Below, in pieces: positions 1 to 64,000 of a DNA stretch of 64,000 nt. Each line of letters begins with the position of its first letter. Within the stretch, counting starts at the first letter, position 1. The DNA is taken from assembly GCA_021234155.1 (NCBI GenBank), contig JAJEKV010000064.1, positions 2,170,001-2,234,000 of the forward strand, read 5' to 3'. Below the pieces are notes generated by a model that was given only the letters and a program-made list of their open reading frames with translations, was not told the origin of the DNA and ran no database searches. The position numbers were made by a program, and so were the translations under genes. This stretch comes from Isoetes taiwanensis. Lineage: Eukaryota > Streptophyta > Lycopodiopsida > Isoetales > Isoetaceae.

Positions 1-3000
1 GATGTTTACTGCAAATGCTATATCTGGACGAGTACAGTTTGCCACATAGGATAGACATCCTATCAGTGACATATAAGGTATATTTTTCATCTCTTCTCTT
101 TCTTTTTCAGTTTTTGGACCCATCTTGGCAGATATTTTGCTTCCTGGTACAATAGGAGTCTTTGAGGTATTGCAGTCTTCCATATTAAATTTTTTTAGCA
201 TCCCTTCAATTTGGCCCCTTTGAGTGAGTACCAATGTTTTATCAGACCTGTTTCTATGCACTTCGATCCCTAAGAATTTCCTTAGTTCACCTAGGTCTGT
301 CATCTTAAACTTGCTGCTCAGAACTTTCTTGCAGTGATTCAATGCTTTTATTCCATTTGAAATCATCAAATTATCGTCAACATAAAGAGCTATTATGCAC
401 CAGTCATCTCCAGCCTTGTACTTGTAAAGATTACCATCATTCTGAAATTTATCAAAGCTTTGTTCTTTAAGATAGGAATCAATACATTTGTACCATTCCC
501 TTGGAGACTGCTTTAGACCATACACAGCTCTCTTTAACTTCCAGACTTTCCCAGTTCCTACTTCAAAGCCCTTTGGCTGTTTCATATAAATATCTTCCTC
601 AAGCTTTGCATTTAGAAATGCAGTATTTACATCCATGTGATGTATCTCCAGGTTGTGTGCATTGGCTATAGCCAAAAGTATTCTTATACTGTTCATTTTA
701 ACAAGGGGTGAAAACGTCTCTTCATAATCTTGACCATATTTTTGTGAAAAACCTTGGGCCACTAAACGAGCCTTAAACTTGGGAGTTTTTCCATCTGCCT
801 CTGTTTTTAACTTGTACAGCCATTTACATCCCACAATATTTTTATCCTCTGGAGCATCTACAAGTTCATATGTATCTGTCCTGCTAAAAGAACTCATTTC
901 CCCTTGCATTGCCTTCAACCACTGTTTGCTATCAGCTGAGATAATTGCCTCTTCGTATGTTTTAGGAACTGAAGTATCTAGGTGCATTAATATCTCAAAC
1001 AAACCAAGAATCTCACCTTCATTGTCTTTAAGTCTTTTGCTTTTGCCAAATTCATCTCTTCCAAACTTTTCATGATTTGTTACTCCTTCGTCCTTAATAA
1101 TTTGCGCCTCAGTCCTTTTCTTCCTCCTAATGGGGCCTGCTGGTTCATTGACTTGTTGGTCAACTGAATCCTCATGCTGCACATTTTCAACATCAACATT
1201 AGTATCAGGCAACCTTTGATCAACACTTACTTCATGTTCAGGATCTCCTTGCTGCACGTTTACATTCTTGTTAGGCAGTGCTTGGTTCAAGCTTATTTCA
1301 TCTTCTTCATCTGTATCAAATACTATTGCTGGTTTGCTTACCTCATCTTTGAATTGAACCCTTTTGTCCATCTTACATTCAGTTATATCTGCTGGACTGT
1401 TAATCCTTGGCAGTACTTTATAGAATTGTTCTTCATCAAACAATACATCTCGACTTATAATGATTTTCCTTTTGCTTGGGTCATATAATCTATAAGCCTT
1501 GGATTGTGAATCATACCCTACCATGTAAGTAATATATGCTTTGTCATCCAACTTCTTCCTGAGTTCTTCTGGCACATGAGCATACGCCAAACATCCATAG
1601 GCTTTCAGCCTACTATAGTCAGGGTTCTTTGAACACCAAAGTGTCAATGGAATCTGCCCCTTAATGCTTATGGAGGGTAATAAATTTTGGACAAACACTG
1701 CTGTCATAACCGCCTCTTCCCAAAGAAAGTTAGGCAGCCCTGAATACTTGAGCATGCTTCTGACAGCATTAAGTATTGTTCTATTTCTTCTCTCAGCAAT
1801 TCCATTTTGTTGAGGGGAGAATCTGCAAGTTAACTGTCGTTTGATGCCTAATTCATTACAGTAGTGCTTGAACTCATTTGACAAAAATTCTCCTCCTCTA
1901 TCTGTGCGTAGGCATCTAACTTTCCTTCCAGTTTCCAATTGTACATTTACAAATTTCTTAAATGCTAGAAGAGCTTGATCCTTGGTGCTTAGGCAGTAGA
2001 CCTTGGCCATTCTGCTATAGTCGTCTACAAAAGTAATGAAATATCTCTTCCCAGAGAGACTTGATACATTCAATGGTCCACATAGGTCTGAATGAATTAG
2101 ATCCAGCACCCCTTTTGCCCTTTTCATGGATTTTTTGAAAGGCAACCTTGTATGTTTGCCTAGAATGCAACCTGCACATTTAAACTTTTCCCCTTTGATT
2201 TCAGATGCCTCCAGCAATCCCCTTTTAATCAAAAGCTCAATTGTTTTTGAATTTACATGACACATTCTTTCATGCCATAGTTTAATATCTGAACAAGTTA
2301 CCAGATTGACACTTTGAGTTAAATGATCAGAATTCAGGCCAAACAAATTTCCAACTCTCTTGCCAACAAACTTTAATTTATTATCATAAAACACCTTACA
2401 TTGTAGTCTTTCAAATAAAACTTTATACCCAAGATCTACTAACTGGCACACAGAAATCAAATTCCTGACTAATCCTGGTACACAGAGTACTTCTTTTAAT
2501 CTAATTGCTTTTCCATCCAAATCATAAAGCTCCAACATTCCAGTGTCTTTAATCTCTTGTAACTCCCCATTTCCTAATTGCACATGCCCTCCTTTGACTC
2601 CCCTGCAATCTTTAAGCATATGTGTAGATGAGGTTACTGTCCTCTCAGCTCCTGAATCTAAAATCATCATATCATGGTTATTTTCATCCTTTTGTAATTG
2701 ACATAGCTCAGAATGATTTACCTCTTCATCTTCGTTTTGTTCATCTTCATCACCCCGAGACTCTTGAGTTAGGTTCAAAGATGGACTAGTCTTGGCTGTA
2801 CCCCTTCCTCTGGCAGCAGATCCCCCTCTGTTTCCCCTGCCTCTGCCCCTTCCTTTATAGTTCAGACCCCTCGGGCTAGAACAATTTGAAGCAATGTGGC
2901 CCTTACCATCACAATTGTAGCAAACTGTATCTTTCCTCATTTTAGGGCAGTCAGCTTTTAAATGCCCATAACTGTTGCAATTATAACATGGTCCAATCCT
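1..3000 (-). CDS. pol: Copia pol: zinc knuckles, protease, integrase, RT, start of RNase H (partial)
   Basis: Minus-strand motifs in order: CCHC knuckles CYNCNSYGHLKADC (about 2948-2989) and CYNCDGKGHIASNC (2881-2922); protease LDSGAERTV (about 2640-2665); integrase HHCC zinc site with WHERMCH and CAGCILGKH (about 2160-2280); integrase core with HSDLCGPL (about 2090), RTDRGGEF (about 1900) and the glutamate in QQNGIAERRNRT (about 1800); RT with FKARLVAQGFSQ (about 780) and the catalytic YVDD (about 375). Near position 1 the frame reads GCLSYVANCTRPDIAFAV, the linker into RNase H. Products would be packaged enzymes for reverse transcription and integration. Confidence 0.88.
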
Positions 3001-3142
3001 CTCCTTATCACTATTGCTGCCAGTTCTCTTTCCTTTGTATGTTCCAGCAAACAAGACCTCTGTGGTCTGCTCATCATCCTCATACCCAATTTGTTTTTGT
3101 TCAAATTCTGTTCTTATAATTTGGATGGCGTGTTCCTTAGTT

Positions 3143-3781
3143 CTAGCAATGTTTCTTAGCAAGATAGGCATTATGTGCAACTGCTCTGGATATGGCCAAT
3201 AACTGGTACTGTTCATTTAGAATAACACCAGCTCCTTCTAAATCAGCTATGATTGAGTCAAACTTCTCAAGGAATTCAGTTATGTTCTCCCTATCATGTA
3301 ATTTTAATTTTCTTAGCTGCTTTTCCAAGACATCTATTTGGGAAGAAGTTTTAGCTTCATAATTTTTGATCATATACTGCCACATCTCCTTAGGAGTTAA
3401 CCCTCTCAATTTCAACTTAATTACTGGACCAACCTTACAGCAAATAATTGCTTGTACCTCCATGATTTTGAGTTGTTCATCCATTTCTGTGCTTGTTGCA
3501 GATGCTACTTGTACAGTGTTATTTCTTCCTGTAGCAGCTCCTGCACCTCCACCAGCTACTGAGCTTGCTTCATCTGAACTGGAGCTAGCTCCTCCTGTAC
3601 TAGATGTCCCTAAGACAACATTAGTACCACCATGACGCCTGCTTGTACTTGGCTCAATCAAGTACCATAAATTTTCAAATTCCAAAACCTCTTTAATACT
3701 TTGCTTCCAGATTTGGAAGCCACTCTCACCTTTGAATACCTCTATAGCATTGAGTAGATTTGCCCCGAACCTGCTTGCCAT
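3143..3781 (-). CDS. gag: Copia gag N-terminal part
   Basis: A 212-residue frame starts just inside the primer-binding site. It has the plant Copia gag pattern: a short N-terminal block with WKQSIKEVLEFENLW, a Ser/Gly/Ala-rich middle, and a C-terminal half containing KEMWQYMIKNYE and LRKLKLHDRENITEFLEKFD, as in the UBN2/retrotran_gag group. The product would form the virus-like particle in the cytoplasm. The start is chosen because the Met falls right after the primer-binding site and nothing upstream is open. Confidence 0.85.
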   Translation of the reverse strand: MASRFGANLLNAIEVFKGESGFQIWKQSIKEVLEFENLWYLIEPSTSRRHGGTNVVLGTSSTGGASSSSDEASSVAGGGAGAATGRNNTVQVASATSTEMDEQLKIMEVQAIICCKVGPVIKLKLRGLTPKEMWQYMIKNYEAKTSSQIDVLEKQLRKLKLHDRENITEFLEKFDSIIADLEGAGVILNEQYQLLAISRAVAHNAYLAKKHC

Positions 3782-3803
3782 GTTTATTAAGCTCTGATAT
3801 CAA

Positions 3804-4338
3804 TGAAGAGAATGATGCTGCAGTCAATTTGATCTAGACAATTTAAATCATACTTGAATTTCTAAGCATTCAATCTCATTCTACTCAATAAATAACTTCA
3901 ATGGATAACAAGTCTTTCATATAAGCATTATAACTTCAACCATTAGATTGCTACAGTAAAAACACTGTAGCAGAGGTATTGACCCAAAAATATATTCACG
4001 TTGACTATACATCCGATAGCCCAAGCACAGATCAAACCTTAGGAAATCACACCAATCCATCAAGGTTTCCGCAATACAATCTGTGAATGCTTCTTAAACA
4101 GTTTCGGGCCAAGATCCGGCCGCCATGGCGGGCCGATCGACCTCCTATCCGCTCCAAAACAGCAAGTTTCCTATTTGAATCGTTTTTCCCCCTTTTACGA
4201 CTTATCCCCTAAGGGATTTAACTTTAAACTGCTTTTTCATGTTCAACCATGCAACCATGCTTAGCCTTTAACATTTTTCTATCCTCTTAGGCATTAACCT
4301 TTAGGAACTAACTTGATCATAGAATCATGATGACAACA
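3804..4338 (-). repeat. Probable Copia 5' LTR
   Basis: The left edge is set by the primer-binding site ending at 3803. The right edge is proposed at 4338 because the minus strand there starts TGTTGTCATC, a usual Copia LTR start. The second LTR is outside the window, so the right edge is a guess. The following 116 bases (4339-4454) hold nothing I recognise. Confidence 0.4.
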
Positions 4339-4454
4339 TGATCTTTTTCTACAGGAGTAAGGAAAAGCCAACCAAGTTGCCTTTGCTCTAGTCAGATGAC
4401 AAACCAAAAAGCATTGTGACTTTTGAAAGGGTCGTTCAAGCTTACATCTAAAGA

Positions 4455-4503
4455 CTAATTCAAGATCAACGACGTGGAATGCAGGGCCAGGCATGCTTCT
4501 TGG
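4455..4503. repeat. Left-hand piece of dispersed repeat R
   Basis: These 49 bases match, in reverse complement, the end of the intact copy of R near 63711-63759. The repeat resumes at 28653, after the Gypsy A array. Bases 4499-4503 (cttgg) recur at 28653-28657 as the array's target-site duplication. In the intact copy this site is uninterrupted. Confidence 0.8.
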
Positions 4504-6094
4504 TGTGACGCTCCCTGAATATATACGACCCCCGGCCATATACATACGGGGACTTTCCCCTCCCATGGCGACCATCGGCGGCCAGAGCAGTGGCCCTCCA
4601 TCTAACCGGCCGCCGCCTACGAGACGCCTCGGTGAAGGACACCGGAGGGGTCATTCGCCCACGCCGCCGATGAAGCCTACGTCGCGGAAGCATGAATACA
4701 AGGGTTAGCACACAACATAAATCACATATAAATAACCACCACGAAGGGTGGCACATCTATCCAAATACCAACGGCAAAGAATATGCATCTAAGACTAAGA
4801 AAACACCCAAAACCTGTGTTCTACCCGGCGCTCGAGACTCTAGCGGGGAGCGGCCTTCTTGGGGTCTCGGGGAGATCGGCAGACCGAATCTTGGCATGGC
4901 GCTATGGCATAGAACATCGGCTAGGGTTGTCCACTCCATCCGCCCCCGTTGCACACTTTGAGATGGGTCGAAGTCACGCTATGGCTTCGGGCTATAGCCT
5001 TCCGGAGACGTGAGACTCTAGGGACCACCCTTTGAGTCTACTCCGGTGTTCATGACACCGGTCCGTTGAGGGAGGCAGGGGGGGAGGCGCCCCTTCCGGG
5101 ATCACAAGTGGTGTCGTGGGTGATCTAGAGAATACGTGCCGCATCAGCGACCCCCCGCATCCGTGCAGAGCTTACTCACCCTAATTCTACTCAAAGTGCA
5201 TGGTGCCCCATACGGGTCACACCACTACACTGTGGGAGTGTCGGACCCATACCCCGCCCTCCACGTGACCAGGCTATCAGGTCTAGCCCATGTAGGAGTC
5301 TCAGGGAGCCTTTTATGCTCGTGCAAGACCCCACCCCTACTTCACCACTTCCGTCCCTTTGTGGGGTGCTAAGCGGACCATAGCGTGCCTATGACCCGTG
5401 GGCTCTTGTGCACAGGCCGAATCTAGTAGGGCATTTAAGGAAATACTAGGAGCATTCTATACTTGAGCTCAGAGGCCTCTACCCCCTTTTAACCCCCTGT
5501 TTCTTTCGAATTTTCTTGAACTAACTCATAGAGACATCGACCATTCCATAACAGAGCATCATTCATAATTGAACAATATTCCTAGTTACCAAAGAAGGGT
5601 TAATGCGGAACCAAAGCTAGTCGGACAAGAACACCAAAGTATTATTCTACAAATTGCAAATTAAACTACCATCGACCGGTGTTTTGGCTAGAGCCGTTGT
5701 CAAGGGTGCCTCCATAGTGTCAGTCTTGGGGTGGCGACAGCGGTTAAAGGGTGTCTTGGCGATTGGGCGAGGTTCAAGAACTTGGCCCTGAGCGCTTGCT
5801 TGCTTCCTGGTGCTGGTTGGGTCAAAATTGGGGTGAGATGGGGGTGGCGCTGTCACTTGGTGGCTTGGTTTAGAAACCCCATGCTAGCCACCTGGGTTAT
5901 GCCAAATGGCCTTCCCACCATTAGGTGTCTTAATAGCAAGTATTTAGGTAATTATCCTTTATAATTAAGTTAGCATAGCTAATTAAATCCATTGTGGCCA
6001 ACCCCTAGGTCAACATGCCCCATAGTGGTGTATCTATTGGGGTGACGTCAATATATTTATACGTGATACCGTGATAAATACTTGGAACGCCACA
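4504..6094 (-). repeat. Family A LTR 1 (3' LTR of copy A1)
   Basis: It starts tgtgacgctcc and ends aacgccaca, so both ends obey the TG...CA rule. It contains a stretch near 4530-4570 shared by all LTRs of A and, more weakly, by C and B (a run reading cccctcccatggcgacc). The right edge abuts a purine-rich tract read on the minus strand. Confidence 0.92.
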
Positions 6095-6640
6095 TTCTCC
6101 CCTCCTTAGAATTAATGTCGCCCTCAAGATTGGGTTTTGATAGAATTATATAAAACACATTATGAAGGAAGGTAATTCCTTATTTTCAAGATAATATATT
6201 AAAACTTTAAACTTTAAAAGCAGCTTTTAAGCAATCGAGGTGCATTTCACATGATTATGATAGTGAAACAGGTTCAAGGACCAAGTCCAATATCAACACC
6301 CGAGTAGCACAAGAACAAAACATGTAGACAACATAAAAAGTAGACAAATCGGGTCATCGGTAACCCTTTATACATGGGCAGGTCACGTCTTCGCTCAACC
6401 GGCCCGCATGTCAATACATCAAGATGTAGATAGTGTAAGTAGGTTGTGGTTGAAGGGACCACCCCTATATAAATAATGAAAAAATAAATAAAAACTATAC
6501 TACATGGTTTCCAAGCAGTTCGTGGTCATGTCCACATTGACAAGACACCACGCCCTAGGGAACACCTAAGGTGATCCCATCATTGGTCACTATTATCAAC
6601 TATGATGCATCTACCCACGTCCGCATACTTCTTGGCGAAA
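6095..6640 (-). other. A1 polypurine tract and 3' untranslated part
   Basis: Directly inside LTR 1 the minus strand reads AAGGAGGGGAGAA, a typical polypurine tract priming plus-strand synthesis. The remainder to the integrase C-terminus is AT-rich with no recognisable ORF. An equivalent stretch exists in copy A2 (17428-17944). Confidence 0.75.
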
Positions 6641-7130
6641 CAAGTCTTGCACTTACCGCCGAAGCGGGGTTGATCGTGATCGTTGATGGTGCTTGCCTTG
6701 AGATTCCCGCATGAAGTCCGGATAGTGCTTGTCAAGGTCTATCTTCATTACCCACGAGCATCCTCAACCGGTAAGTGTTTCCACTTAACCAAGTATTGCA
6801 ACATTTGAGTCCTTACGGTTTGTTTGTAAGCTCGATCAAGAAGAGCTTCAAGGACTATCTCGAGTTGCTCCTCCGTCATTTCTAGGAGGGTTGGGGTGTC
6901 CAAAACCTCCTCTGGATCAGGAGTGTGTTGCTTGAGAAGACTCACGTGAAAGACTTTATGGATCTTCAAGCGGGGCGGCAAATCCAAGCGATATGCCTGC
7001 TCTCCAACACGGTCAATAATCTTGAACGGTCCAGCACATCGGGGTGCCAACTTCTTCTGATTACCAATCTTAAGCTTGGCTTGTTTCACCTTAATCTTAA
7101 GCCAAACCGATTACGCCACCTGAAATTGTG
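6640..7130 (-). CDS. pol: A1 integrase C-terminus with chromodomain-like end
   Basis: The frame carries the GPFKIIDRVGEQAYRLDLP segment and KIHKVFHVSLLK, both standard for the Gypsy integrase C-terminal domain. It is followed by LQYLVKWKHLPVEDA, the aromatic-bearing core of a chromodomain as found in chromoviruses. Chromodomains of this group can read histone H3 tail marks and bias integration. Part of the copy A1 polyprotein fossil. Confidence 0.85.
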
Positions 7131-7767
7131 GGGTTTCAGGTTTGTCGGCCACACTCTTCTGACGACTGCGTGCCGCTAATAAATAATCACGAACTTCTTC
7201 GACCAGCGCTTGCATCTCTAAGAGGAGTTGTTGAGAAATCTCTACTTTAGAGACGGGGTTATGCCATGTATCTGGGGTAAGGCATTGATAACCATAATTT
7301 ATCATAAAGGGGGACATCCTGGAAGATTCCTGCTTCATGCTGTTATAAGCAAACTCGACCAGATAAATATAGTCAGCCCATTGTGATTGCTTACTCCACA
7401 CATAACTTCTTAGCATATCCTCTATAATGCGATTGGTCCGCTCTGTTTGGCCATCTGTTTGAGGATGATATGCTGTGCTCATAGCAAGCTTGGTCTGAAT
7501 GGTGGTAAAGAAATCTTTCCAGAATGCGCTCACAAATTTGGGATCCCTATCCGACACAATTACTCGTGGCATTCCGTGTAATCGGAAGATTTCCTTGGCG
7601 AAAAGCAGAGCAGTATCAAAGGCGGTATCCGTGGTACGGCATGGCAAGAAATGAGCCATTTTGGACAATTTGTCAACCACAACCATTAAGGCATCATATC
7701 CTCGGAGAGTTCTTGGAAGGCCCACAATGAAATCCATGGTTATTACTTCCCATTTGGCGTTGGGCAC
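7111..7767 (-). CDS. pol: A1 integrase catalytic core
   Basis: A 218-residue open piece has the DDE residues in their usual contexts: MDFIVGLPRT (first Asp), VSDRDPKFVSAFW (second Asp) and [15 protein letters not shown] (Glu). This is the strand-transfer enzyme that inserts element cDNA into chromosomes. Confidence 0.92.
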   Translation of the reverse strand: MPNAKWEVITMDFIVGLPRTLRGYDALMVVVDKLSKMAHFLPCRTTDTAFDTALLFAKEIFRLHGMPRVIVSDRDPKFVSAFWKDFFTTIQTKLAMSTAYHPQTDGQTERTNRIIEDMLRSYVWSKQSQWADYIYLVEFAYNSMKQESSRMSPFMINYGYQCLTPDTWHNPVSKVEISQQLLLEMQALVEEVRDYLLAARSRQKSVADKPETPQFQVA

Positions 7768-7895
7768 ATCCAGAGGTTGTAGCTCACCTGGGATTCTTAA
7801 TCGCTACGCTTTTTAGTCTGGCGGCATACCGACATCGCCTAATGTATCGGCAATGTCCTTCTTCATAGAAGGCCGTAAAATAGCTGGAACGAATC

Positions 7896-8537
7896 TTAAA
7901 GTAGGTTTTCATAAACCCCGTGTCCAGCTATAGGGCTATTGTGCGTGTCATGAAGAATGAGTTTCCGTACTCTGAAGTCTGCATGTACACACAACTTATC
8001 CTTGTGATATAATAAGTTGCCCTCCTTCTTATAGGCACGAAAAAAGCCCGCTACGCATCCGCGGCGAGCTTCTTTAGCCAAACTATCCCAAATGTCACAG
8101 AACTCCGGATCCGTGGCCAAGGTCTGCTCTATCTGTTTGCCAAACTCACTGGTAAGCGTAGAAATGGCATTGCAATGGGTTCGGGTCACCAAGGGATGGC
8201 GTGACAATGCATCCGCAACCACATTGTGCTTGCCAGGCTTGTACATAATCTCGAAATCATACTCCTCCAAGAATTCCATCCATCTTCTTTGACAGAGGTT
8301 AAGATTTGGCTGGGTGAATAAATAACGGAGACTTTGATGATCCGTGTCCAATTGGAATCTTCTACCAAGAAGGTAGTGTCTCCATATCCGCAGAGCCCGT
8401 ACAACGGCTAACAATTCCTGATCATGGGTAGGATATCGTTGCTCTGTCTCGTTCATCTTCTTTGAATCGTAGGCAATTACCCTCCCCTCCTGCATTAGGA
8501 CCCCACCGGTGGCAATTTTACTGGCATCTGTTGCCAC
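7896..8537 (-). CDS. pol: A1 RNase H and integrase zinc-finger region
   Basis: The piece begins in RNase H at [16 protein letters not shown] and continues with [20 protein letters not shown] and DTDHQSLRYLF, followed by the connector [14 protein letters not shown]. The last third ([18 protein letters not shown]) is the H2 part of the HHCC integrase finger. RNase H removes the RNA template during reverse transcription. Confidence 0.9.
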   Translation of the reverse strand: MATDASKIATGGVLMQEGRVIAYDSKKMNETEQRYPTHDQELLAVVRALRIWRHYLLGRRFQLDTDHQSLRYLFTQPNLNLCQRRWMEFLEEYDFEIMYKPGKHNVVADALSRHPLVTRTHCNAISTLTSEFGKQIEQTLATDPEFCDIWDSLAKEARRGCVAGFFRAYKKEGNLLYHKDKLCVHADFRVRKLILHDTHNSPIAGHGVYENLL

Positions 8538-8615
8538 TAGCTTATCCTGTTCAGGATCGGGTAATGTGAGAACTGGTGCTGATGTTAGGGCATCCTTAAG
8601 ATGCTAGAAACTTTG

Positions 8616-9610
8616 CTAAACTTTCGTCTTCCAGTGGTCCATCCAATCCTTCACCTTCTCCTGCTTTGTGAGATTTGTAAGAGGAGCTGCAATCTTCGCA
8701 AAATCCTTTACAAATTTTCGATAGTAGCCTGCTAATCCCAAGAAACTCCGGACTTCGAAACATTGCCCGGAATAGGCCATTCCCTTCACGGCCTCTATCT
8801 TTATGGGTCTGTAGCAATTCCTCCGGGAAATGATATGGCCTAAATAATCAACCTTCGGAGTGGCGAACTTGCACTTAGAGAACTTAGCATAAAGTTGATG
8901 ACGTCTCAGCTTTTGTAGGGCCAATTTAAGATGTTTCTCATGTTCTTCAAGGGTCTTACTGTAGATGAGAATGTCGTCGAAGAAGATAACAACAAAATCA
9001 TCCAAGTATTGTTGGAAAACATCATTCATTAGGCGATAAACGTTCTTTGGGGCATTAGTTAATCCAAAAGGCATAACGTAAATTCATAATGCCCATACCT
9101 AGTGCGAAAAGCGGATTTATGGATGTCCTCCTCCTTGATCCTTATCTGATGGTATCCGGAGCGAAGGTCAATCTTTGAGAAATACTTAGCCCCTTGTAAC
9201 TGATCCATTAGGTCATCTGCCCGAGGCAAAGCATAGCAATTCTTGATGGTATGCTTGTTAAGTTGCCGGTAATCAATACACATCCTCAGTGAGCCGTCCT
9301 TTTTCTTAACAAAGAGAATAGGGGCGCCAAAAGGCGATACACTAGGTCGGATGAAACCTAGGTTTAATAACTCTTGAAGTTGCTTCTTAAGTTCTGCCAA
9401 TTCTGGAGGACTCATACGGTACGGAGCCTTGCTGGTAGGCTTGGTACCTGGTTCTAAAGCTATTTCACATTCCACCCCTCTAAAAGGAGGAAGCTTCTGA
9501 ATCTCATCCGGAAAAAGATCACCAAATTCGCGGAGAAGATTAGCAATCCCCTCTGGGAGGGCGTCGATTACCTGTTTTTGCTTAGCATCTGCCTCGATGG
9601 AAGCAAGCAT
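8616..9610 (-). CDS. pol: A1 reverse transcriptase
   Basis: Gypsy RT blocks are clear: [60 protein letters not shown] and the catalytic box FFDDILIYS, then [19 protein letters not shown] is a usual plant Gypsy form of YxDD. Present in more than one open piece; a fossil. Confidence 0.92.
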
Positions 9611-10320
9611 AACGATTCCTTGTGTATAGCTTTATGTAACTGCCTGATGGACATAGACTGCAGGATAGGGTTGAGAGGTTCACCTTTAACAGTTACGCGA
9701 GCTCCATTAGCTGCATTGAAGGTAACTTCTCTCTTCTCGCAGTCTATGTTCGCTTTTGCGGATGCCAGGAATTCCATACCAACAATGAGGTCATATTTGC
9801 CAATATCCATCAATTCAGCACCTAAAGCAACCGGTGCACCTGGGAGTTGCATGTTGAGATTGATGCGACGACCATGGGTATGCCTGACCTTACCACTGGC
9901 TAGAGTGACAGGTCTCGGACGGGACCTTAATGTTTCTAGACGTAAGACATGGGCCATCCTAGGAGAAGCAAAATTATGTGTACTTCCTGTATCCATAAGA
10001 ATTACAAAAGGCTTCTTGTCTACTTGGCCTATGGTAGAAATAACAGCAGGCTGACTTTCAGCATTGCCGGTTTCTATAGCTGCAAGGATATGAGACGCAC
10101 CGTGAATGTAATCTGGAGCCTCCTCCTCGACGGGTTGTGTTGCTTCGAGGTCATCCCAGTCGAGGTCGGCCATGGCCACCGGGCGTCTGGCGGACATAAG
10201 GACAATTTGCATGAAGTGTCCCGGCCTCATACACTGTGTAGCATGCCTTATCTCGGGCGAGCTGTTCATGGGCCTCTTTAGGAATAGATCTGTAAGAGGT
10301 TCGAACTTCCTTACCGGCAT
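9568..10320 (-). CDS. pol: A1 aspartic protease region
   Basis: A 250-residue piece contains [15 protein letters not shown], the retropepsin active-site loop (DTG), followed by [15 protein letters not shown], the usual downstream protease segment. Its N-terminal side holds remains of a gag zinc knuckle (CMRPGHF). The protease would cleave the Gag-Pol precursor in the particle. Confidence 0.88.
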
Positions 10321-10341
10321 TGTTCTCGCTTATCAGGCGTA

Positions 10342-11373
10342 CTAAAGGTCACCTTCTTTTCCCGGACGCCATAAGAGTTCTGCTGAGAGGGGCCCGGACT
10401 TGGGGAGCGGGGTTTGTAAGGTGTGGACGGCCGTGGCTGCGAGTAAGGCGCAGGACGTGGATACCGGGTTCTTTGGCGTGTCCTCCTCGAGGCTCAATGC
10501 TTTAGCCTCTGCCCTCTGAATCGATTTTGGGTCTATGGCCTTAACCATCCGTTTGATTGATGGTGCCAATCCCTCAATATAGCCTTCCACCGCCCCTTTT
10601 CTCATTCATACCGGTACATTACAACAAAGCGCATAAACTCATCCGTAAGCCGCGACGGACATACTCTTACGCTCCAACCTCGTAGAAAGTCGGATCTGTT
10701 GGCATTTGTGCGCCGGGGCACATAATGCGACTTGAAGGCCTTGGCAAACTTTTCTGAAGTTGCATCGCTCCTCGCCCGGATGCTTGGGCTCGCATAGCCC
10801 TTCCACCAAATCGGGCAGCCTCGTAAGGTTGGTGGTGGCAACCTTCCTCTGTATCTTTCTCGTCATTCCGTAAGACTTGCCAAACTCCTTCATCTCATCC
10901 AACCGGGACTCGGCGTTTAGGCATATAAGATTTCCCATCAAACGGGCCAATTTCCTATTCTTCCATATACTTGTTATATTTTGTATCAACCGTCTTACGG
11001 TACTCTTTGTCTCGGCGCTTTGCATGGTCACCCACGATACTGGAGATGAACCAGAAGATACGGAAGTGGTTGATCGTGAGGAAGTGGCACTATCTTTAGA
11101 GGAACTTCGGTAACGCTTAGCATGAGGCCTCCTCCTTGCAGGTAGAGGACTAGCTCCAGGGGGAGATGGCTGTTGTGCAGGTGGACTCGGTGGTAGCGGA
11201 GGTAACTCCGGTCCATCCTCCTGGGTTTGTTGCGGTGGGTTGGCATGCAATACATAGGCCTGTAATTCGCCTAACTGCCTTTTCATTAACATCAGTTCCT
11301 GTTCAGGAGTCAGCCTACTGGCGTTGGAGGGTGTCTGCCAAGCGGCGTTGCGGGCACCGTCTATATCGAGCAT
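10342..11373 (-). CDS. gag: A1 gag
   Basis: Several open pieces cover gag. The N-terminal part has TPEQELMLMKRQLGELQAYV, a coiled-coil-like block, then a Pro-rich and Ser/Arg-rich linker. The capsid part carries WKNRKLA and MKEFGKSYGM, and AVEGYIEGLAPSIKRMVKAI near its end. B has the equivalent sequence (AVEGYIEGLNEEIRKLVRAI). Gag builds the particle. Broken. Confidence 0.85.
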
Positions 11374-11558
11374 TCATGGAAGCATAAGCAGACGTACAAT
11401 AACATACAATTTTATTTAGATAACAATTGCGGACAGTGACAAGAAAACGTACAAATAGAAACTGATGTTTCATTTCATTCAAGTTGAGTACAAGAACTAG
11501 TTGATTGGTACAAGGGTTGGCACAGAAGGAGGTATTCTACAGTGGAAGTTTTAAAGTT

Positions 11559-12098
11559 CTACTGGCACACAACGTAACAACAACAAAAACACATAACTTG
11601 TGGGACCAAGCCTAGGGGTTCGCAAAGGGCGAGGATCGAGTAGCGGACACTCTCCCGCATGACCCCTAACGAGCTTGTGGCGTGCCGTGCTTGTACAATT
11701 CTTGGTTGGTATTCCCACGTTGGGCTAACAATGAGAAGATTGAAAAGCCTTCGTAGAGCATAGAAGAGTTGCCACAGATGGTCGTTGGCGTCCTCGAAAG
11801 CCTCGTGCCTAGTCATGCTCCAATAGTCCCAGGTACGGCACAGCGTTTGCTTGAGGTCCTGGAAAGCTCTGTCCCTAAGGATGTTGACTATCTCCAACCC
11901 TTTGTCAGGATCATAGGGTTCTCCTGGTGGCGGGGGTTCCATCTCGTAACCTTCATCCCATTCTGGATATTCTCCATATCTCTGGCCATAGTCCTGTTCG
12001 GGTGGTCCCTGGTCATCCCTCCTTATCTGCTCTGTAATCCTCTCTTCATATTCCAGAAGTGTCTCTTCTGCAAGACAATGGAAATGGGTATAGAGCAT
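11559..12098 (-). CDS. A1 accessory ORF upstream of gag, unknown function
   Basis: 179 residues, acidic and Tyr/Pro-rich at the N-terminus (YGQRYGEYPEWDEGYEMEPP), then a helical C-terminal half with Trp and Leu-rich stretches (WDYWSMTRHEAFEDANDHLWQLFYALRRLF). I do not recognise the family. A related stretch is in copy A2 (about 22800-23400). It lies between the WY protein and gag, where B and C have a different set of ORFs. Possibly a C-terminal domain of the upstream accessory polyprotein. Confidence 0.6.
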   Translation of the reverse strand: MLYTHFHCLAEETLLEYEERITEQIRRDDQGPPEQDYGQRYGEYPEWDEGYEMEPPPPGEPYDPDKGLEIVNILRDRAFQDLKQTLCRTWDYWSMTRHEAFEDANDHLWQLFYALRRLFNLLIVSPTWEYQPRIVQARHATSSLGVMRESVRYSILALCEPLGLVPQVMCFCCCYVVCQ

Positions 12099-12475
12099 TT
12101 CATAACATTACTATACTCTAAATTTCAATAATTAAAAGACACATCATGGAGAAGAACAAAAGGGGTTTATTATATTATAAAATGGCTAAAATTTTGCCAG
12201 TCAAAATTTTACAATATCTTAAATGCAAGAAGCACAATACAATCATTCGGGGAACTAGGTCCTCCTTCTTCATCGTAGACCTAGGAGGTGGTGGTAGCGG
12301 TCGGTGTCGAGCGGGGTCACCCAGGATCTGTGGCAGCCGCAATAGATGCAACCTCACGGTGGATAGGCAGCGGCCAATGGGGCTGCCGTGAAGAAGCTTC
12401 ATGCTCATCCGGGCGCGATGTTACGACCTAAGGCCGTCGAGGCGAGATCCCGTCGCCGCAGTATATAAGTAAACG

Positions 12476-13639
12476 TCACGGTGGGGAGCTTCTTGTGCCC
12501 GGCGGTGTAGAGAGAGCACGGAGGGCCCACCATGAAGCTTCACCTCGGGACCTAAATCCGGGCCATAAAAGGACTTGCCCATGTCGAAAGGCTGACAAAA
12601 AGAAACGGGTGAGGTGGTTGCCCGATACCTTCCCTTGCGGGGTCTCTGATGTGGCCACCTCCTTATCCAAATCCATGGGAACCTCCTCTTCCTTAAGTTC
12701 TTGTTGCTTCTCCCTCACATGAGCAGGATTATGATATAAATCCTCTCCCTCGTCATCTGAACCCGAGGGAACCTCAACCATATTGATGTTTGGGACGTGA
12801 GGTCCCATAGCCGTGAAGGCATCTGGTGAGGGCTGAGAGGCCGGCTCCTGCATCACGAAGTCCCGAAGCCGTAGCAGTGTCTCGGCGGGTTCGATAGTCT
12901 CCTGGCGGAACTGGAGCAGATGCTGCACCTCCGAAGGTAACTCAATAGAAGTGAAGTCGATGAAATCATCCATGCAATACTCTGCAAGCTCATAAAGCAC
13001 GTGGTCTTTACGCTTGCGCCTAAATCCAGCCACCATGTGATAAGTCCAGATAATATCATCCAAGAGAAGATATTCTTGCCCTTGGTGATAAATAACTGGA
13101 AGGGCATCCAGCCCTGACAAGCCTACGGCTTGCTCACGGCGCGGTGGCAGCTCTTCCGCTAGCTGCTTCCAACGGGCGAAGTCGCCCATGCCTATATGTT
13201 CGTCTTCTCCTTCCTCGGAAGACTCAGGCAGTTTGCCTTTCTCTACAGGCAAGGTTTCATCCTCGACGTACTGGTCCATGAGGATAGCTAGGGCGAAGGC
13301 GACCTCAAGGTATTGCCGCCCCTGATGCTGCACAACGGGCAGGTGTTTGCCCCATCGGAGATTCCCCTTCAGCACATCATATGCATGGGTGTCCCCTCCT
13401 AACATCTCCCGGACTACCTCCCGCTCCAGATATAGTTGGGGAGGATCCCCAAGAGGAATACACAGAGGGAGCATCTCCTCCCTGTAGAAATCTAGAAATC
13501 CGGCATAATCCGGATGCCTCTGCATGTTGGCAAGGAGATCTAGGCGCTGGCATAGCAAAGGCCGCAGCAGGTCGAACGGGACTTGCGGATCCCATTGCTC
13601 TCCGTCATGGTACCAGGCGGCAAGGTCAGCGGCTGCCAT
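12476..13639 (-). CDS. A1 accessory 'WY protein', unknown function
   Basis: 387 residues in one open frame, opening MAAADLAAWYHDGEQWDP. Related proteins occur at the same place in C (33580-34044, MATADFRRWYSASAH) and B (about 47600-47962, MATPMFRRWYSATAH). Shared features are the N-terminal WY pair, a block near residues 40-60 ending in a Pro-Leu-rich turn, and a segment ending in a hydrophobic AxxxAIL/AAVAIFL helix. The motif LPVxxHQGxxYL occurs twice (HQGRQYLEVAFALAIL, HQGQEYLLLDDIIWTY), suggesting an internal domain duplication. The C-terminal third is acidic (SDDEGED). No catalytic signature or known fold is recognised. Confidence 0.75.
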   Translation of the reverse strand: MAAADLAAWYHDGEQWDPQVPFDLLRPLLCQRLDLLANMQRHPDYAGFLDFYREEMLPLCIPLGDPPQLYLEREVVREMLGGDTHAYDVLKGNLRWGKHLPVVQHQGRQYLEVAFALAILMDQYVEDETLPVEKGKLPESSEEGEDEHIGMGDFARWKQLAEELPPRREQAVGLSGLDALPVIYHQGQEYLLLDDIIWTYHMVAGFRRKRKDHVLYELAEYCMDDFIDFTSIELPSEVQHLLQFRQETIEPAETLLRLRDFVMQEPASQPSPDAFTAMGPHVPNINMVEVPSGSDDEGEDLYHNPAHVREKQQELKEEEVPMDLDKEVATSETPQGKVSGNHLTRFFLSAFRHGQVLLWPGFRSRGEASWWALRALSTPPGTRSSPP

Positions 13640-13846
13640 GGCGCTGAAAGGGAGGTGAGAGGAAGAGAAACAATCCTAACAATTGAAATGAACTTTTTAA
13701 AGTCCTTTTAACTCCTTTTATTTAGGCTGACGTCAGCATTCTTTTTCATTTTTAATATAAAATAATTAAGTTTTTAATACAAATAAAAAGTTTTTATTAA
13801 ATACCAAAAAAAAAATATTTACAATGTGGAGCCCAGCAAAAATATG
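13640..13846 (-). other. A1 spacer between WY protein and H3 ORF
   Basis: An AT-rich spacer contains the 12-base palindrome gctgacgtcagc (about 13729-13740), kept in A2 near 25049. It has a TGACGTCA core like a bZIP/CREB-type site. No ORF is seen. It may simply separate two translation units; a regulatory role is inference. Confidence 0.45.
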
Positions 13847-14347
13847 CTAAGGATGCTCCCCCCGAATCCTGCGGGCGAGGGCTAAATCCTTAGGCATTAT
13901 GGTTACCCTCTTTGCGTGGATCGCGCAAAGATTGGCGTCACCAAAAAGTGCCACGAGGTAAGCCTCCGCAGCCTCCTGAAGTGCCAAAATGGCAAAGGTC
14001 TGGAAGCGGAGGTCAGTCTTAAACTCCTGTGCAATCTCCCGGACCAACCTCTGGAAGGGCAGCTTCCGTATCAGAAGCTGTGTGGACTTCTGGAACTTAC
14101 GGATCTCCCGTAAGGCCACGGTACCGGGTTTATATCGGTGGGGCTTCCTCTGGGGAGCAGGGTTTGGAGGCGGCCCTCTTGGTGCAGGCACGGTCTTAGC
14201 CCCAACAGTCGGTCGGGACGTATCCACCCGCTGCTGCCTTCGATTGGAGCTCGCATTCTTACCAAAAGCACCGACAGTCCGTAACTTCTCCTTGTATTGA
14301 CTGCCAGTCTTCCGGGCTAACCCCTTCCTCCGGTGCTTAACGGTCAC
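13847..14347 (-). CDS. A1 retroelement-borne histone H3 fold protein
   Basis: 166 residues. From residue 70 ([14 protein letters not shown]) to the end (ARRIRGEHP) it aligns without gaps to the whole H3 globular domain; by eye about 83 of 97 residues match a plant H3.3 consensus from memory. Alpha-N, alpha-1 ([24 protein letters not shown]), loop 1 (KTDLRFQ), alpha-2 ([12 protein letters not shown]), loop 2 ([13 protein letters not shown]) and alpha-3 are all there. Nucleosomal DNA and H4 contacts R63, K64, R69, R72, R83, H113, K115 and T118 are kept. The first 69 residues are a basic Pro/Arg-rich extension without ARTKQ. Loop 1 has normal H3 length, so it is not CENH3. It sits in the fossil between the WY protein and the first ORF after the 5' LTR, so it is not a host histone locus. 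Confidence 0.93.
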
Positions 14348-14664
14348 ATGCTCCGTGTGGGTTGGGCCCGACCCGCTTCAGATCCCGATCCCCCGTGGGT
14401 TCGTCCCGTCTTCTTTGAGCCTTCTTCTCCCTTTCGAGCCTCTCTCGTTCTTCCGGTACTCTCGGGCTCTCCTCGAGATCTTCCTGAATCGGGCGGGTGT
14501 TGGAAGGCCGGCCGAAAGAAGTTCAGCATGGTTACCGGTTGGTGTTGGTTCATATCAACGGATTGTTGTCGGGTAATCCGGTCGATATCGAGGATCGGGC
14601 TCCCACATGAAGCTCGAGAGCCTTCATGCCATTCGTCTGACGGGAACCTCAATTTCCACGCCAT
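14344..14664 (-). CDS. A1 basic linker ORF between tail-like ORF and H3 fold
   Basis: 106 residues. The C-terminal half is Arg/Lys/Glu/Gly-rich ([18 protein letters not shown]) and the N-terminal half mixed. It occupies the place of the long charged segment of B's tail ORF (48999-49694). I recognise no domain. It is plausibly the linker of the upstream accessory product; treated as a fossil piece. Confidence 0.45.
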
Positions 14665-14833
14665 CTATGACGCCAAAGCCGTCCCCTAAATACCGGTACT
14701 CCCTGCCACGAGTAGCTGTATCTGCTCACTCTACCTCCCGATGGTCATCCTCCCTGGCGAAGGCCCTAATGCGATCAGCTTCTGCCCTGATATCCTCCTC
14801 CTCGGTATGGCCCTCTTGCTGGGAGGATAGAAC

Positions 14834-15088
14834 TTAATCAAGATCATAACCATGTCGTTGCTCGACAAGGGTGTAAGAAAGCTGACGAAGGTTCAGCCGG
14901 ATCAGGAATGGCTCCGAGAAGTGATAGATAGGATAGGGAATCCTATCATTATTCTCAAACCGGTTCACCAACTCATCCAGAAGGATGTCGATAAAGGCCG
15001 GGTCGGTAGCCATGTGCCGGGCAATCAAGGCATAGATCTGCACTATGCTTAAGGTCTTTGGGTCTATGGTACTCTTGGTATTGGCCAT
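14834..15088 (-). CDS. A1 first ORF after the 5' LTR, start resembling an H3 tail
   Basis: The most likely start is the Met whose complement is at 15086-15088, because the sequence upstream reads as leader. It begins MANTKSTIDPK, matching MARTKQT at five of seven positions, then turns into a helical segment (LSIVQIYALIARHMATDP) of about 85 residues with acidic and Tyr-rich parts. In B the ORF at the same position starts with an exact H3 tail. Copy A2 keeps the equivalent at about 26234-26461. The likeness in A alone would be too short to trust; the position in B makes it notable. Confidence 0.5.
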   Translation of the reverse strand: MANTKSTIDPKTLSIVQIYALIARHMATDPAFIDILLDELVNRFENNDRIPYPIYHFSEPFLIRLNLRQLSYTLVEQRHGYDLD

Positions 15089-15289
15089 AACTGTGGTACC
15101 AAGGTCTACGGAGTCGGGCAGTGAGGCGCTTGTGGCGAAAGAGGCGGCAAAGAGGACGCTAGGGTTCGCAAGGCACAGGGGCGGAAGAGGAGGATCAGGT
15201 CTCCAGGGGCGATGGCGGCCGCCGGTTCGGGCGGTCTGGCTACCAAGACAAGGCGAAATAAGACAACTAAAAGAAATTTGAACGGCCAA

Positions 15290-15860
15290 TTAACTTTTGA
15301 AATTTTAGAATTTTCCTTATTAACTTTTTAATTTCATTATTATTATATGGCAAAATACTGCTAGCGGTGATACCTGGCCGGGCGCCGCTGCATTATACGT
15401 GCTCCCGCCGCCACCTGTGGGTCGCCGAAAAGCAAGCGGGCGCCGAGTTGACCTCGGGCGGGGCGCGTTGACTCCTCGCCAAGACGGTCGGGCGCCGATC
15501 GCATTTTTCGCTCTTCCACCATGACCGCAAGACGATAAAAAGCAAGCGGCGCCCGGATTGGTTTTCGGGCCTGCCCTTGACCGTTTTTTCGCCTGGAGAC
15601 GGCTATTCTAAGGTAATTTGAGTGCGCCCGATCCAATGGAACCACTTCCTCCCAGATCCAGCTACCCAATCGCCATTTACAACTCCTCCAATCTTGGGCC
15701 CTTTAAAACTATAACTTCTTAATTTAACCTAACACCAAACCAAACATCAAAGAGGACTGACAACACATCAACTTAGCCTCTTCCTAACTACCGCATTTCA
15801 CGGCGTTAGTGTTTGGGGTGCTATGATTTCGAGCACCGAAATCACGGCTCGATACCTTTG
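15290..15860 (-). other. A1 5' leader with initiator-tRNA-Met primer-binding site
   Basis: Next to LTR 2 the plus strand shows a degraded form of gctctgatacca (about 15846-15857), complementary to the minus-strand primer site TGGTATCAGAGC used with initiator tRNA-Met. The rest is leader with a GC-rich block (15361-15669) that repeats in A2 at about 26640-26920. A 102-residue open frame in that block has no recognisable domain and I do not call it a gene. Confidence 0.65.
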
Positions 15861-17427
15861 CGGACGCCTCCTCGAATATATACGACCCCCGGCCGTATAC
15901 ATACGGGGACTTCCCCCTCCCATGGCGACCATCGCGCCAGGAGCAGGGCCCTCCATCTAACCCGGGCCGTCTACGTAGAGACGCTCAGGTGAAGGACACG
16001 GAGGGGTCATTCGGCCCACGCCTTCGATGGGCGCCTACGTCGCGGAAGCATGAATACAAGGGTTGGCACACAGCATAAATCACATATAAATAACCACCAC
16101 GAAGGGTGGCACATCCATCCAAATACCAACGGCAAAGAATATGCATCTAAGACTAAGAAAACACCCAAAACCCAGGTTCTACCCCGGCTCAGACTCTAGC
16201 GGGGGAGCGACTCGAATCTTGGCATGGCGTTGGCTGGCATAGAACATCGGCTAGGGTTGTCCACTCCATCCGCCCCTCCTGTGCACACTTTGCAGATGGG
16301 TCGAGTCACGCTATGGCTTCGCTATAGCCTTCCGGAGACGTAGACTCTAGGGATCACCCTTTGAGTCTACTCCAGGTTCATGACACCTGGTCCGTTGAGG
16401 CAGGTCGGGGAGGCGTCCCCTTCCAGGATCACAGTGGTGTCGTGGGTGAGCTAGAGAATACGTGCCGCATCAGCGACCCCCGCATCCGTACCCGACTTAC
16501 TCACCCTAATTCTACTCAAAGTGCATGGTGCCCCATACGGGTCACACCACTACACCCAGGGAGTGTCAGACCCATACCTGGCCCTCCACGTGACCGGCTA
16601 TCAGGCCTAGCCCACTGTAGGAGTCTCAGGAGCCTTTTATGCTCATGCAAGACCCCACCCCCTACTTCACCACTGCGTCCCTTGTCTGGTGCTAAGCCAG
16701 ACCATAGCGTCTATGACCCGGTGGGCTCTTGTGCACAGGCCGAATCTAGTAGGGCATTTAAGGAAATACTAGGAGCATTCTATACTTGAGCTCAGAGGCC
16801 TCTACCCCCCTTTTAACCCCTGTTTACTGGAATTTACTGAACTAACTCATAGAGACATCGACCATTCCATAACAGAGCATCATTCATAATTGAACAATAT
16901 TCCTAGTTACCAAAGAAGGGTTAATCTGAACCAAAGCTAGTCAGACAAGAACACCAAAGTATTATTCTACAAATTGCAAATTAAACTACCACTGACCAGT
17001 GTTTCGGCTAGAGCCGTTGTCAAGGGGTGCCTCCATAGTCTTTGTCTTGGGGTGGCAAAGAAGCGGTTAAAGGGTGTCTTGGCGATTGGCGAGGTTCAAA
17101 GAAGCTGGTCCCCGAGCGCTTGCTTGCTTCCTGGTCTTTGGTTGGGTCAAAATTGGGGTGAGATGGGGTGTATATTTGTCACTTGGTGGCTTGGTTTAGA
17201 AACCCCCATGCTAGCCACCCAGGTTATGCCAAATGGCGCCTTCCCACCATTAGGTGTCTTAATAGCAAGTATTTAGGTAATTATCCTTTATAATTAAGTT
17301 AGCATAGCTAATTAAATCCATTGTGGCCAACCCCCTAGGTCAACATGCCCCATAGTGGTGTATCTATCTTTGGGTGACGCGTCAATATATTTATATTACA
17401 TACCGTATAAATACTTGGAACGTCACA
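15861..17427 (-). repeat. Family A LTR 2, shared by both tandem copies
   Basis: About 1567 bases, closely matching LTR 1 and LTR 3 over the whole length. It serves as 5' LTR of copy A1 and 3' LTR of copy A2. Its right edge abuts the same polypurine tract as LTR 1. No target duplication flanks it, as expected for an internal LTR of a tandem array. Confidence 0.9.
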
Positions 17428-17944
17428 TTCTCCCCTCCTTAGAATTAATCTTTGTCCTCAAAGATTGGGTTTTGATAGAATTATAGCAAAACACATTATG
17501 AAGGAAGGTAATTCCTTATTTTCGAAGATAATATATTAAAACTTTAAACTTTAAAACAGTTTAAGCACCGAGGTGCATTTCACATGATTATGATAGTGAA
17601 ACAGTTCAAGGACCGAAGTCCAATATCAACACCAGAGTAGCACAAGAACAAAACATGTAGACAACATAAAAGTAGACAAATCGGGTCATCAGTAACCCTT
17701 TATACATGGGCAGGTCACGTACTGCTCACTGGCCTGCACATGTCAATACATCAGTATGTAGATAGTGTAAGTAGGTTGTGGTTGAAGGGACCACCCCCTA
17801 TATAAATAATGAAAAAAAATAAATAAAAACTATACTACATGGTTTCCAAGCAGTTCGTGGTCATGTCCACATTGACAGTACACCACGTCCTAGGGAACAC
17901 GAAGGTGATCCCATCATTGGTCACTATTATCAACTATGATGCAT

Positions 17945-18643
17945 CTACCCCTGTTCCGCATACTTCTTGGCGAAACAAGTCTTGCACTTACCGCCGGAAG
18001 CGGGGTTGATCGCATCGTTGATGGTGCGGCCTTGAGATTCCCGCATGAAGTCCGGATAGTGCTTGTCAAGGTCTATCTTCATTACCCACGTAGCATCCTC
18101 AACTGGTAAGTGTTTCCACTTAACCAAGTATTGCAACATTTGAGTCCTTCTGGTTTGTTTGTAAGCTCGATCAAGAAGAGCTTCAAGGACTATCTCGAGT
18201 TGCTCCTCCGTCATTTCTAGGAGGGTTGGGGTGTCCAAAACCTCCTCTGGATCAGGAGTGTGTTGCTTGAGAAGACTCACGTGAAAGACTTTATGGATCT
18301 TCAAGCGGGGCGGCAAATCCAAGCGATATGCCTGCTCTCCAACACGGTCAATAATCTTGAACGGTCCAGCACATCGGGGTGCCAACTTCTTACAGTTACC
18401 AATCTTAAGCTTGGCTTGTTTCACCTTAATCTTAAGCCAAACTGATTCGCCCACCTGGAAATTGCGTGGGGTTCTGTGTTTGTCGGCCACACTCTTCTGA
18501 CGACTGCGTGCCGCTAATAAATAATCACGAACTTCTTCGACCAGCGCTTGCATCTCTAAGAGGAGTTGTTGAGAAATCTCTACTTTAGAGACGGGGTTAT
18601 GCCATGTATCTGGGGTAAGGCATTGATAACCATAATTTATCAT
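17945..18643 (-). CDS. pol: A2 integrase C-terminus with chromodomain-like end
   Basis: 232 residues in one open frame: the integrase tail ([32 protein letters not shown]), the GPFKIIDRVGEQAYRLDL and KIHKVFHVSLLK blocks, then a chromodomain-like core LQYLVKWKHLPVEDATWV with the aromatic Trp present. It ends with about 40 residues rich in Lys and Cys (KCKTCFAKKY). This is the clearest A-family view of the chromodomain. Confidence 0.9.
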   Translation of the reverse strand: MINYGYQCLTPDTWHNPVSKVEISQQLLLEMQALVEEVRDYLLAARSRQKSVADKHRTPRNFQVGESVWLKIKVKQAKLKIGNCKKLAPRCAGPFKIIDRVGEQAYRLDLPPRLKIHKVFHVSLLKQHTPDPEEVLDTPTLLEMTEEQLEIVLEALLDRAYKQTRRTQMLQYLVKWKHLPVEDATWVMKIDLDKHYPDFMRESQGRTINDAINPASGGKCKTCFAKKYAEQG

Positions 18644-18664
18644 AAAGGGGACATCACGGAAGAT

Positions 18665-19105
18665 TCACGCTTCATCTTTGTTATAAGCAAACTCGACCAG
18701 ATAAATATAGTCAGCCCATTGTGATTGCTTACTCCACACATAACTTCTTAGCATATCCTCTATAATGCGATTGGTCCGCTCTGTTTGGCCATCTGTTTGA
18801 GGATGATATGCTGTGCTCATAGCAAGCTTGGTCTGAATGGTGGTAAAGAAATCTTTCCAGAATGCGCTCACAAATTTGGGATCCCTATCCGACACAATTA
18901 CTCGTGGCATTCCGTGTAATCGGAAGATTTCCTTGGCGAAAAGCAGAGCAGTATCAAAGGCGGTATCCGTGGTACGGCATGGCAAGAAATGAGCCATTTT
19001 GGACAATTTGTCGACCACAACCATTAAGGCATCATATCCTCGGAGAGTTCTTGGAAGGCCCACAATGAAATCCATGGTTATTACTTCCCATTTGGCGTTG
19101 GGCAC
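18665..19105 (-). CDS. pol: A2 integrase catalytic core
   Basis: 146 residues almost identical to copy A1, with DDE contexts MDFIVGLPRT, VSDRDPKF and [10 protein letters not shown]. It supports the two internal regions being recent duplicates. Confidence 0.92.
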   Translation of the reverse strand: MPNAKWEVITMDFIVGLPRTLRGYDALMVVVDKLSKMAHFLPCRTTDTAFDTALLFAKEIFRLHGMPRVIVSDRDPKFVSAFWKDFFTTIQTKLAMSTAYHPQTDGQTERTNRIIEDMLRSYVWSKQSQWADYIYLVEFAYNKDEA

Positions 19106-19283
19106 ATCCAGAGGTTGTAGCTCACAGGATTCTTAAGCGATTACGCTTTTAGTCTGGCGGCATACGACACTTTGCCTAATGTATCGGCAATGTCCTTCTT
19201 CATAGAAGGCAGAAATAGCTGGAACGAATCTTAAAGTAGGTTTTCATAAACCTGCGTGTCCGGCTATAGGGCTATTGTGCGTG

Positions 19284-19900
19284 TCATGAAGAATGAGTTT
19301 CCAGGTACTCCTGAAGTCTGCGGTACACACAACTTATCCTTGTGATATAATAAGTTGCCCTCCTTCTTATAGGCACGAAAAGCGTCGCGCTCTGCATCCG
19401 TGCGAGCTTCTTTAGCCAAACTATCCCAAATGTCACAGAACTCCGGATCCGCGGGCCAAGGTGCGCTCTATCGTTTGCCAAACTCAGCGGTAAGCGTAGA
19501 AATGGCATTGCAATGGGTTCGGGTCACCAAGGGATGGTGACAATGCATCATAACCACATTGTGCTTGCCGGGCTTGTACATAATCTCGAAATCATACTCC
19601 TCCAAGAATTCCATCCATCTTCTTTGTGAGAGGTTAAGATTTGGCTGAGTGAATAAATAAGAGGAGACTTTGATGATCAGGTGTCCAATTGGAATCTTCT
19701 ACCAAGAAGGTAGTGTCTCCATATCCATGAGAGTTACAGCGGCTAACAATTCTGATCATGGGTAGGATATCGTTGCTCTGTCTCGTTCATCTTCTTTGAA
19801 TCGTAGGCAATTACCCTCCCCTCCTGCATTAGGACCCCACCGGTGGCAATTTTACTGGCATCTGTTGCCACTAGCTTATCCTGTTCAGGATCGGGTAATG
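19284..19900 (-). CDS. pol: A2 RNase H and integrase zinc-finger region, degraded
   Basis: DNA similarity to A1 (7896-8537) is continuous, and RNase H words such as those around the DTDHQSL and ADALSRH segments are recognisable, but only short open pieces remain. Fossil with several breaks. Confidence 0.8.
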
Positions 19901-19949
19901 TGAGAACTGGTGCTGATGTTAGGGCATCCTTAAGATGCTAGAAACTTTG

Positions 19950-20948
19950 CTAAACTTTCGTCTTCCAGTGGTCCATCCAATCCTTCACCTTCTCCTGCTT
20001 TGTGAGATTTGTAAGAGGAGCTGCAATCTTCGCAAAATCCTTTACAAATTTTCGATAGTAGCCTGCTAATCCCAAGAAATTCCGGACTTCGGAAACATTG
20101 CCTGGAATAGGCCATTCCCTTACGGCCTCTATCTTTGCGGGGTCTGTAGCAATTCCCTCTGCGGAAATGATATGGCCTAAATAATCAACCTTCGGAGTGG
20201 CGAACTTGCACTTAGAGAACTTAGCATAAAGTTGATGACGTCTCAGCTTTTGTAGGGCCAATTTAAGATGTTTCTCATGTTCTTCAAGGGTCTTACTGTA
20301 GATGAGAATGTCGTCGAAGAAGATAACAACAAAATCATCCAAGTATTGTTGGAAAACATCATTCATTAGGCGCATAAACGTTGCTGGGGCATTAGTTAAT
20401 CCAAAAGGCATAACTGTAAATTCATAATGCCCATACCTAGTGCGAAAAGCGGATTTATGGATGTCCTCCTCCTTGATCCTTATCTGATGGTATCCGGAGC
20501 GAAGGTCAATCTTTGAGAAATACTTAGCCCCTTGTAACTGATCCATTAGGTCATCTGCCCGAGGCAAAGCATAGCAATTCTTGATGGTATGCTTGTTAAG
20601 TTGCCGGTAATCAATACACATCCTCAGTGAGCCGTCCTTTTTCTTAACAAAGAGAATAGGGGCGCCAAAAGGCGATACACTAGGTCGGATGAAACCTAGG
20701 TTTAATAACTCTTGAAGTTGCTTCTTAAGTTCTGCCAATTCTGGAGGACTCATACGGTACGGAGCCTTGCTGGTAGGCTTGGTACCTGGTTCTAAAGCTA
20801 TTTCACATTCCACCCCTCTAAAAGGAGGAAGCTTCTGAATCTCATCCGGAAAAAGATCACCAAATTCGCGGAGAAGATTAGCAATCCCCTCTGGGAGGGC
20901 GTCGATTACCTGTTTTTGCTTAGCATCTGCCTCGATGGAAGCAAGCAT
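19950..20948 (-). CDS. pol: A2 reverse transcriptase
   Basis: 332 residues in one open frame from the protease-RT connector to the start of RNase H. It includes [46 protein letters not shown], the catalytic [11 protein letters not shown], and the thumb/connection segment [19 protein letters not shown]. The same region in A1 is in more than one piece. Confidence 0.93.
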
Positions 20949-21537
20949 AACGATTCCTTGTGTATAGCTTTATGTAACTGCCTGATGGACATAGACTGCG
21001 GGATAGGGTTGAGAGGTTCACCTTTATTGATTACGCGAGCTCCATTAGCTGCATTGAAGGTAACTTCTCTCTTCGATCTATGTTCGCTTTTTGCGGATGC
21101 CGAGAATTCCATACCAACAATGAGGTCATATTTGCCAATATCCATCAATTCAGCACCTAAAGCAACGGTGCACGGGAGTTGCATGTTGAGATTGATGCGG
21201 CGACCATGGGTATGCGACCTTACCAGCGGCTAGAGTGGCGGGTCTCGGGCCGGGACCTTAATGTTTCTAGGCGTAAGACATGGGCCATCCTAGGAGAAGC
21301 AAAATTATGTGTACTTCTGTATCCATAAGAATTACAAAAGGCTTCTTGTCTACTTGGCCTATGGTAGAAAAATGAAGGTGACTTTCGGCATTGCCGGGTT
21401 TCTAAATTTGCAAGGATATGAGGCCTTACCGTGAATGTAATGGAGCCTCCTCCTCGACGGGTTGTGTTGCTTGAGGTCATCCCAATCGAGGTCGGCCATG
21501 GCCCGGTGGGCGTCTGCGTGACATAAGGACAGTGCAT
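20906..21537 (-). CDS. pol: A2 protease region, degraded
   Basis: DNA matches A1 protease. The C-terminal segment [14 protein letters not shown] is readable in one open piece and the active-site surroundings ([15 protein letters not shown]) in another. Fossil with several breaks. Confidence 0.75.
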
Positions 21538-21551
21538 GAAGTGTCACGGCC

Positions 21552-22735
21552 TCATACACTGTAGCATGCCTTATCTCGGCGGAGCTGTTCATGGGCCTCT
21601 TTAGGAATAGCGTAAGAGGTTAGAACTTCCTTACCGGCATTGTTCTGCTTATCAGGCGTACTAAAGGTCACCTTCTTTTCCTGACGGCCATAAGAGTTCT
21701 GCTGAGAGGGGCCCGGACTTGGGGAGGCGGGGTTTGTAAGGTGTGGACGGCCGTGGGCTGCGAGTAAAGGCGCGGGGCGTGGATCTTGGTTCTTTGGCGT
21801 GTCCTCCTCGAGGCTCAATGCTTTAGCCTCTGCCTCTGCAACTGATTTTGGGTCTATGGCCTTAACCATCCGTTTGATTGATGGTGCCAATCCCTCAATA
21901 TAGCCTTCCACTGCCCTTTTCTCATTCATACCAGGTACATACAACCTCAGGCGCATAAACTCATCCGTGTAAGCCTGCACGGACATACTCTTTGCTCCAA
22001 CCTGTAGAAAGTCTGGATCTGTTGGCATTTGTGCGCACGGGGCACATAATGCGACTTGAAGGCCTTGGCAAACTTTCTGAAGTTGCATCTGCTCCTGTCC
22101 AGATGCTTGGCTCTGGCATAGCCCTTCCACCAAATGCGGGCAGCTCCTGTAAGGTTGGTGGTGGCAACCTTTCCTGTATCTTTCTCTGTCATTCCGTAAG
22201 ACTTGCCAAACTCCTTCATCTCATCCAACCAGGACTCGGCGTTTAGGCCGCCTCGAGATTTCCCATCAAACTGGGCCAATTTCCTATTCTTCCATATACT
22301 TGTTATAGCTGTATCAACCGTCTTACGGTACTCTTTGTCTCGGCGCTTTGCATGGTCACCCGCTGATACCGATGAACCAGAAGATACGGAAGTGGTTGAT
22401 CGTGAGGAAGTGGCACTATCTTTAGAGGAACTTCGGTAACGCTTAGCATGAGGCCTCCTCCTTGCAGGTACAGGACTAGCTCCAGGGGGAGATGGCTGTT
22501 GTGCAGGTGGACTCGGTGGTAGCGGAGGTAACTCCGGTCCATCCTCCTGGGTTTGTTGCGGTGGGTTGGCATGCAATACATAGGCCTGTAATTCGCCTAA
22601 CTGCCTTTTCATTAACATCAGTTCCTGTTCAGGAGTGACCCTCTTGGCGTTGGAGGGTGTCGCCAAAGCGGCGTTGCACCGCCGTCTATATCGAGCATTC
22701 ATGGAAGCATAAGCGGGGCGTACAATAACATACAA
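21552..22735 (-). CDS. gag: A2 gag
   Basis: Two large open pieces cover gag: 22735-21947 with the N-terminal coiled-coil-like block, Pro-rich linker and capsid words (SIWKNRKLAQFDGKSRGG, MKEFGKSYGM, RIWWKGYA), and 22133-21552 with AYTDEFMRLRLYVPGM, AVEGYIEGLAPSIKRMVKAI and a Pro-rich tail. The capsid pattern is that of the plant retrotrans_gag family. Better preserved here than in A1. Confidence 0.85.
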
Positions 22736-22799
22736 TTTTATTTAGATAACAATTGCGGGGCGGTGACAAGAAAGCGTACAAATAAACCGATGTTTCATT

Positions 22800-23400
22800 T
22801 CATTCAAGTTGAGTACAAGAACTAGTTGATTGGTACAAGGGTTGGTACGAAGGAGGTATTCTACGATTGGAAGTTTTAAAGTTCTCTTGGCACACAAGCG
22901 TAACAACAACAAAACACATAACTTGTGGGACCAAGCCTAGGGGTTCGCAAAGGGCGGGATCGAGTAGCGGACACTCTCCGCATGACCCTAACGAGCTTGT
23001 AGCGTGCCGGGGCTTGTACAATTACTGGTTGGTATTCCCCGTTGGGCTAACAATGAGAAGATTGAAAAGCCTTAGAGAGCATAGAAGAGTTGCCCGGATG
23101 GTCGTTGGCGTCCTCGAAAGCCTCGTGCCTAGTCATGCTCCAATAGTCCAGTGTACGGCACGGCGTTTGCTTGAGCTCACGGAAAGCTCGTCCCCTAAGG
23201 ATGTTGACTATCTCCAACCCTTTGTCGGGATCATAGGGTTCTCCGGTGGCGGGGGTTCCATCTCGTAACCTTCATCCCATTACGGATATTCTCCATATCT
23301 CGGCCATAGTCTGTTGGGTGGTCCCTGGTCATCCCTCCTTATACGCTCTGTAATCCTCTCTTCATATTCGAAGTGTCTCTTACGCAAGACAATGGAAATG
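22800..23400 (-). CDS. A2 counterpart of the accessory ORF upstream of gag
   Basis: DNA closely follows A1 11559-12098; words such as ARHATSSLG and LCEPLGLVPQVMCF are visible in short open pieces. Unknown function. Fossil. Confidence 0.55.
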
Positions 23401-23630
23401 GGTATAGAGCATTTCATAACATTACTATACTCTAAATTTCAATAATTAAAAGACACATCATGGAGAAGAACAAAAGGGGTTTATTATATTATAAAATGGC
23501 TAAAATTTTGCGGTCAAAATTTTACAATATCTTAAATGCAAGAAGCACAATACAATCATTCGGGGAACTAGGTCCTCCTTCTTCATCTGTGAGACCTAGG
23601 AGGTGGTGGTAGCGGTCGGTGTCGGCGGGG

Positions 23631-24960
23631 TCACCCCGGGATCTCTTGTGGCAGCCGCAATAGATGCAACCTACGGTGGATAGGCAGCGGCCAATGGGGC
23701 TGCCGTGTAAGAAGCTTCATGCTCATCCAGGTAGCGATGTTACGACCTAAGGCCGTCAGTGATGGAGATCCGTCGCACGCAGTATATAAGTAAGCGTGCG
23801 GTGGGGGAGCTTCTTGTGCCGGCCCGGTGTAGAGAGCACGGAGGGCCCACCATGAAGCTTGACCTCGGGACCTAAATCCGGGCCATAAAAGGACTTGCCC
23901 ATGTCGAAAGGCTGACAAAAAAAAGCGGGTGAGGTGGTTGCCGATACCTTCCCTTTGCGGGGGTCTCGATGTGGCCACCTCCTTATCCAAATCCATGGGA
24001 ACCTCCTCTTCCTTAAGTTCTTGTTGCTCCTCCCTCACATGAGCGGGATTATGATATAAATCCTCTCCCCGTCATCTGAACCCGAGGAACCTCAACCATA
24101 TTGATGTTTGGGACGTGAGGTCCCATAGCCGTGAAGGCATCTGGTGAGGGCTGAGAGGCGGCTCCGCATCACGAAGTCCGGCCGTGAAAGCGGTGTCTGG
24201 CGGGTTCGATAGTCTCTGGCGGGCTCGGCAGGATCTTGCACCTCGAAGGTAACTCAATAGAAGTGAAGTCGATGAAATCATCCATGCAATACTACGCAAG
24301 CTCATAAAGCCGCGTGGTCTTTACGCTTGCGCTAAATCCACCACCATGTGATAAGTCCGGATAATATCATCCAAGAGAAGATATTCTTGCCCTTGGTGAT
24401 AAATAGCGGAAGGGCATCCAGCCACGACAAGCCCACGACTTGCTCGCGGCCTTGATGGCGGCTCTTCCGCTTATTTGCTTCCAGCAGGCGAAAGTAAGCC
24501 CATGCCTATATGTTCGTCTTCTCCTTCCTCGGAAGACTCGAGGTTTGCCTTTTCTCTGAGCAAAGGTTTCATCCTCGACGTCTTGGTCCATGAGGATAGC
24601 TAGAGGCTGAAGGCGACCTCAAGGTATTGCCGCCCACGATCTTTGCTGCAGCAGGCGGTGTTTGCCATCGGAGCTTCCCCTTCAGCACATCATATGCATG
24701 GGTGTCCCCTCCTAACATCTCCCGGACTACCTCCCGCTCCAGATATAGTTGGGGAGGATCCCCAAGAGGAATACACAGAGGGAGCATCTCCTCCCTGTAG
24801 AAATCTAGAAATCCGGCATAATCCGGATGCCTCTGCATGTTGGCAAGGAGATCTAGGCGTTGGCATAGCAAAGGCCGCGCAAAGCGGTCGGTCGAGCGGG
24901 ACTTGCGGATCCCATTGCTCTCTCGTCATGGTACCGGTGGCAAGGTCAGCGGCGCGCCAT
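23631..24960 (-). CDS. A2 counterpart of the WY protein, degraded
   Basis: Open pieces match A1 12476-13639: CQRLDLLANMQRHPDYAGFL and LYLEREVVREMLGG in one piece, and the acidic tail segment EEVPMDLDKEVATS in another. The 5' part near 24950 and the middle are too decayed to read. Fossil with many breaks. Confidence 0.65.
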
Positions 24961-25171
24961 GGAATTTGAAAGGGAGGTGAGAGGAAGAGAAACAATCCTA
25001 ACAATTGAAATGAACTTTTTAAAGTCCTTTTAACTCCTTTTATTTAGGCTGACGTCAGCATTCTTTTTCATTTTTAATATAAAATAATTAAGTTTTTAAT
25101 ACAAATAAAAAGTTTTTATTAAATACCAAAAAAAAATATTTACAATGTGGAGCCGGCAAAAATATGCTAAG

Positions 25172-25672
25172 GATGCTCCCCAGAATCCTAGCGGTGAGGG
25201 CTAAATCCTTAGGCATTATGGTTTACCCTCTTTGCGTGGATGGCGCAAAGATTGGCGTCACCAAAAAGTGCCCACGAGGTAAGCCTCCGCGACCTCTGAA
25301 GTGCCAAAATGGCAAAGGTGCAGGCGGAGGTGGGTCTTAAACTCGTGCAATCTCCGGGACCAACCTACGGAAGGGCAGCTTCCGTATCGGAAGCTGTGTG
25401 GACTTCGGAACTTACGGATCTCCCGGTAAAGGCCACGGTACCGGTTTATATCGGTGGGGCTTCCTCACGGGGGAGCGGGGTTTGAGGCGACCCCCCTCTT
25501 GGTGCGGAGCGGTCTTAGCCCCCAGCGATCGGTCGGGGCGTATCCACCCGCTGCTGCCTTCGATTGGGCTCGCATTCTTACCAAAAGCACCGGCGGTCCG
25601 TAACTTCTCCTTGTATTGTTGCCGGTCTTAGGGCTAACCCCTTCCTCCCGGTGCTTAGCGGTCACATGCTTT
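25172..25672 (-). CDS. A2 counterpart of the histone H3 fold ORF, degraded
   Basis: DNA follows A1 13847-14347 closely along the H3 domain and its basic N-terminal extension, but only short open pieces remain. It shows that the H3 sequence belongs to the element and was copied with it. Fossil. Confidence 0.75.
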
Positions 25673-25867
25673 CAGGTGTGGGTTGGGCCCGACCGCTTTC
25701 AGATCCCGGTCCCCACGTGGGTTCGTCTGGTCTTCTTTGAGCCTTCTTCTCCCCTTCGAGCCTCTCTGTTCTTCCGGTACTCCGGGCTCTCCTCAGATCT
25801 TCCTCTGGCGAATTGTTGGGCGGCGGCGCTTGGAAGAAGTTCACATGGTACCGGTTGGGTATTTGGT

Positions 25868-26461
25868 TCATATCAATCTGGATTGTTGTCGGGTAATCGG
25901 TGATATCGGGGGGGGGCTCCCCACATGAAGCTCGAGAGCCTTCATGCCATTAAATGCGGGGAACCTCAATTTCCACCGCCATCTATGGCGCCAAAGCCGT
26001 CCCCTAAATCTGGGGTACTCCACGCCACAGTATTCATGTATCTGCTCCTCTACCTCCCCGATGGTCATCCTCCCGCGAAGGCCCTAATGCGATCAGCTTC
26101 ATACGATATCCTCCTCCCCCGGTATGGCCCTCTTGCTGGGAGGATAGAACTTAATCGACATCATAACCATGTCGGGGTTGCTCGACAAAGGGTGTAAGAA
26201 AGGTGCGAAGGTTCAGCCCGGATCAGGAATGGCTCAGAAGTGATAGATAGGATGGGGAATCCTATCATTATTCTCAAACCGGTTCACCAACTCATCGAAG
26301 GATGTCGATAAAGGCGGGTCGGTAGCCATGTGCCGGGCAATCAAGGCATAGATCTGCACTATGCTTAAGGTCTTTGGGTCTATGGTACTCTTGGTATTGG
26401 CCGCGTGGTACCAAGGTCTGAGTCGAGGCGTGAGGCGCTTTGTGGCGAAAGAGGCGTGCAA
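25868..26461 (-). CDS. A2 counterpart of the first accessory ORF, degraded
   Basis: The piece at 26461-26234 reads ANTKSTIDPKTLSIVQIYAL, matching A1 from 15085 downward, and then FDELVNRFENNDRIPHPIYHF. The part towards 25868 corresponds to the linker region. Fossil. Confidence 0.5.
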
Positions 26462-27125
26462 AGAGGACGCTTAGGGTTCAAAGGCACAGGGGCGGAAGAG
26501 GAGGATCAGGTGCGGTGGCGATGGCGGCCGCCGGTTACGGCGGTCGCCGGCTACCAAGACAAAGGCGAAATAAGACAACTAAAAAAGAAATTTGAGCGGC
26601 CAATATTATTATTATATAACTTTTTAAAATACGCAGCGCGATACGATTGATTAGGGCTTAGAAGCTGCATTATACGCTCCCTCCTTTCGACCGGGGTCGT
26701 CGAAAAGCAAAGCGGCGCCCGAGTTGACTGGCGGGCGGGCCGGTATGCGGTCGGGCGCCCACGTGCATTTTTCGGCTCTTCCACCATGGATCGCAAGGCG
26801 ATAAAAAGCAAAGCGGCGCCGGATTGGTTTTCGGGCCTGCCCTTGACCGTTTTTAAGCACGGAGACGGCTATTCTAAGGTAATTTGAGTGCGCCCGATCC
26901 AATGGAACCACTTCCTCCCGGCATCGAGCTACCCTTTGTCATTTACAACTCCTCCAATCTTGGGCCCTTTAAAACTATAACTTCTTAATTTAACCTAACA
27001 CCAAACCAAACATCAAAGAGGGTGACAACACATCAACTTAGCCTCTTCCTAACTCTGGGTACTACAGCGTTAGTGTTTGGCCGGTCTTTATGATTTCGAG
27101 CACCGAAATCCGGCTCATACCACTG
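26462..27125 (-). other. A2 5' leader and primer-binding site
   Basis: It repeats the A1 leader, including the GC-rich block. Close to LTR 3 the plus strand at about 27113-27125 reads a near-match to gctctgatacca, the complement of the initiator-tRNA-Met primer site. No gene is recognised. Confidence 0.6.
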
Positions 27126-28652
27126 CGTGGCGCTCCCGAATATATAATCGACCCCGCCGTATACATACGGGACTTCCCTCCCATGGCGACCATCGCGCCC
27201 GGGCGAGGCCCTCCATCTAACGGGCCGTCCACGTAGAGGAGCTTCGGTGAAGGGACCTGGAGGGTCATTCGCCCACGCCGATGGGCCTACGTCGCGGAAG
27301 CATGAATACAAGGGTTGGCACACGGCATAAATCACATATAAATAACCACCACGAAGGGTGGCACATCCATCAAATACCAGCGGCAAAGAATATGCATCTA
27401 AGACTAAGAAAACACCCAAAACCCGGGTTCTACCCTCGCTCGGACTCTAGCGGGGGCGACTCGAATCTTGGCATGGCGTTAACGGCATAGAACATCGGCT
27501 AGGGTTGTCCACTCCATCCGCCCCTCCTCTGTGCACACACTGCGGATGGGTGAGTCGCGCTATGGCCGCTATAGCCTTGGGAGACGTAGACTCTAGGGAT
27601 CACCCTTTGAGTCTACTCGGGTTCATGACACCTGGTCCGTTGAGGCGGGTCGGGGGCGTCCCTTTCGGGATCACGGTGGTGTCGTGGGTGAGCTAGAGAA
27701 TACGTGCGCATCAGCGACCCAGCATCCGTGCCGACTTACTCACCCTAATTCTACTCAAAGTGCATGGTGCCCCCATACGGGTCACACCACTACACCAGGA
27801 GTGTCAGACCCATACCTGGCCCTCCCGTGGCCAGGCTATCGGGGGCCTAGCCCTTTGTGGGAGTCTGGGGAGCCTTTTTATGCTCATGCAAGACCCCACC
27901 CCCTACTTCACCCTGCTGCGTCCCTTGTGCGGTGCTAAGCCGGACCATAGCGTCTATGAATCTTGTGCACGGGCGAATCTAGTAGGGCATTTAAGGAAAT
28001 ACTAGGAGCATTCTATACTTGAGCTCGAGGCCTCTACCCCCCTTTTAACCCCATTTCTTTGGAATTTCTTGAGCTAACTCATAGAGACATCGACCATTCC
28101 ATAGCAGAGCATCATTCATAATTGAACAATATTCCTAGTTACCAAAGAAGGGTTAATCGAACCAAAGCTAGTCGGACAAGAACACCAAAGTATTATTCTA
28201 CAAAGTGCAAATTAAACTACCATCGACGGTGTTTCGGCTAGAGCCGTTGTCAAGGGGTGCCTCCATAGTCTTGCATCTTGGGGTGGCGACAGCGGTAAAA
28301 AGGGTGTCTTGGCGATTGGGCGATGAGGTTCATTTGGGCCCCGAGCTTGCTTGCTTCTGGTCTTTGGTTGGGTCGAAATGGGGGGTGAGATGGGGGGGTG
28401 GCTATGTCACTTGGTGGCTTGGTTTAGAAACCCCCATGCTAGCCACCCGAGGTTATGCCAAATGGCCTTCCCACCATTAGGTGTCTTAATAGCAAGTATT
28501 TAGGTAATTATCCTTTATAATTAAGTTAGCATAGCTAATTAAATCCATTGTGGCCAACCCCCTAGGTCAACATGCCCCATAGTGGTGTATCTATACTGGG
28601 TGACGTGTCAATATATTTATACGTATACCGTATAAATACTTGGAACGTCACA
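27126..28652 (-). repeat. Family A LTR 3 (outermost 5' LTR)
   Basis: About 1527 bases, ends aacgtcaca, immediately followed by cttgg (28653-28657), the target duplication that also precedes LTR 1. Similar to LTRs 1 and 2 along its whole length. Confidence 0.92.
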
Positions 28653-30146
28653 CTTGGGCTATGAGAGACAGCAACAAAGTATGATCAAATTCATGACACA
28701 AACATGGCGAATGCGTGGGTAGCTTTATTAATGATATGAAGCTATTTTTTGATCAGTGAGAGTGACGAGTGGCGAGTGACGAGTTTGAAGCCACTGAGTG
28801 ACGAGTTTCTGCAAGCTCATAACATAGCTAGGGCAAAAGTTGGTGTTGGGGCAATGACATGGACCTCGAACTTCTTCCACGAGCTGCTGCATGTCGGCCA
28901 ACATCTGCTGCGAAACTTCTACCTTTGACACGGGGTTGTGCCAAGTGTCTGGAGTTAGGCATTGATAGCCGTAATTGATCATAAATGGCGACATTTGGGA
29001 TGATTCCTGCTTGGTGGTATTGTATGCAAACTCCACCAAGTGAATAAATTCTTCCCACATGCCTTGCTTATTCCAGACATAGTTTCGTAGCATGTCCTCC
29101 AAAATCCTGTTGGTCCGCTCCGTTTGGCCATCCGTCTGAGGATGATACGCCGTGCTCATGGATAGCTTCGTCTGAATTGTCGCAAAGAGGTCTTGCCAAA
29201 AGGCACTCATAAACTTCGGATCCCTGTTGGAGATAATCTCCCTTGGCATGCCATGAAGCCTGAAGATCTCTTTGGTGAAGAGCTTTGCTGTATCCATAGC
29301 GGTGTCTGTGGTCCTGCAGAAATTTATCTGATTATGCTCTCTCTCATGCTCAGAGCCAAGATGAGAACTGTAGAAATGGAAATTTGATGGGCCATGATTA
29401 ACTAAAGCATTGATAAGGTCATATGCTAACTAGTATCAAGCCCAACGTTGCTGGTCTATATGGTGTCTGTGTTTATGGTGGTGTGCTATATGGTTTTTTT
29501 GTGTTTATAGGGGTTGTGGGACATAGTTGAAACCTATAAGCTTGAGTTTGATTCATCATGACATATACGTTAATTTCATATATCAAGTTCATTCACATTT
29601 ATTAAGCTTGGAGGAGCTTAAATATATGCATTGAATAATGCCTACATATTACATATTCACGAAGTTTATTGTAATTTGTATGTTGGATTTGACATATTTT
29701 TGTTTCGAATGCATTTCCATGTCTATACGTAGAAAAATCATGATATTTATGAACAATATATGCAACATATGTTTTGAGAACATGTTTATAGATTTTTGTT
29801 GATGGATGTTCCTTAATATTATTTTCTAGGTTTTTGTTTGTTTTCGTGTTATTTTGCAATTATTCTACAACATGCTTTATCGTAGAAAGGTAAGGTAAGG
29901 TTTGCTATTGGTTTTTCAGTCTCAAGTATATTATTGGGTCCATATGATGAACATGGACCAGTGCATAGAAAAACGTCACTGGCATATATGACACCGATGA
30001 CATTTGTAGCTTGCCCCCTTAGATTGTATTGCAGTACATAGGAAAACGTAGTATGTGTTAGTATATAATATTTTTTTACAGAAACCCAAGCTTGGACTGC
30101 ATTAGTGGGACTCCAATATCCATGCCAGAACCCCAGAACAAATTCT
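28653..30146 (-). repeat. Main part of the interrupted copy of dispersed repeat R
   Basis: Bases 28653-28863 and 29316-30146 match the inverted copy at 62750-63710 in order and without gaps larger than small indels. The copy is broken twice by other DNA: the Gypsy A array at its left side and a 452-base integrase fragment at 28864-29315. It is AT-rich with no long ORF of its own. I see no clear terminal inverted repeats, Helitron ends or poly-A, so the class is unknown. Confidence 0.85.
28864..29315 (-). mobile_element. Gypsy integrase fragment embedded in repeat R
   Basis: The minus strand encodes integrase words MDTAKLFTKEIFRLHGMPRE, SDRDPKF-like [30 protein letters not shown] and LVEEVRG, closer to element B than to A. 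In the intact R copy (near 63505-63515) the flanks of this fragment are directly joined, so it is a clean insertion of an internal retroelement piece without LTRs. Fossil fragment. Confidence 0.85.
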
Positions 30147-30384
30147 TTCCTGCTTTCCGAGCTGATGCTTGTGGCAACTGAACGTTGCCCTCTGAACCAA
30201 CTCCTGCTTGAGTTGCCAAGAAAGCCTTTATCTGCTCAAGGTCCGTTCTCATCTGTGACATTTCCTCCTCCGGGGTCATGGGGCCAAATGCCTCATACAG
30301 GTTCCTTGCCGGGTGCGGCCTAGGCGGACTCTGTTCTTCCCTACGGTGATCCTGGGCCTCTAGCTGCATATACAAGTGGATCAT
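30147..30384 (-). CDS. gag: C gag N-terminal fragment
   Basis: The piece reads PHPARNLYEAFGPMTPEEEM and SQMRTDLEQIKAFLATQAGVG, matching B's RNLRPEFEAVTPEEELSQIR and DIHDIRALLAGAAGVGG (44806-45243). The rest of gag is replaced by repeat R from 30146 down. Confidence 0.75.
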
Positions 30385-30551
30385 GGCTATACGGTTAGTC
30401 TTATTTATTCTATTGCATTATATGTGTTTGTTGGTATAGTTGCGGAACAAAATACATCAACAAAACATTTAATAGTGCAAAAGAAAATGTATTTATATAT
30501 ATTATATATATATAATATCTTAGTACAATGCCTCCGGGATCAAGAGTCTAA

Positions 30552-30860
30552 CTATTCTTGAAATCGCCGGTAGGATGGATTATCCTCAAGAAACTTCTTA
30601 ACTTGGGCCATTTTTACCGAGCGTCCCAAGTTCCTGAGGATGTTGGTTGATGTCCCGCCCTGCAAGGCTTGCACCAAGTCTTCTACTCTGCAGTCGAAGG
30701 TGTAGGCCGCGGTCACTGCCAGTCTTCCCTGCCGTCGGTAGCGCACAGCGAAGTCGAAGATGTCAAGTGCCATCGCTCTCTTGACTAAGATGGCATAATC
30801 GGTGTTTGAAGCCAGCCGAGCATGCATGCTAAAGCCTGAGAGTGCGATGAGAATGAACAC
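30552..30860 (-). CDS. C accessory ORF related to B 45274-45819
   Basis: Shared segments with B: SxHARxxSNxDxxILVKRxMAL, FDFAVxYRRxGRLAVTAAYT and LQGGTSTNxLRNLGR, allowing for a few changes. Looks alpha-helical and basic. Unknown family. It lies just upstream of gag, so it may belong to the same precursor as the preceding ORFs. Confidence 0.65.
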   Translation of the reverse strand: MFILIALSGFSMHARLASNTDYAILVKRAMALDIFDFAVRYRRQGRLAVTAAYTFDCRVEDLVQALQGGTSTNILRNLGRSVKMAQVKKFLEDNPSYRRFQE

Positions 30861-31213
30861 TCCTTCTTCGCCCCTGGGGCTGAATTTGCGGTGTACCGCT
30901 TGCTATTCTCCGCCCAGATCCGGCGGGGGAGATAGTATCTCAGCGATCTGTCGTTGTGCGACGTTGTTGATTCGTCGCCCCCTTGGCCGCTAGCTCTATG
31001 TCTTCCGGCATATTCATCGACCTCCACCTCGGTGAACTCTCCGTAATCCCTGATTGTTGATGAAACTCGCCTGATGTCGATTCCGCCTCTTCTCTCTGTG
31101 GGGGCTGGTGTCGAAGAGCTCGGCATCAAAATGTTCGTGGTCTTGCCACGGATCCCCATCCGTTCTTGGATGGCATAGAACTCCTCATCAGATGGCAGGT
31201 CCCGAGCTTCCAT
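30785..31213 (-). CDS. C accessory ORF related to B 45764-46144
   Basis: The N-terminus MEARDLPSDEEFYAIQERMG, followed by IRGKTTNILMPSSS, matches B's ELPREEEFLAIQESMGIKGK and STSVFLPSSS. The middle has an acidic stretch (FTEVEVDEYAG). Unknown function. Overlaps the next ORF in another frame at its end, where only one frame resembles B. Confidence 0.6.
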   Translation of the reverse strand: MEARDLPSDEEFYAIQERMGIRGKTTNILMPSSSTPAPTERRGGIDIRRVSSTIRDYGEFTEVEVDEYAGRHRASGQGGDESTTSHNDRSLRYYLPRRIWAENSKRYTANSAPGAKKECSFSSHSQALACMLGWLQTPIMPS

Positions 31214-31279
31214 TATTTGCCTGATGTTCTTTGTAGGCTTGGATATTAAAGTCGACTCCCAGATAGGTGTCGGCTTCTC

Positions 31280-31554
31280 TTACTGGCGGAAATCAAAACT
31301 CCACACGGACGATGAAATCATCCGCATCTGGTTGTTGCCACGGTTGGTGCAACAACGTTGAGTCGGTACTCCCTCCCCCATTGGGGGAGGTTTCGATGTC
31401 GAGGAGCGTGTACTCCCGCCGCCGATGATGATGGGGGCTAGGCTTGTGATACCTAGCCCAAGTGGGGGAGCGATCCTGAGGGTCTGCCGGTTTCGTTCAA
31501 AGTTGCGTAACTCCTCTTCCGCTAGCTGCTGCTCTTCTGCTGGGTCGAGCTCGA
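31280..31554 (-). CDS. C WY-protein downstream part, left of the solo LTR
   Basis: Reads PAEEQQLAEEELRNFERNRQ and LGLGITSLAPIIIGGG, matching B's LEQRRRAPPSGQGITSLTPK region (46193-46449). It is the continuation of the acidic segment that stands at 33527-33600 on the other side of the solo LTR. Fossil, split by insertion. Confidence 0.6.
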
Positions 31555-31861
31555 TGTGACGTTCCAAGTATTTATACGGTATACGTATAAATATATTGAC
31601 ACGCCATCCCAAAGATAGATACGCCACCATGGGGTATGGTAACCTAGGGGGTTAACCTAAAAGGGATTAAATTAGCTATGCTAATTTAATTATTAAGGAT
31701 AATAACCTATAATTTAGGGATTAATATTTAAAAGTGGTAATTAAGCTAATTATGGTTTGGGAAGGTTTCACCGCCAAACTCGATTGGCCAGCATGGTGGA
31801 TGCTAATTTGAACCATCAAGGTGGATCACCACCCCCCATATCAGCTATAATCGACCAAGAG

Positions 31862-31985
31862 GAGCTGAGCGCTACCTTTGAGGAGCTGAGCGCCTGACAA
31901 GCTGAGCGCCACCTTTGAGGAGCTGAGCGCCTGACAAGCTGAGCGCCTACCTCTCGCCAAGCTGAGCGCCACCTTTGCCAAGCAC
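31862..31985. repeat. Short tandem array in the solo LTR
   Basis: The 10-mer gctgagcgcc (one copy gctgagcgct) recurs six times with spacers that alternate mainly between acctttgagga and tgacaa, giving a compound unit of about 40 bases repeated roughly three times. Not seen in the A LTRs of this window. Confidence 0.8.
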
Positions 31986-32947
31986 GTACCTGTGTAGCCA
32001 GAGCTGAACGTCAAGTCCCAGGAAGATGGAAGCACCAAATGACAACGGTTCTAGCAGGAATTCAGGTTGGTGGCTAGTATAGGCTGATATTCTAGGGTAG
32101 CGCCCCTGTTGGGCACTTGTTGTCTTGTTAAAGATCTGCTTTCTCTCATTGCTTTACTTGTAGGAACTAACCCTTGATTGTAAAGGTAAGTTCTCTTTAT
32201 ATTCTCGATTCGGGTTTGCTCTTAAAGGATGGATTGATAGTTCTTTGCATAGTATTACTCGGGAATGGGGAATTAAGGGGGTAGAGACCTCCGAGCCATG
32301 ATAGTAGGATGCTCCTAGGTAGATCCCCAGCATTTCCCATTAGATGCGACACTGCGTGCACAAGAGACCACCGAGTCGTGGATGCTATGGAATTGCTTAG
32401 CACGAGGAGAAGGGACGCAGGTGGTGAAGTGGGGGTGGGGTCTTGCACTAACATACAAGGCTCACGGGACTCCTACTGGTGGGCTAGGCCTGATAGCCGG
32501 GTCACGTGAGGGCCGGGTATGGGTCACACATTCCCCGGGTGCAGAGGTGTGACCCGTATGGGGCATCCCGTGACTTTGAGTAGATTTAGGGTGAGTAAGT
32601 CGGCACGGATGCGGGTCGCTGATGCGCACGATTCTCTAGCTCACCCATGGAACCGCCGGATCCCTGGAAGGGGACGCTTCCCCAACCTGCCTCATCGGAC
32701 GGGGCTTCATGAACCCTCGTAGTAGGCTCAAGAGGGTGATACCTTGAGTCTCTGCGTGGTCCAGGAGAAGGCTATAGTGATGCCATAGCATGATTGGACT
32801 CATCGCAAAGTGTGCAGGGAGGGGCGGATGGAGTGGACAACCCTAGCCGATGTTCTATGCCAGCCAACGCCATGTCAAGATTCCAATGCGCTGCTGATCT
32901 CTTGAGACCTAGCCGTCAGTCGATCCTCACAGGAGTCTTAGCCGGGG

Positions 32948-33460
32948 TAGAACCATGGGTTTGGGTGTTTTCCTTAGTATTAAATGCATATTCTTTGTTG
33001 TTGTCACTTGGATGGATGTGCCACCCATCGTGGTGGTAAATTATGATATGATTATATTGTGTGCTAACCTTGTATTCACGCTTCGCGGACGTAGGAGCCC
33101 CATTGAAGGCGTGGGCGAATGACCCCCTCAGGTGTCCTTCACTTGAGCATCTTCTTATAGATGGCCCGAGTTAGGCGGAGGGCCCCCGCTCATGGTGAGT
33201 TGGTGGGGTAGAACACGGGATTTGGGGTGTTTTCCTTAGTATTAAATGCATATTCTTTGCCATTAGTACTTGGATGGATGTGCCACCCTTCGTGGTGGTT
33301 ATTTATATATGATTTATGCTATGTGCTAACATGTATTCACGCTCCGCAACTTAGAGTCCCATTGAAGGCGTGGTTTTAATGACACCTCCGTGTCCTTCAC
33401 CCGGCATCTCTACCGGATGGTCCGAAGTTGGGACGGGAGGGCCCCGCCATGGTGAGCTGA
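32948..33460. repeat. Direct duplication inside the solo LTR
   Basis: About 32948-33209 and 33210-33460 are two diverged direct copies, each holding the words ttttccttagtattaaatgc, ggatggatgtgccaccc and cattgaaggcgtgg. The A LTRs have one copy. It accounts for much of the extra length of this LTR. Confidence 0.75.
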
Positions 33461-33579
33461 TTGCCATGGGGGGAAGTCCCCGTGATGTATACGCCGGAGA
33501 GCCGTATATATTCGTGGAGCGCCACACCGACGTAGTCCTCGTCTTCCGATTTCTCGTCTTCTGCTCTTCCTTCTTGCTC

Positions 33580-34044
33580 CTATTGGTACTGCAAAAGGAG
33601 CTGGTCTACTGCTGAGGAGGCTATGGGGTCCACATCCATGGGAGGGATAGAGGTTTCTCCCATGGGGTTTTTGGCACGGTGGGAAAGAAAGATTGCTACG
33701 GCGGCGGTGTAGGAGAAATACTTGGTCCTGTCAACTGTCAAGACCATGTAATCTGGCAACCTCTGGGCCTTGTTGGTCAGGTATTTGGCAATGTTTGGAA
33801 CATCACCCAAGGCTGCTTGAAGGGATTGCCAGGGAACAAAATAGCCTGTACAAGGGGGGAGCTGCACTAGGGATGGTCCTACCCTAGCTTGGAAGTCGGA
33901 CAAGACTTGTCTATATGCTGGGGTTGCGTGCAGAGTGGCTTGGACGTCTATCTCTTTTTGGAAAACTTGAAAATTGGCATTGACATCTGTCTCAGCTGCA
34001 TGGGCACTAGCGCTGTACCATCGCCTGAAATCAGCAGTTGCCAT
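33580..34044 (-). CDS. C WY protein, N-terminal part
   Basis: 154 residues opening MATADFRRWYSASAHAAETD. It matches B's MATPMFRRWYSATAHVAEAD closely, and A's WY protein more weakly: LPPCTGYFVPWQSLQAALGD, LPDYMVLTVDRTKYFSYTAA and AVAIFL. A single open frame covers it up to an acidic stretch at the solo LTR boundary. Unknown function; the same position (just downstream of H3) in A, B and C suggests it works with the H3-like product. Confidence 0.72.
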   Translation of the reverse strand: MATADFRRWYSASAHAAETDVNANFQVFQKEIDVQATLHATPAYRQVLSDFQARVGPSLVQLPPCTGYFVPWQSLQAALGDVPNIAKYLTNKAQRLPDYMVLTVDRTKYFSYTAAVAIFLSHRAKNPMGETSIPPMDVDPIASSAVDQLLLQYQ

Positions 34045-34357
34045 GGATCTAGGGAAGATGGGACTAACAAACGGATGCAGAAGCGCCTCAGGGAGTTGGA
34101 AAATTGCCTAGAAGGTCTGGAGCAAACTTGTAGGATGGTAAGTGTGAAATGGGAGCCTATTTATAGACTAGGGGAAAACCCTAATTTTTGGGTGACTTGA
34201 AAAACTCTTGGGGTTGGGCAATTCTAGCCTATGTTGAGGTTTAAATGGGAATTGGAAGGCTAATTTAAGGGTTTGAGCATGACTGGGGTTATTTAATGAA
34301 CCTATTGCAACAAGCTAGAGGTCAATTGGACATGGCATGGTGGAGAAAATGCTCGGA

Positions 34358-34620
34358 GGTCTCGCACGTTGCGCCCAGGTCAAGACCTAGAGTTTTGGTT
34401 TTGCTCCTGACGCGACGTGTGAGACATCTGCCCTATCTTGGTCAAAACTTGTCCAATTTGGGTGATCTAAGGGTCAAATCATGCTAGACTCATCGAGTTA
34501 GGCAAGATTGACCCCTTCGATTTGGAGGTGTTTTGGTCTAGTTTGGATATGGTCTCACACGTTGCGCCCAGATCAAGACCTAAAGTCTTGGTTTTGCTTC
34601 TGGCGCGACGTGTGAGACAT
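34358..34620. repeat. Two copies of a two-level stem-loop in C
   Basis: Copies at about 34361-34430 and 34551-34617. Outer arms gtctcacacgttgcgcc and ggcgcgacgtgtgagac pair over 17 bases with one G-T pair in the second copy, and two G-T pairs plus one mismatch in the first. Inside lies a smaller stem around caagac...gtcttg. The pair lies between the WY protein and the H3 ORF. Similar structures with different arm bases lie in B. Confidence 0.75.
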
Positions 34621-34734
34621 CATTGCTCTCTAAAACAAAAGCCGTTACTTGCTAACTCAGCTTAGTTAAGTACATTTATATACATAGTCTACTCAAAAAC
34701 ACTTGTATTAAACAAAATTTTTGATTTACAAAAA

Positions 34735-35190
34735 CTAATAGGGCTCTCCCTTAATTACACTGGCCAAGTGCATATCCTTTCTCATTAAGGTTACTCGCTT
34801 GGCATGCACGGTGCAGGCTGTGGAATCTTCAAAGTGCTGCACTAGCTTCTGCTCGGTTGCTTCCTGTAATGCCAGCAACATTTCATCCGTCACCCTCATG
34901 TCGGTGTTGTATTCCTGTATTACTTCTCTGACTAATCGGGCGAACGGTGTACAGGGGATTAGGAAGCCGAAGCTGCGCTGAAAGTGCCTAATCTCCCGTA
35001 GTGCTCGTCTCTCGCTCTTCTTTCTGCTGGCTCTCTTTTTTGCTGGTTTCTTGGGAGGCTTGGGCTTCTCTGGCGGCGGCCTTAAGGTCTGCTTCTTCGA
35101 TGGACGTCCACCTTCGACAATTCTGACCCCGTTCTTGGTCCTCCAGAATGGCACCACTGTGCATTCTTTCACATGCCGTGACATATTCAA
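34735..35190 (-). CDS. C retroelement-borne histone H3 fold protein, diverged
   Basis: 151 residues in one open frame. Residues about 63-151 (ALREIRHFQ to IKGEPY) align to the H3 globular domain without gaps; by eye about 48 of 89 match plant H3. R69, R72, R83, K115 and T118 are kept. REIRHFQ, LIPCTPF and VTLMRKD resemble plant CENH3 rather than H3, but loop 1 has the ordinary H3 length (NTDMR) and lacks the CENH3 insertion. The first 60 residues are a Lys/Pro-rich basic tail (RPPPEKPKPPKKPAKKRASR) with no ARTKQ. It lies upstream of the WY protein, as in A. It could derive from H3 or CENH3; a profile and tree search is needed to decide. Confidence 0.9.
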   Translation of the reverse strand: MNMSRHVKECTVVPFWRTKNGVRIVEGGRPSKKQTLRPPPEKPKPPKKPAKKRASRKKSERRALREIRHFQRSFGFLIPCTPFARLVREVIQEYNTDMRVTDEMLLALQEATEQKLVQHFEDSTACTVHAKRVTLMRKDMHLASVIKGEPY

Positions 35191-36358
35191 CTGTACACAT
35201 TTTGCATAATTTCAACTGTATAAACTTATTGACAGTGCTCAAACCATCATTTTAATTTCTTTCATAAACTTAACTCTAACTATCAAGATGAATTATGGAC
35301 AACAAGTTTGTAACAGTCCTTCACAAAACTCATGAAAGCTGATAGTACATATGATACATATGACATTTGTACATATGGAAAATATGGTACATATGACATT
35401 TGTATCTTACACCCTTTCATTGCATTTCATTACTCAATAATTCTCAGCCGATGGCAATATTCCTATGCTCTGACCAAGGTGATATTACATCACGACCATA
35501 TAGAAGAAAGTCAATGATGTTATAGCATATATGCTGAAAGAAAATGTCTGAACAATGTAGCTTTGACGCTGCCTGTGCATTTTGTCATTGTCTTGCACAT
35601 TGCCTTCCTACATTCATGAATGGGTAGTCGAAGATTAAGAACAAGACACACTTAGGTTGAATTCCAATCTTTCACAATGTGCTCATTACCCATGTCATAA
35701 ACCCTTTCCTCCCCCGGAGAAATTGAGCCGTAGAACAAATCTATAAGTGCACTACTATAGATGTGCATGTTACACCTCTCCAAGTGCAAATTGATAACCA
35801 TTCCTCCTCCCCCCGTGAAAGAAATGGAGAACAAGCACCTACTTAAATTTCCATAATGAATTCTAATTATCTACACCGATAATTAGTTGTTCCACAATCC
35901 AATTACTGATACATCATTATGATTTAAAGCAAGATTACCGTGTTGCTCATAATTATTCAAGCATTGCTTGAATCCTTTGGACCAAAAAGATCTTGATTCA
36001 ACCATTGCTCACAATATCTTACCCAGCTTGAATCAACGCTATGGGCTGATATCATGTACATGATATATTTTCAACTTGTAAAGCATATTAACATGCTATC
36101 TCTTACATTTTTTTTTTCGGAAAGAACCATGAGTAGCCTTATAACAATTGATCTCTACGACCTATGTCGTGGTTACATAACCTATTCCATTTCTATAGAA
36201 CAAAGCATCAACTTGTGTATCAATAGAGCGCCCATACACTCTATTTACACACTTTACCTAACTGAAAATAACACAAACAATTACTTTCTTTGGTGCAACT
36301 ATCTTAACTTGACGGCATCAATTTATCAAGTAACCAATCTAGGCCTAGATCACAATCT
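35191..36358 (-). other. C leader and unassigned sequence
   Basis: AT-rich and without a convincing ORF. A local repeat of atgacatttgtacatatg-type words is at about 35344-35403. No charged H3-tail ORF like that of B is seen here, and no clear initiator-tRNA primer site next to the LTR fragment. Confidence 0.5.
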
Positions 36359-36466
36359 TGTGATGCTCCTCGAATCCATACGATGCTCCTATCGTATAAA
36401 TATGGAAAATTCCCCTCCCATGGCGACTCCATCGCCACGGAAAGGCTCTCTGTGTAACTCGGACCA
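36359..36466 (-). repeat. LTR-end fragment, probably of element C
   Basis: Begins tgtgatgctcctcgaat and contains cccctcccatggcgac, aligning with the first 100 bases of the A LTRs (4504 onward). Beyond about 36466 similarity stops. It marks the outer side of C's 5' LTR, the rest of which is lost or replaced. Confidence 0.6.
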
Positions 36467-36489
36467 CTTGTTACATGTATATTAGACAT

Positions 36490-36756
36490 GTTACATGAAA
36501 AAAGTAAAAGAATACGTACTCTTACCTCGTCTACTTCTTGTCGTGCTTTCAATTCATGCTCTAATGGAGGTGGAGCATTTGGCATCAAACCATGTCTCTT
36601 TTTATGTTGTTGTCTCGTGCTATACTTTCTTCTACTTGTGCCTTTGCATTGGTCACACCAACAATGGTCGTATTGCCTTGCAAGCCGCTCCAATGGATCA
36701 TCACTCAAACGTAATTCTTCGACCAACCATACTAATCCACTTCTATCATCTAACAA
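36490..36756 (-). CDS. Unknown ORF piece with a possible C2H2-like motif
   Basis: About 88 residues opening MLDDRSGLVWLVEELRLSDD, with WCDQCKGTSRRKYS followed by QQHKKRHG, a CxxC...HxxxH spacing that could be a zinc finger. The frame runs on into the LTR fragment, which is unlikely to be its true end. I do not recognise it. It could be the N-terminal part of a DNA-transposon protein. Confidence 0.35.
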
Positions 36757-37601
36757 ATCTAATCTTGGCTATAGAATGCTCAAATCTAATTTAATGGCAG
36801 CATTTGTTCCAAGAGCAATGAATTTAAAAAATGGAACATTTACCTGCGTTTATCAGCAATCAGTGCCCAGGCTGCAAGATTTACCTCATTTACAGTTTGG
36901 CGCTCAGTAGATGGGTTTGATATGTAAATGGAAAGCATGACAGTTGTTAGTGTGGTGGAAAAATCAGTATGCCAAGATTTGGATGCAAGTGGACTCCATG
37001 GTATCTTTTAGCAGATAAATATTGGTGGAGCTTGATCGTGCCCAAAATCCCCTGCATGTTTATAAATCGATGGGAATTCTTTGAAAAAAAATAAAAAGAA
37101 GCATAGGAGGCTCTGCGATTGTACCAGACTTTGCAAGTGTTTCTTCAGCTTATTTTCTCACCTCCATTTCGCAGCTCCATTTCTTGTCGAGTTTGGCCCT
37201 AGAATTGCGGTGAAATGGCAGAATGATGAAGAAGTAGATGAAAATATCAGATATGAAATACCTTAAGCTGTTACCTGCGTCTATGCTAGAAGATTCATTA
37301 AATTATTATGGGATGTAAGCTCCCTTATCTGAGTTTGCCAATATAGAGCCGGTTGCTTCACGATATGTGTTGTACAAAACAGGGGATATCATTAGAACAA
37401 AGCTGAATGCTGCACAGAAACCCTACTTGCAATAAGTTTTGTCAAGGACATCAAAAATATGGGTTCATGCTTCACATCCCGGCAGTACTTGGGTTGCTCT
37501 ATGTTTTCGAATCCGAGAGGCTATGGCTTCAGATTATCGCCGCACATTTCATCTTCAGTCCGGCGTCCGAAAGCACTACCTCTGATGGTAGCCTCATCAC
37601 T
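36757..37601. other. Unassigned sequence left of element B
   Basis: No recognisable gene or repeat. A short plus-strand open frame at 37081-37266 is Lys-rich and has no family signature. Bases 37602-37606 (gtttg) are the left target duplication of element B. Confidence 0.5.
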
Positions 37602-37606
37602 GTTTG

Positions 37607-39228
37607 TGTGACGTCCCCTACTCTTTATACGATGCCCGCATCGTATTCGAAGGAGGAGCATTCCCCCTGGCAGCTACACTAACAGGGGCCATCCACCCGA
37701 CTCCACTCCCATCGGGAAGAGCCAGCAAGGGAAGAGTGGATGTGTCATTCACCCGTCTCCCTTCGGGTCGACCTATCTGCGGAAGCGTGAATAAACAAAC
37801 GTGAGCACAACTAACAATATACAAATACAATCACCTCGAAGGGTAAACACAATACAACAATCATAGAGATAGCAACATCACAGAGATAACAATACCATCA
37901 TAACATCAAGAATAAAGGGGAGATCCTACCCAGGGGCTCAGACTCAAGGGGGATGACTGACGGCTAGGGTCTCCAGAAGTCATTGCAGACAGAATTCATG
38001 GCAATGGATTTGGCTGGCATAGAACATGGGTTAGGGTAGTCCACTCCATCCGCCCCTCCCGTGCACACTTTGCAGAATAGGTTGAAAAGCTTTGGGACCT
38101 AACCGTAGCCTGCCGGGTAAATAGTGGGCTACTACTAGGTTGCATCTCCCCAGTCCCGATGAGGCATGAGGGAAGTCACCTCCCCTCCAGAAGCACCCAT
38201 GCCCTTCACAGGCGGCTAGAGAGCCACTGCTCTTATTTGACTTCGACTCACTGGAAGGTGATGCATCACCCCACGAGTGTCGAGCTCATGCCTTGCCCAC
38301 ACGCAGTGACAAGCCATTAAGCCTAGCCCGCAGAGACCTCCGGTAGGCCTTACACACCAGAGGGGTCAGTCTGTGTAGGGACATGTTCTTCCTTATCAGT
38401 CAGTCGGATCCCTCCACCCACAACCAGGCGGGCTCCTGTGCACAGGCCGCATGTAATTGGGAACTAAGGTGCTATTCTAGGAGCATCTGCTACTAAGCCT
38501 TTAGGTCTCTACCCCTCTTCCCAATACATGGAGGTCACAGAGTGAAATACATGCAATATCATAGAACTGAAATAGAGAATCACATCAATCTATCTGCCTA
38601 ACATCTAATGTTAGGTTCCTTTGTTAGAGTTCCAGATCTAAGGATCTACAAGGCTTCTAGAGATGACCTAACATACTAAACCGGCCTATTGCCATGCCCA
38701 AAGACGGTTTTGCACAACAGAACAACTAGATACCTGGTCCCTGGCCTGCTCCTGATCCTCGGAAGGCATCCACGCTCCTGATCTTACTGAAGGAGGCTGC
38801 TACTCGACAATCTGTTGTGCAAATCCGGCTTTTCGGAGCCTAGCAATGCGAATTGGAGTCCTACCTTGGCCAAAATGGCCCAAGAGAACCCTAAATGCGA
38901 AAATGGGAAGGAAGGTCTAGAAAACCCTAATTGGCAAAACGAAAGGAGGGCTAGGGTCTAGGGTTTTAGCCCTTATATAGACCCTATCTAGGTTAGGGCA
39001 TCCACATAGTCAAATGGCTTTATGCCATTTGGAAATGGATGAACAAGGAACCTTTTATTGTGTATGTTTAATTACATACACAACATCCAAGGTTGCCCCC
39101 TAGGTGCAACCTTTAGCTCCTAGGTGCAACATTATCCTGCTCTCAAGTACATGTCATCTATGACATGTACGTGTGACGTGGCAGTATAATATACGTATTG
39201 GGAGCGTATATTATGCTGGAACGTCACA
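37607..39228 (-). repeat. Element B 3' LTR (left)
   Basis: Begins tgtgacgtcccctac, ends gaacgtcaca, preceded by gtttg. Nearly identical to the right LTR, and the same length. An early stretch (cgatgcccgcatcgtattcg) holds a short palindrome shared in position with the A LTR start. Confidence 0.93.
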
Positions 39229-40048
39229 TTCTCCCCACCTTGACTTGATGCTATCCTCAGCATCACGCGTCTCCCCACATTGGAAACCTGCATACCCTGC
39301 AGTCACAACAACTTATATACCAATGTTATAATCAATCACCTCAGGTAATATTATAATTTATTGTAATTGTACTATGGTGAGAGGCTCTTCCGTCCTCTAC
39401 TTCATCATCTATTATTCACAAAATTAACATCAATTATAGTTCAAAAGTTCCTAGCTAAAGCTCCTTATCGCCTCCTCACAACACATTATGGCAAAATTAT
39501 GTGTTGTGAGTCCTCGTAGTGCCATCCTCCTGCCGCTCAAATCTCCTATTGGCCTGCAGGTTACACACTACGTCAGTACATGTTTAATTATTATAAGGGT
39601 TGGTTGTAAGGGAACCACCCATTAAATACAATTATATGGATGCAAGGCATATCTCCCGGCATAGGAAGATTATGTTTCTTCCATCATGGCCGTGGAGACA
39701 GCGCCCTATCATGCCTATATGCCACTCATGCCTACACCTGTAGTTGCCTAGCGTGGAAGATAGGGTCCTTCCCGTATATGGGGCGTGAAGGGCCCTCCCC
39801 GTAGGCATTGACTAGAGGTGCTTTTCCTATCATGCATTCCTGAATGACCTCTTATCTCTCGAGGTCGTCTACTTCCGTGGGACAGAAATAGACTTTCTAA
39901 TCTACCTTCCCACTCATGCAAGCAAAACCGCGTTCACGATGACTTTAATCGAACCCCAAATCGACATGCCTGAGCCGATTTCTTGGTTGTCGATGTCCAC
40001 TACTTCGGTGACGAGCCGACCCTTGCATTGCTCCATGAACTCGGGGTA
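39229..40048 (-). other. B polypurine tract and 3' untranslated part
   Basis: The minus strand next to the LTR reads CAAGGTGGGGAGAA, the polypurine tract. The rest, up to the end of the integrase frame, has no recognisable gene. Confidence 0.7.
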
Positions 40049-40426
40049 CTACTTCTTAAGATTTGTTTCTAGTACCCACGTAGCGTCTTCCACTGGTAAG
40101 TGCTTCCACTTCACAAGGTATTGGAGAAATTTTGACCTTCTTGTCTTCTTATAAGATCTATTAAGAAGGACTTCCGGGACGATTTCAAGGTGCTCGTCCG
40201 TCATTTCCAATAACTCATTTGTCTCCAATACTTCCTCCGGATTAGGGGTGTGCCTCTTTAAGAGACTTACGTGGAAAACGTTATGGATTTTTAAATGAGC
40301 TGGGAGTTCCAATTTGTAGGATTGGATACCTACTCTTTTGATTATCTCGAAAGGACCGGCCCATCTTGGAGCAAGCTTCTTGCAATTGCTGATGCGGAGC
40401 TTGGCCTGCTTTACCTTGATCTTCAA
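40049..40426 (-). CDS. pol: B integrase C-terminus with chromodomain-like end
   Basis: 125 residues: WAGPFEIIKRVGIQSYKLEL, KIHNVFHVSLLKRHTPNPEE, then FLQYLVKWKHLPVEDATWVL and a short tail. Same design as A, confirming that the chromodomain-like end is a family trait. Confidence 0.9.
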   Translation of the reverse strand: MKIKVKQAKLRISNCKKLAPRWAGPFEIIKRVGIQSYKLELPAHLKIHNVFHVSLLKRHTPNPEEVLETNELLEMTDEHLEIVPEVLLNRSYKKTRRSKFLQYLVKWKHLPVEDATWVLETNLKK

Positions 40427-41150
40427 TCATACTTTGTCTCCCAACTTAAATTCTCTTACTGTCTTGTGCTTGTCGGCGATGCTTTTCTGCCTGCTTCTCG
40501 CTGCTAGGAGATATCCTCTCACTTCCTCCACCAACTCTTGCATTTCCGAAAGCATCTGCTGGGAGACTTCCACCTTGGACACAGGATTGTGCCAAGTATC
40601 CGGGGTAAGACACTGATACCCGTAGTTGATCATAAAAGGACTCATCTGCGATGACTCCTGCTTGGTGCTGTTGTATGCAAACTCTACTAGGTGGATGAAA
40701 TCATCCCACTTAGATTGCTTGTTCCATACATAACTTCTTAACATATCTTCGATGATCCTGTTCGTCCTCTCCGTCTGACCATCTGTTTGGGGATGATATG
40801 CCGTGCTCATCGAAAGCTTCGTCTGGATGGTGGTGAATAGGTCCTGCCAAAAGGCACTCATAAACTTGGAGTCCCTATCTGAAATTATCTCCATCGATGG
40901 AGCCTGAAAATCTCCTTAACAAATAAATTGGCCGTGTCTAATGCCGTATCTGTTGTCCTGCACGGCACAAAGTGTGCCATCTTTGACAACTTATCTACTA
41001 CCACCATCAAGGCATCTTTGCCCCTTGCTGTTCTTGGGAGTCCTGTAATAAAATCCATACTTATTACCTCCCACTTAGCGTTTGGCACGGGCAATGGTTC
41101 CAAAGCACCTGGAATTCGAAGCTGTTCCGCCTTTGTCTGAAGGCATATCT
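40427..41150 (-). CDS. pol: B integrase catalytic core
   Basis: [20 protein letters not shown] carries the first Asp (end of the 444-residue frame), [17 protein letters not shown] the second, and [18 protein letters not shown] the Glu. Two open pieces cover it. Strand-transfer enzyme; fossil. Confidence 0.9.
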
Positions 41151-42219
41151 GGCACTCTCGAATGTACCTTGCTATTTCCTTCTTCACGCCGGGCCAATAA
41201 TAACTGCTTCTAACTTTGAAGTATGTCTTCATGAACCTTGCATGCCCTGCTATGGGACTATTGTGTGTATCATTCAGGATTAGCTTCCTAACTTGTGAAG
41301 ATTTTGGTACACACAATTTGTTTTTATGGTATAGCAAGTTTCCCTCCTTCTTGTAGTGCCTGAACATCTCCCTTTCCTTGTCGGTCCTGGCCTCCTTGGA
41401 AAGGCTTGCCCAAACTTCCTTGAAGTCAAGGTCCGTTGGCAATGTTTCCTCAATCTTCTTGCCAAACTCGCTTACGAGTGTTGATATGGCATTACAATGA
41501 ATTCTTGTTGCCAAAGGCTTCCTAGAAAGGGCATCCGCAACCACATTGAGCTTCCCTGGCTTATAACTTATCTCAAAGTCATATTCTTCTAGGAATTCCA
41601 TCCATCTCCTTTGCCTCAAATTGAGGAGTGGTTGTGTAAATATGTATTGAAGGCTTTGATGATCCGTGTCTAACTGGAATCTTCTTCCCAATAGATAATG
41701 CCTCCAAATTCTTAAAGCTCTTACTATAGCCAGGAGCTCCTGATCATGCGTTGGGTAGCGCTGTTCGGCATCGTTCAACTTCTTGGAATCATAGGCTACT
41801 ACTCTTTCCTCCTGCATGAGGACTGCATCTGTTGCTATCCTGCTAGCGTCTGTCGCTACAAGCTTATCTTTGGTCGGATCTGGCAAGACCAATACTGGTG
41901 CTGTCGTCAATGCTTCCTTCAATGTATCAAATACTTTCTGGGCCTTGTTTTGCCAATGAGTTGCCCAATCTTTTATCTTCCCACCTTTTGTGAGATCAGT
42001 TAATGGCGTTGCTACCTTGGCAAAATTCTTCACAAAGCTTCTATAATAACCTGCTAGGCCTAGGAAGCTCCTGACTTCATGCGTATTTTTCGGTGCCGGC
42101 CAATCGATCACGGCTTCGATCTTCGCAGGATCTGTGGAAATGCCTTCTGCTGTGATCACATGCCCTAAATACTCCACTCTTTCCATCGTGAAGTGGCATG
42201 CACTTCGATAACTTCGCAA
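41150..42219 (-). CDS. pol: B RT end, RNase H and integrase zinc finger
   Basis: Part of a 444-residue open frame: [20 protein letters not shown] and [15 protein letters not shown] (RT connection), [37 protein letters not shown] and DTDHQSL (RNase H), [14 protein letters not shown], then HNSPIAGHA and [20 protein letters not shown], the HHCC finger of integrase. Confidence 0.92.
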
Positions 42220-42943
42220 AGAGTTGATGCCTTCTTAACTTTTCAAGCACCTTCCTCAAATGTTGGGCGTGTTCCTCCATAGATTTGCTGTACACCAAGA
42301 TATCGTCGAAGAAGACTATAATGAAGGAGTCTAGAAATTCGCGGAAGATGTCGTTCATCAACCTCATGAATGTGGCTGGCGCATTAGACAATCCAAAGGG
42401 CATGACTGTGAACTCATAGTGCCCATATCTTGTCCTGAACGCCATCTTGTGGATGTCTTCTTCTTTGATCCTAATCTGGTGATACCCTAATCTGAGATCT
42501 ATTTTGGAGAAGATCTTCACTCCCTGTAATTGATCCATTAGGTCATCTGACCTAGGCAAGGCATACTTATTTTTGATGGTGTGCTTATTTAACTGGCGGT
42601 AATCAATGCACATAAGGCTCCCATCCTTCTTCTTCACAAAAATAATAGGGGCTCCGAATGGGGAGACACTAGGTCTTATGAACCCTAGGTCTAGCAATTC
42701 TTGCAGCTGCTTCTTTAGCTCCGTCAACTCTTCGGTTGACATTCTATAAGGTGTCTTGCTTGTTGGCTTCGTCCCTGGTTCAAGTGATATTTCACACTCG
42801 ACTCCTTTATAGGGCGGAAGCTGCTTAATCTCATCAGGAAACAAGTCATGAAATTCCTTGATCAACTTCGCTATCGGCTTGGGGAGCTTACTGAACTCTT
42901 TTGGCCTCTTTGTCTTCCTCCGGCTCTTGATCTTCGAGCTCAA
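42077..42943 (-). CDS. pol: B reverse transcriptase
   Basis: 288 residues: [77 protein letters not shown] and the catalytic [12 protein letters not shown]. All Gypsy RT blocks are in the usual order. Confidence 0.93.
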
Positions 42944-43688
42944 GCTTAAGGAGGTAGGCCACCTGCTGCTTTCTTATGCACTTAAGCAACTTTTCACTAC
43001 TCATGCATTGCATGATTGGGGTTACTTCTTTACTTGTAATCTCGATGACCTTGCCCTCTGGAGTTGTTAAGGTCACCTTGCGCTTCCCACAATCGATGAG
43101 TGCTCCTGCTGGCCCAAGATATTCCATTCCAATAATCAGGTCATACTTGCCTATATTCATGACTTCCGCTCCCAATGCGACATTAATGCCTGGCAAGTCT
43201 ACATTGAAGTTTATTCTCTTCCCTGCTGTATGCCTAACTGCCCCATTAGCTAACACAACTTGCCTGGGCTTAGACTTCAACGGCTTTAACTTCAACATGC
43301 TTACCATCCTAGGGGATGCAAAATTATGACTGCTCCCTGTGTCTATCAATACTATGAAGGATTTCTCTTTGGCTTTCCCAGTCGTTGAAATCACCTGGTA
43401 CTGACTTTCTGCATTTTCTGTATCAATAGCTGCAAAAATGTGACACTCACCATGGATGTAATCTCGTGCTTCGTCGTCGTCCACGTCAGTGGGTGTCTCC
43501 CATCCCAGTTCTGCCAATGCCGCATTCATCACCAAGGGGCAATTGTTGGTCCTATGCCCTGGCTGGAAGCATCTGAAACATAGCTGCTTTTCTATACACT
43601 CCTGCTTCTTCTCCTTGGGGATGGACTGCAGAAATTGCCTCACCGCTTTGGAGTAGTTAGACCCGCCTCCTTGCTCCTTGAAGCTCAC
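42888..43688 (-). CDS. pol: B gag zinc knuckle and aspartic protease
   Basis: 266 residues in one frame. [14 protein letters not shown] is a CCHC knuckle of the gag nucleocapsid (residues about 38-51). [16 protein letters not shown] is the protease active site, and [20 protein letters not shown] the downstream protease block. The C-terminus is acidic, leading into RT. Confidence 0.92.
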
Positions 43689-43902
43689 CTATTTCTTTTC
43701 CTGCTTGCCACCACTTGCGTTGCCTTGCTTCCCATAATTGGAGTTGTATTGCGTTCTGCTGGCTACTGGGCTTGCCGCCCTTGGGCTATAGCCTCCTGTG
43801 CTCTTCCCCTTATCCTGGAAATACTGCTGCCTTTGTGCATGCTCTCGTGGCCTTGTTCCTTGCAAGCTTACGACCTTTGATTCTGCTTCTGACACGGTCT
43901 TT
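43689..43902 (-). CDS. gag: B gag segment downstream of the small DNA insertion
   Basis: Reads SEAESKVVSLQGTRPREHAQ and a Gly/Ser-rich basic linker towards the zinc knuckle. It corresponds to A's AEAEAKALSLEEDTPKN. It ends at the 8-base duplication cggtcttt (43895-43902) that flanks the inserted element. Confidence 0.75.
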
Positions 43903-44355
43903 CCCGGGGGATTCACCTCTATTGTAGGTATATATGCCATGTGCGTTCCTTAGGTTGCCAAAAAACCCATTGTATACGACAGTTCCATATGAAAAACCCT
44001 TTGTATACTACATTATTTGTAAAAGAATGCAACCCATATCATATAAGTACTTGCCTAAAACACTTTTACTTGACAACCCCTTCCATACATATACGATATC
44101 TCTATTATTTTTTACATATATAATATATATTATTCATATTATCACAGACTCCCCAACAGTAGAAGCTCACCAAAAGTGACGGACCCTTACAGTATGAATA
44201 CGAATCGAACACTGGCGCCACCACACTCCCTCTGGTATCCGTACGACATTCACTATAAAAAACTTATATTTTTCTTACGTATACGGTACCAGAGAGGCAA
44301 TAAAAAAACCCATTTGGTGCACTCACATGTTTCATACCCCATAATCTACCCCGGG
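43903..44355. mobile_element. Short non-autonomous DNA transposon (MITE) with 8-bp target duplication
   Basis: 453 bases, flanked on both sides by cggtcttt (43895-43902 and 44356-44363). The ends are cccggggg and ccccggg, a short terminal inverted repeat. Inside it is AT-rich with no gene. An 8-base duplication suits the hAT superfamily, though the CCCGGG ends are not the common hAT ends, so the superfamily is provisional. It sits in the gag of element B, so it is younger than that insertion or was copied with it. Confidence 0.8.
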
Positions 44356-45243
44356 CGGTCTTTGGGTTTATTGCCCTTACAAGCTTGCGAATCTCCTCAT
44401 TCAACCCTTCAATATAGCCTTCCACCGCATGCCTTTCACTCAACTTTGGCACATAAAGCCTTAGTCTCATGAATTCCTCCGTGTATTTCTGGACTGATTT
44501 GTTGCCTTGCTGCAGCCTATAGAACTGCTGCATCATGTTGCACTTATGTTCTCTTGGCATGTAATGGCGCTTGAATGCCTTAGCAAACTTCTTGAACTTG
44601 CAACTGTCCCTGCTCAGCCCATGTGCTTTGGCATACCCCTTCCACCATATTCTGGCTGCCCCTTGAGGTTTGCTGTTGCTACCCTGCCTTTGTCTTTATC
44701 CTTCATGCCATAGGCGTTGCCATACTCGCTCATCTCATCGAGCCAAGCCTCTGCTTCCATTTCGGATCTGTTGTCTCCTGAGAACTGCTCTAGCTTTCTG
44801 GCTTTTCACACATTGCTAAGCGCGGAGTCAACCTTCTTCTGGTAATTAGATTGTGATCTGCCCCTGTTACGGTTTGGATCCTCTTGGCGGTCCCGTCTCT
44901 CTTCTTCCTGCTCCTCTGATCCAGAGTCTGTGTCTGAGCTGGAGTCCGAGGAGCCCGAAATAGGAGAACTTCTCCTTCTGCTTCTCTTCCTTTGTTGTAC
45001 TGTCCGGCCAGCTGGTGTTTCAGGCAAGGGCACATTCTGATCTTGCCCTCCTACTCCTGCTGCCCCTGCTAGCAATGCCCTTATGTCATGAATGTCGGAT
45101 CTGATCTGGGATAGCTCTTCCTCTGGTGTTACTGCCTCAAACTCTGGGCGCAGATTCCTCGGCTGGAAGCGCCTTGGTGGGGTACGCTCTTGTTCTCGTT
45201 GCCTCTGTTCATCAAGATTTCTAGGTACTCTGGCTGCATGCAC
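44356..45243 (-). CDS. gag: B gag, N-terminal and capsid parts
   Basis: N-terminal piece (45243-44806): RNLRPEFEAVTPEEELSQIR and an Arg/Ser-rich linker (RKRSRRRSSPISGSSDSSSD). Capsid piece (44560 down): QFYRLQQGNKSVQKYTEEFM, RLRLYVPKLSER and AVEGYIEGLNEEIRKLVRAI, the family gag pattern also seen in A. Broken. Confidence 0.85.
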
Positions 45244-45273
45244 ATTCTGATCATTAGTTTCTTGTTTTGGGTG

Positions 45274-45819
45274 TTACGTTGCTTGTTTGTTCATGCAATT
45301 TGAGGGGACAATTGTATACAAAGAGACATATTTACGTTCATAATTTATATTCATATATATGATAATATTTTTAACATTCAAACATATGAGGAAAACAACA
45401 ATCCTAATTCTACTGTTGGAGTTCCTAGTCTGGGTTGTCTTCACTTGAGCTGTGCCGATTGTTCGTCCTAAGTTCCTGAGAACATTCGTGGACGTACCTC
45501 CTTGGAGTGCATTCAACAAGTCTTCAATCTTCCTGTCCGCCGTATAGGCTGCAGTTACTGCCAATCTGCCATGCCTTCTGTAGGGAACTGCGAAGTCGAA
45601 GGCACTCAATGCCATCGTTCTCTTGACTAGGATGACATGGTCGATGTTTGAGGGCATACGAGCATGACTTCCAAATCCAGAGACTTCCCGCGGGCTGAAC
45701 TGGCGGTGTACCACTGCTATCCTTCCATCTAAGAGCAAAGGAAGGTAGAACCTAAGGGCTTTGTCATGCCCCTCGCTTCTCACTGAAGTGATGGCCTTCG
45801 GTGTCTTCCTGAATATCAC
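45274..45819 (-). CDS. B accessory ORF upstream of gag, unknown
   Basis: 181 residues. The middle has HARMPSNIDHVILVKRTMAL, FDFAVPYRRHGRLAVTAAYT and ALQGGTSTNVLRNLGRTIG, shared with C (30552-30860). The last 45 residues are AT-encoded and Asn/Ile-rich and probably not part of the original protein. No known domain. Confidence 0.65.
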   Translation of the reverse strand: MIFRKTPKAITSVRSEGHDKALRFYLPLLLDGRIAVVHRQFSPREVSGFGSHARMPSNIDHVILVKRTMALSAFDFAVPYRRHGRLAVTAAYTADRKIEDLLNALQGGTSTNVLRNLGRTIGTAQVKTTQTRNSNSRIRIVVFLICLNVKNIIIYMNINYERKYVSLYTIVPSNCMNKQAT

Positions 45820-46144
45820 ACCTAAGCACTTCCACCAAGTCCCTCAGAATGTCGTAGATGGAAGATGCAAGGTTGATGCTTCTCTTCTCTGATACTAGTA
45901 CTGATGCAGATGAGCTTGGCAGGAATACTGATGTTGACTTTCCTTTGATTCCCATGCTCTCCTGAATCGCCAAGAACTCTTCTTCCCTCGGTAGCTCTTG
46001 CTCGGCCATCATCTGTCTGATGCCGGTGTAGGCTTCGATATCTGTAGATGTCCGGTTGTGTAGGTCTGATGGGGAAGTCTTGAGTTTCCCTGTCGATGAA
46101 GTCATCGTTAATGGGGTCTTGTCGTAGGAGATACAACAATTCAT
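45764..46144 (-). CDS. B accessory ORF, unknown, related to C 30785-31213
   Basis: The conserved core is ELPREEEFLAIQESMGIKGK followed by STSVFLPSSSASV. Its start is uncertain because the frame above overlaps the preceding ORF. It probably belongs with the neighbours to one accessory product; I do not join them. Confidence 0.55.
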   Translation of the reverse strand: MNCCISYDKTPLTMTSSTGKLKTSPSDLHNRTSTDIEAYTGIRQMMAEQELPREEEFLAIQESMGIKGKSTSVFLPSSSASVLVSEKRSINLASSIYDILRDLVEVLRCDIQEDTEGHHFSEKRGA

Positions 46145-46508
46145 CCACTCTCAGAGCCCCTGTCACCGGAAGACTCGGGAAGATTCTTGATATCATGGAG
46201 GCTTAAATATGGCTCTCCTTGTATGATCTTTGGGGTCAAGCTTGTGATCCCTTGTCCCGATGGTGGGGCTCTTCGTCGCTGCTCGAGGTCCGCCCTCGAA
46301 ACTCTGGATCTGTTGTTCCGGTTGCCTCTCTGAGCTAGGGTCGATGTCTTCGAAGTCTGATTCTTGTTCTTCTTCTTCCTCTTCCTCCTGCTCGTCGTAG
46401 GCAAGGCGCATCTGCTCCTCCTCTGCAGCTGCCATGGCCATTGGCTCAATGTCTAAGGGCTGAACTGAAGGCTCTCCTAGCTTAATTTGACCTCAGAGGG
46501 ATAGGAAT
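46141..46508 (-). CDS. B WY-protein downstream part (acidic segment)
   Basis: Contains a Glu-rich run (DEQEEEEEEEQESDFEDIDP) in one frame and GQGITSLTPKIIQGEPYLSL with HDIKNL in another, the latter resembling A's HQGQEYLLLDDI. It lies directly left of the hAT insertion (duplication ataggaat at 46501-46508). Fossil. Confidence 0.6.
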
Positions 46509-47599
46509 CAGGGTATTTTTTAAGCGCCCTATATTTTTATAGGGCCAGAAACAACTGGCTACTGGCCATGTAGAATAAATAACTTGGCGTAGTTTGGCCT
46601 GGCGATATTTTGCACCTTCTTGCTAAGATGGCGAATCGAATCGGGCGCAACTATGATATTTTTATTTTGCTACATTAACAAATTGGCTACGAGCAAATTT
46701 GTGTTGGTTAAGATAGGAACATGCTTTAGTAGTGAAAACTCGACGTTGGCCACAACCACCTAGGCGTCTTCCCCAAATAATACGTTCAAATTGCTTTGGA
46801 TCATAGGCCTTATCATCTGCAAATTCATAGCCTTCATCAAGACCCTCAATTTGGCCTATGAAAGTGGACATAGACGATGATATAGTGATGCGCCACTTTG
46901 TCCTTAATGTCGCAGATCCCAAGAACTCATTTATTCTCTTTTGTGAAGCCCCTTCCATGCTGCATAAATTTGATGATTGGCATCAACAACTATTTTTGCA
47001 CATCTGAATAATTTTGCATAACTGAATAGGGTAAAAACTAACCTGAATTGATGAAGCTAAAGCTTAGATTGTACATGGGAATGGATCTCCATCTCAACCA
47101 AATCGTGAATACAAATCGGGAGTGCTCTGCAAATGACAATAAAATATAATATTAAAATTATCATCCCATTCATATTCAGAGACTAACATCCCATTTATAT
47201 TTATATTCACATGAATAATGAAACAGATGCATACGAGAAGAACAGGAAAAATACAGGCTCGACAGGGTAGAATAAACTAAACCTGTATGATGGCATGTGG
47301 TCGAGATATAATATGGCCACCCCCTTACCCATTAAAATTTACCTTAGGTTCTAATTGGCCACCTCGATAAGTTTTTTCCCACGTACAAAAAATCGAATTG
47401 GCCACACCCTGTGCCTAGCCGAATTTAGTAAATATCGAATTGGCTACTTAATGAGTAAAATGTATAAATTCGTGTTTTGAACTGGCCACTACCCTTCGGT
47501 CAGGACATGAACGTATCCTACTCTGGCGTAGCCAACAATTTCTGAAAAAATATGAATGTGTGGCCAACTGGCCCGCCGGGGCCACTAAAAAATACCCTG
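46509..47599. mobile_element. hAT-like DNA transposon, non-autonomous, inside element B
   Basis: 1091 bases with terminal inverted repeats CAGGGTATTTTTTA (14 bases, both ends) and a perfect 8-base target duplication ataggaat (46501-46508, 47600-47607). CAGGG ends plus 8-base duplication are the hAT signature. Near the left end a palindrome reads cgccctatatttttataggg. The minus strand holds a 98-residue ORF (46662-46958) starting MEGASQKRINEFLGSATLRT, rich in charged residues, that I cannot place; it is not a recognisable transposase core. It splits the WY protein of B. Confidence 0.9.
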
Positions 47600-47962
47600 A
47601 TAGGAATATGGCTACGGCTGCATTGTAAGAGAAGTATCTCCTCTTATTGGTGGAGACTGACATATAATCGGGCAGGCGGGTTGCTTTGTTTTCTAGGTAT
47701 TTTTCTACGTTTGGTATGTCCCGGAGGGCTATCTTGAGGGCTGTGTTGGGTGCAAAGTATCCTATGCAAGGTGGGAGTTCTACTAAGAATGGTCCTATCT
47801 TAGCATGGAACTCGGACATAATGTCCTGGTAGAAGGGTGTGGCATTGATGGTGGCCTCCACGTCGATCTGCTTCTGAAAAACATTGAAGACAGAATTGAT
47901 GTCGGCCTCGGCCACGTGAGCTGTGGCGCTGTACCATCGCCTGAACATAGGAGTTGCCATGG
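47600..47962 (-). CDS. B WY protein, N-terminal part
   Basis: Starts MATPMFRRWYSATAHVAEAD (Met near 47960), and continues with VFNVFQKQIDVEATINATPF, LVELPPCIGYFAPNTALKIA and RRYFSYNAAVAIFLS. It matches C strongly and A weakly. Upstream in-frame residues to 48062 read as leader. It ends at the hAT insertion. Unknown function. Confidence 0.75.
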
Positions 47963-48062
47963 AGTATGAGCAGCTGAGGATGATAAACAGATGGGAAAGC
48001 GCCTTAGGGGTCTGGAAAATTGGCTTGGAGTGAAGAGAAATGGCATAGGGCACAAATGGCAC

Positions 48063-48467
48063 CTTTGGTCCTATTTATAGGCAAAACCCTAAATTTGGGC
48101 AAATTCAAGGTTGGGAAATATCTATGATTCTGAGGTCTAGGTGTGCAATTCACAGGCTAACTATGCTAAAAACTGCTTCTAGGGGTCGTATGACAGCAAT
48201 TTTCGGCTATCCTGTGGGGAAATGTGGATGAAATAGGGCAATTCTTGGTGGAACCACTCACACAGTGCGCGAGAGCTAGTTAGGAAAAAATCCTAAGTGG
48301 CCTGGGCGCACTCTGTGAGGGGTTCGGCCTAAAACACTGAGTTTTGCTCCAATTTTGCTAATTTTAAATGCAGGAGTTTGTAATACACCTTGATTAAAAC
48401 AGATTCAACACAATAACTTATCCAAAATTGCAACTTATACTTACAAAAGTTCACTTACAATGACTAA
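48063..48467. other. B spacer between WY protein and H3 fold, with a stem-loop
   Basis: At about 48253-48327 it holds ctcacacagtgcgc and gcgcactctgtgag as outer arms (14 bases, one mismatch) around an inner stem ttagga...tcctaa. Two further copies are in the leader at 49913 and 50133. No ORF. Confidence 0.75.
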
Positions 48468-48877
48468 TTATAATTTTTTCTTAATGAACTTAGCAAGCCT
48501 CATATCCTTTGGCATACACATTACTCTTTTTGCATGCATAGCACATGCAATTGAGTCTTCAAAGCTCTGCACTATATGTTGCTCTGCCGCCTTCTGTAAC
48601 GCCAGTAGCAACTCGCTTCGAGTTGTCGAACTCCTGTAGAACTTCCCTTGTGAGTCGTGCAAAGGAGGCTCTAGGGATGAGGAAGCCGTAGCTCCGCTGA
48701 AAATGCTTGATCTCCTTGGCCGCTCTCGAAAAATTGGAGTCCGTGTCTCTTCATTGGCTTCTTTGGTGGCTCTGGTTTCTCAGGTGGCGGTTTGAGCGTG
48801 TTCTTCTTCGTCGGCCGACCTCCTTCCACCCAAGTCACCTTATGCTCCTCGTAATATTTAGAGTATTCTTCGTACAA
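48468..48877 (-). CDS. B retroelement-borne histone H3 fold, degraded
   Basis: Several open pieces cover an H3 fold like that of C. The C-terminal part reads LLALQKAAEQHIVQSFEDSI and ACAMHAKRVMCMPKDMRLAK, i.e. H3 alpha-2, loop 2 and alpha-3. The upstream part holds a basic Lys/Pro tail (GRPTKKNTLKPPPEKPEPPK), almost the same as C's. The alpha-1 words EIKHFQRSYGFLIP are visible in a neighbouring frame. Fossil with a few breaks. Confidence 0.85.
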
Positions 48878-48998
48878 TTTTCATGAACGAATTATACTCT
48901 TTCAGCTCCTTCCGGTACTTGAGGTCTTGCTTGAGCACGTAGGACTCCCTTTGTGGTTTCGGCTTCTTTGTACTGTCGCTGGGATGCTTCAGCGACGG
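48878..48998 (-). other. B stretch between H3 fold and tail ORF
   Basis: 121 bases without a long open frame in the relevant direction; Lys/Arg/Gln-rich in translation. It probably belonged to the coding region between the two H3-related parts, but this is inference. Confidence 0.4.
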
Positions 48999-49694
48999 TC
49001 ATCTAGGGTATGGGGGTGTGTTTGCTACAACGTCCTCCTCTTCCCGCGCTGTGTTTGAGGGTCCGGAGCCTTCAGCTGGGTCGGGTCTTCTAGCTTCCCT
49101 ATCCGACTCTGTGTCGGATGAGGATGGCGGTTTCTCCGGGTCTGGCTCCTGGATCGTTACTCCCCTGGCTGGAGTCTTCTTCTTTTTCGGTTTCTCCGCC
49201 AGTCGCTCTGGATCCTTCCCCTTCTCCGCTCTCACTCTCTCCCGCTCTTCCCTGCGCTTCTTCTTTTCCTCCCTTCTCTGTTTCTTCTCTTCTTTCTTCT
49301 TGCGCCGCTCCTCCTTTTCTTTGCGATGCTCCGCCTTGGTTTTCTTCTTCTCGCCTTCCTCCCTTTTTCTCTTCCCTTTCTTGTGCGCTTGCTCGGGGTC
49401 TGTGCCGTCTCCGAAAATTTCTCTCTCCAGCTCCCTCTTCAACTCCTCGGCCGCGTTCATAGCAACTTCGACCTCCTCCGATGCCTCGAGATCTTGGGCT
49501 GTTCCTTCTTTAGTGTTAGGGTTAGGCTGATCCACCTGTTCCTCCTCTTCGGCGTTAAGATTACGTTGGTCTACCTGTTCCTCCTCTTCGGCATGCGCTT
49601 GGGATGGTCGGGCCTTCTGTCGGACGGCCCGCTCTTGGGTGCTCACATATCCATCAGGCATAACCTTGCGGGCAGTCTGCTTCGTTCGAGCCAT
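48999..49694 (-). CDS. B ORF starting with an exact histone H3 tail, then a long charged segment
   Basis: 231 residues in one open frame. The first ten residues, MARTKQTARK, equal the N-terminus of histone H3, including R2, T3, K4, R8 and K9, the main sites for methylation and for readers and writers. From residue 11 it departs (VMPDGYVSTQE), so S10 and K14 are lacking. Residues about 35-70 have two acidic repeats (AEEEEQVDQ), about 75-95 is acidic, and about 105-165 is a Lys/Glu/Arg charged single helix or coiled coil. The C-terminus has acidic Ser/Asp patches (SSSDTESD). It is the first ORF after the 5' LTR and lies upstream of the H3 fold. The start is chosen because the H3 tail would then be the free N-terminus. 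It is probably nuclear given its Lys/Arg runs. Confidence 0.88.
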   Translation of the reverse strand: MARTKQTARKVMPDGYVSTQERAVRQKARPSQAHAEEEEQVDQRNLNAEEEEQVDQPNPNTKEGTAQDLEASEEVEVAMNAAEELKRELEREIFGDGTDPEQAHKKGKRKREEGEKKKTKAEHRKEKEERRKKKEEKKQRREEKKKRREERERVRAEKGKDPERLAEKPKKKKTPARGVTIQEPDPEKPPSSSDTESDREARRPDPAEGSGPSNTAREEEDVVANTPPYPR

Positions 49695-50413
49695 GTCTTT
49701 GTTTGACGAATTTCGAGCTCTGGCGCCTGAAGATCGTTTTCCTGGGCGAGCTGTTCTCCGGGGGTGCTGGGGACAAAATGGGAACCCTAACTTTCTATTT
49801 TAAGGAAGGGAAGATTTAGGGTTTGGACCTGCAATTTCATATGGGGAAAAAAAACTAGGGCATTAGTGAAGATATGAGGAGAACATTGGGTTTAATCAGC
49901 CAGAAAGTGCCTACCACTCACACAGTGCGCAGGAGCGAGTTAGGAATATGATCCTAAGTGGCCTGGGCGCACTCTGTGAGGGGTTGCCTCTTTTTGGGTC
50001 CCATTTTTCGATTTACAAGGGGTTTATTAGTGTTTTAACATGCAAAACTAGCTAGAACTTAAGCATTAAGCCGAATTACATCATTAGATTAGCTCAATTA
50101 TGCATCTAACTGTGTCAAGTTGGGCCAACCACTCACACAGTGCGCGAGAGGCAGTTAGGACCATAATCCTAAGTGGCCTGGGCGCACTCTGTGAGGGGTT
50201 CCCTCTTTTTGGCCAATTTAGGTTTGTCTAAATCTAAAATTTATCTCTATTGCTAGCATTGCCTTACCACTGCACTACAATTGAGAAATTTTTTTCCCAA
50301 TTTTCGAGGTTCTTGCTTGGGATGTTGTTCCCAAGACTGGAAGTCTACTGTTAGTCCTAGGGAAAATGGTCAGTGCTCGATCCTGGTCTACCAAGATCAT
50401 GCTCTGATACCAC
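49695..50413 (-). other. B 5' leader with two stem-loops and primer-binding site
   Basis: Two copies of the two-level stem-loop lie at about 49913-49986 and 50133-50205. The plus strand at 50401-50412 is gctctgatacca, the exact complement of the initiator-tRNA-Met primer site, one base from the LTR. No ORF is recognised. Confidence 0.85.
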
Positions 50414-52035
50414 TGTGACGTCCCCTACTCCTTATACGATGCCCGCATCGTATTCGAAGGAGGAGCATTCCCCCTGGCAGCTACACTGACAGGGGCCATC
50501 CACCCGACTCCACTCCCATCGGGAAGAGCCAGCAAGGGAAGAGTGGATGTGTCATTCACCCGTCTCCCTTCGGGTCGATCTATCTGCGGAAGCGTGAATA
50601 AACAAACATGAGCACAACTAACAATATACAAATACAATCACCTCGAAGGGTAAACACAATACAACAATCATAGAGATAGCAACATCACAGAGATAACAAT
50701 ACCATCATAACATCAAGAACAAAGGGGAGATCCTACCCAGGGGCTCAGACTCAAGGGGGATGACTGACGGCTAGGGTCTCCAGAAGTCATTGCAGACAGA
50801 ATTCATGGCAACGGATTTGGTTGGCATAGAACATAGCTTAGGGTAGTCCACTCCATCCGCCCCCTCCAGGCACACACTTTGCGAATAGGTTGAAAAGGTT
50901 TGGGACCTAACCGTAGCCCCGCCGGGTGAATAGCCGAGGGGCTACTACTAATGGGTTGCATCTCCCAGCCCCCCGATGAGGCAGGGAGGGAAGTCACCTC
51001 CCCTCCAGAAGCACCCATGCCCTTCACAGGCGGCTAGAGAGCCACTGCTCTTATTCGACTTCGACTCACTGGAAGGTGACGCATCACCCCACGAGTGTCG
51101 AGCTCATGCCTTGCCCACACGCAGTGACAAGCCATTAAGCCTAGCCCGCAGAGACCCCCGGTAGGCCTTACACACCAGAGGGGTCAGTCTGTGTAGGGAC
51201 ATGTTCTTCCTTATCGGTAGGGCCGGATCCCTCCACCCACAACAAAGCGGGCTCGGCACACAGCCGCATGCAATTGGGAACTAAGGTGCTATTCTAGGAG
51301 CATCGCTGCACTCACCTTTTAGGTCTCTACCCCCCTTCTCAATACATGGAGGTCACAGAGTGAAATACATGCAATATCATAGAACTGAAATAGAGAATCA
51401 CATCAATCTATCTGCCTAACATCTAATGTTAGGTTCCTTTGTTAGAGTTCTAGATCTAAGGATCTACAAGGCTTCTAGAGATGATCTAACATACTAAATC
51501 GGCCTATTGCCATGCCCAAAGACGGTTTTGCACAACAGAACAACTAGATACCTGGTCCCTGGCCTGCTCCTGATCCTCGGAAGGCATCCATGCTCCTGAT
51601 CTTACTGAAGGAGGCTGCTACTCGACAATATGTTGTGCAAATCCGGCTTTTCGGAGTCTAGCAATGCGAATTGGAGTCCTACCTTGGCCGAAATGGCCCA
51701 AGAGAACCGTAAATGCGAAAATGGAAAGGAAGCTCTAGAAAACCCTAATTGGCAAAACGAAAGGAGGGCTAGGGTCTAGGGTTTTAGCCCTTATATAGAC
51801 CCTATCTAGGTTAGGGCATCCACATAGTCAAATGGCTTTATGCCATTTGGAAATGGATGAACAAGGAACCTTTTGTTGTGTATGTTTAATTACATACACA
51901 ACATCCAAGGTTGCCCCCTAGGTGCAACCTTTAGCTCCTAGGTGCAACGTTATCCTGCTCTCAAGTACATGTCATCTATGATATGTACGTGTGACGTGGC
52001 AGTATAATATACGTATATTATGCTGGAACATCACA
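50414..52035 (-). repeat. Element B 5' LTR (right)
   Basis: Starts tgtgacgtcccctac, ends gaacatcaca, followed by gtttg (52036-52040). Same length as the left LTR; differences are few and partly clustered in two short blocks (about 50860-50960 and 51220-51320). Confidence 0.93.
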
Positions 52036-52040
52036 GTTTG

Positions 52041-54289
52041 CGTGTCCTCTGATGGTCGCTAAGAGGAATACGTGTCAACAATGAAAGAGTCTAGATTGCG
52101 GCCAGAACCACGAAAATTTAAAAAAAAAAACTAGCAAAAGTCACACCAGAAGGCTTTAGCAAGGTAAGACTTTTTAAGTTTTTATTGAGGCTTGGTATCA
52201 CTAGACTGCTCTTTTATCCTTTATTTAAAGTCAAAGTCAAAGCCATTTAGAAGGTTAAAGTTGTTAGGCAAAAAAAAAAAAAAAGTCTAGGGATCATAAA
52301 ATAGATATGTCACCTCAAATTTTGCTGATACATACTCTGGCTACAGGTCTAAATTAAGCTAGTCTTGAGAATTTCAACTGTTGGACTTAGCCAACTTGCC
52401 ATTATATCGCATTTAAAGGCATATGCCTAGTTTCAATAATGGGAAGGGGAAATGAAATTTGTTTAAAAGTAGAGATGAATTGGTAATTGCTGAGATCTCT
52501 GAGGCAAACAAAGTCAGATGGTAGTCCAAAATCATCTTATGCTAAACAACGAAAACACAATGCATTCCATAGACACAGGCATAACTAGCTTATCAAACTG
52601 ACAAAGGCAAGGATTGTAGATAGTTTGTAGGATTTCATATGCTAAAATATGAAAAAATGGAAAGTAATATATTAGCATGAACTGAATAAGACATTTGCAC
52701 AGCCTTCTCCTTAAAGCTAAGGTGTTATGTCCCATGCGAGAAAAAAATAAGAACATGTTGACAGGAAATGCCATGCCTGAGAACTTTTTGTTCCTTTCTT
52801 GGCATAAGAGTGCTCGGCACGTCAGGTCCACTTTTGCATTATTTTATTCATTTTCTGCAATGTTGTAATGCTCTCAGGCAGTGTTGTTGGTCTTAGGCAG
52901 TGTTATTGGTCTTGTGGCCTAGAAAAGTTGGTTCACGAATTATTGCTGAATCCATCATAGCGTTGAAGATTTGCTCTAGGGAGGATCATTTCAAACCATA
53001 AATCTTGGTAAGTTGTTTGCATGAATTACCGTAATGAAGTTATGGCGAGTTCTGTCACTAACATTAAATCATGCTTCGATGAAGAAATCTATTATTCATA
53101 TGCCTAGACGATCTCTGGCGTACAACTGATAACAAATCAAATTTAAAAAAGTCATGACAAGCAAATGCCAACCCGGAGGCCACACTACTGTGAGGCTTTA
53201 AAAATCTACACACTTGGGAACTGCACCGTTTAACAAGCAAATGGATTTGAACTCAACCTCGCATTATAATCCCAAGTTATATGCAATTGAAAGGAAAACG
53301 GACCTTGTGTTTCTTGTTTTCACGAACTCGTGTAAGGCGACTTCTTCATATTACATTGTAAATTGTGAATTTCCTTCACATAGTCTTGTAATTCAGTTGG
53401 ATGGTAGCAAGTTATCAGGTTGGTCGCAAGTTATAAGTCGCAGACATATAAAAGACTAATGCAAATTAACACCATCCGGCAAATCAATTTTGCCTAACCT
53501 TTTTCTTATCTTACCCATGGGCTTGATTCTTGATGAAGAGTGACGTTTGCTAAGAAAAATAGCCGAGGCAAAGAACCTTGGAAGGAAGATGACGAGAAGT
53601 GTCAATTCGAAACTCCATTTGCAAAGATGGGTCCAAAAGCAAGAAAGATGGGTCCGAACGCATGCCCGATCGAAAATCATGACGAGTTTTGTTTTTTCTA
53701 ATGTTGTACCTTATTTGAAGTCCAGGCAGCCCTTACTTTGAAGTCTCAGAACCAGCTTGTATTCCTCGGCTAATATGCAACATGATGCGCTTATTTCCTT
53801 TGGTCGATGTTGTTCGAGACCTTCTTTTTATCGCGTGCATCCGAGGTCGCCATCCGCCACCATGTCAGATTTCATTACATAATCAATCAATAAGTAGTCC
53901 TATTAAAAATTAGAAACTAATTCATACAGCTTATACTACAACATTTAAATTGCTTGCAATTCCATCAAACCAATAGCAAGTAGCACAAGGATTATCAATT
54001 TCACTAGAACTTTCAGATCCTAACAAAGGTACAACTAGTCCTACTAGAATTTAAAAACTAGTTCATACAGCCAATACTACAACATTTAAATTCCTTCCAA
54101 TTTTATCAAACCAATAGTAAATACACAGCATAAAGAGTTTTCAAACAACATATAATGCACAGCACAGAAAAACAGACATGAAGCTGAAGCAAGAGACTCA
54201 TTATTCCTTCTGTCGAACGCAACCTCACCCTTGAGTCCTCACGAGTTTTATTTTTGAATTAGGATAGAAGCACTTCATATGGAGCATGA
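52041..54289. other. Intergenic DNA, no gene recognised
   Basis: AT-rich, with A runs near 52120 and 52270 and short ORFs on both strands that show no domain. The one structured item is a direct duplication at 53894-54127. Confidence 0.5.
53894..54127. repeat. Local direct duplication
   Basis: About 53894-53989 and 54033-54127 are two copies of a roughly 95-base sequence (words ctaattcatacagc/ctagttcatacagc, atactacaacatttaaatt, atcaaaccaatag), about 85-90 percent alike by eye and 44 bases apart. Unknown origin. Confidence 0.75.
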
Positions 54290-54291
54290 AA

Positions 54292-54420
54292 TCATGTGCA
54301 ACTACTGCATCTTCTTAAAACTACCTTCTTCTGAGCCATTTCTATAAAGAGCTGCAAAGCTTCCTTAAATGTCCCATGTTGGCATGCACATACAACTCTT
54401 TTGGAAAAAAAATAATGTCC
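54292..54420 (-). pseudogene. PPR repeat fragment
   Basis: The end of a minus-strand frame reads VVCACQHGTFKEALQLFIEM, the second helix and linker of a plant pentatricopeptide repeat (compare the consensus ACAQHGxxKEALxLFxxM). Only about one repeat is recognisable. PPR proteins bind organelle RNA; this piece is too short to be functional. The rest of the frame up to 54612 shows no repeat. Confidence 0.5.
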
Positions 54421-55579
54421 ACATAACACGGTATTGGAAAACATGGAGATAATTGTTGATCCTGGATTGATGATTTCTTGGCACCGGTCAGCCATCAACA
54501 AGACCGCTTCCGAGAAGGATCCGATCAAAACCTTTCTTGCGGCCGCAAAACAAACTCTCCTAAAGCCGATTCCTTTTGGGGTAGCGGTGCGCTTACCCCC
54601 GCAAAGCCGCAAACCGGAGGAACAAAATCTCTTTAAATCACCGGTGAAAACCTAGTTTCGATTCTGGATGGCGTGTTTGGGATAAGAAATGGCTTGTCTT
54701 GCACCAACGAAACTTCGGTTATGTCGCTTCACAAAAGGCCACGAACTGCTCTCTGCTGGATTGCGACCCCAAAAACCGAAAAAGCGATATGCTGTTTTTC
54801 CGGGCCGACCCTAAGAATCAAACCTTTTCTTTGTTAAACTGTGAACCCAGTGGATGCCGATTATCAGAGGAGGTGTTATTTTGCCAACAACAATACGCCG
54901 AAGAAATAGAACTCGGAAAATGTAGCAAGCGACGGACAAACAGAGAAACGGAGATACTCTGGAAAAATCGTAAGCGAAAGAAAACGAAGAGAAAAAACTA
55001 AGGATCTGGGGAAGTGAGCTCAGGGAAAATCGCGCCTCCTCCCATCTCCGTTGCTATTTTCTGGGGTCTTTTCTAATTTCCCTGGCCTTAGATTTGGGAA
55101 AGTAAAGATCTGACGGTCCAAAATAAGGCACATCAGATTTTGATGACATGGAAATTACACGTGGATAGGCTAGAATTTGAGGAAAGGCTGTAGGCCCGGT
55201 AGGGCTGGTGTGCTAAAAAGGAAAAAGAAAAATGTGAAACACAATTACATATGTTTAGATAAACTATACCCTGCACCTTAACAACTTAAAATGTGCTTGA
55301 TCTACAAGCCTCAATCTAAAGGCCACAAAGATATATGAAACTTAAAATTATCTTTTGTTGCAGGATCCTTATAAACTGTTGCCCTAACCCGTGTGAGGCA
55401 AGATGCTGCTGCTAAGCACTTGCTACAGTTGCGCCGTCCAAATCGTCCACTGGCTTCTATAAGGTAGTTGGAGAAAACAATAGTAAGTTGAATTGAAGCG
55501 ATATTAAAAAAAATAGTGCATACCCTTTAGAAATTTTTGATCAGATGTGGAAAGCCTTCCTATTTTCTCTCGTTTGTAA
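54421..55579. other. Intergenic DNA, no gene recognised
   Basis: A 100-residue plus-strand frame (54699-55001) is rich in Lys, Asn and Asp-Pro-Lys words (DPKNRKSDML, DPKNQTFSLL) suggesting an internal repeat of about 20 residues, but it matches nothing I know. Left as unassigned. Confidence 0.4.
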
Positions 55580-55624
55580 AAACCCTTCCTATTTTCCCAT
55601 GGCATTGGAAAATAGGAAGGGTTT
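55580..55624. repeat. Perfect 18-bp inverted repeat with 9-base loop
   Basis: Arms aaacccttcctattttcc (55580-55597) and ggaaaataggaagggttt (55607-55624) pair perfectly around catggcatt. A partial third copy of the arm lies just upstream (about 55554-55567). It could be a hairpin or the core of a small foldback element. Confidence 0.85.
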
Positions 55625-55689
55625 CCATATGAATTAAATTTTGAATTCTTGGGTGACGTGCATATTTATGAGCGTGCCCCATTTAACAA

Positions 55690-57960
55690 ATGCAACAAGA
55701 GGGTGTGAAACCCAAACCTAATGAAGCCATTTATGCAAGTGTGATTAGCACTTGTGCTGCTATACCAACATTAGGGATGGGTAAGATCATGCATGCAAGG
55801 ATATAATCTTTGGTGGACACCAGTCAAGTACTGTAGTCTGCAACACTCTTATTGACATATATGCTAAACCTGGGAGCATCAATGATGCATTTCTTGTATT
55901 TAGAAGGATGATCAAACAGAACGTGGTTTCCTGGAGCAGTATCATTTTTGGATGTGGCCTATTGGCAGATGTTAGATTAGCAATACAAGTCTTCAAGCAA
56001 ATTACAAGTCTTCAAGCAAATGCAGCATAAAAGTGTAAGGAAGGAAGGAAGGAAGGTACTTTTATCGTCCACGGAGACCAATCGGTCTATGGGACCCAAT
56101 ACAAAAATGCAGCAAGCGGATTACTGCCCGGATTAAAAAACCCCCGCCCCGAAGGGTTTTCGAGGGAAAAACCGTGGCAGCAATCAGCCTGCTGACAAAC
56201 TGTCCTAACATATAAAATGCAGAAACACCCAAATATATACAGTCATGCACCGCACCCGTAGTGCCTAATCACGGGCAGCCAGGGGGGCAAAGGTGACCTC
56301 GCAGTCGGCACCTCACGAATGTAACGACCCGTGGCACGCATCGACGGTGTGTTCATCGGCAAATGCAACGGCAAGTCCGCCGCACTAAGGGAGCGTGATC
56401 CGCCCGGACCGGACCAGCGCCTGGGCAACTCTGGAAAGTGTGAGACTCATCCTCAATGGCCCCGTTTGACAAAGACCGACAGAGCACATCTGGCGGGGCT
56501 CCCCAATCCACCCGCCCGCCTCGATCGCGAAGATGGTGGGCACCGTGCCGAATGGAGGCAATGAGTCAAGGCCGAGGGGTACCGGGAACGGTAGAGCTGT
56601 GGGCCCAGGGCTAACACGGGTTGATGTGCTCCTTGTAATGGGCCATTTTGACCTGCTCTAGAGCCGGGGTCCCGAGCTTGCCAAGGAAACAAAGCGTCTA
56701 GGTACTCCCCGCAGTATGCCACGATCGGCCGCGGTGCCCACTACACGCATCATTGCTCCCCGCGACGTTCCATCCGGCAAACCATCGATCTCGCTTACCC
56801 CTCCAACAGGCCCTAAGCCGGGCGGACCCATGGCCATAGTGTAAGCCGGTGCGGAGCCGAAAGCATCACCCATAGTAACCACTTTCGAAAATAGACGATG
56901 TGTCTATCAAGGGGCCGCCTGTTGAAGTGGCAAGAATCCGGGTTTCCTGCAGCAGAATCGATAGGGGATGAAGGTTTCACCCCAAGTGCCCGTGCCAAAA
57001 ATGCCTTCTGCACCTGCTCCAAGTCATTCCAGTGTCGCCAAAGAGACGACCGCCCCAAACCTCGACCCGCATGAAGGGCGGACAGCTCGACCCGGTGCAA
57101 TGCGGATGTGACCGATGGCCCCAATCATAGAGCTCGCTCGGTATTTGTTGTTACGCATGGCATAAAGCTTTCCGGCCTATTTGTCACACCAAGCGGATAG
57201 GCGCCTCCCACAGAGCGAGGAGGGGAACTCCACCCTAGGTACTTGTAGGTGGGCGTGACGCCCACTGCCGCCCCCGATATGTGAGTGCAGGAGGCATGGG
57301 GTGACGGAAGAGGATATGAGAACCACCTCGGTCTTGGCCGATTGACGCGCATGTCCAGTAGCCCCGACAAAAGGTGTCTAGGGCATCCAGTGAGACCGCG
57401 ATAACTTCGGGGTGTGGGAGCGCCAGGCCAACATCGTCGCGATAGATGAGTGGCGGATGACACGGTGCAAAAGCCGTATGCCATCCCCCATGCTCGATAA
57501 GCGGGGCTCTAACCGATCAATGTAGAGGCCAAAAAGTGTTGGCGAGAGGGGGCAACCTGCCGGGGACCGATACTCTTGGTGAATGCTTGGCTGGCCGGCT
57601 GCATCCCGCCAAAACAACTCTCATACAACTTTGTATATGGCATTACGCGAGTGCAGTGGGAGCCCTAGTTGACGTGATCTAGCCCACGACTTTTCGGGGG
57701 AATCAGTATCAAAAGCCTTCGCGAAGTCCACAAAGCAGCAATACAAGTCCTGCCGATGATTCCGGCAAAATGAAGTCATTTATATCAGTGTTTTACATGA
57801 TTGTGGTAGCATAGAAGCCTTGAATCATGGAACATACAAAAATTTTGTAAATGGAGCATGAGCCAGATATACTGGTGTCTAACATACTAATTGACATGTA
57901 TGCCAAATGTGGAAGCATAAAAAATGCTTCCCAAATATTCAATCTGATATGTATACGGGA
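55690..57960 (+). pseudogene. PLS-type PPR pseudogene, split by a LINE
   Basis: Left part (55690-56036): MQQEGVKPKPNEAIYASVIS and TCAAIPTLGMGKIMHARI in one frame, then CNTLIDIYAKPGSINDAFLV and FRRMIKQNVVSWSSIIFGCG in another, with a stop and frameshift near 55800 and an 18-base duplicated stretch near 55988-56020. Right part (57781-57960): ISVLHDCGSIEALNHGTY and VSNILIDMYAKCGSI. The consensus PPR order (VFxxM, then TFxSVLxACGSxxAL, then VSNxLIDMYAKCG) continues across the LINE, so the LINE inserted into one gene copy. Such genes encode organelle RNA-editing or processing factors. Only about three to four repeats remain. Confidence 0.75.
56037..57780 (-). mobile_element. 5'-truncated LINE (non-LTR retrotransposon) with RT remains
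   Basis: Minus-strand RT words: YCCFVDFAKAFDT (about 57711-57750), GCPLSPTLFGLYIDRLE (about 57515-57563) and YRDDVGLALPHPE (about 57409-57452), the last being the YxDD box with Arg in place of Ala. Then come C-terminal words LEQVQKAFLARALGVKPSS (about 56965-57030). There are several frameshifts and stops, including one right after the first RT block (near 57637). The 5' end stops inside RT, as is usual after incomplete target-primed reverse transcription. The 3' end is a short (CCTT)5 tail on the minus strand (56037-56056). It lies inside a PPR pseudogene. Confidence 0.82.
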
Positions 57961-58393
57961 TTTTGTATGAAGAACAGTGAAGAAACCCAGACCCTCCACC
58001 CCAAGCCTGCCTTACTGCTAGTTAATTTTGGCTTTGGGCTTGCAACACTGCGGCATGAATTGATGGGCCCTCATGCAATGTTGGGTAAGTTGTGCAACCA
58101 TTGAGACTAATTTTCCTTATAGAGTAGATAATGGATGTTTGTCATATAATGGAAATGATATCTTTTCCTCTAAGGTTTGGCTACAAGGACCTTTCAGGCA
58201 GGATCCTCTATGTTCTCCTACCTTCCTTCCAATGTTTCCTATTGTTTGCCTCAAGCCTGCATTTTTGCTAGTTTATTTTTTTGATGGCAACATATTTATA
58301 GTTATATATAAAAGGATAGTTACATAAAAAAAGACCTAATGGGTTGTTCCTTTATACGGACTGAACAACTTCATACGCAATAGATTACTTATC
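57961..58393. other. Unassigned sequence downstream of the PPR pseudogene
   Basis: Short plus-strand frames show no domain. Two related stretches (about 57995-58035 and 58240-58280) share aagcctgc...gctagtta/gctagttt words, a possible old duplication. Nothing else seen. Confidence 0.35.
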
Positions 58394-58729
58394 CTAATTT
58401 AGCATCCTCTGCAGTGCCTCTCGAGGCCCAAGGGCATACAAAATATTCATAGAAGCCTCTGACTCTACTGATGCTATCAAATTCTTGATCGTAACTATCT
58501 CCATTTTCCTTCTATGAGCAACGCCCATCAAAGAAATTTCAAAACTGAAACCCACTCTGATCCTCCTGTAGTCTGAGTTAAGCTTGCCTCTATCTACCTC
58601 ACATGTACAACGGTGCTTCCAGACACACCATAGTGCAATGGCAACCATCGACCTTTTCAATTTGGAGGTCCTGAGCATAACGATCCTGGGCCAAGCAAGT
58701 TCCTGAAATGTGAACCCGAGTAAGGGCAA
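58394..58729 (-). pseudogene. Possible LINE-L1 3' fragment
   Basis: A 111-residue frame has MVAIALWCVWKHRCTCEVDR, resembling the ALWxIWxxRN region at the C-terminus of plant L1 reverse transcriptases after the zinc-binding domain. No other LINE motif is present. It could also be an unrelated host remnant. Confidence 0.35.
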
Positions 58730-58948
58730 TACCCAATGCCAAAAAGGCCTGATTTTTGGGTAATCACCAGCTCATTTAGCATCCAACATGAGGTATCAAA
58801 CAACTGCCATTTATCTTATTGCTATTATATATCAATGTGATTGTAGAACAATAAGTTTAGTCTTTGGAAATTCATATACTTTCTGTATGGAATACTTGGG
58901 TGTTGATAAACTTATTCAAGTAAGAAACACTTGAATTTATGCACAATT

Positions 58949-59313
58949 CCTTTTTTTTTTTTAATGATTTGGAATGTTAGGCTGCAAGTATCTAACATTG
59001 CAAACTCATAGACTGATGTGTTTGTTGGGGTTTCGTAGGGCGGATGCATGGTTGTTAGCCTATAAAGGTTGAGGATCAGTGCCTTCCATCCCCCAACTAC
59101 AATAGAGAAGATATTTTAAAAGAATACAAGTCAACTTGAGTTCGAGGAAAGTCACATGTCATGGTAGTGCAGGCAATGATGGTGCAATTATGATCTAATG
59201 GCGTTACAAGGTGGCTATTTTACGAACAACACCATGTCCATTTACTAGCAAGGTGACGACCATTAAGGTAAGCTTCTTCTTTGTATAGTCCATTCATACT
59301 ATTTATATACATA
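58949..59313. repeat. Direct repeat, copy 1
   Basis: About 360 bases, starting after a T run at gatttggaatgttaggctgc and ending near tatttatatacata. It matches 61908-62261 at about 90 percent by eye in the same orientation. No ORF. Could be the terminal repeats of an unrecognised element of 3.3 kb or an old segmental duplication. Confidence 0.8.
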
Positions 59314-59805
59314 TGCATGTCAGGAAATTTGTATACATTTATGGAAACTTGTGCATGTATTGAACTTGTACTTCAATTGTATGAAAAGTAAACAAATGTG
59401 TTGATTCCACGGTGAAAACAGGGGACGATGCCGTTAAGCAGAGGCCCCTGTTGACTCCCCAAGCCGATCATTGGTGTCTAGAGTTTTGAGCAGTAGTTGG
59501 TGCGATTGGTTGGAGTCGGTGCTTCAACGGAACCCTTGATCTTTTCTTAATCTTGCCTTTATTTTAAAACTTAAATTTTATCTAGTAGATCTGAAGCTTT
59601 GCTAATATATCTTAAAAGAATAATCAAATCTTCCCTGAATCTTTATCTTAATCTTTAGTCACAACAGTTGTGATTGTTATAAATAGTTGGTGCTATTTAT
59701 GAGATCATAATCCTAGCCTTTGGTCCTTAAAATGGATTGAGTTGGTGCTCATGTACAAATTGAGTTGGTGCTTAATTTGAGGTTTGCAACTGAGGTCAGT
59801 TGCTT
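59314..59805. other. Unassigned, AT-rich, with repeated gagttggtgct words
   Basis: The word gttggtgc recurs about four times between 59498 and 59781. No gene is seen. It may be the end of an LTR (see next entry). Confidence 0.35.
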
Positions 59806-59897
59806 CCAATTCCCCCTCCTCAAGATGCTTGCCCTCAAGCATGTGGAACACACCAATGTTGCCACGAGGAAGTGAACCTTGGCTCTGATATCAAATG
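59806..59897 (-). other. Possible collapsed LTR element: polypurine tract and primer site 80 bases apart
   Basis: The minus strand at about 59806-59820 reads GAGGAGGGGGAATT, like a polypurine tract. The plus strand at about 59884-59896 is gctctgatatcaa, the complement of an initiator-tRNA primer site, and is followed by tgttatgcac, an LTR-like start. This would be an element with almost no internal region, but I could not match the sequences on both sides as an LTR pair, so it stays tentative. Fossil. Confidence 0.3.
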
Positions 59898-60905
59898 TTA
59901 TGCACTAGCACCTCTAGTGATAACCAACACATTAAAAAGGCGGATCCTTCAAGGAAATTGTTATCCAATGGGCCCCAACCTTTCCAGGCTTTATCCCATA
60001 CCCCATAGACCATATCAGAAGCATGCCGACGCAAGGATTGCCCATAAAAAAGCCACAAATCTGATGAAGGCACTTGCTACAATGAATCTAGATGACTATC
60101 TGCACAGGTACTTGCCATCTGATGAAACAGCAAATTGGATGTCTCCGTAAAGAATACTGATGCAGATCTACTGCGGTCTGAAGTATCTGGAAGTTCAGAG
60201 GATGCGAGATGTGGCCACCAAGAAAGCTTGCTATCTTGAAAGAAGCACACGACTGATCGACTGATCGTTCTTCAAGAAACGGCTATGCGCCCATGCTTGG
60301 ACTCAAAGGTGCGTACCAAAAATCTCACCCAAAATTCTGTACCAAATTTTAAATGTTAAGCACATGCAGGAAAAAATAAGCCATGGGCGGGAAAAAAAAG
60401 CTACGAGAGGGAAAAAAAGCCTCTGCAGGTTTTGATTGGTTATTATATAACTATTGCGTATTCTAAGTTTTAGGTATGGTCAAGTTGAATAAATATGAGT
60501 ATCTAGACTAGTAGAAAGGTCGTCAAACCAATGATTATACTAAGCAGAAATTTAATAAAAAATATTGCTAGACGATGTGTGTGCATATAAAGCATAAAAA
60601 ACTGTATGGATCTAATGAAAATATAATAGAACCATGATTTTCTTAATACATTTATGTCATTAATGTACTAAAAAAATTATGTTAAAAAAATGGTGCATTT
60701 AATGGCAACTATTTTTTTATTATACGTATACAATATTTGCATATATCTATTTGGCCTGCCAGTTAACTAAACAGGCTAGTTATCAAGGTTAATGCATAGG
60801 TTTGCATAGGCTTAATAGGCTTTCATGGTTCAATGCATAGGTTTATATAGCTTTAATCTTTTCAATGGTCTTTTGGGCATTTAATGCATAGGTTTATTTA
60901 GTTTC
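59898..60905. other. Unassigned sequence with a short coding-like stretch
   Basis: 60010-60150 has a plausible coding stretch (KKATNLMKALATMNLDDYLH, RYLPSDETANWM) and 60170-60260 another (CGLKYLEVQRMRDVATKKAC in a different frame). I recognise no family. 60480-60905 is AT-rich with recurring gcataggttt words (60795-60900). Confidence 0.35.
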
Positions 60906-60929
60906 AATGCAAAGCGCTCAAATTGGTGT

Positions 60930-61290
60930 TTTCGCTCTGGCCCTCGGAAAGGCCCTCAGAGGGGCGTTGAAGGCCTTTCTCGACTGGCGCTCATTTTTTC
61001 TAATTGTTTGCGTTGAGGGCCTTAGAAAGGCTCTTAAAGGGGCCTTGAGGGCCTTCTCGACAAGGCGTGGTCAGCTTCGACTGAAAAAGCGGGTCGAGGG
61101 GCCTTTCGACTTGCGAAAGTCGAGAAAGGCCCTCAAAAAAAGAAAAAAAAAAAGTTTTTTTTTCCATTTTTTCTCTGAGCTACATTTCTCAACTCGAGAG
61201 TCGAGAAAGGCCCTCAGACCTGCGTTTTTCAATCTGAGCTGCTTTTCTCGACTCCCGACTCGAGAAAGGCGCTCGAACTTGCTTTTTTCA
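60930..61290. repeat. Cluster of direct and inverted copies of a gagaaaggccctca motif
   Basis: The core gagaaaggccctca and its complement tgagggcctttctc occur about eight times in both orientations (for example near 60950, 60976, 61010, 61055, 61090, 61115, 61203, 61263), often preceded by gtcga/actc. This dense mix of direct and inverted short units resembles subterminal repeat zones of CACTA or hAT elements, but no matching terminal sequence was found. A long A/T run (61137-61165) lies in the middle. Confidence 0.7.
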
Positions 61291-61907
61291 TAAATACCCC
61301 TTAGAACTTGTTGTTTTTTTTATTTGTGTTGTCTATAGGGTCACTTCTCTAACTTGACTTAATCTCTTCCAGTCCAGATCGCAAACAGAAAGGAGTCATG
61401 GAAAGACCCTTTCATTGAAGAAAGAGGACGAAAAGAAGTTAGTGACATGCATTGGGCAGGCCAGTGCGTTCAGATTTCTATTATCTTCAAGTTGCTTTCG
61501 TGGCTTAGAACACCTCGGACCTTTTTCACAGTAGATGGTCTGTGTGCGAAAACGATATAATAGCTGTGATAGCTCGACCATCATGGTCTCTTCAACCACT
61601 GTAAAATACAATGTAGTGAAACAATTTATGAATAAAAATTCAGAGCAGAGTACCACTTCGTTTACAGCGAGATAGCATTTTCATTAGTTTTAGATGTGCT
61701 CTTTACCTTCTCGACTCGCTACCTAACGAAAATAGACCACGTAATTTTCCTTAACATTTTTTCCCACACAGGAAAACAGGCATCTTCTCAAGCAATAATG
61801 CGGTTTTAAAAGTTTCCCTCGTCCTTTTCGTGTAAAATAACAGGGTTCCAAAAAAGAGTGGGAATGGAATGAGACCCACTTTAATTAAATGCAACTTCTT
61901 TTCCTTT
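61291..61907. other. No gene recognised
   Basis: Short minus-strand frame at 61396-61656 shows no domain. Nothing else supported. Confidence 0.4.
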
Positions 61908-62261
61908 TTTTTAAATGATTTGGAATGTTAGGCTGCAAAGTGTCTAACATTCCAAACTCATAGACTGATGTGTTTGTTGGGGTGTCGTAGGGCGGATGCA
62001 TGGTTGTTAGCTTATAAAGGTTGAGGATAAGTGCCTTCGATCCCCCAACTAGAATTGAGAAGATATTTCAAAAGAATACAGGTCAACTTGAGATCGAGGA
62101 AGGTCACATGTCATGGTAGGCAATGATGGTGCAATTATGATCTAATGGCGTTACAGAGGTGGCTATTTTACGAACACCATGTCCATTTACTAGCAAGGTT
62201 AAGACCATTGAGATATGCTTCTTCTTTGTGTAGTCCATTCATACTATTTATATACATACAA
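61908..62261. repeat. Direct repeat, copy 2
   Basis: Second copy of the 58949-59313 repeat, same orientation, with small indels. Its right end is followed by a GC-rich short stretch (tggccccggcggggccgac, 62269-62288) that is nearly palindromic. Confidence 0.8.
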
Positions 62262-62749
62262 GAATTTGGCCCCGGCGGGGCCGACTCCCTGTGCACTGCT
62301 AAGGACTGAATCCAAGTCCGGTTAACTTATGGTCAAATTTAAAAGTAAGTCCTAATCAACGCTCTATAAACTGCAATTTGGCCGGACATGAAAGATGAGC
62401 ACAATGAACTTGGCTTAACCTTGTAGCCTTGATCGGACCTTGGTCCTTCCCTTTGAGTAAGCACACAAGTGAAATTCTTGTTCAAATCCAGTTAAATGCA
62501 AGAGCAAACCAAGGAATGCATTTGTCCATATGTCGATTTGGAAATTTAAAGATCAAATTTATCTTGTGTTAGATATCACATAATGCAAAGGAAAATTTGT
62601 ACTATGTAGAAGTGGTCGTGAGTTTAAAAACATTATGCGACTGGCGTCATTAGAGACCATCTTTCATGGATCTTGTGTTCAAGTCGCTGGAGGTCCATCA
62701 TATGTCCTCATGAAATGCTCAGTGGTGCATTCTAGAGGACCATATGGTG
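62262..62749. other. No gene recognised
   Basis: Mixed composition, no ORF with a domain. It leads into repeat R at 62750. The sequence just left of 62750 does not match what lies right of 30146, which is element C. Confidence 0.4.
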
Positions 62750-63759
62750 AGAATTTGTTCTGGGGTCTACCATGGATTGAAGTCCTACTAATGTAGTCCA
62801 AGCTTGGGTTTCTGTGAAAAAATATTATATACTAACACATGCCACGTTTTCCTATGTACTGCAATATAATCTAAGGGGGCAAGTCAAGATATAAATGTCA
62901 TCGGTGTCATATATGCCATGTTTTTCTATGCACTGGTCCATGTTCACATATGGACCCAATAATATACTCGAGACTGAAAAACCAATAGCAAAATGACCTT
63001 ACCTTACCTTACCTTACCTTACCTTACCTTACTTTACCTCACCTTTATACCATAAAGCGGTTGCATATATTGTTCTAGATGTCATGTATTGTTCTACATA
63101 TATTGCATGGATAGACATGGAAATGCATTGGAAACAAAAACATGTCAAATCCAACATACAATAAGCTTCGTGAATATGTAATATGTAGGCATTATTCAAT
63201 GCATATATTTAAGCTCCCCCAAGCTTAATAAATGTGAATGAACTTGACATATGGAATTAGTAATGTATATGTCATGATGAATCAAACTCAAACTTATAGG
63301 TTCTGACTATGTACCACAATCCCTATAAACACAAAAAACCATATAGCATACCACTATAAACACAAATACCATATAGGCCAGCAACGCTGGGCTTCGTATT
63401 AGTTAGCATATGACCTTATCAATGCTTTAGTTAATCATGCCCGATCAAATTTCTATTTCTACAGTTTTCATCCTGGCCTTGAGCATGAGAGAGAGCATAA
63501 TCATATAAATTTCTGCTCCATGTCATTGCCCCAACACCAACTTCTGCCATGACAATGTTATGAGCTTGCAGAAACTCGTCACTCTCAGTGGCTTCAAACT
63601 CGTCACACTCACTGATTAGAAAATAGCTTCATATCACCAGTAAAGCTACCCATGCATTCGCCATGTTTGTGTCATGAATTTGATCATACTATGTTGCCGT
63701 CTCTCATAGCCCAAGAAGCATGCCTAGCCCTGCACTCCACGTCGTTGATCTTGAATTAG
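62750..63759 (+). repeat. Dispersed repeat R, uninterrupted copy
   Basis: About 1010 bases matching, in reverse complement, 30146-29316, 28863-28653 and 4503-4455 in order. It lacks both the Gypsy array and the integrase fragment, so it shows the empty sites. A (ACCTT)n array lies inside. No ORF and no diagnostic ends, so the class is unknown. Confidence 0.87.
62996..63045. repeat. (ACCTT)n microsatellite in repeat R
   Basis: Seven perfect ACCTT units (62996-63030) followed by degenerate ones. The other copy of R has only about three units (near 29887-29900). Confidence 0.9.
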
Positions 63760-64000
63760 AAATGACTCTCATTCCCAAATAACTAGCTTGCAATGTCAAA
63801 GACCTTCATCGCCAAAGTTGAAATTTAACATGGCATGCCCATGCAAGCACGATGTTGCAGAAGACCCACTTGTTACTGCAGCATTTATGAGCGATTATCA
63901 GCATTCGGTCAGAACACACACAACGACAAAATTCTCTGCAGTCCTTTTAGTTCTTTGTTTGTATATTGTGCATGTTTTGGGAGCTGAGAAAGATGAGTTT
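63760..64000. other. No gene recognised at the right edge
   Basis: No match to other parts of the window and no convincing ORF. Confidence 0.4.

Follow-up and report, generated by a model that had tools for sequence, protein, structure and literature searches.

In a 64,000-nucleotide stretch of the Isoetes taiwanensis genome (hereafter the window) we find Gypsy-type LTR retrotransposons that carry a histone H3 fold ahead of gag. We read them as a large Ty3/Gypsy chromodomain lineage with an accessory, host-derived H3 gene whose product would pair with host H4 and act in chromatin, and we give this reading, whose functional part is deduced by comparison, a probability of roughly 0.55. The data suggest that element lines use a histone of their own.

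Results

Four Gypsy elements carry an H3 fold at the same place

Within the window, tblastn locates H3 folds in four elements, here called A, B, C and D, and in each of them the fold lies directly 5' of a second open reading frame (ORF2) and of gag-pol (Table 1). Five Gypsy bodies are seen in the window, four with the fold at the same place; the fifth (62750-63759) is a C-like fragment of about 1 kb on the opposite strand that holds neither H3 nor ORF2 and does not reach the H3 region. The initial annotation of this DNA, which dealt with element A, allowed that every other copy of the family might lack H3; the four bodies show otherwise, and its view that a chromodomain Gypsy element has an H3 fold located 5' of gag is supported. 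The ORF that it described does lie inside an LTR-flanked element, the LTRs at 4507-6095 and 15863-17428 being 89% identical.

Elements A and B form a tandem array of three LTRs and two internal regions within a single bounding TSD, CCAAG (4499-28657). The array sits inside element C: its flanks, when joined, match an uninterrupted stretch at ~63.5-63.76 kb across the junction (257 columns, 87.5%). Element C itself (~28.7-35.2 kb) is partial: besides H3 and ORF2 it has integrase pieces and a gag-side part; no RT match was found in it, and self-comparison of the window revealed no LTR of its own. Element D is complete (37607-52035), with LTRs, TSD and a primer binding site that we take to be of the tRNA-Met type; an exact match to this site is found in neither A nor B. 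ARAGORN, run with the bacterial code, found no tRNA.

Several further features accompany these bodies. The C region contains a further LTR insertion at 32264-33525, homologous to the A and B LTRs and inverted relative to them. An ORF at 3143-3781 resembles, by eye, a Copia gag (MASRFGANLLNAIEVFKGESGFQIWKQSI...), and a pair of repeats outside the described elements (61877-62258 and 58928-59313) is 90.5% identical over 391 columns. Five stable hairpins flank the H3 gene, three of them similar copies in D (50124-50215, 49905-50000 and 48248-48330, with shuffle z of -4.8, -5.8 and -7.1) and two in C (34545-34630 and 34350-34435, with z of -5.8 and -2.9). None of the five has an Rfam match at gathering score, and an inverted-repeat scan of the window (at least 17 nt) gave 22 pairs, only one of which is among these hairpins.

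Table 1. Coordinates, strand and remarks for the features of elements A to D, by position in the window.
Feature	Position	Strand	Remarks
TSD CCAAG outside the A-B array, 3' side	4499..4503	-	
3' LTR of element A, outer end of the A-B array	4507..6095	-	LTR end TCACA runs to 4504
Element A ORF2, between H3 and gag	12476..13639	-	387 aa; homologue P0241
Element A H3 ORF as annotated	13847..14347	-	166 aa, GTG start; 67-residue basic extension and H3 core
Element A H3 core	13850..14146	-	85/99 residues identical to plant H3.3
Element A, presumed upstream part of the same gene	14348..15088	-	putative assignment; ATG at 15088 (MANTKST)
LTR common to A (5' LTR) and B (3' LTR)	15863..17428	-	self-comparison
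Element B gag-pol pieces: gag, RT, integrase core, SH3-like, chromodomain	17945..22735	-	
Element B H3 region, homologous to A	25170..25665	-	frame broken
5' LTR of element B	27127..28652	-	self-comparison
TSD CCAAG outside the A-B array, 5' side	28653..28657	-	
Element C integrase pieces beside the A-B insertion site	28653..29318	-	
Element C ORF2, N-terminal part	33580..34044	-	
Element C diverged H3 ORF	34735..35190	-	151 aa, open; PF00125 E 3.9e-27, 95.4 bits (cut-off 26.4)
Element D TSD CAAAC, 3' side	37602..37606	-	
Element D 3' LTR	37607..39228	-	94.9% identical to 5' LTR
Element D ORF2, N-terminal part	47448..47960	-	homologous stretch 47598-47960
Element D H3 fold, two pieces in different frames	48480..48726	-	tblastn; frame broken
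Element D Pro/Lys linker ahead of H3 fold	48746..48829	-	22/28 identical to element C 35035-35118
Element D 231-aa ORF, start MARTKQTARK	48999..49694	-	presumed N-terminal part of the H3 gene
Element D primer binding site TGGTATCAGAGC	50401..50412	-	sole exact match in the window
Element D 5' LTR	50414..52035	-	94.9% identical to 3' LTR
Element D TSD CAAAC, 5' side	52036..52040	-	

All frames are taken as assembled, none having been mended. When the tandem copies are compared (15863-28652 against 4507-17427), B differs from A by 572 substitutions (328 transitions and 244 transversions) and 349 gap columns over 9558 aligned bases. Substitutions per 100 columns amount to 3.9 at 40-50% GC, 6.8 at 50-60% and 11.2 at 60-70%, and at low GC to 4.7 (30-40%) and 6.0 (20-30%); gaps are commonest, at 14.2 per 100 columns, in the four comparison windows with 20-30% GC. 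Between H3 and ORF2, the two copies are almost the same over an AT-rich stretch of more than 200 bases. Decay may lie behind the differences between A and B and the frame breaks, and uncorrected read errors in the assembly are a possible source of part of them.

The H3 of element A is close to plant H3.3

Taken as it stands, the H3 ORF of element A matches the Pfam Histone model PF00125 over residues 51-162 (E 4e-42, 143.7 bits, cut-off 26.4). This highly significant match confirms the histone fold and rules out a chance ORF. Among PDB sequences it matches best 7ux9_E, Histone H3.3 (E 1.7e-53), and against H3.3 residues 37 to 135, the aN-a1-a2-a3 core, the alignment is ungapped with 85 of 99 residues identical; the initial annotation had counted about 83 of 97 by eye over an ungapped globular domain. 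The 14 changes relative to H3.3 are R42K, Y54F, E59Q, D77E, S86T, H87F, V89I, G102A, E105G, T107A, I124L, Q125A, R134H and A135P. Their mean BLOSUM score is milder than chance (P 0.0072), and substitutions scoring 1 or more number 7 of the 14 versus 4.3 expected, which is not significant (P 0.096).

We checked 31 positions that we take to be contact or modification sites of H3. Element A keeps 29 of them (the exceptions are R42K and E105G), in line, for this element, with the claim that H4- and DNA-contact residues are kept. At the four positions that presumably tell plant H3.1 from H3.3 (31, 41, 87 and 90), A has the H3.3 residue at two (Y41 and L90) and the residue of neither type at 31 and 87, position 87 being F; its a2 chaperone site reads FAIL.

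The core is preceded, ahead of the residues KPHRY, by a basic extension of 67 residues with a pI of 12.0. The stop-to-stop frame around the ORF (13847-14377, 176 codons) has no ATG ahead of the fold; the ORF as annotated is therefore not a complete gene, and it is probably the C-terminal part of a longer frame or protein.

The H3 of elements C and D has diverged

The open H3 frame of element C aligns with H3.3 in an ungapped register at 49 of 99 residues. Here the earlier description of the fold as nearly canonical finds its limit: it suits element A and does not suit C, in which 19 of the same 31 presumed sites are kept. The losses include Y41, T45, R63, K64 and F84, which argues against ordinary nucleosome wrapping by a C-type protein, as far as its residues indicate; among those kept are C110, H113, R116, D123, L126 and I130.

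A structure model of the C protein has four predicted helices (57-74, 80-94, 102-132 and 137-147), with pLDDT block means of 87-94 over residues 81-120 and a loose overall pTM of 0.41. In a Foldseek search of the model against PDB, 50 of 50 among the matches listed are nucleosome or histone entries, and 231 matches have E <=0.001. Since the TM-score is ~0.42 by model length and the rmsd is at least 6.1 among the values shown, the packing of the helices in this model is poorly determined.

Tail, charged linker and fold appear to form one gene

The upstream ORF of element D opens with MARTKQTARK, that is, with the exact H3 residues 1-9 after the Met, and continues with V where H3 has S10. From this start the order in D is the MARTKQTARK ORF, a highly charged spacer, frame breaks, the linker and the H3 fold. 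Element A has a charged stretch near 14355-14465 that resembles the spacer of D, and the context of its ATG at 15088 is strong by the rule as we understand it, at a distance from the fold like that in D. From ATG to the stop of the fold there are 414 codons in A (five internal stops) and 409 in D (four), both in register. A search for the pattern M[AP][RN]TK or ARTKQ, chosen after D had been seen, in the six frames of the window matches only at the D and A starts. We infer that tail, charged linker and C-terminal fold belong to one gene, and would make one protein, of about 410 codons, of which the window copies include no complete, intact example. The initial view that the H3 tail is simply replaced by a 69-residue basic extension is accordingly to be revised: the extension is of 67 residues, the element D upstream ORF opens with the exact H3 tail, and the element A ORF has no AUG.

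The tail of D and the residues of C bear on the main rival to our reading, above all for the C and D type, in which the product is a decoy off chromatin. The fold would bind host H4, H3 chaperones or, through its ARTKQTARK tail, silencing readers and writers, and silencing would be escaped without deposition in nucleosomes. Such a decoy fits the DNA-contact residues lost from C together with the set that it kept, as well as a tail in D that is exact H3 through K9 and then has V instead of S10, but it fits poorly with element A, which keeps nearly all of the checked positions; we regard it as rather unlikely.

Selection has kept the fold inside the elements

Of 252 aligned bases, 85 differ between the H3 folds of C and D. 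With saturation at synonymous sites (pS 0.775) and a pN of 0.216, the aligned codons show that, between C and D, the element lineage has had its H3 fold preserved by purifying selection. We also placed the same base changes at random in 2000 draws and counted identical residues. The observed 55 of 84 identical residues compare with a random-placement mean of 35.1, and none of the 2000 draws is as high; the same holds (0 of 2000 each) for the Pro/Lys linker, with 22 of 28 residues kept, and for ORF2, with 75 of 121. Canonical H3 has no such linker; C and D therefore owe it to common descent within elements, which means that the constraint acted on an element-borne gene.

The random-placement test gives the same outcome for the fold in A versus C (49 of 87) and in A versus D (42 of 83), again with 0 of 2000 draws as high in each; if A stems from a separate capture, some of this constraint could date from the host. 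The linker similarity between A and C is not significant, 298 of 5000 shuffles being as good. The shuffle runs for A-D (2962 of 5000) and C-D (1256 of 5000) were badly anchored and carry no information; the homology of C and D is plain from the separate comparison.

A lone processed H3 pseudogene is ruled out by the presence of H3 in four bodies together with the selection on it. A related reading makes the captured H3 fragment a passenger without function in an ordinary element. Plant LTR elements do capture gene pieces of their hosts, and the frames broken in B and D and the stops in the upstream frame of A are as expected of a passenger, but selection acted on both fold and linker between C and D, and H3 stands at the same place in four bodies; this reading strikes us as very improbable.

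ORF2, gag-pol and chromodomain

ORF2 is homologous across A, C and D and is present as pieces in B. The A, C and D stretches and P0241 have no Pfam match, and A and P0241 have no NCBIfam match; assignment to a known family was given up on these grounds, a structure model with a mean pLDDT of 41 being too weak to use. The sole relative among 7056 scored candidates is P0241, a protein of 471 aa from an ENA contig that is 41% identical (E 2.3e-69).

Pfam domains follow in Gypsy order, with PF00078, PF00665, PF24626 and PF00385 in B and PF17917 in D, and between them B and D have RT, RNase H, integrase and chromodomain. In the gag of D we see a CX2CX4HX4C zinc knuckle by eye, its Pfam matches lying below the curated cut-offs. 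This gag matters for the proposal that the H3 fold is a nucleic-acid packing domain in the particle or the reverse-transcription complex: the pI of the basic extension and the location of the H3 gene beside gag speak for it, whereas the gag of D already has its zinc knuckle, DNA contacts are lost in C and no fusion to gag is seen. Packing of this kind is improbable in our estimation.

By the definition given in the portion of PMC3350952 consulted, the chromodomain of element B is, by eye, without Y24 and Y48, two of the three cage aromatics; the same portion describes group II chromodomains as having lost Y24 and usually Y48. An integrase chromodomain lacking both residues means that a self-reading circuit is not supported.

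One capture or two

The place of the element H3s among plant H3 and CENH3 was examined in two trees, the first built on 39 of 228 trimmed rows (a chosen subset, one further chosen row being lost in trimming) and the second on 25 of these 39 rows with two further CENH3s. Element A joins plant H3.3 (support 94/85 and 94/77), a grouping that answers the comparison with plant H3 and CENH3 called for at the outset and rules out a CENH3 identity for A. Element C stands beside plant CENH3 on a very long branch, with support of 98/75 when one CENH3 is included and 86/80 when there are three (the two further ones among them).

Origin is an axis separate from function, and here the trees raise the possibility that the H3 of A stems from a host H3.3 acquired independently of the H3 in C and D, whose fold would come from CENH3 or from an older H3 capture. 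Besides the two tree positions, the rates of divergence favor two captures: the H3 fold diverges faster than pol, with 49 of 88 residues identical between A and C versus 66-78% in RT and 85-88% in the integrase core between B and D. Against this, the branch of C is very long and a single clade of A and C is not rejected (AU p 0.522). In loop-1, moreover, A and C have the H3 length and the Quercus CENH3 is one residue longer, so that C is without the CENH3 insertion, and the 60 PDB sequence matches shown for C are all H3 entries, none of them CENP-A. Finally, in both types H3 stands at the same position before the same ORF2, which speaks for a single capture, of an entire H3 gene. We hold two captures to be a tentative proposal, with the odds somewhat against it.

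Discussion

We return to the reading of an accessory H3 gene whose product pairs with host H4. The H3 gene, derived in this view from a host H3, would come first behind the 5' LTR, with ORF2 and gag-pol following it. Its product of about 410 residues (tail, charged linker and fold) would pair with host H4. An A-type protein, with its contacts kept, may enter host nucleosomes via the H3.3 pathway, and its long foreign tail would then alter the reading or silencing of chromatin at element copies, an action that we model on the extended tail of bracovirus CpBV-H4. The C and D type, with several DNA contacts lost and the H3-H3' surface kept, may have moved to binding H4 or chaperones. In a more specific version, the lineage would encode a replacement H3 of its own (~410 residues, with exact K4/K9 tail, charged spacer and fold), which is deposited with host H4 at element chromatin, steers silencing or integration, and has been selected for as long as pol has diverged; to this version we can lend only doubtful credence.

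Hosts silence transposons on the scaffold that histones provide. If our reading is true, a transposon with its own, kept H3 reverses that relation and permits a direct test of elements altering chromatin from within the nucleosome, and it supplies an H3 variant from nature whose tail is long and foreign. Virus-borne histones, which the consulted part of PMC9145170 describes for DNA viruses, would then have a counterpart in retroelements.

Database searches place the sequences as follows. A protein search with the H3 of A returned 8000 of 8000 scored candidates, and 11 examined among the 120 matches listed hold two H3 copies each. The search with the H3 of C returned 181 of 219 candidates, and among the best 120 of 181 no name points to an element. 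Searches for relatives in IMG/VR, GTDB contigs and phage records gave no confirmed match, and a viral fold library gave no match at E <=0.001, its best being H2A-like proteins. In the open-licence PMC literature, covered by titles and abstract starts, we found no retrotransposon carrying H3.

Extra ORFs in plant Gypsy elements and viral histones are both already known, and a retrotransposon-borne H3 is a variant on these. Rotifer LTR elements, too, have reportedly captured extra ORFs. The cellular counterpart is plant H3.3, which A resembles in its core (Table 1) and in Y41 and L90 at what we take to be diagnostic positions, and from which it differs in the F at 87, in a tail region of its ORF that is unlike H3 and in its setting in a mobile element. 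Together with the chromodomain type and the presumed tRNA-Met primer binding site, these H3.3 residues point to a plant host.

Among plant elements, the group II chromoviruses (Tekay, Reina, Galadriel) have the same pol order and a chromodomain, and the chromo box YLVKWKH found here is near the Galadriel motif quoted in PMC3350952; they differ in that the consulted portion of this source mentions no H3 gene for them, the phrase 'histone H3 gene' occurring 0 times. The ORF0 of Retrosat2, RIRE3 and RIRE8 and the extra ORFs of Ogre are likewise additional ORFs in large plant Gypsy elements, and ORF0 lies upstream of gag-pol and evolves faster than gag-pol (consulted parts of PMC3485330 and PMC6431247). 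The difference is that those parts of the two papers name no histone fold for ORF0.

Viruses offer closer parallels in the protein. Single viral H3s (Manila clam xenomavirus, Dishui Lake phycodnavirus, Sylvanvirus and others) have folds 73-87% identical to eukaryotic H3, extended tails in three of six, and an a2 chaperone site that reads TAIL or SAIL in three, according to the consulted part of PMC9145170. As here, H3 occurs alone, and the FAIL of element A is near their TAIL and SAIL. They belong to DNA viruses, however, and are taken there as sporadic, relatively recent captures (PMC9145170, same part), whereas we find an LTR retroelement with selection acting between diverged subfamilies; the main text of this 2022 review of viral histones, as consulted, does not contain the words 'retrotransposon' or 'retrovir-'. 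CpBV-H4 and CvBV-H4 show the other half of the likeness: they are close to the host histone, sit on a mobile or viral genome and have gained an N-terminal tail (PMC5423620, consulted part). They are H4 and not H3, their tail adds 38 residues, and they come from a wasp polydnavirus; for CpBV-H4, incorporation into host nucleosomes and an action exerted by the extended tail are shown experimentally in the same part of PMC5423620, a function that for the elements we only deduce. For element-borne histones that would act through extended tails, CpBV-H4 and the single viral H3s are, by analogy, the nearest and best precedents.
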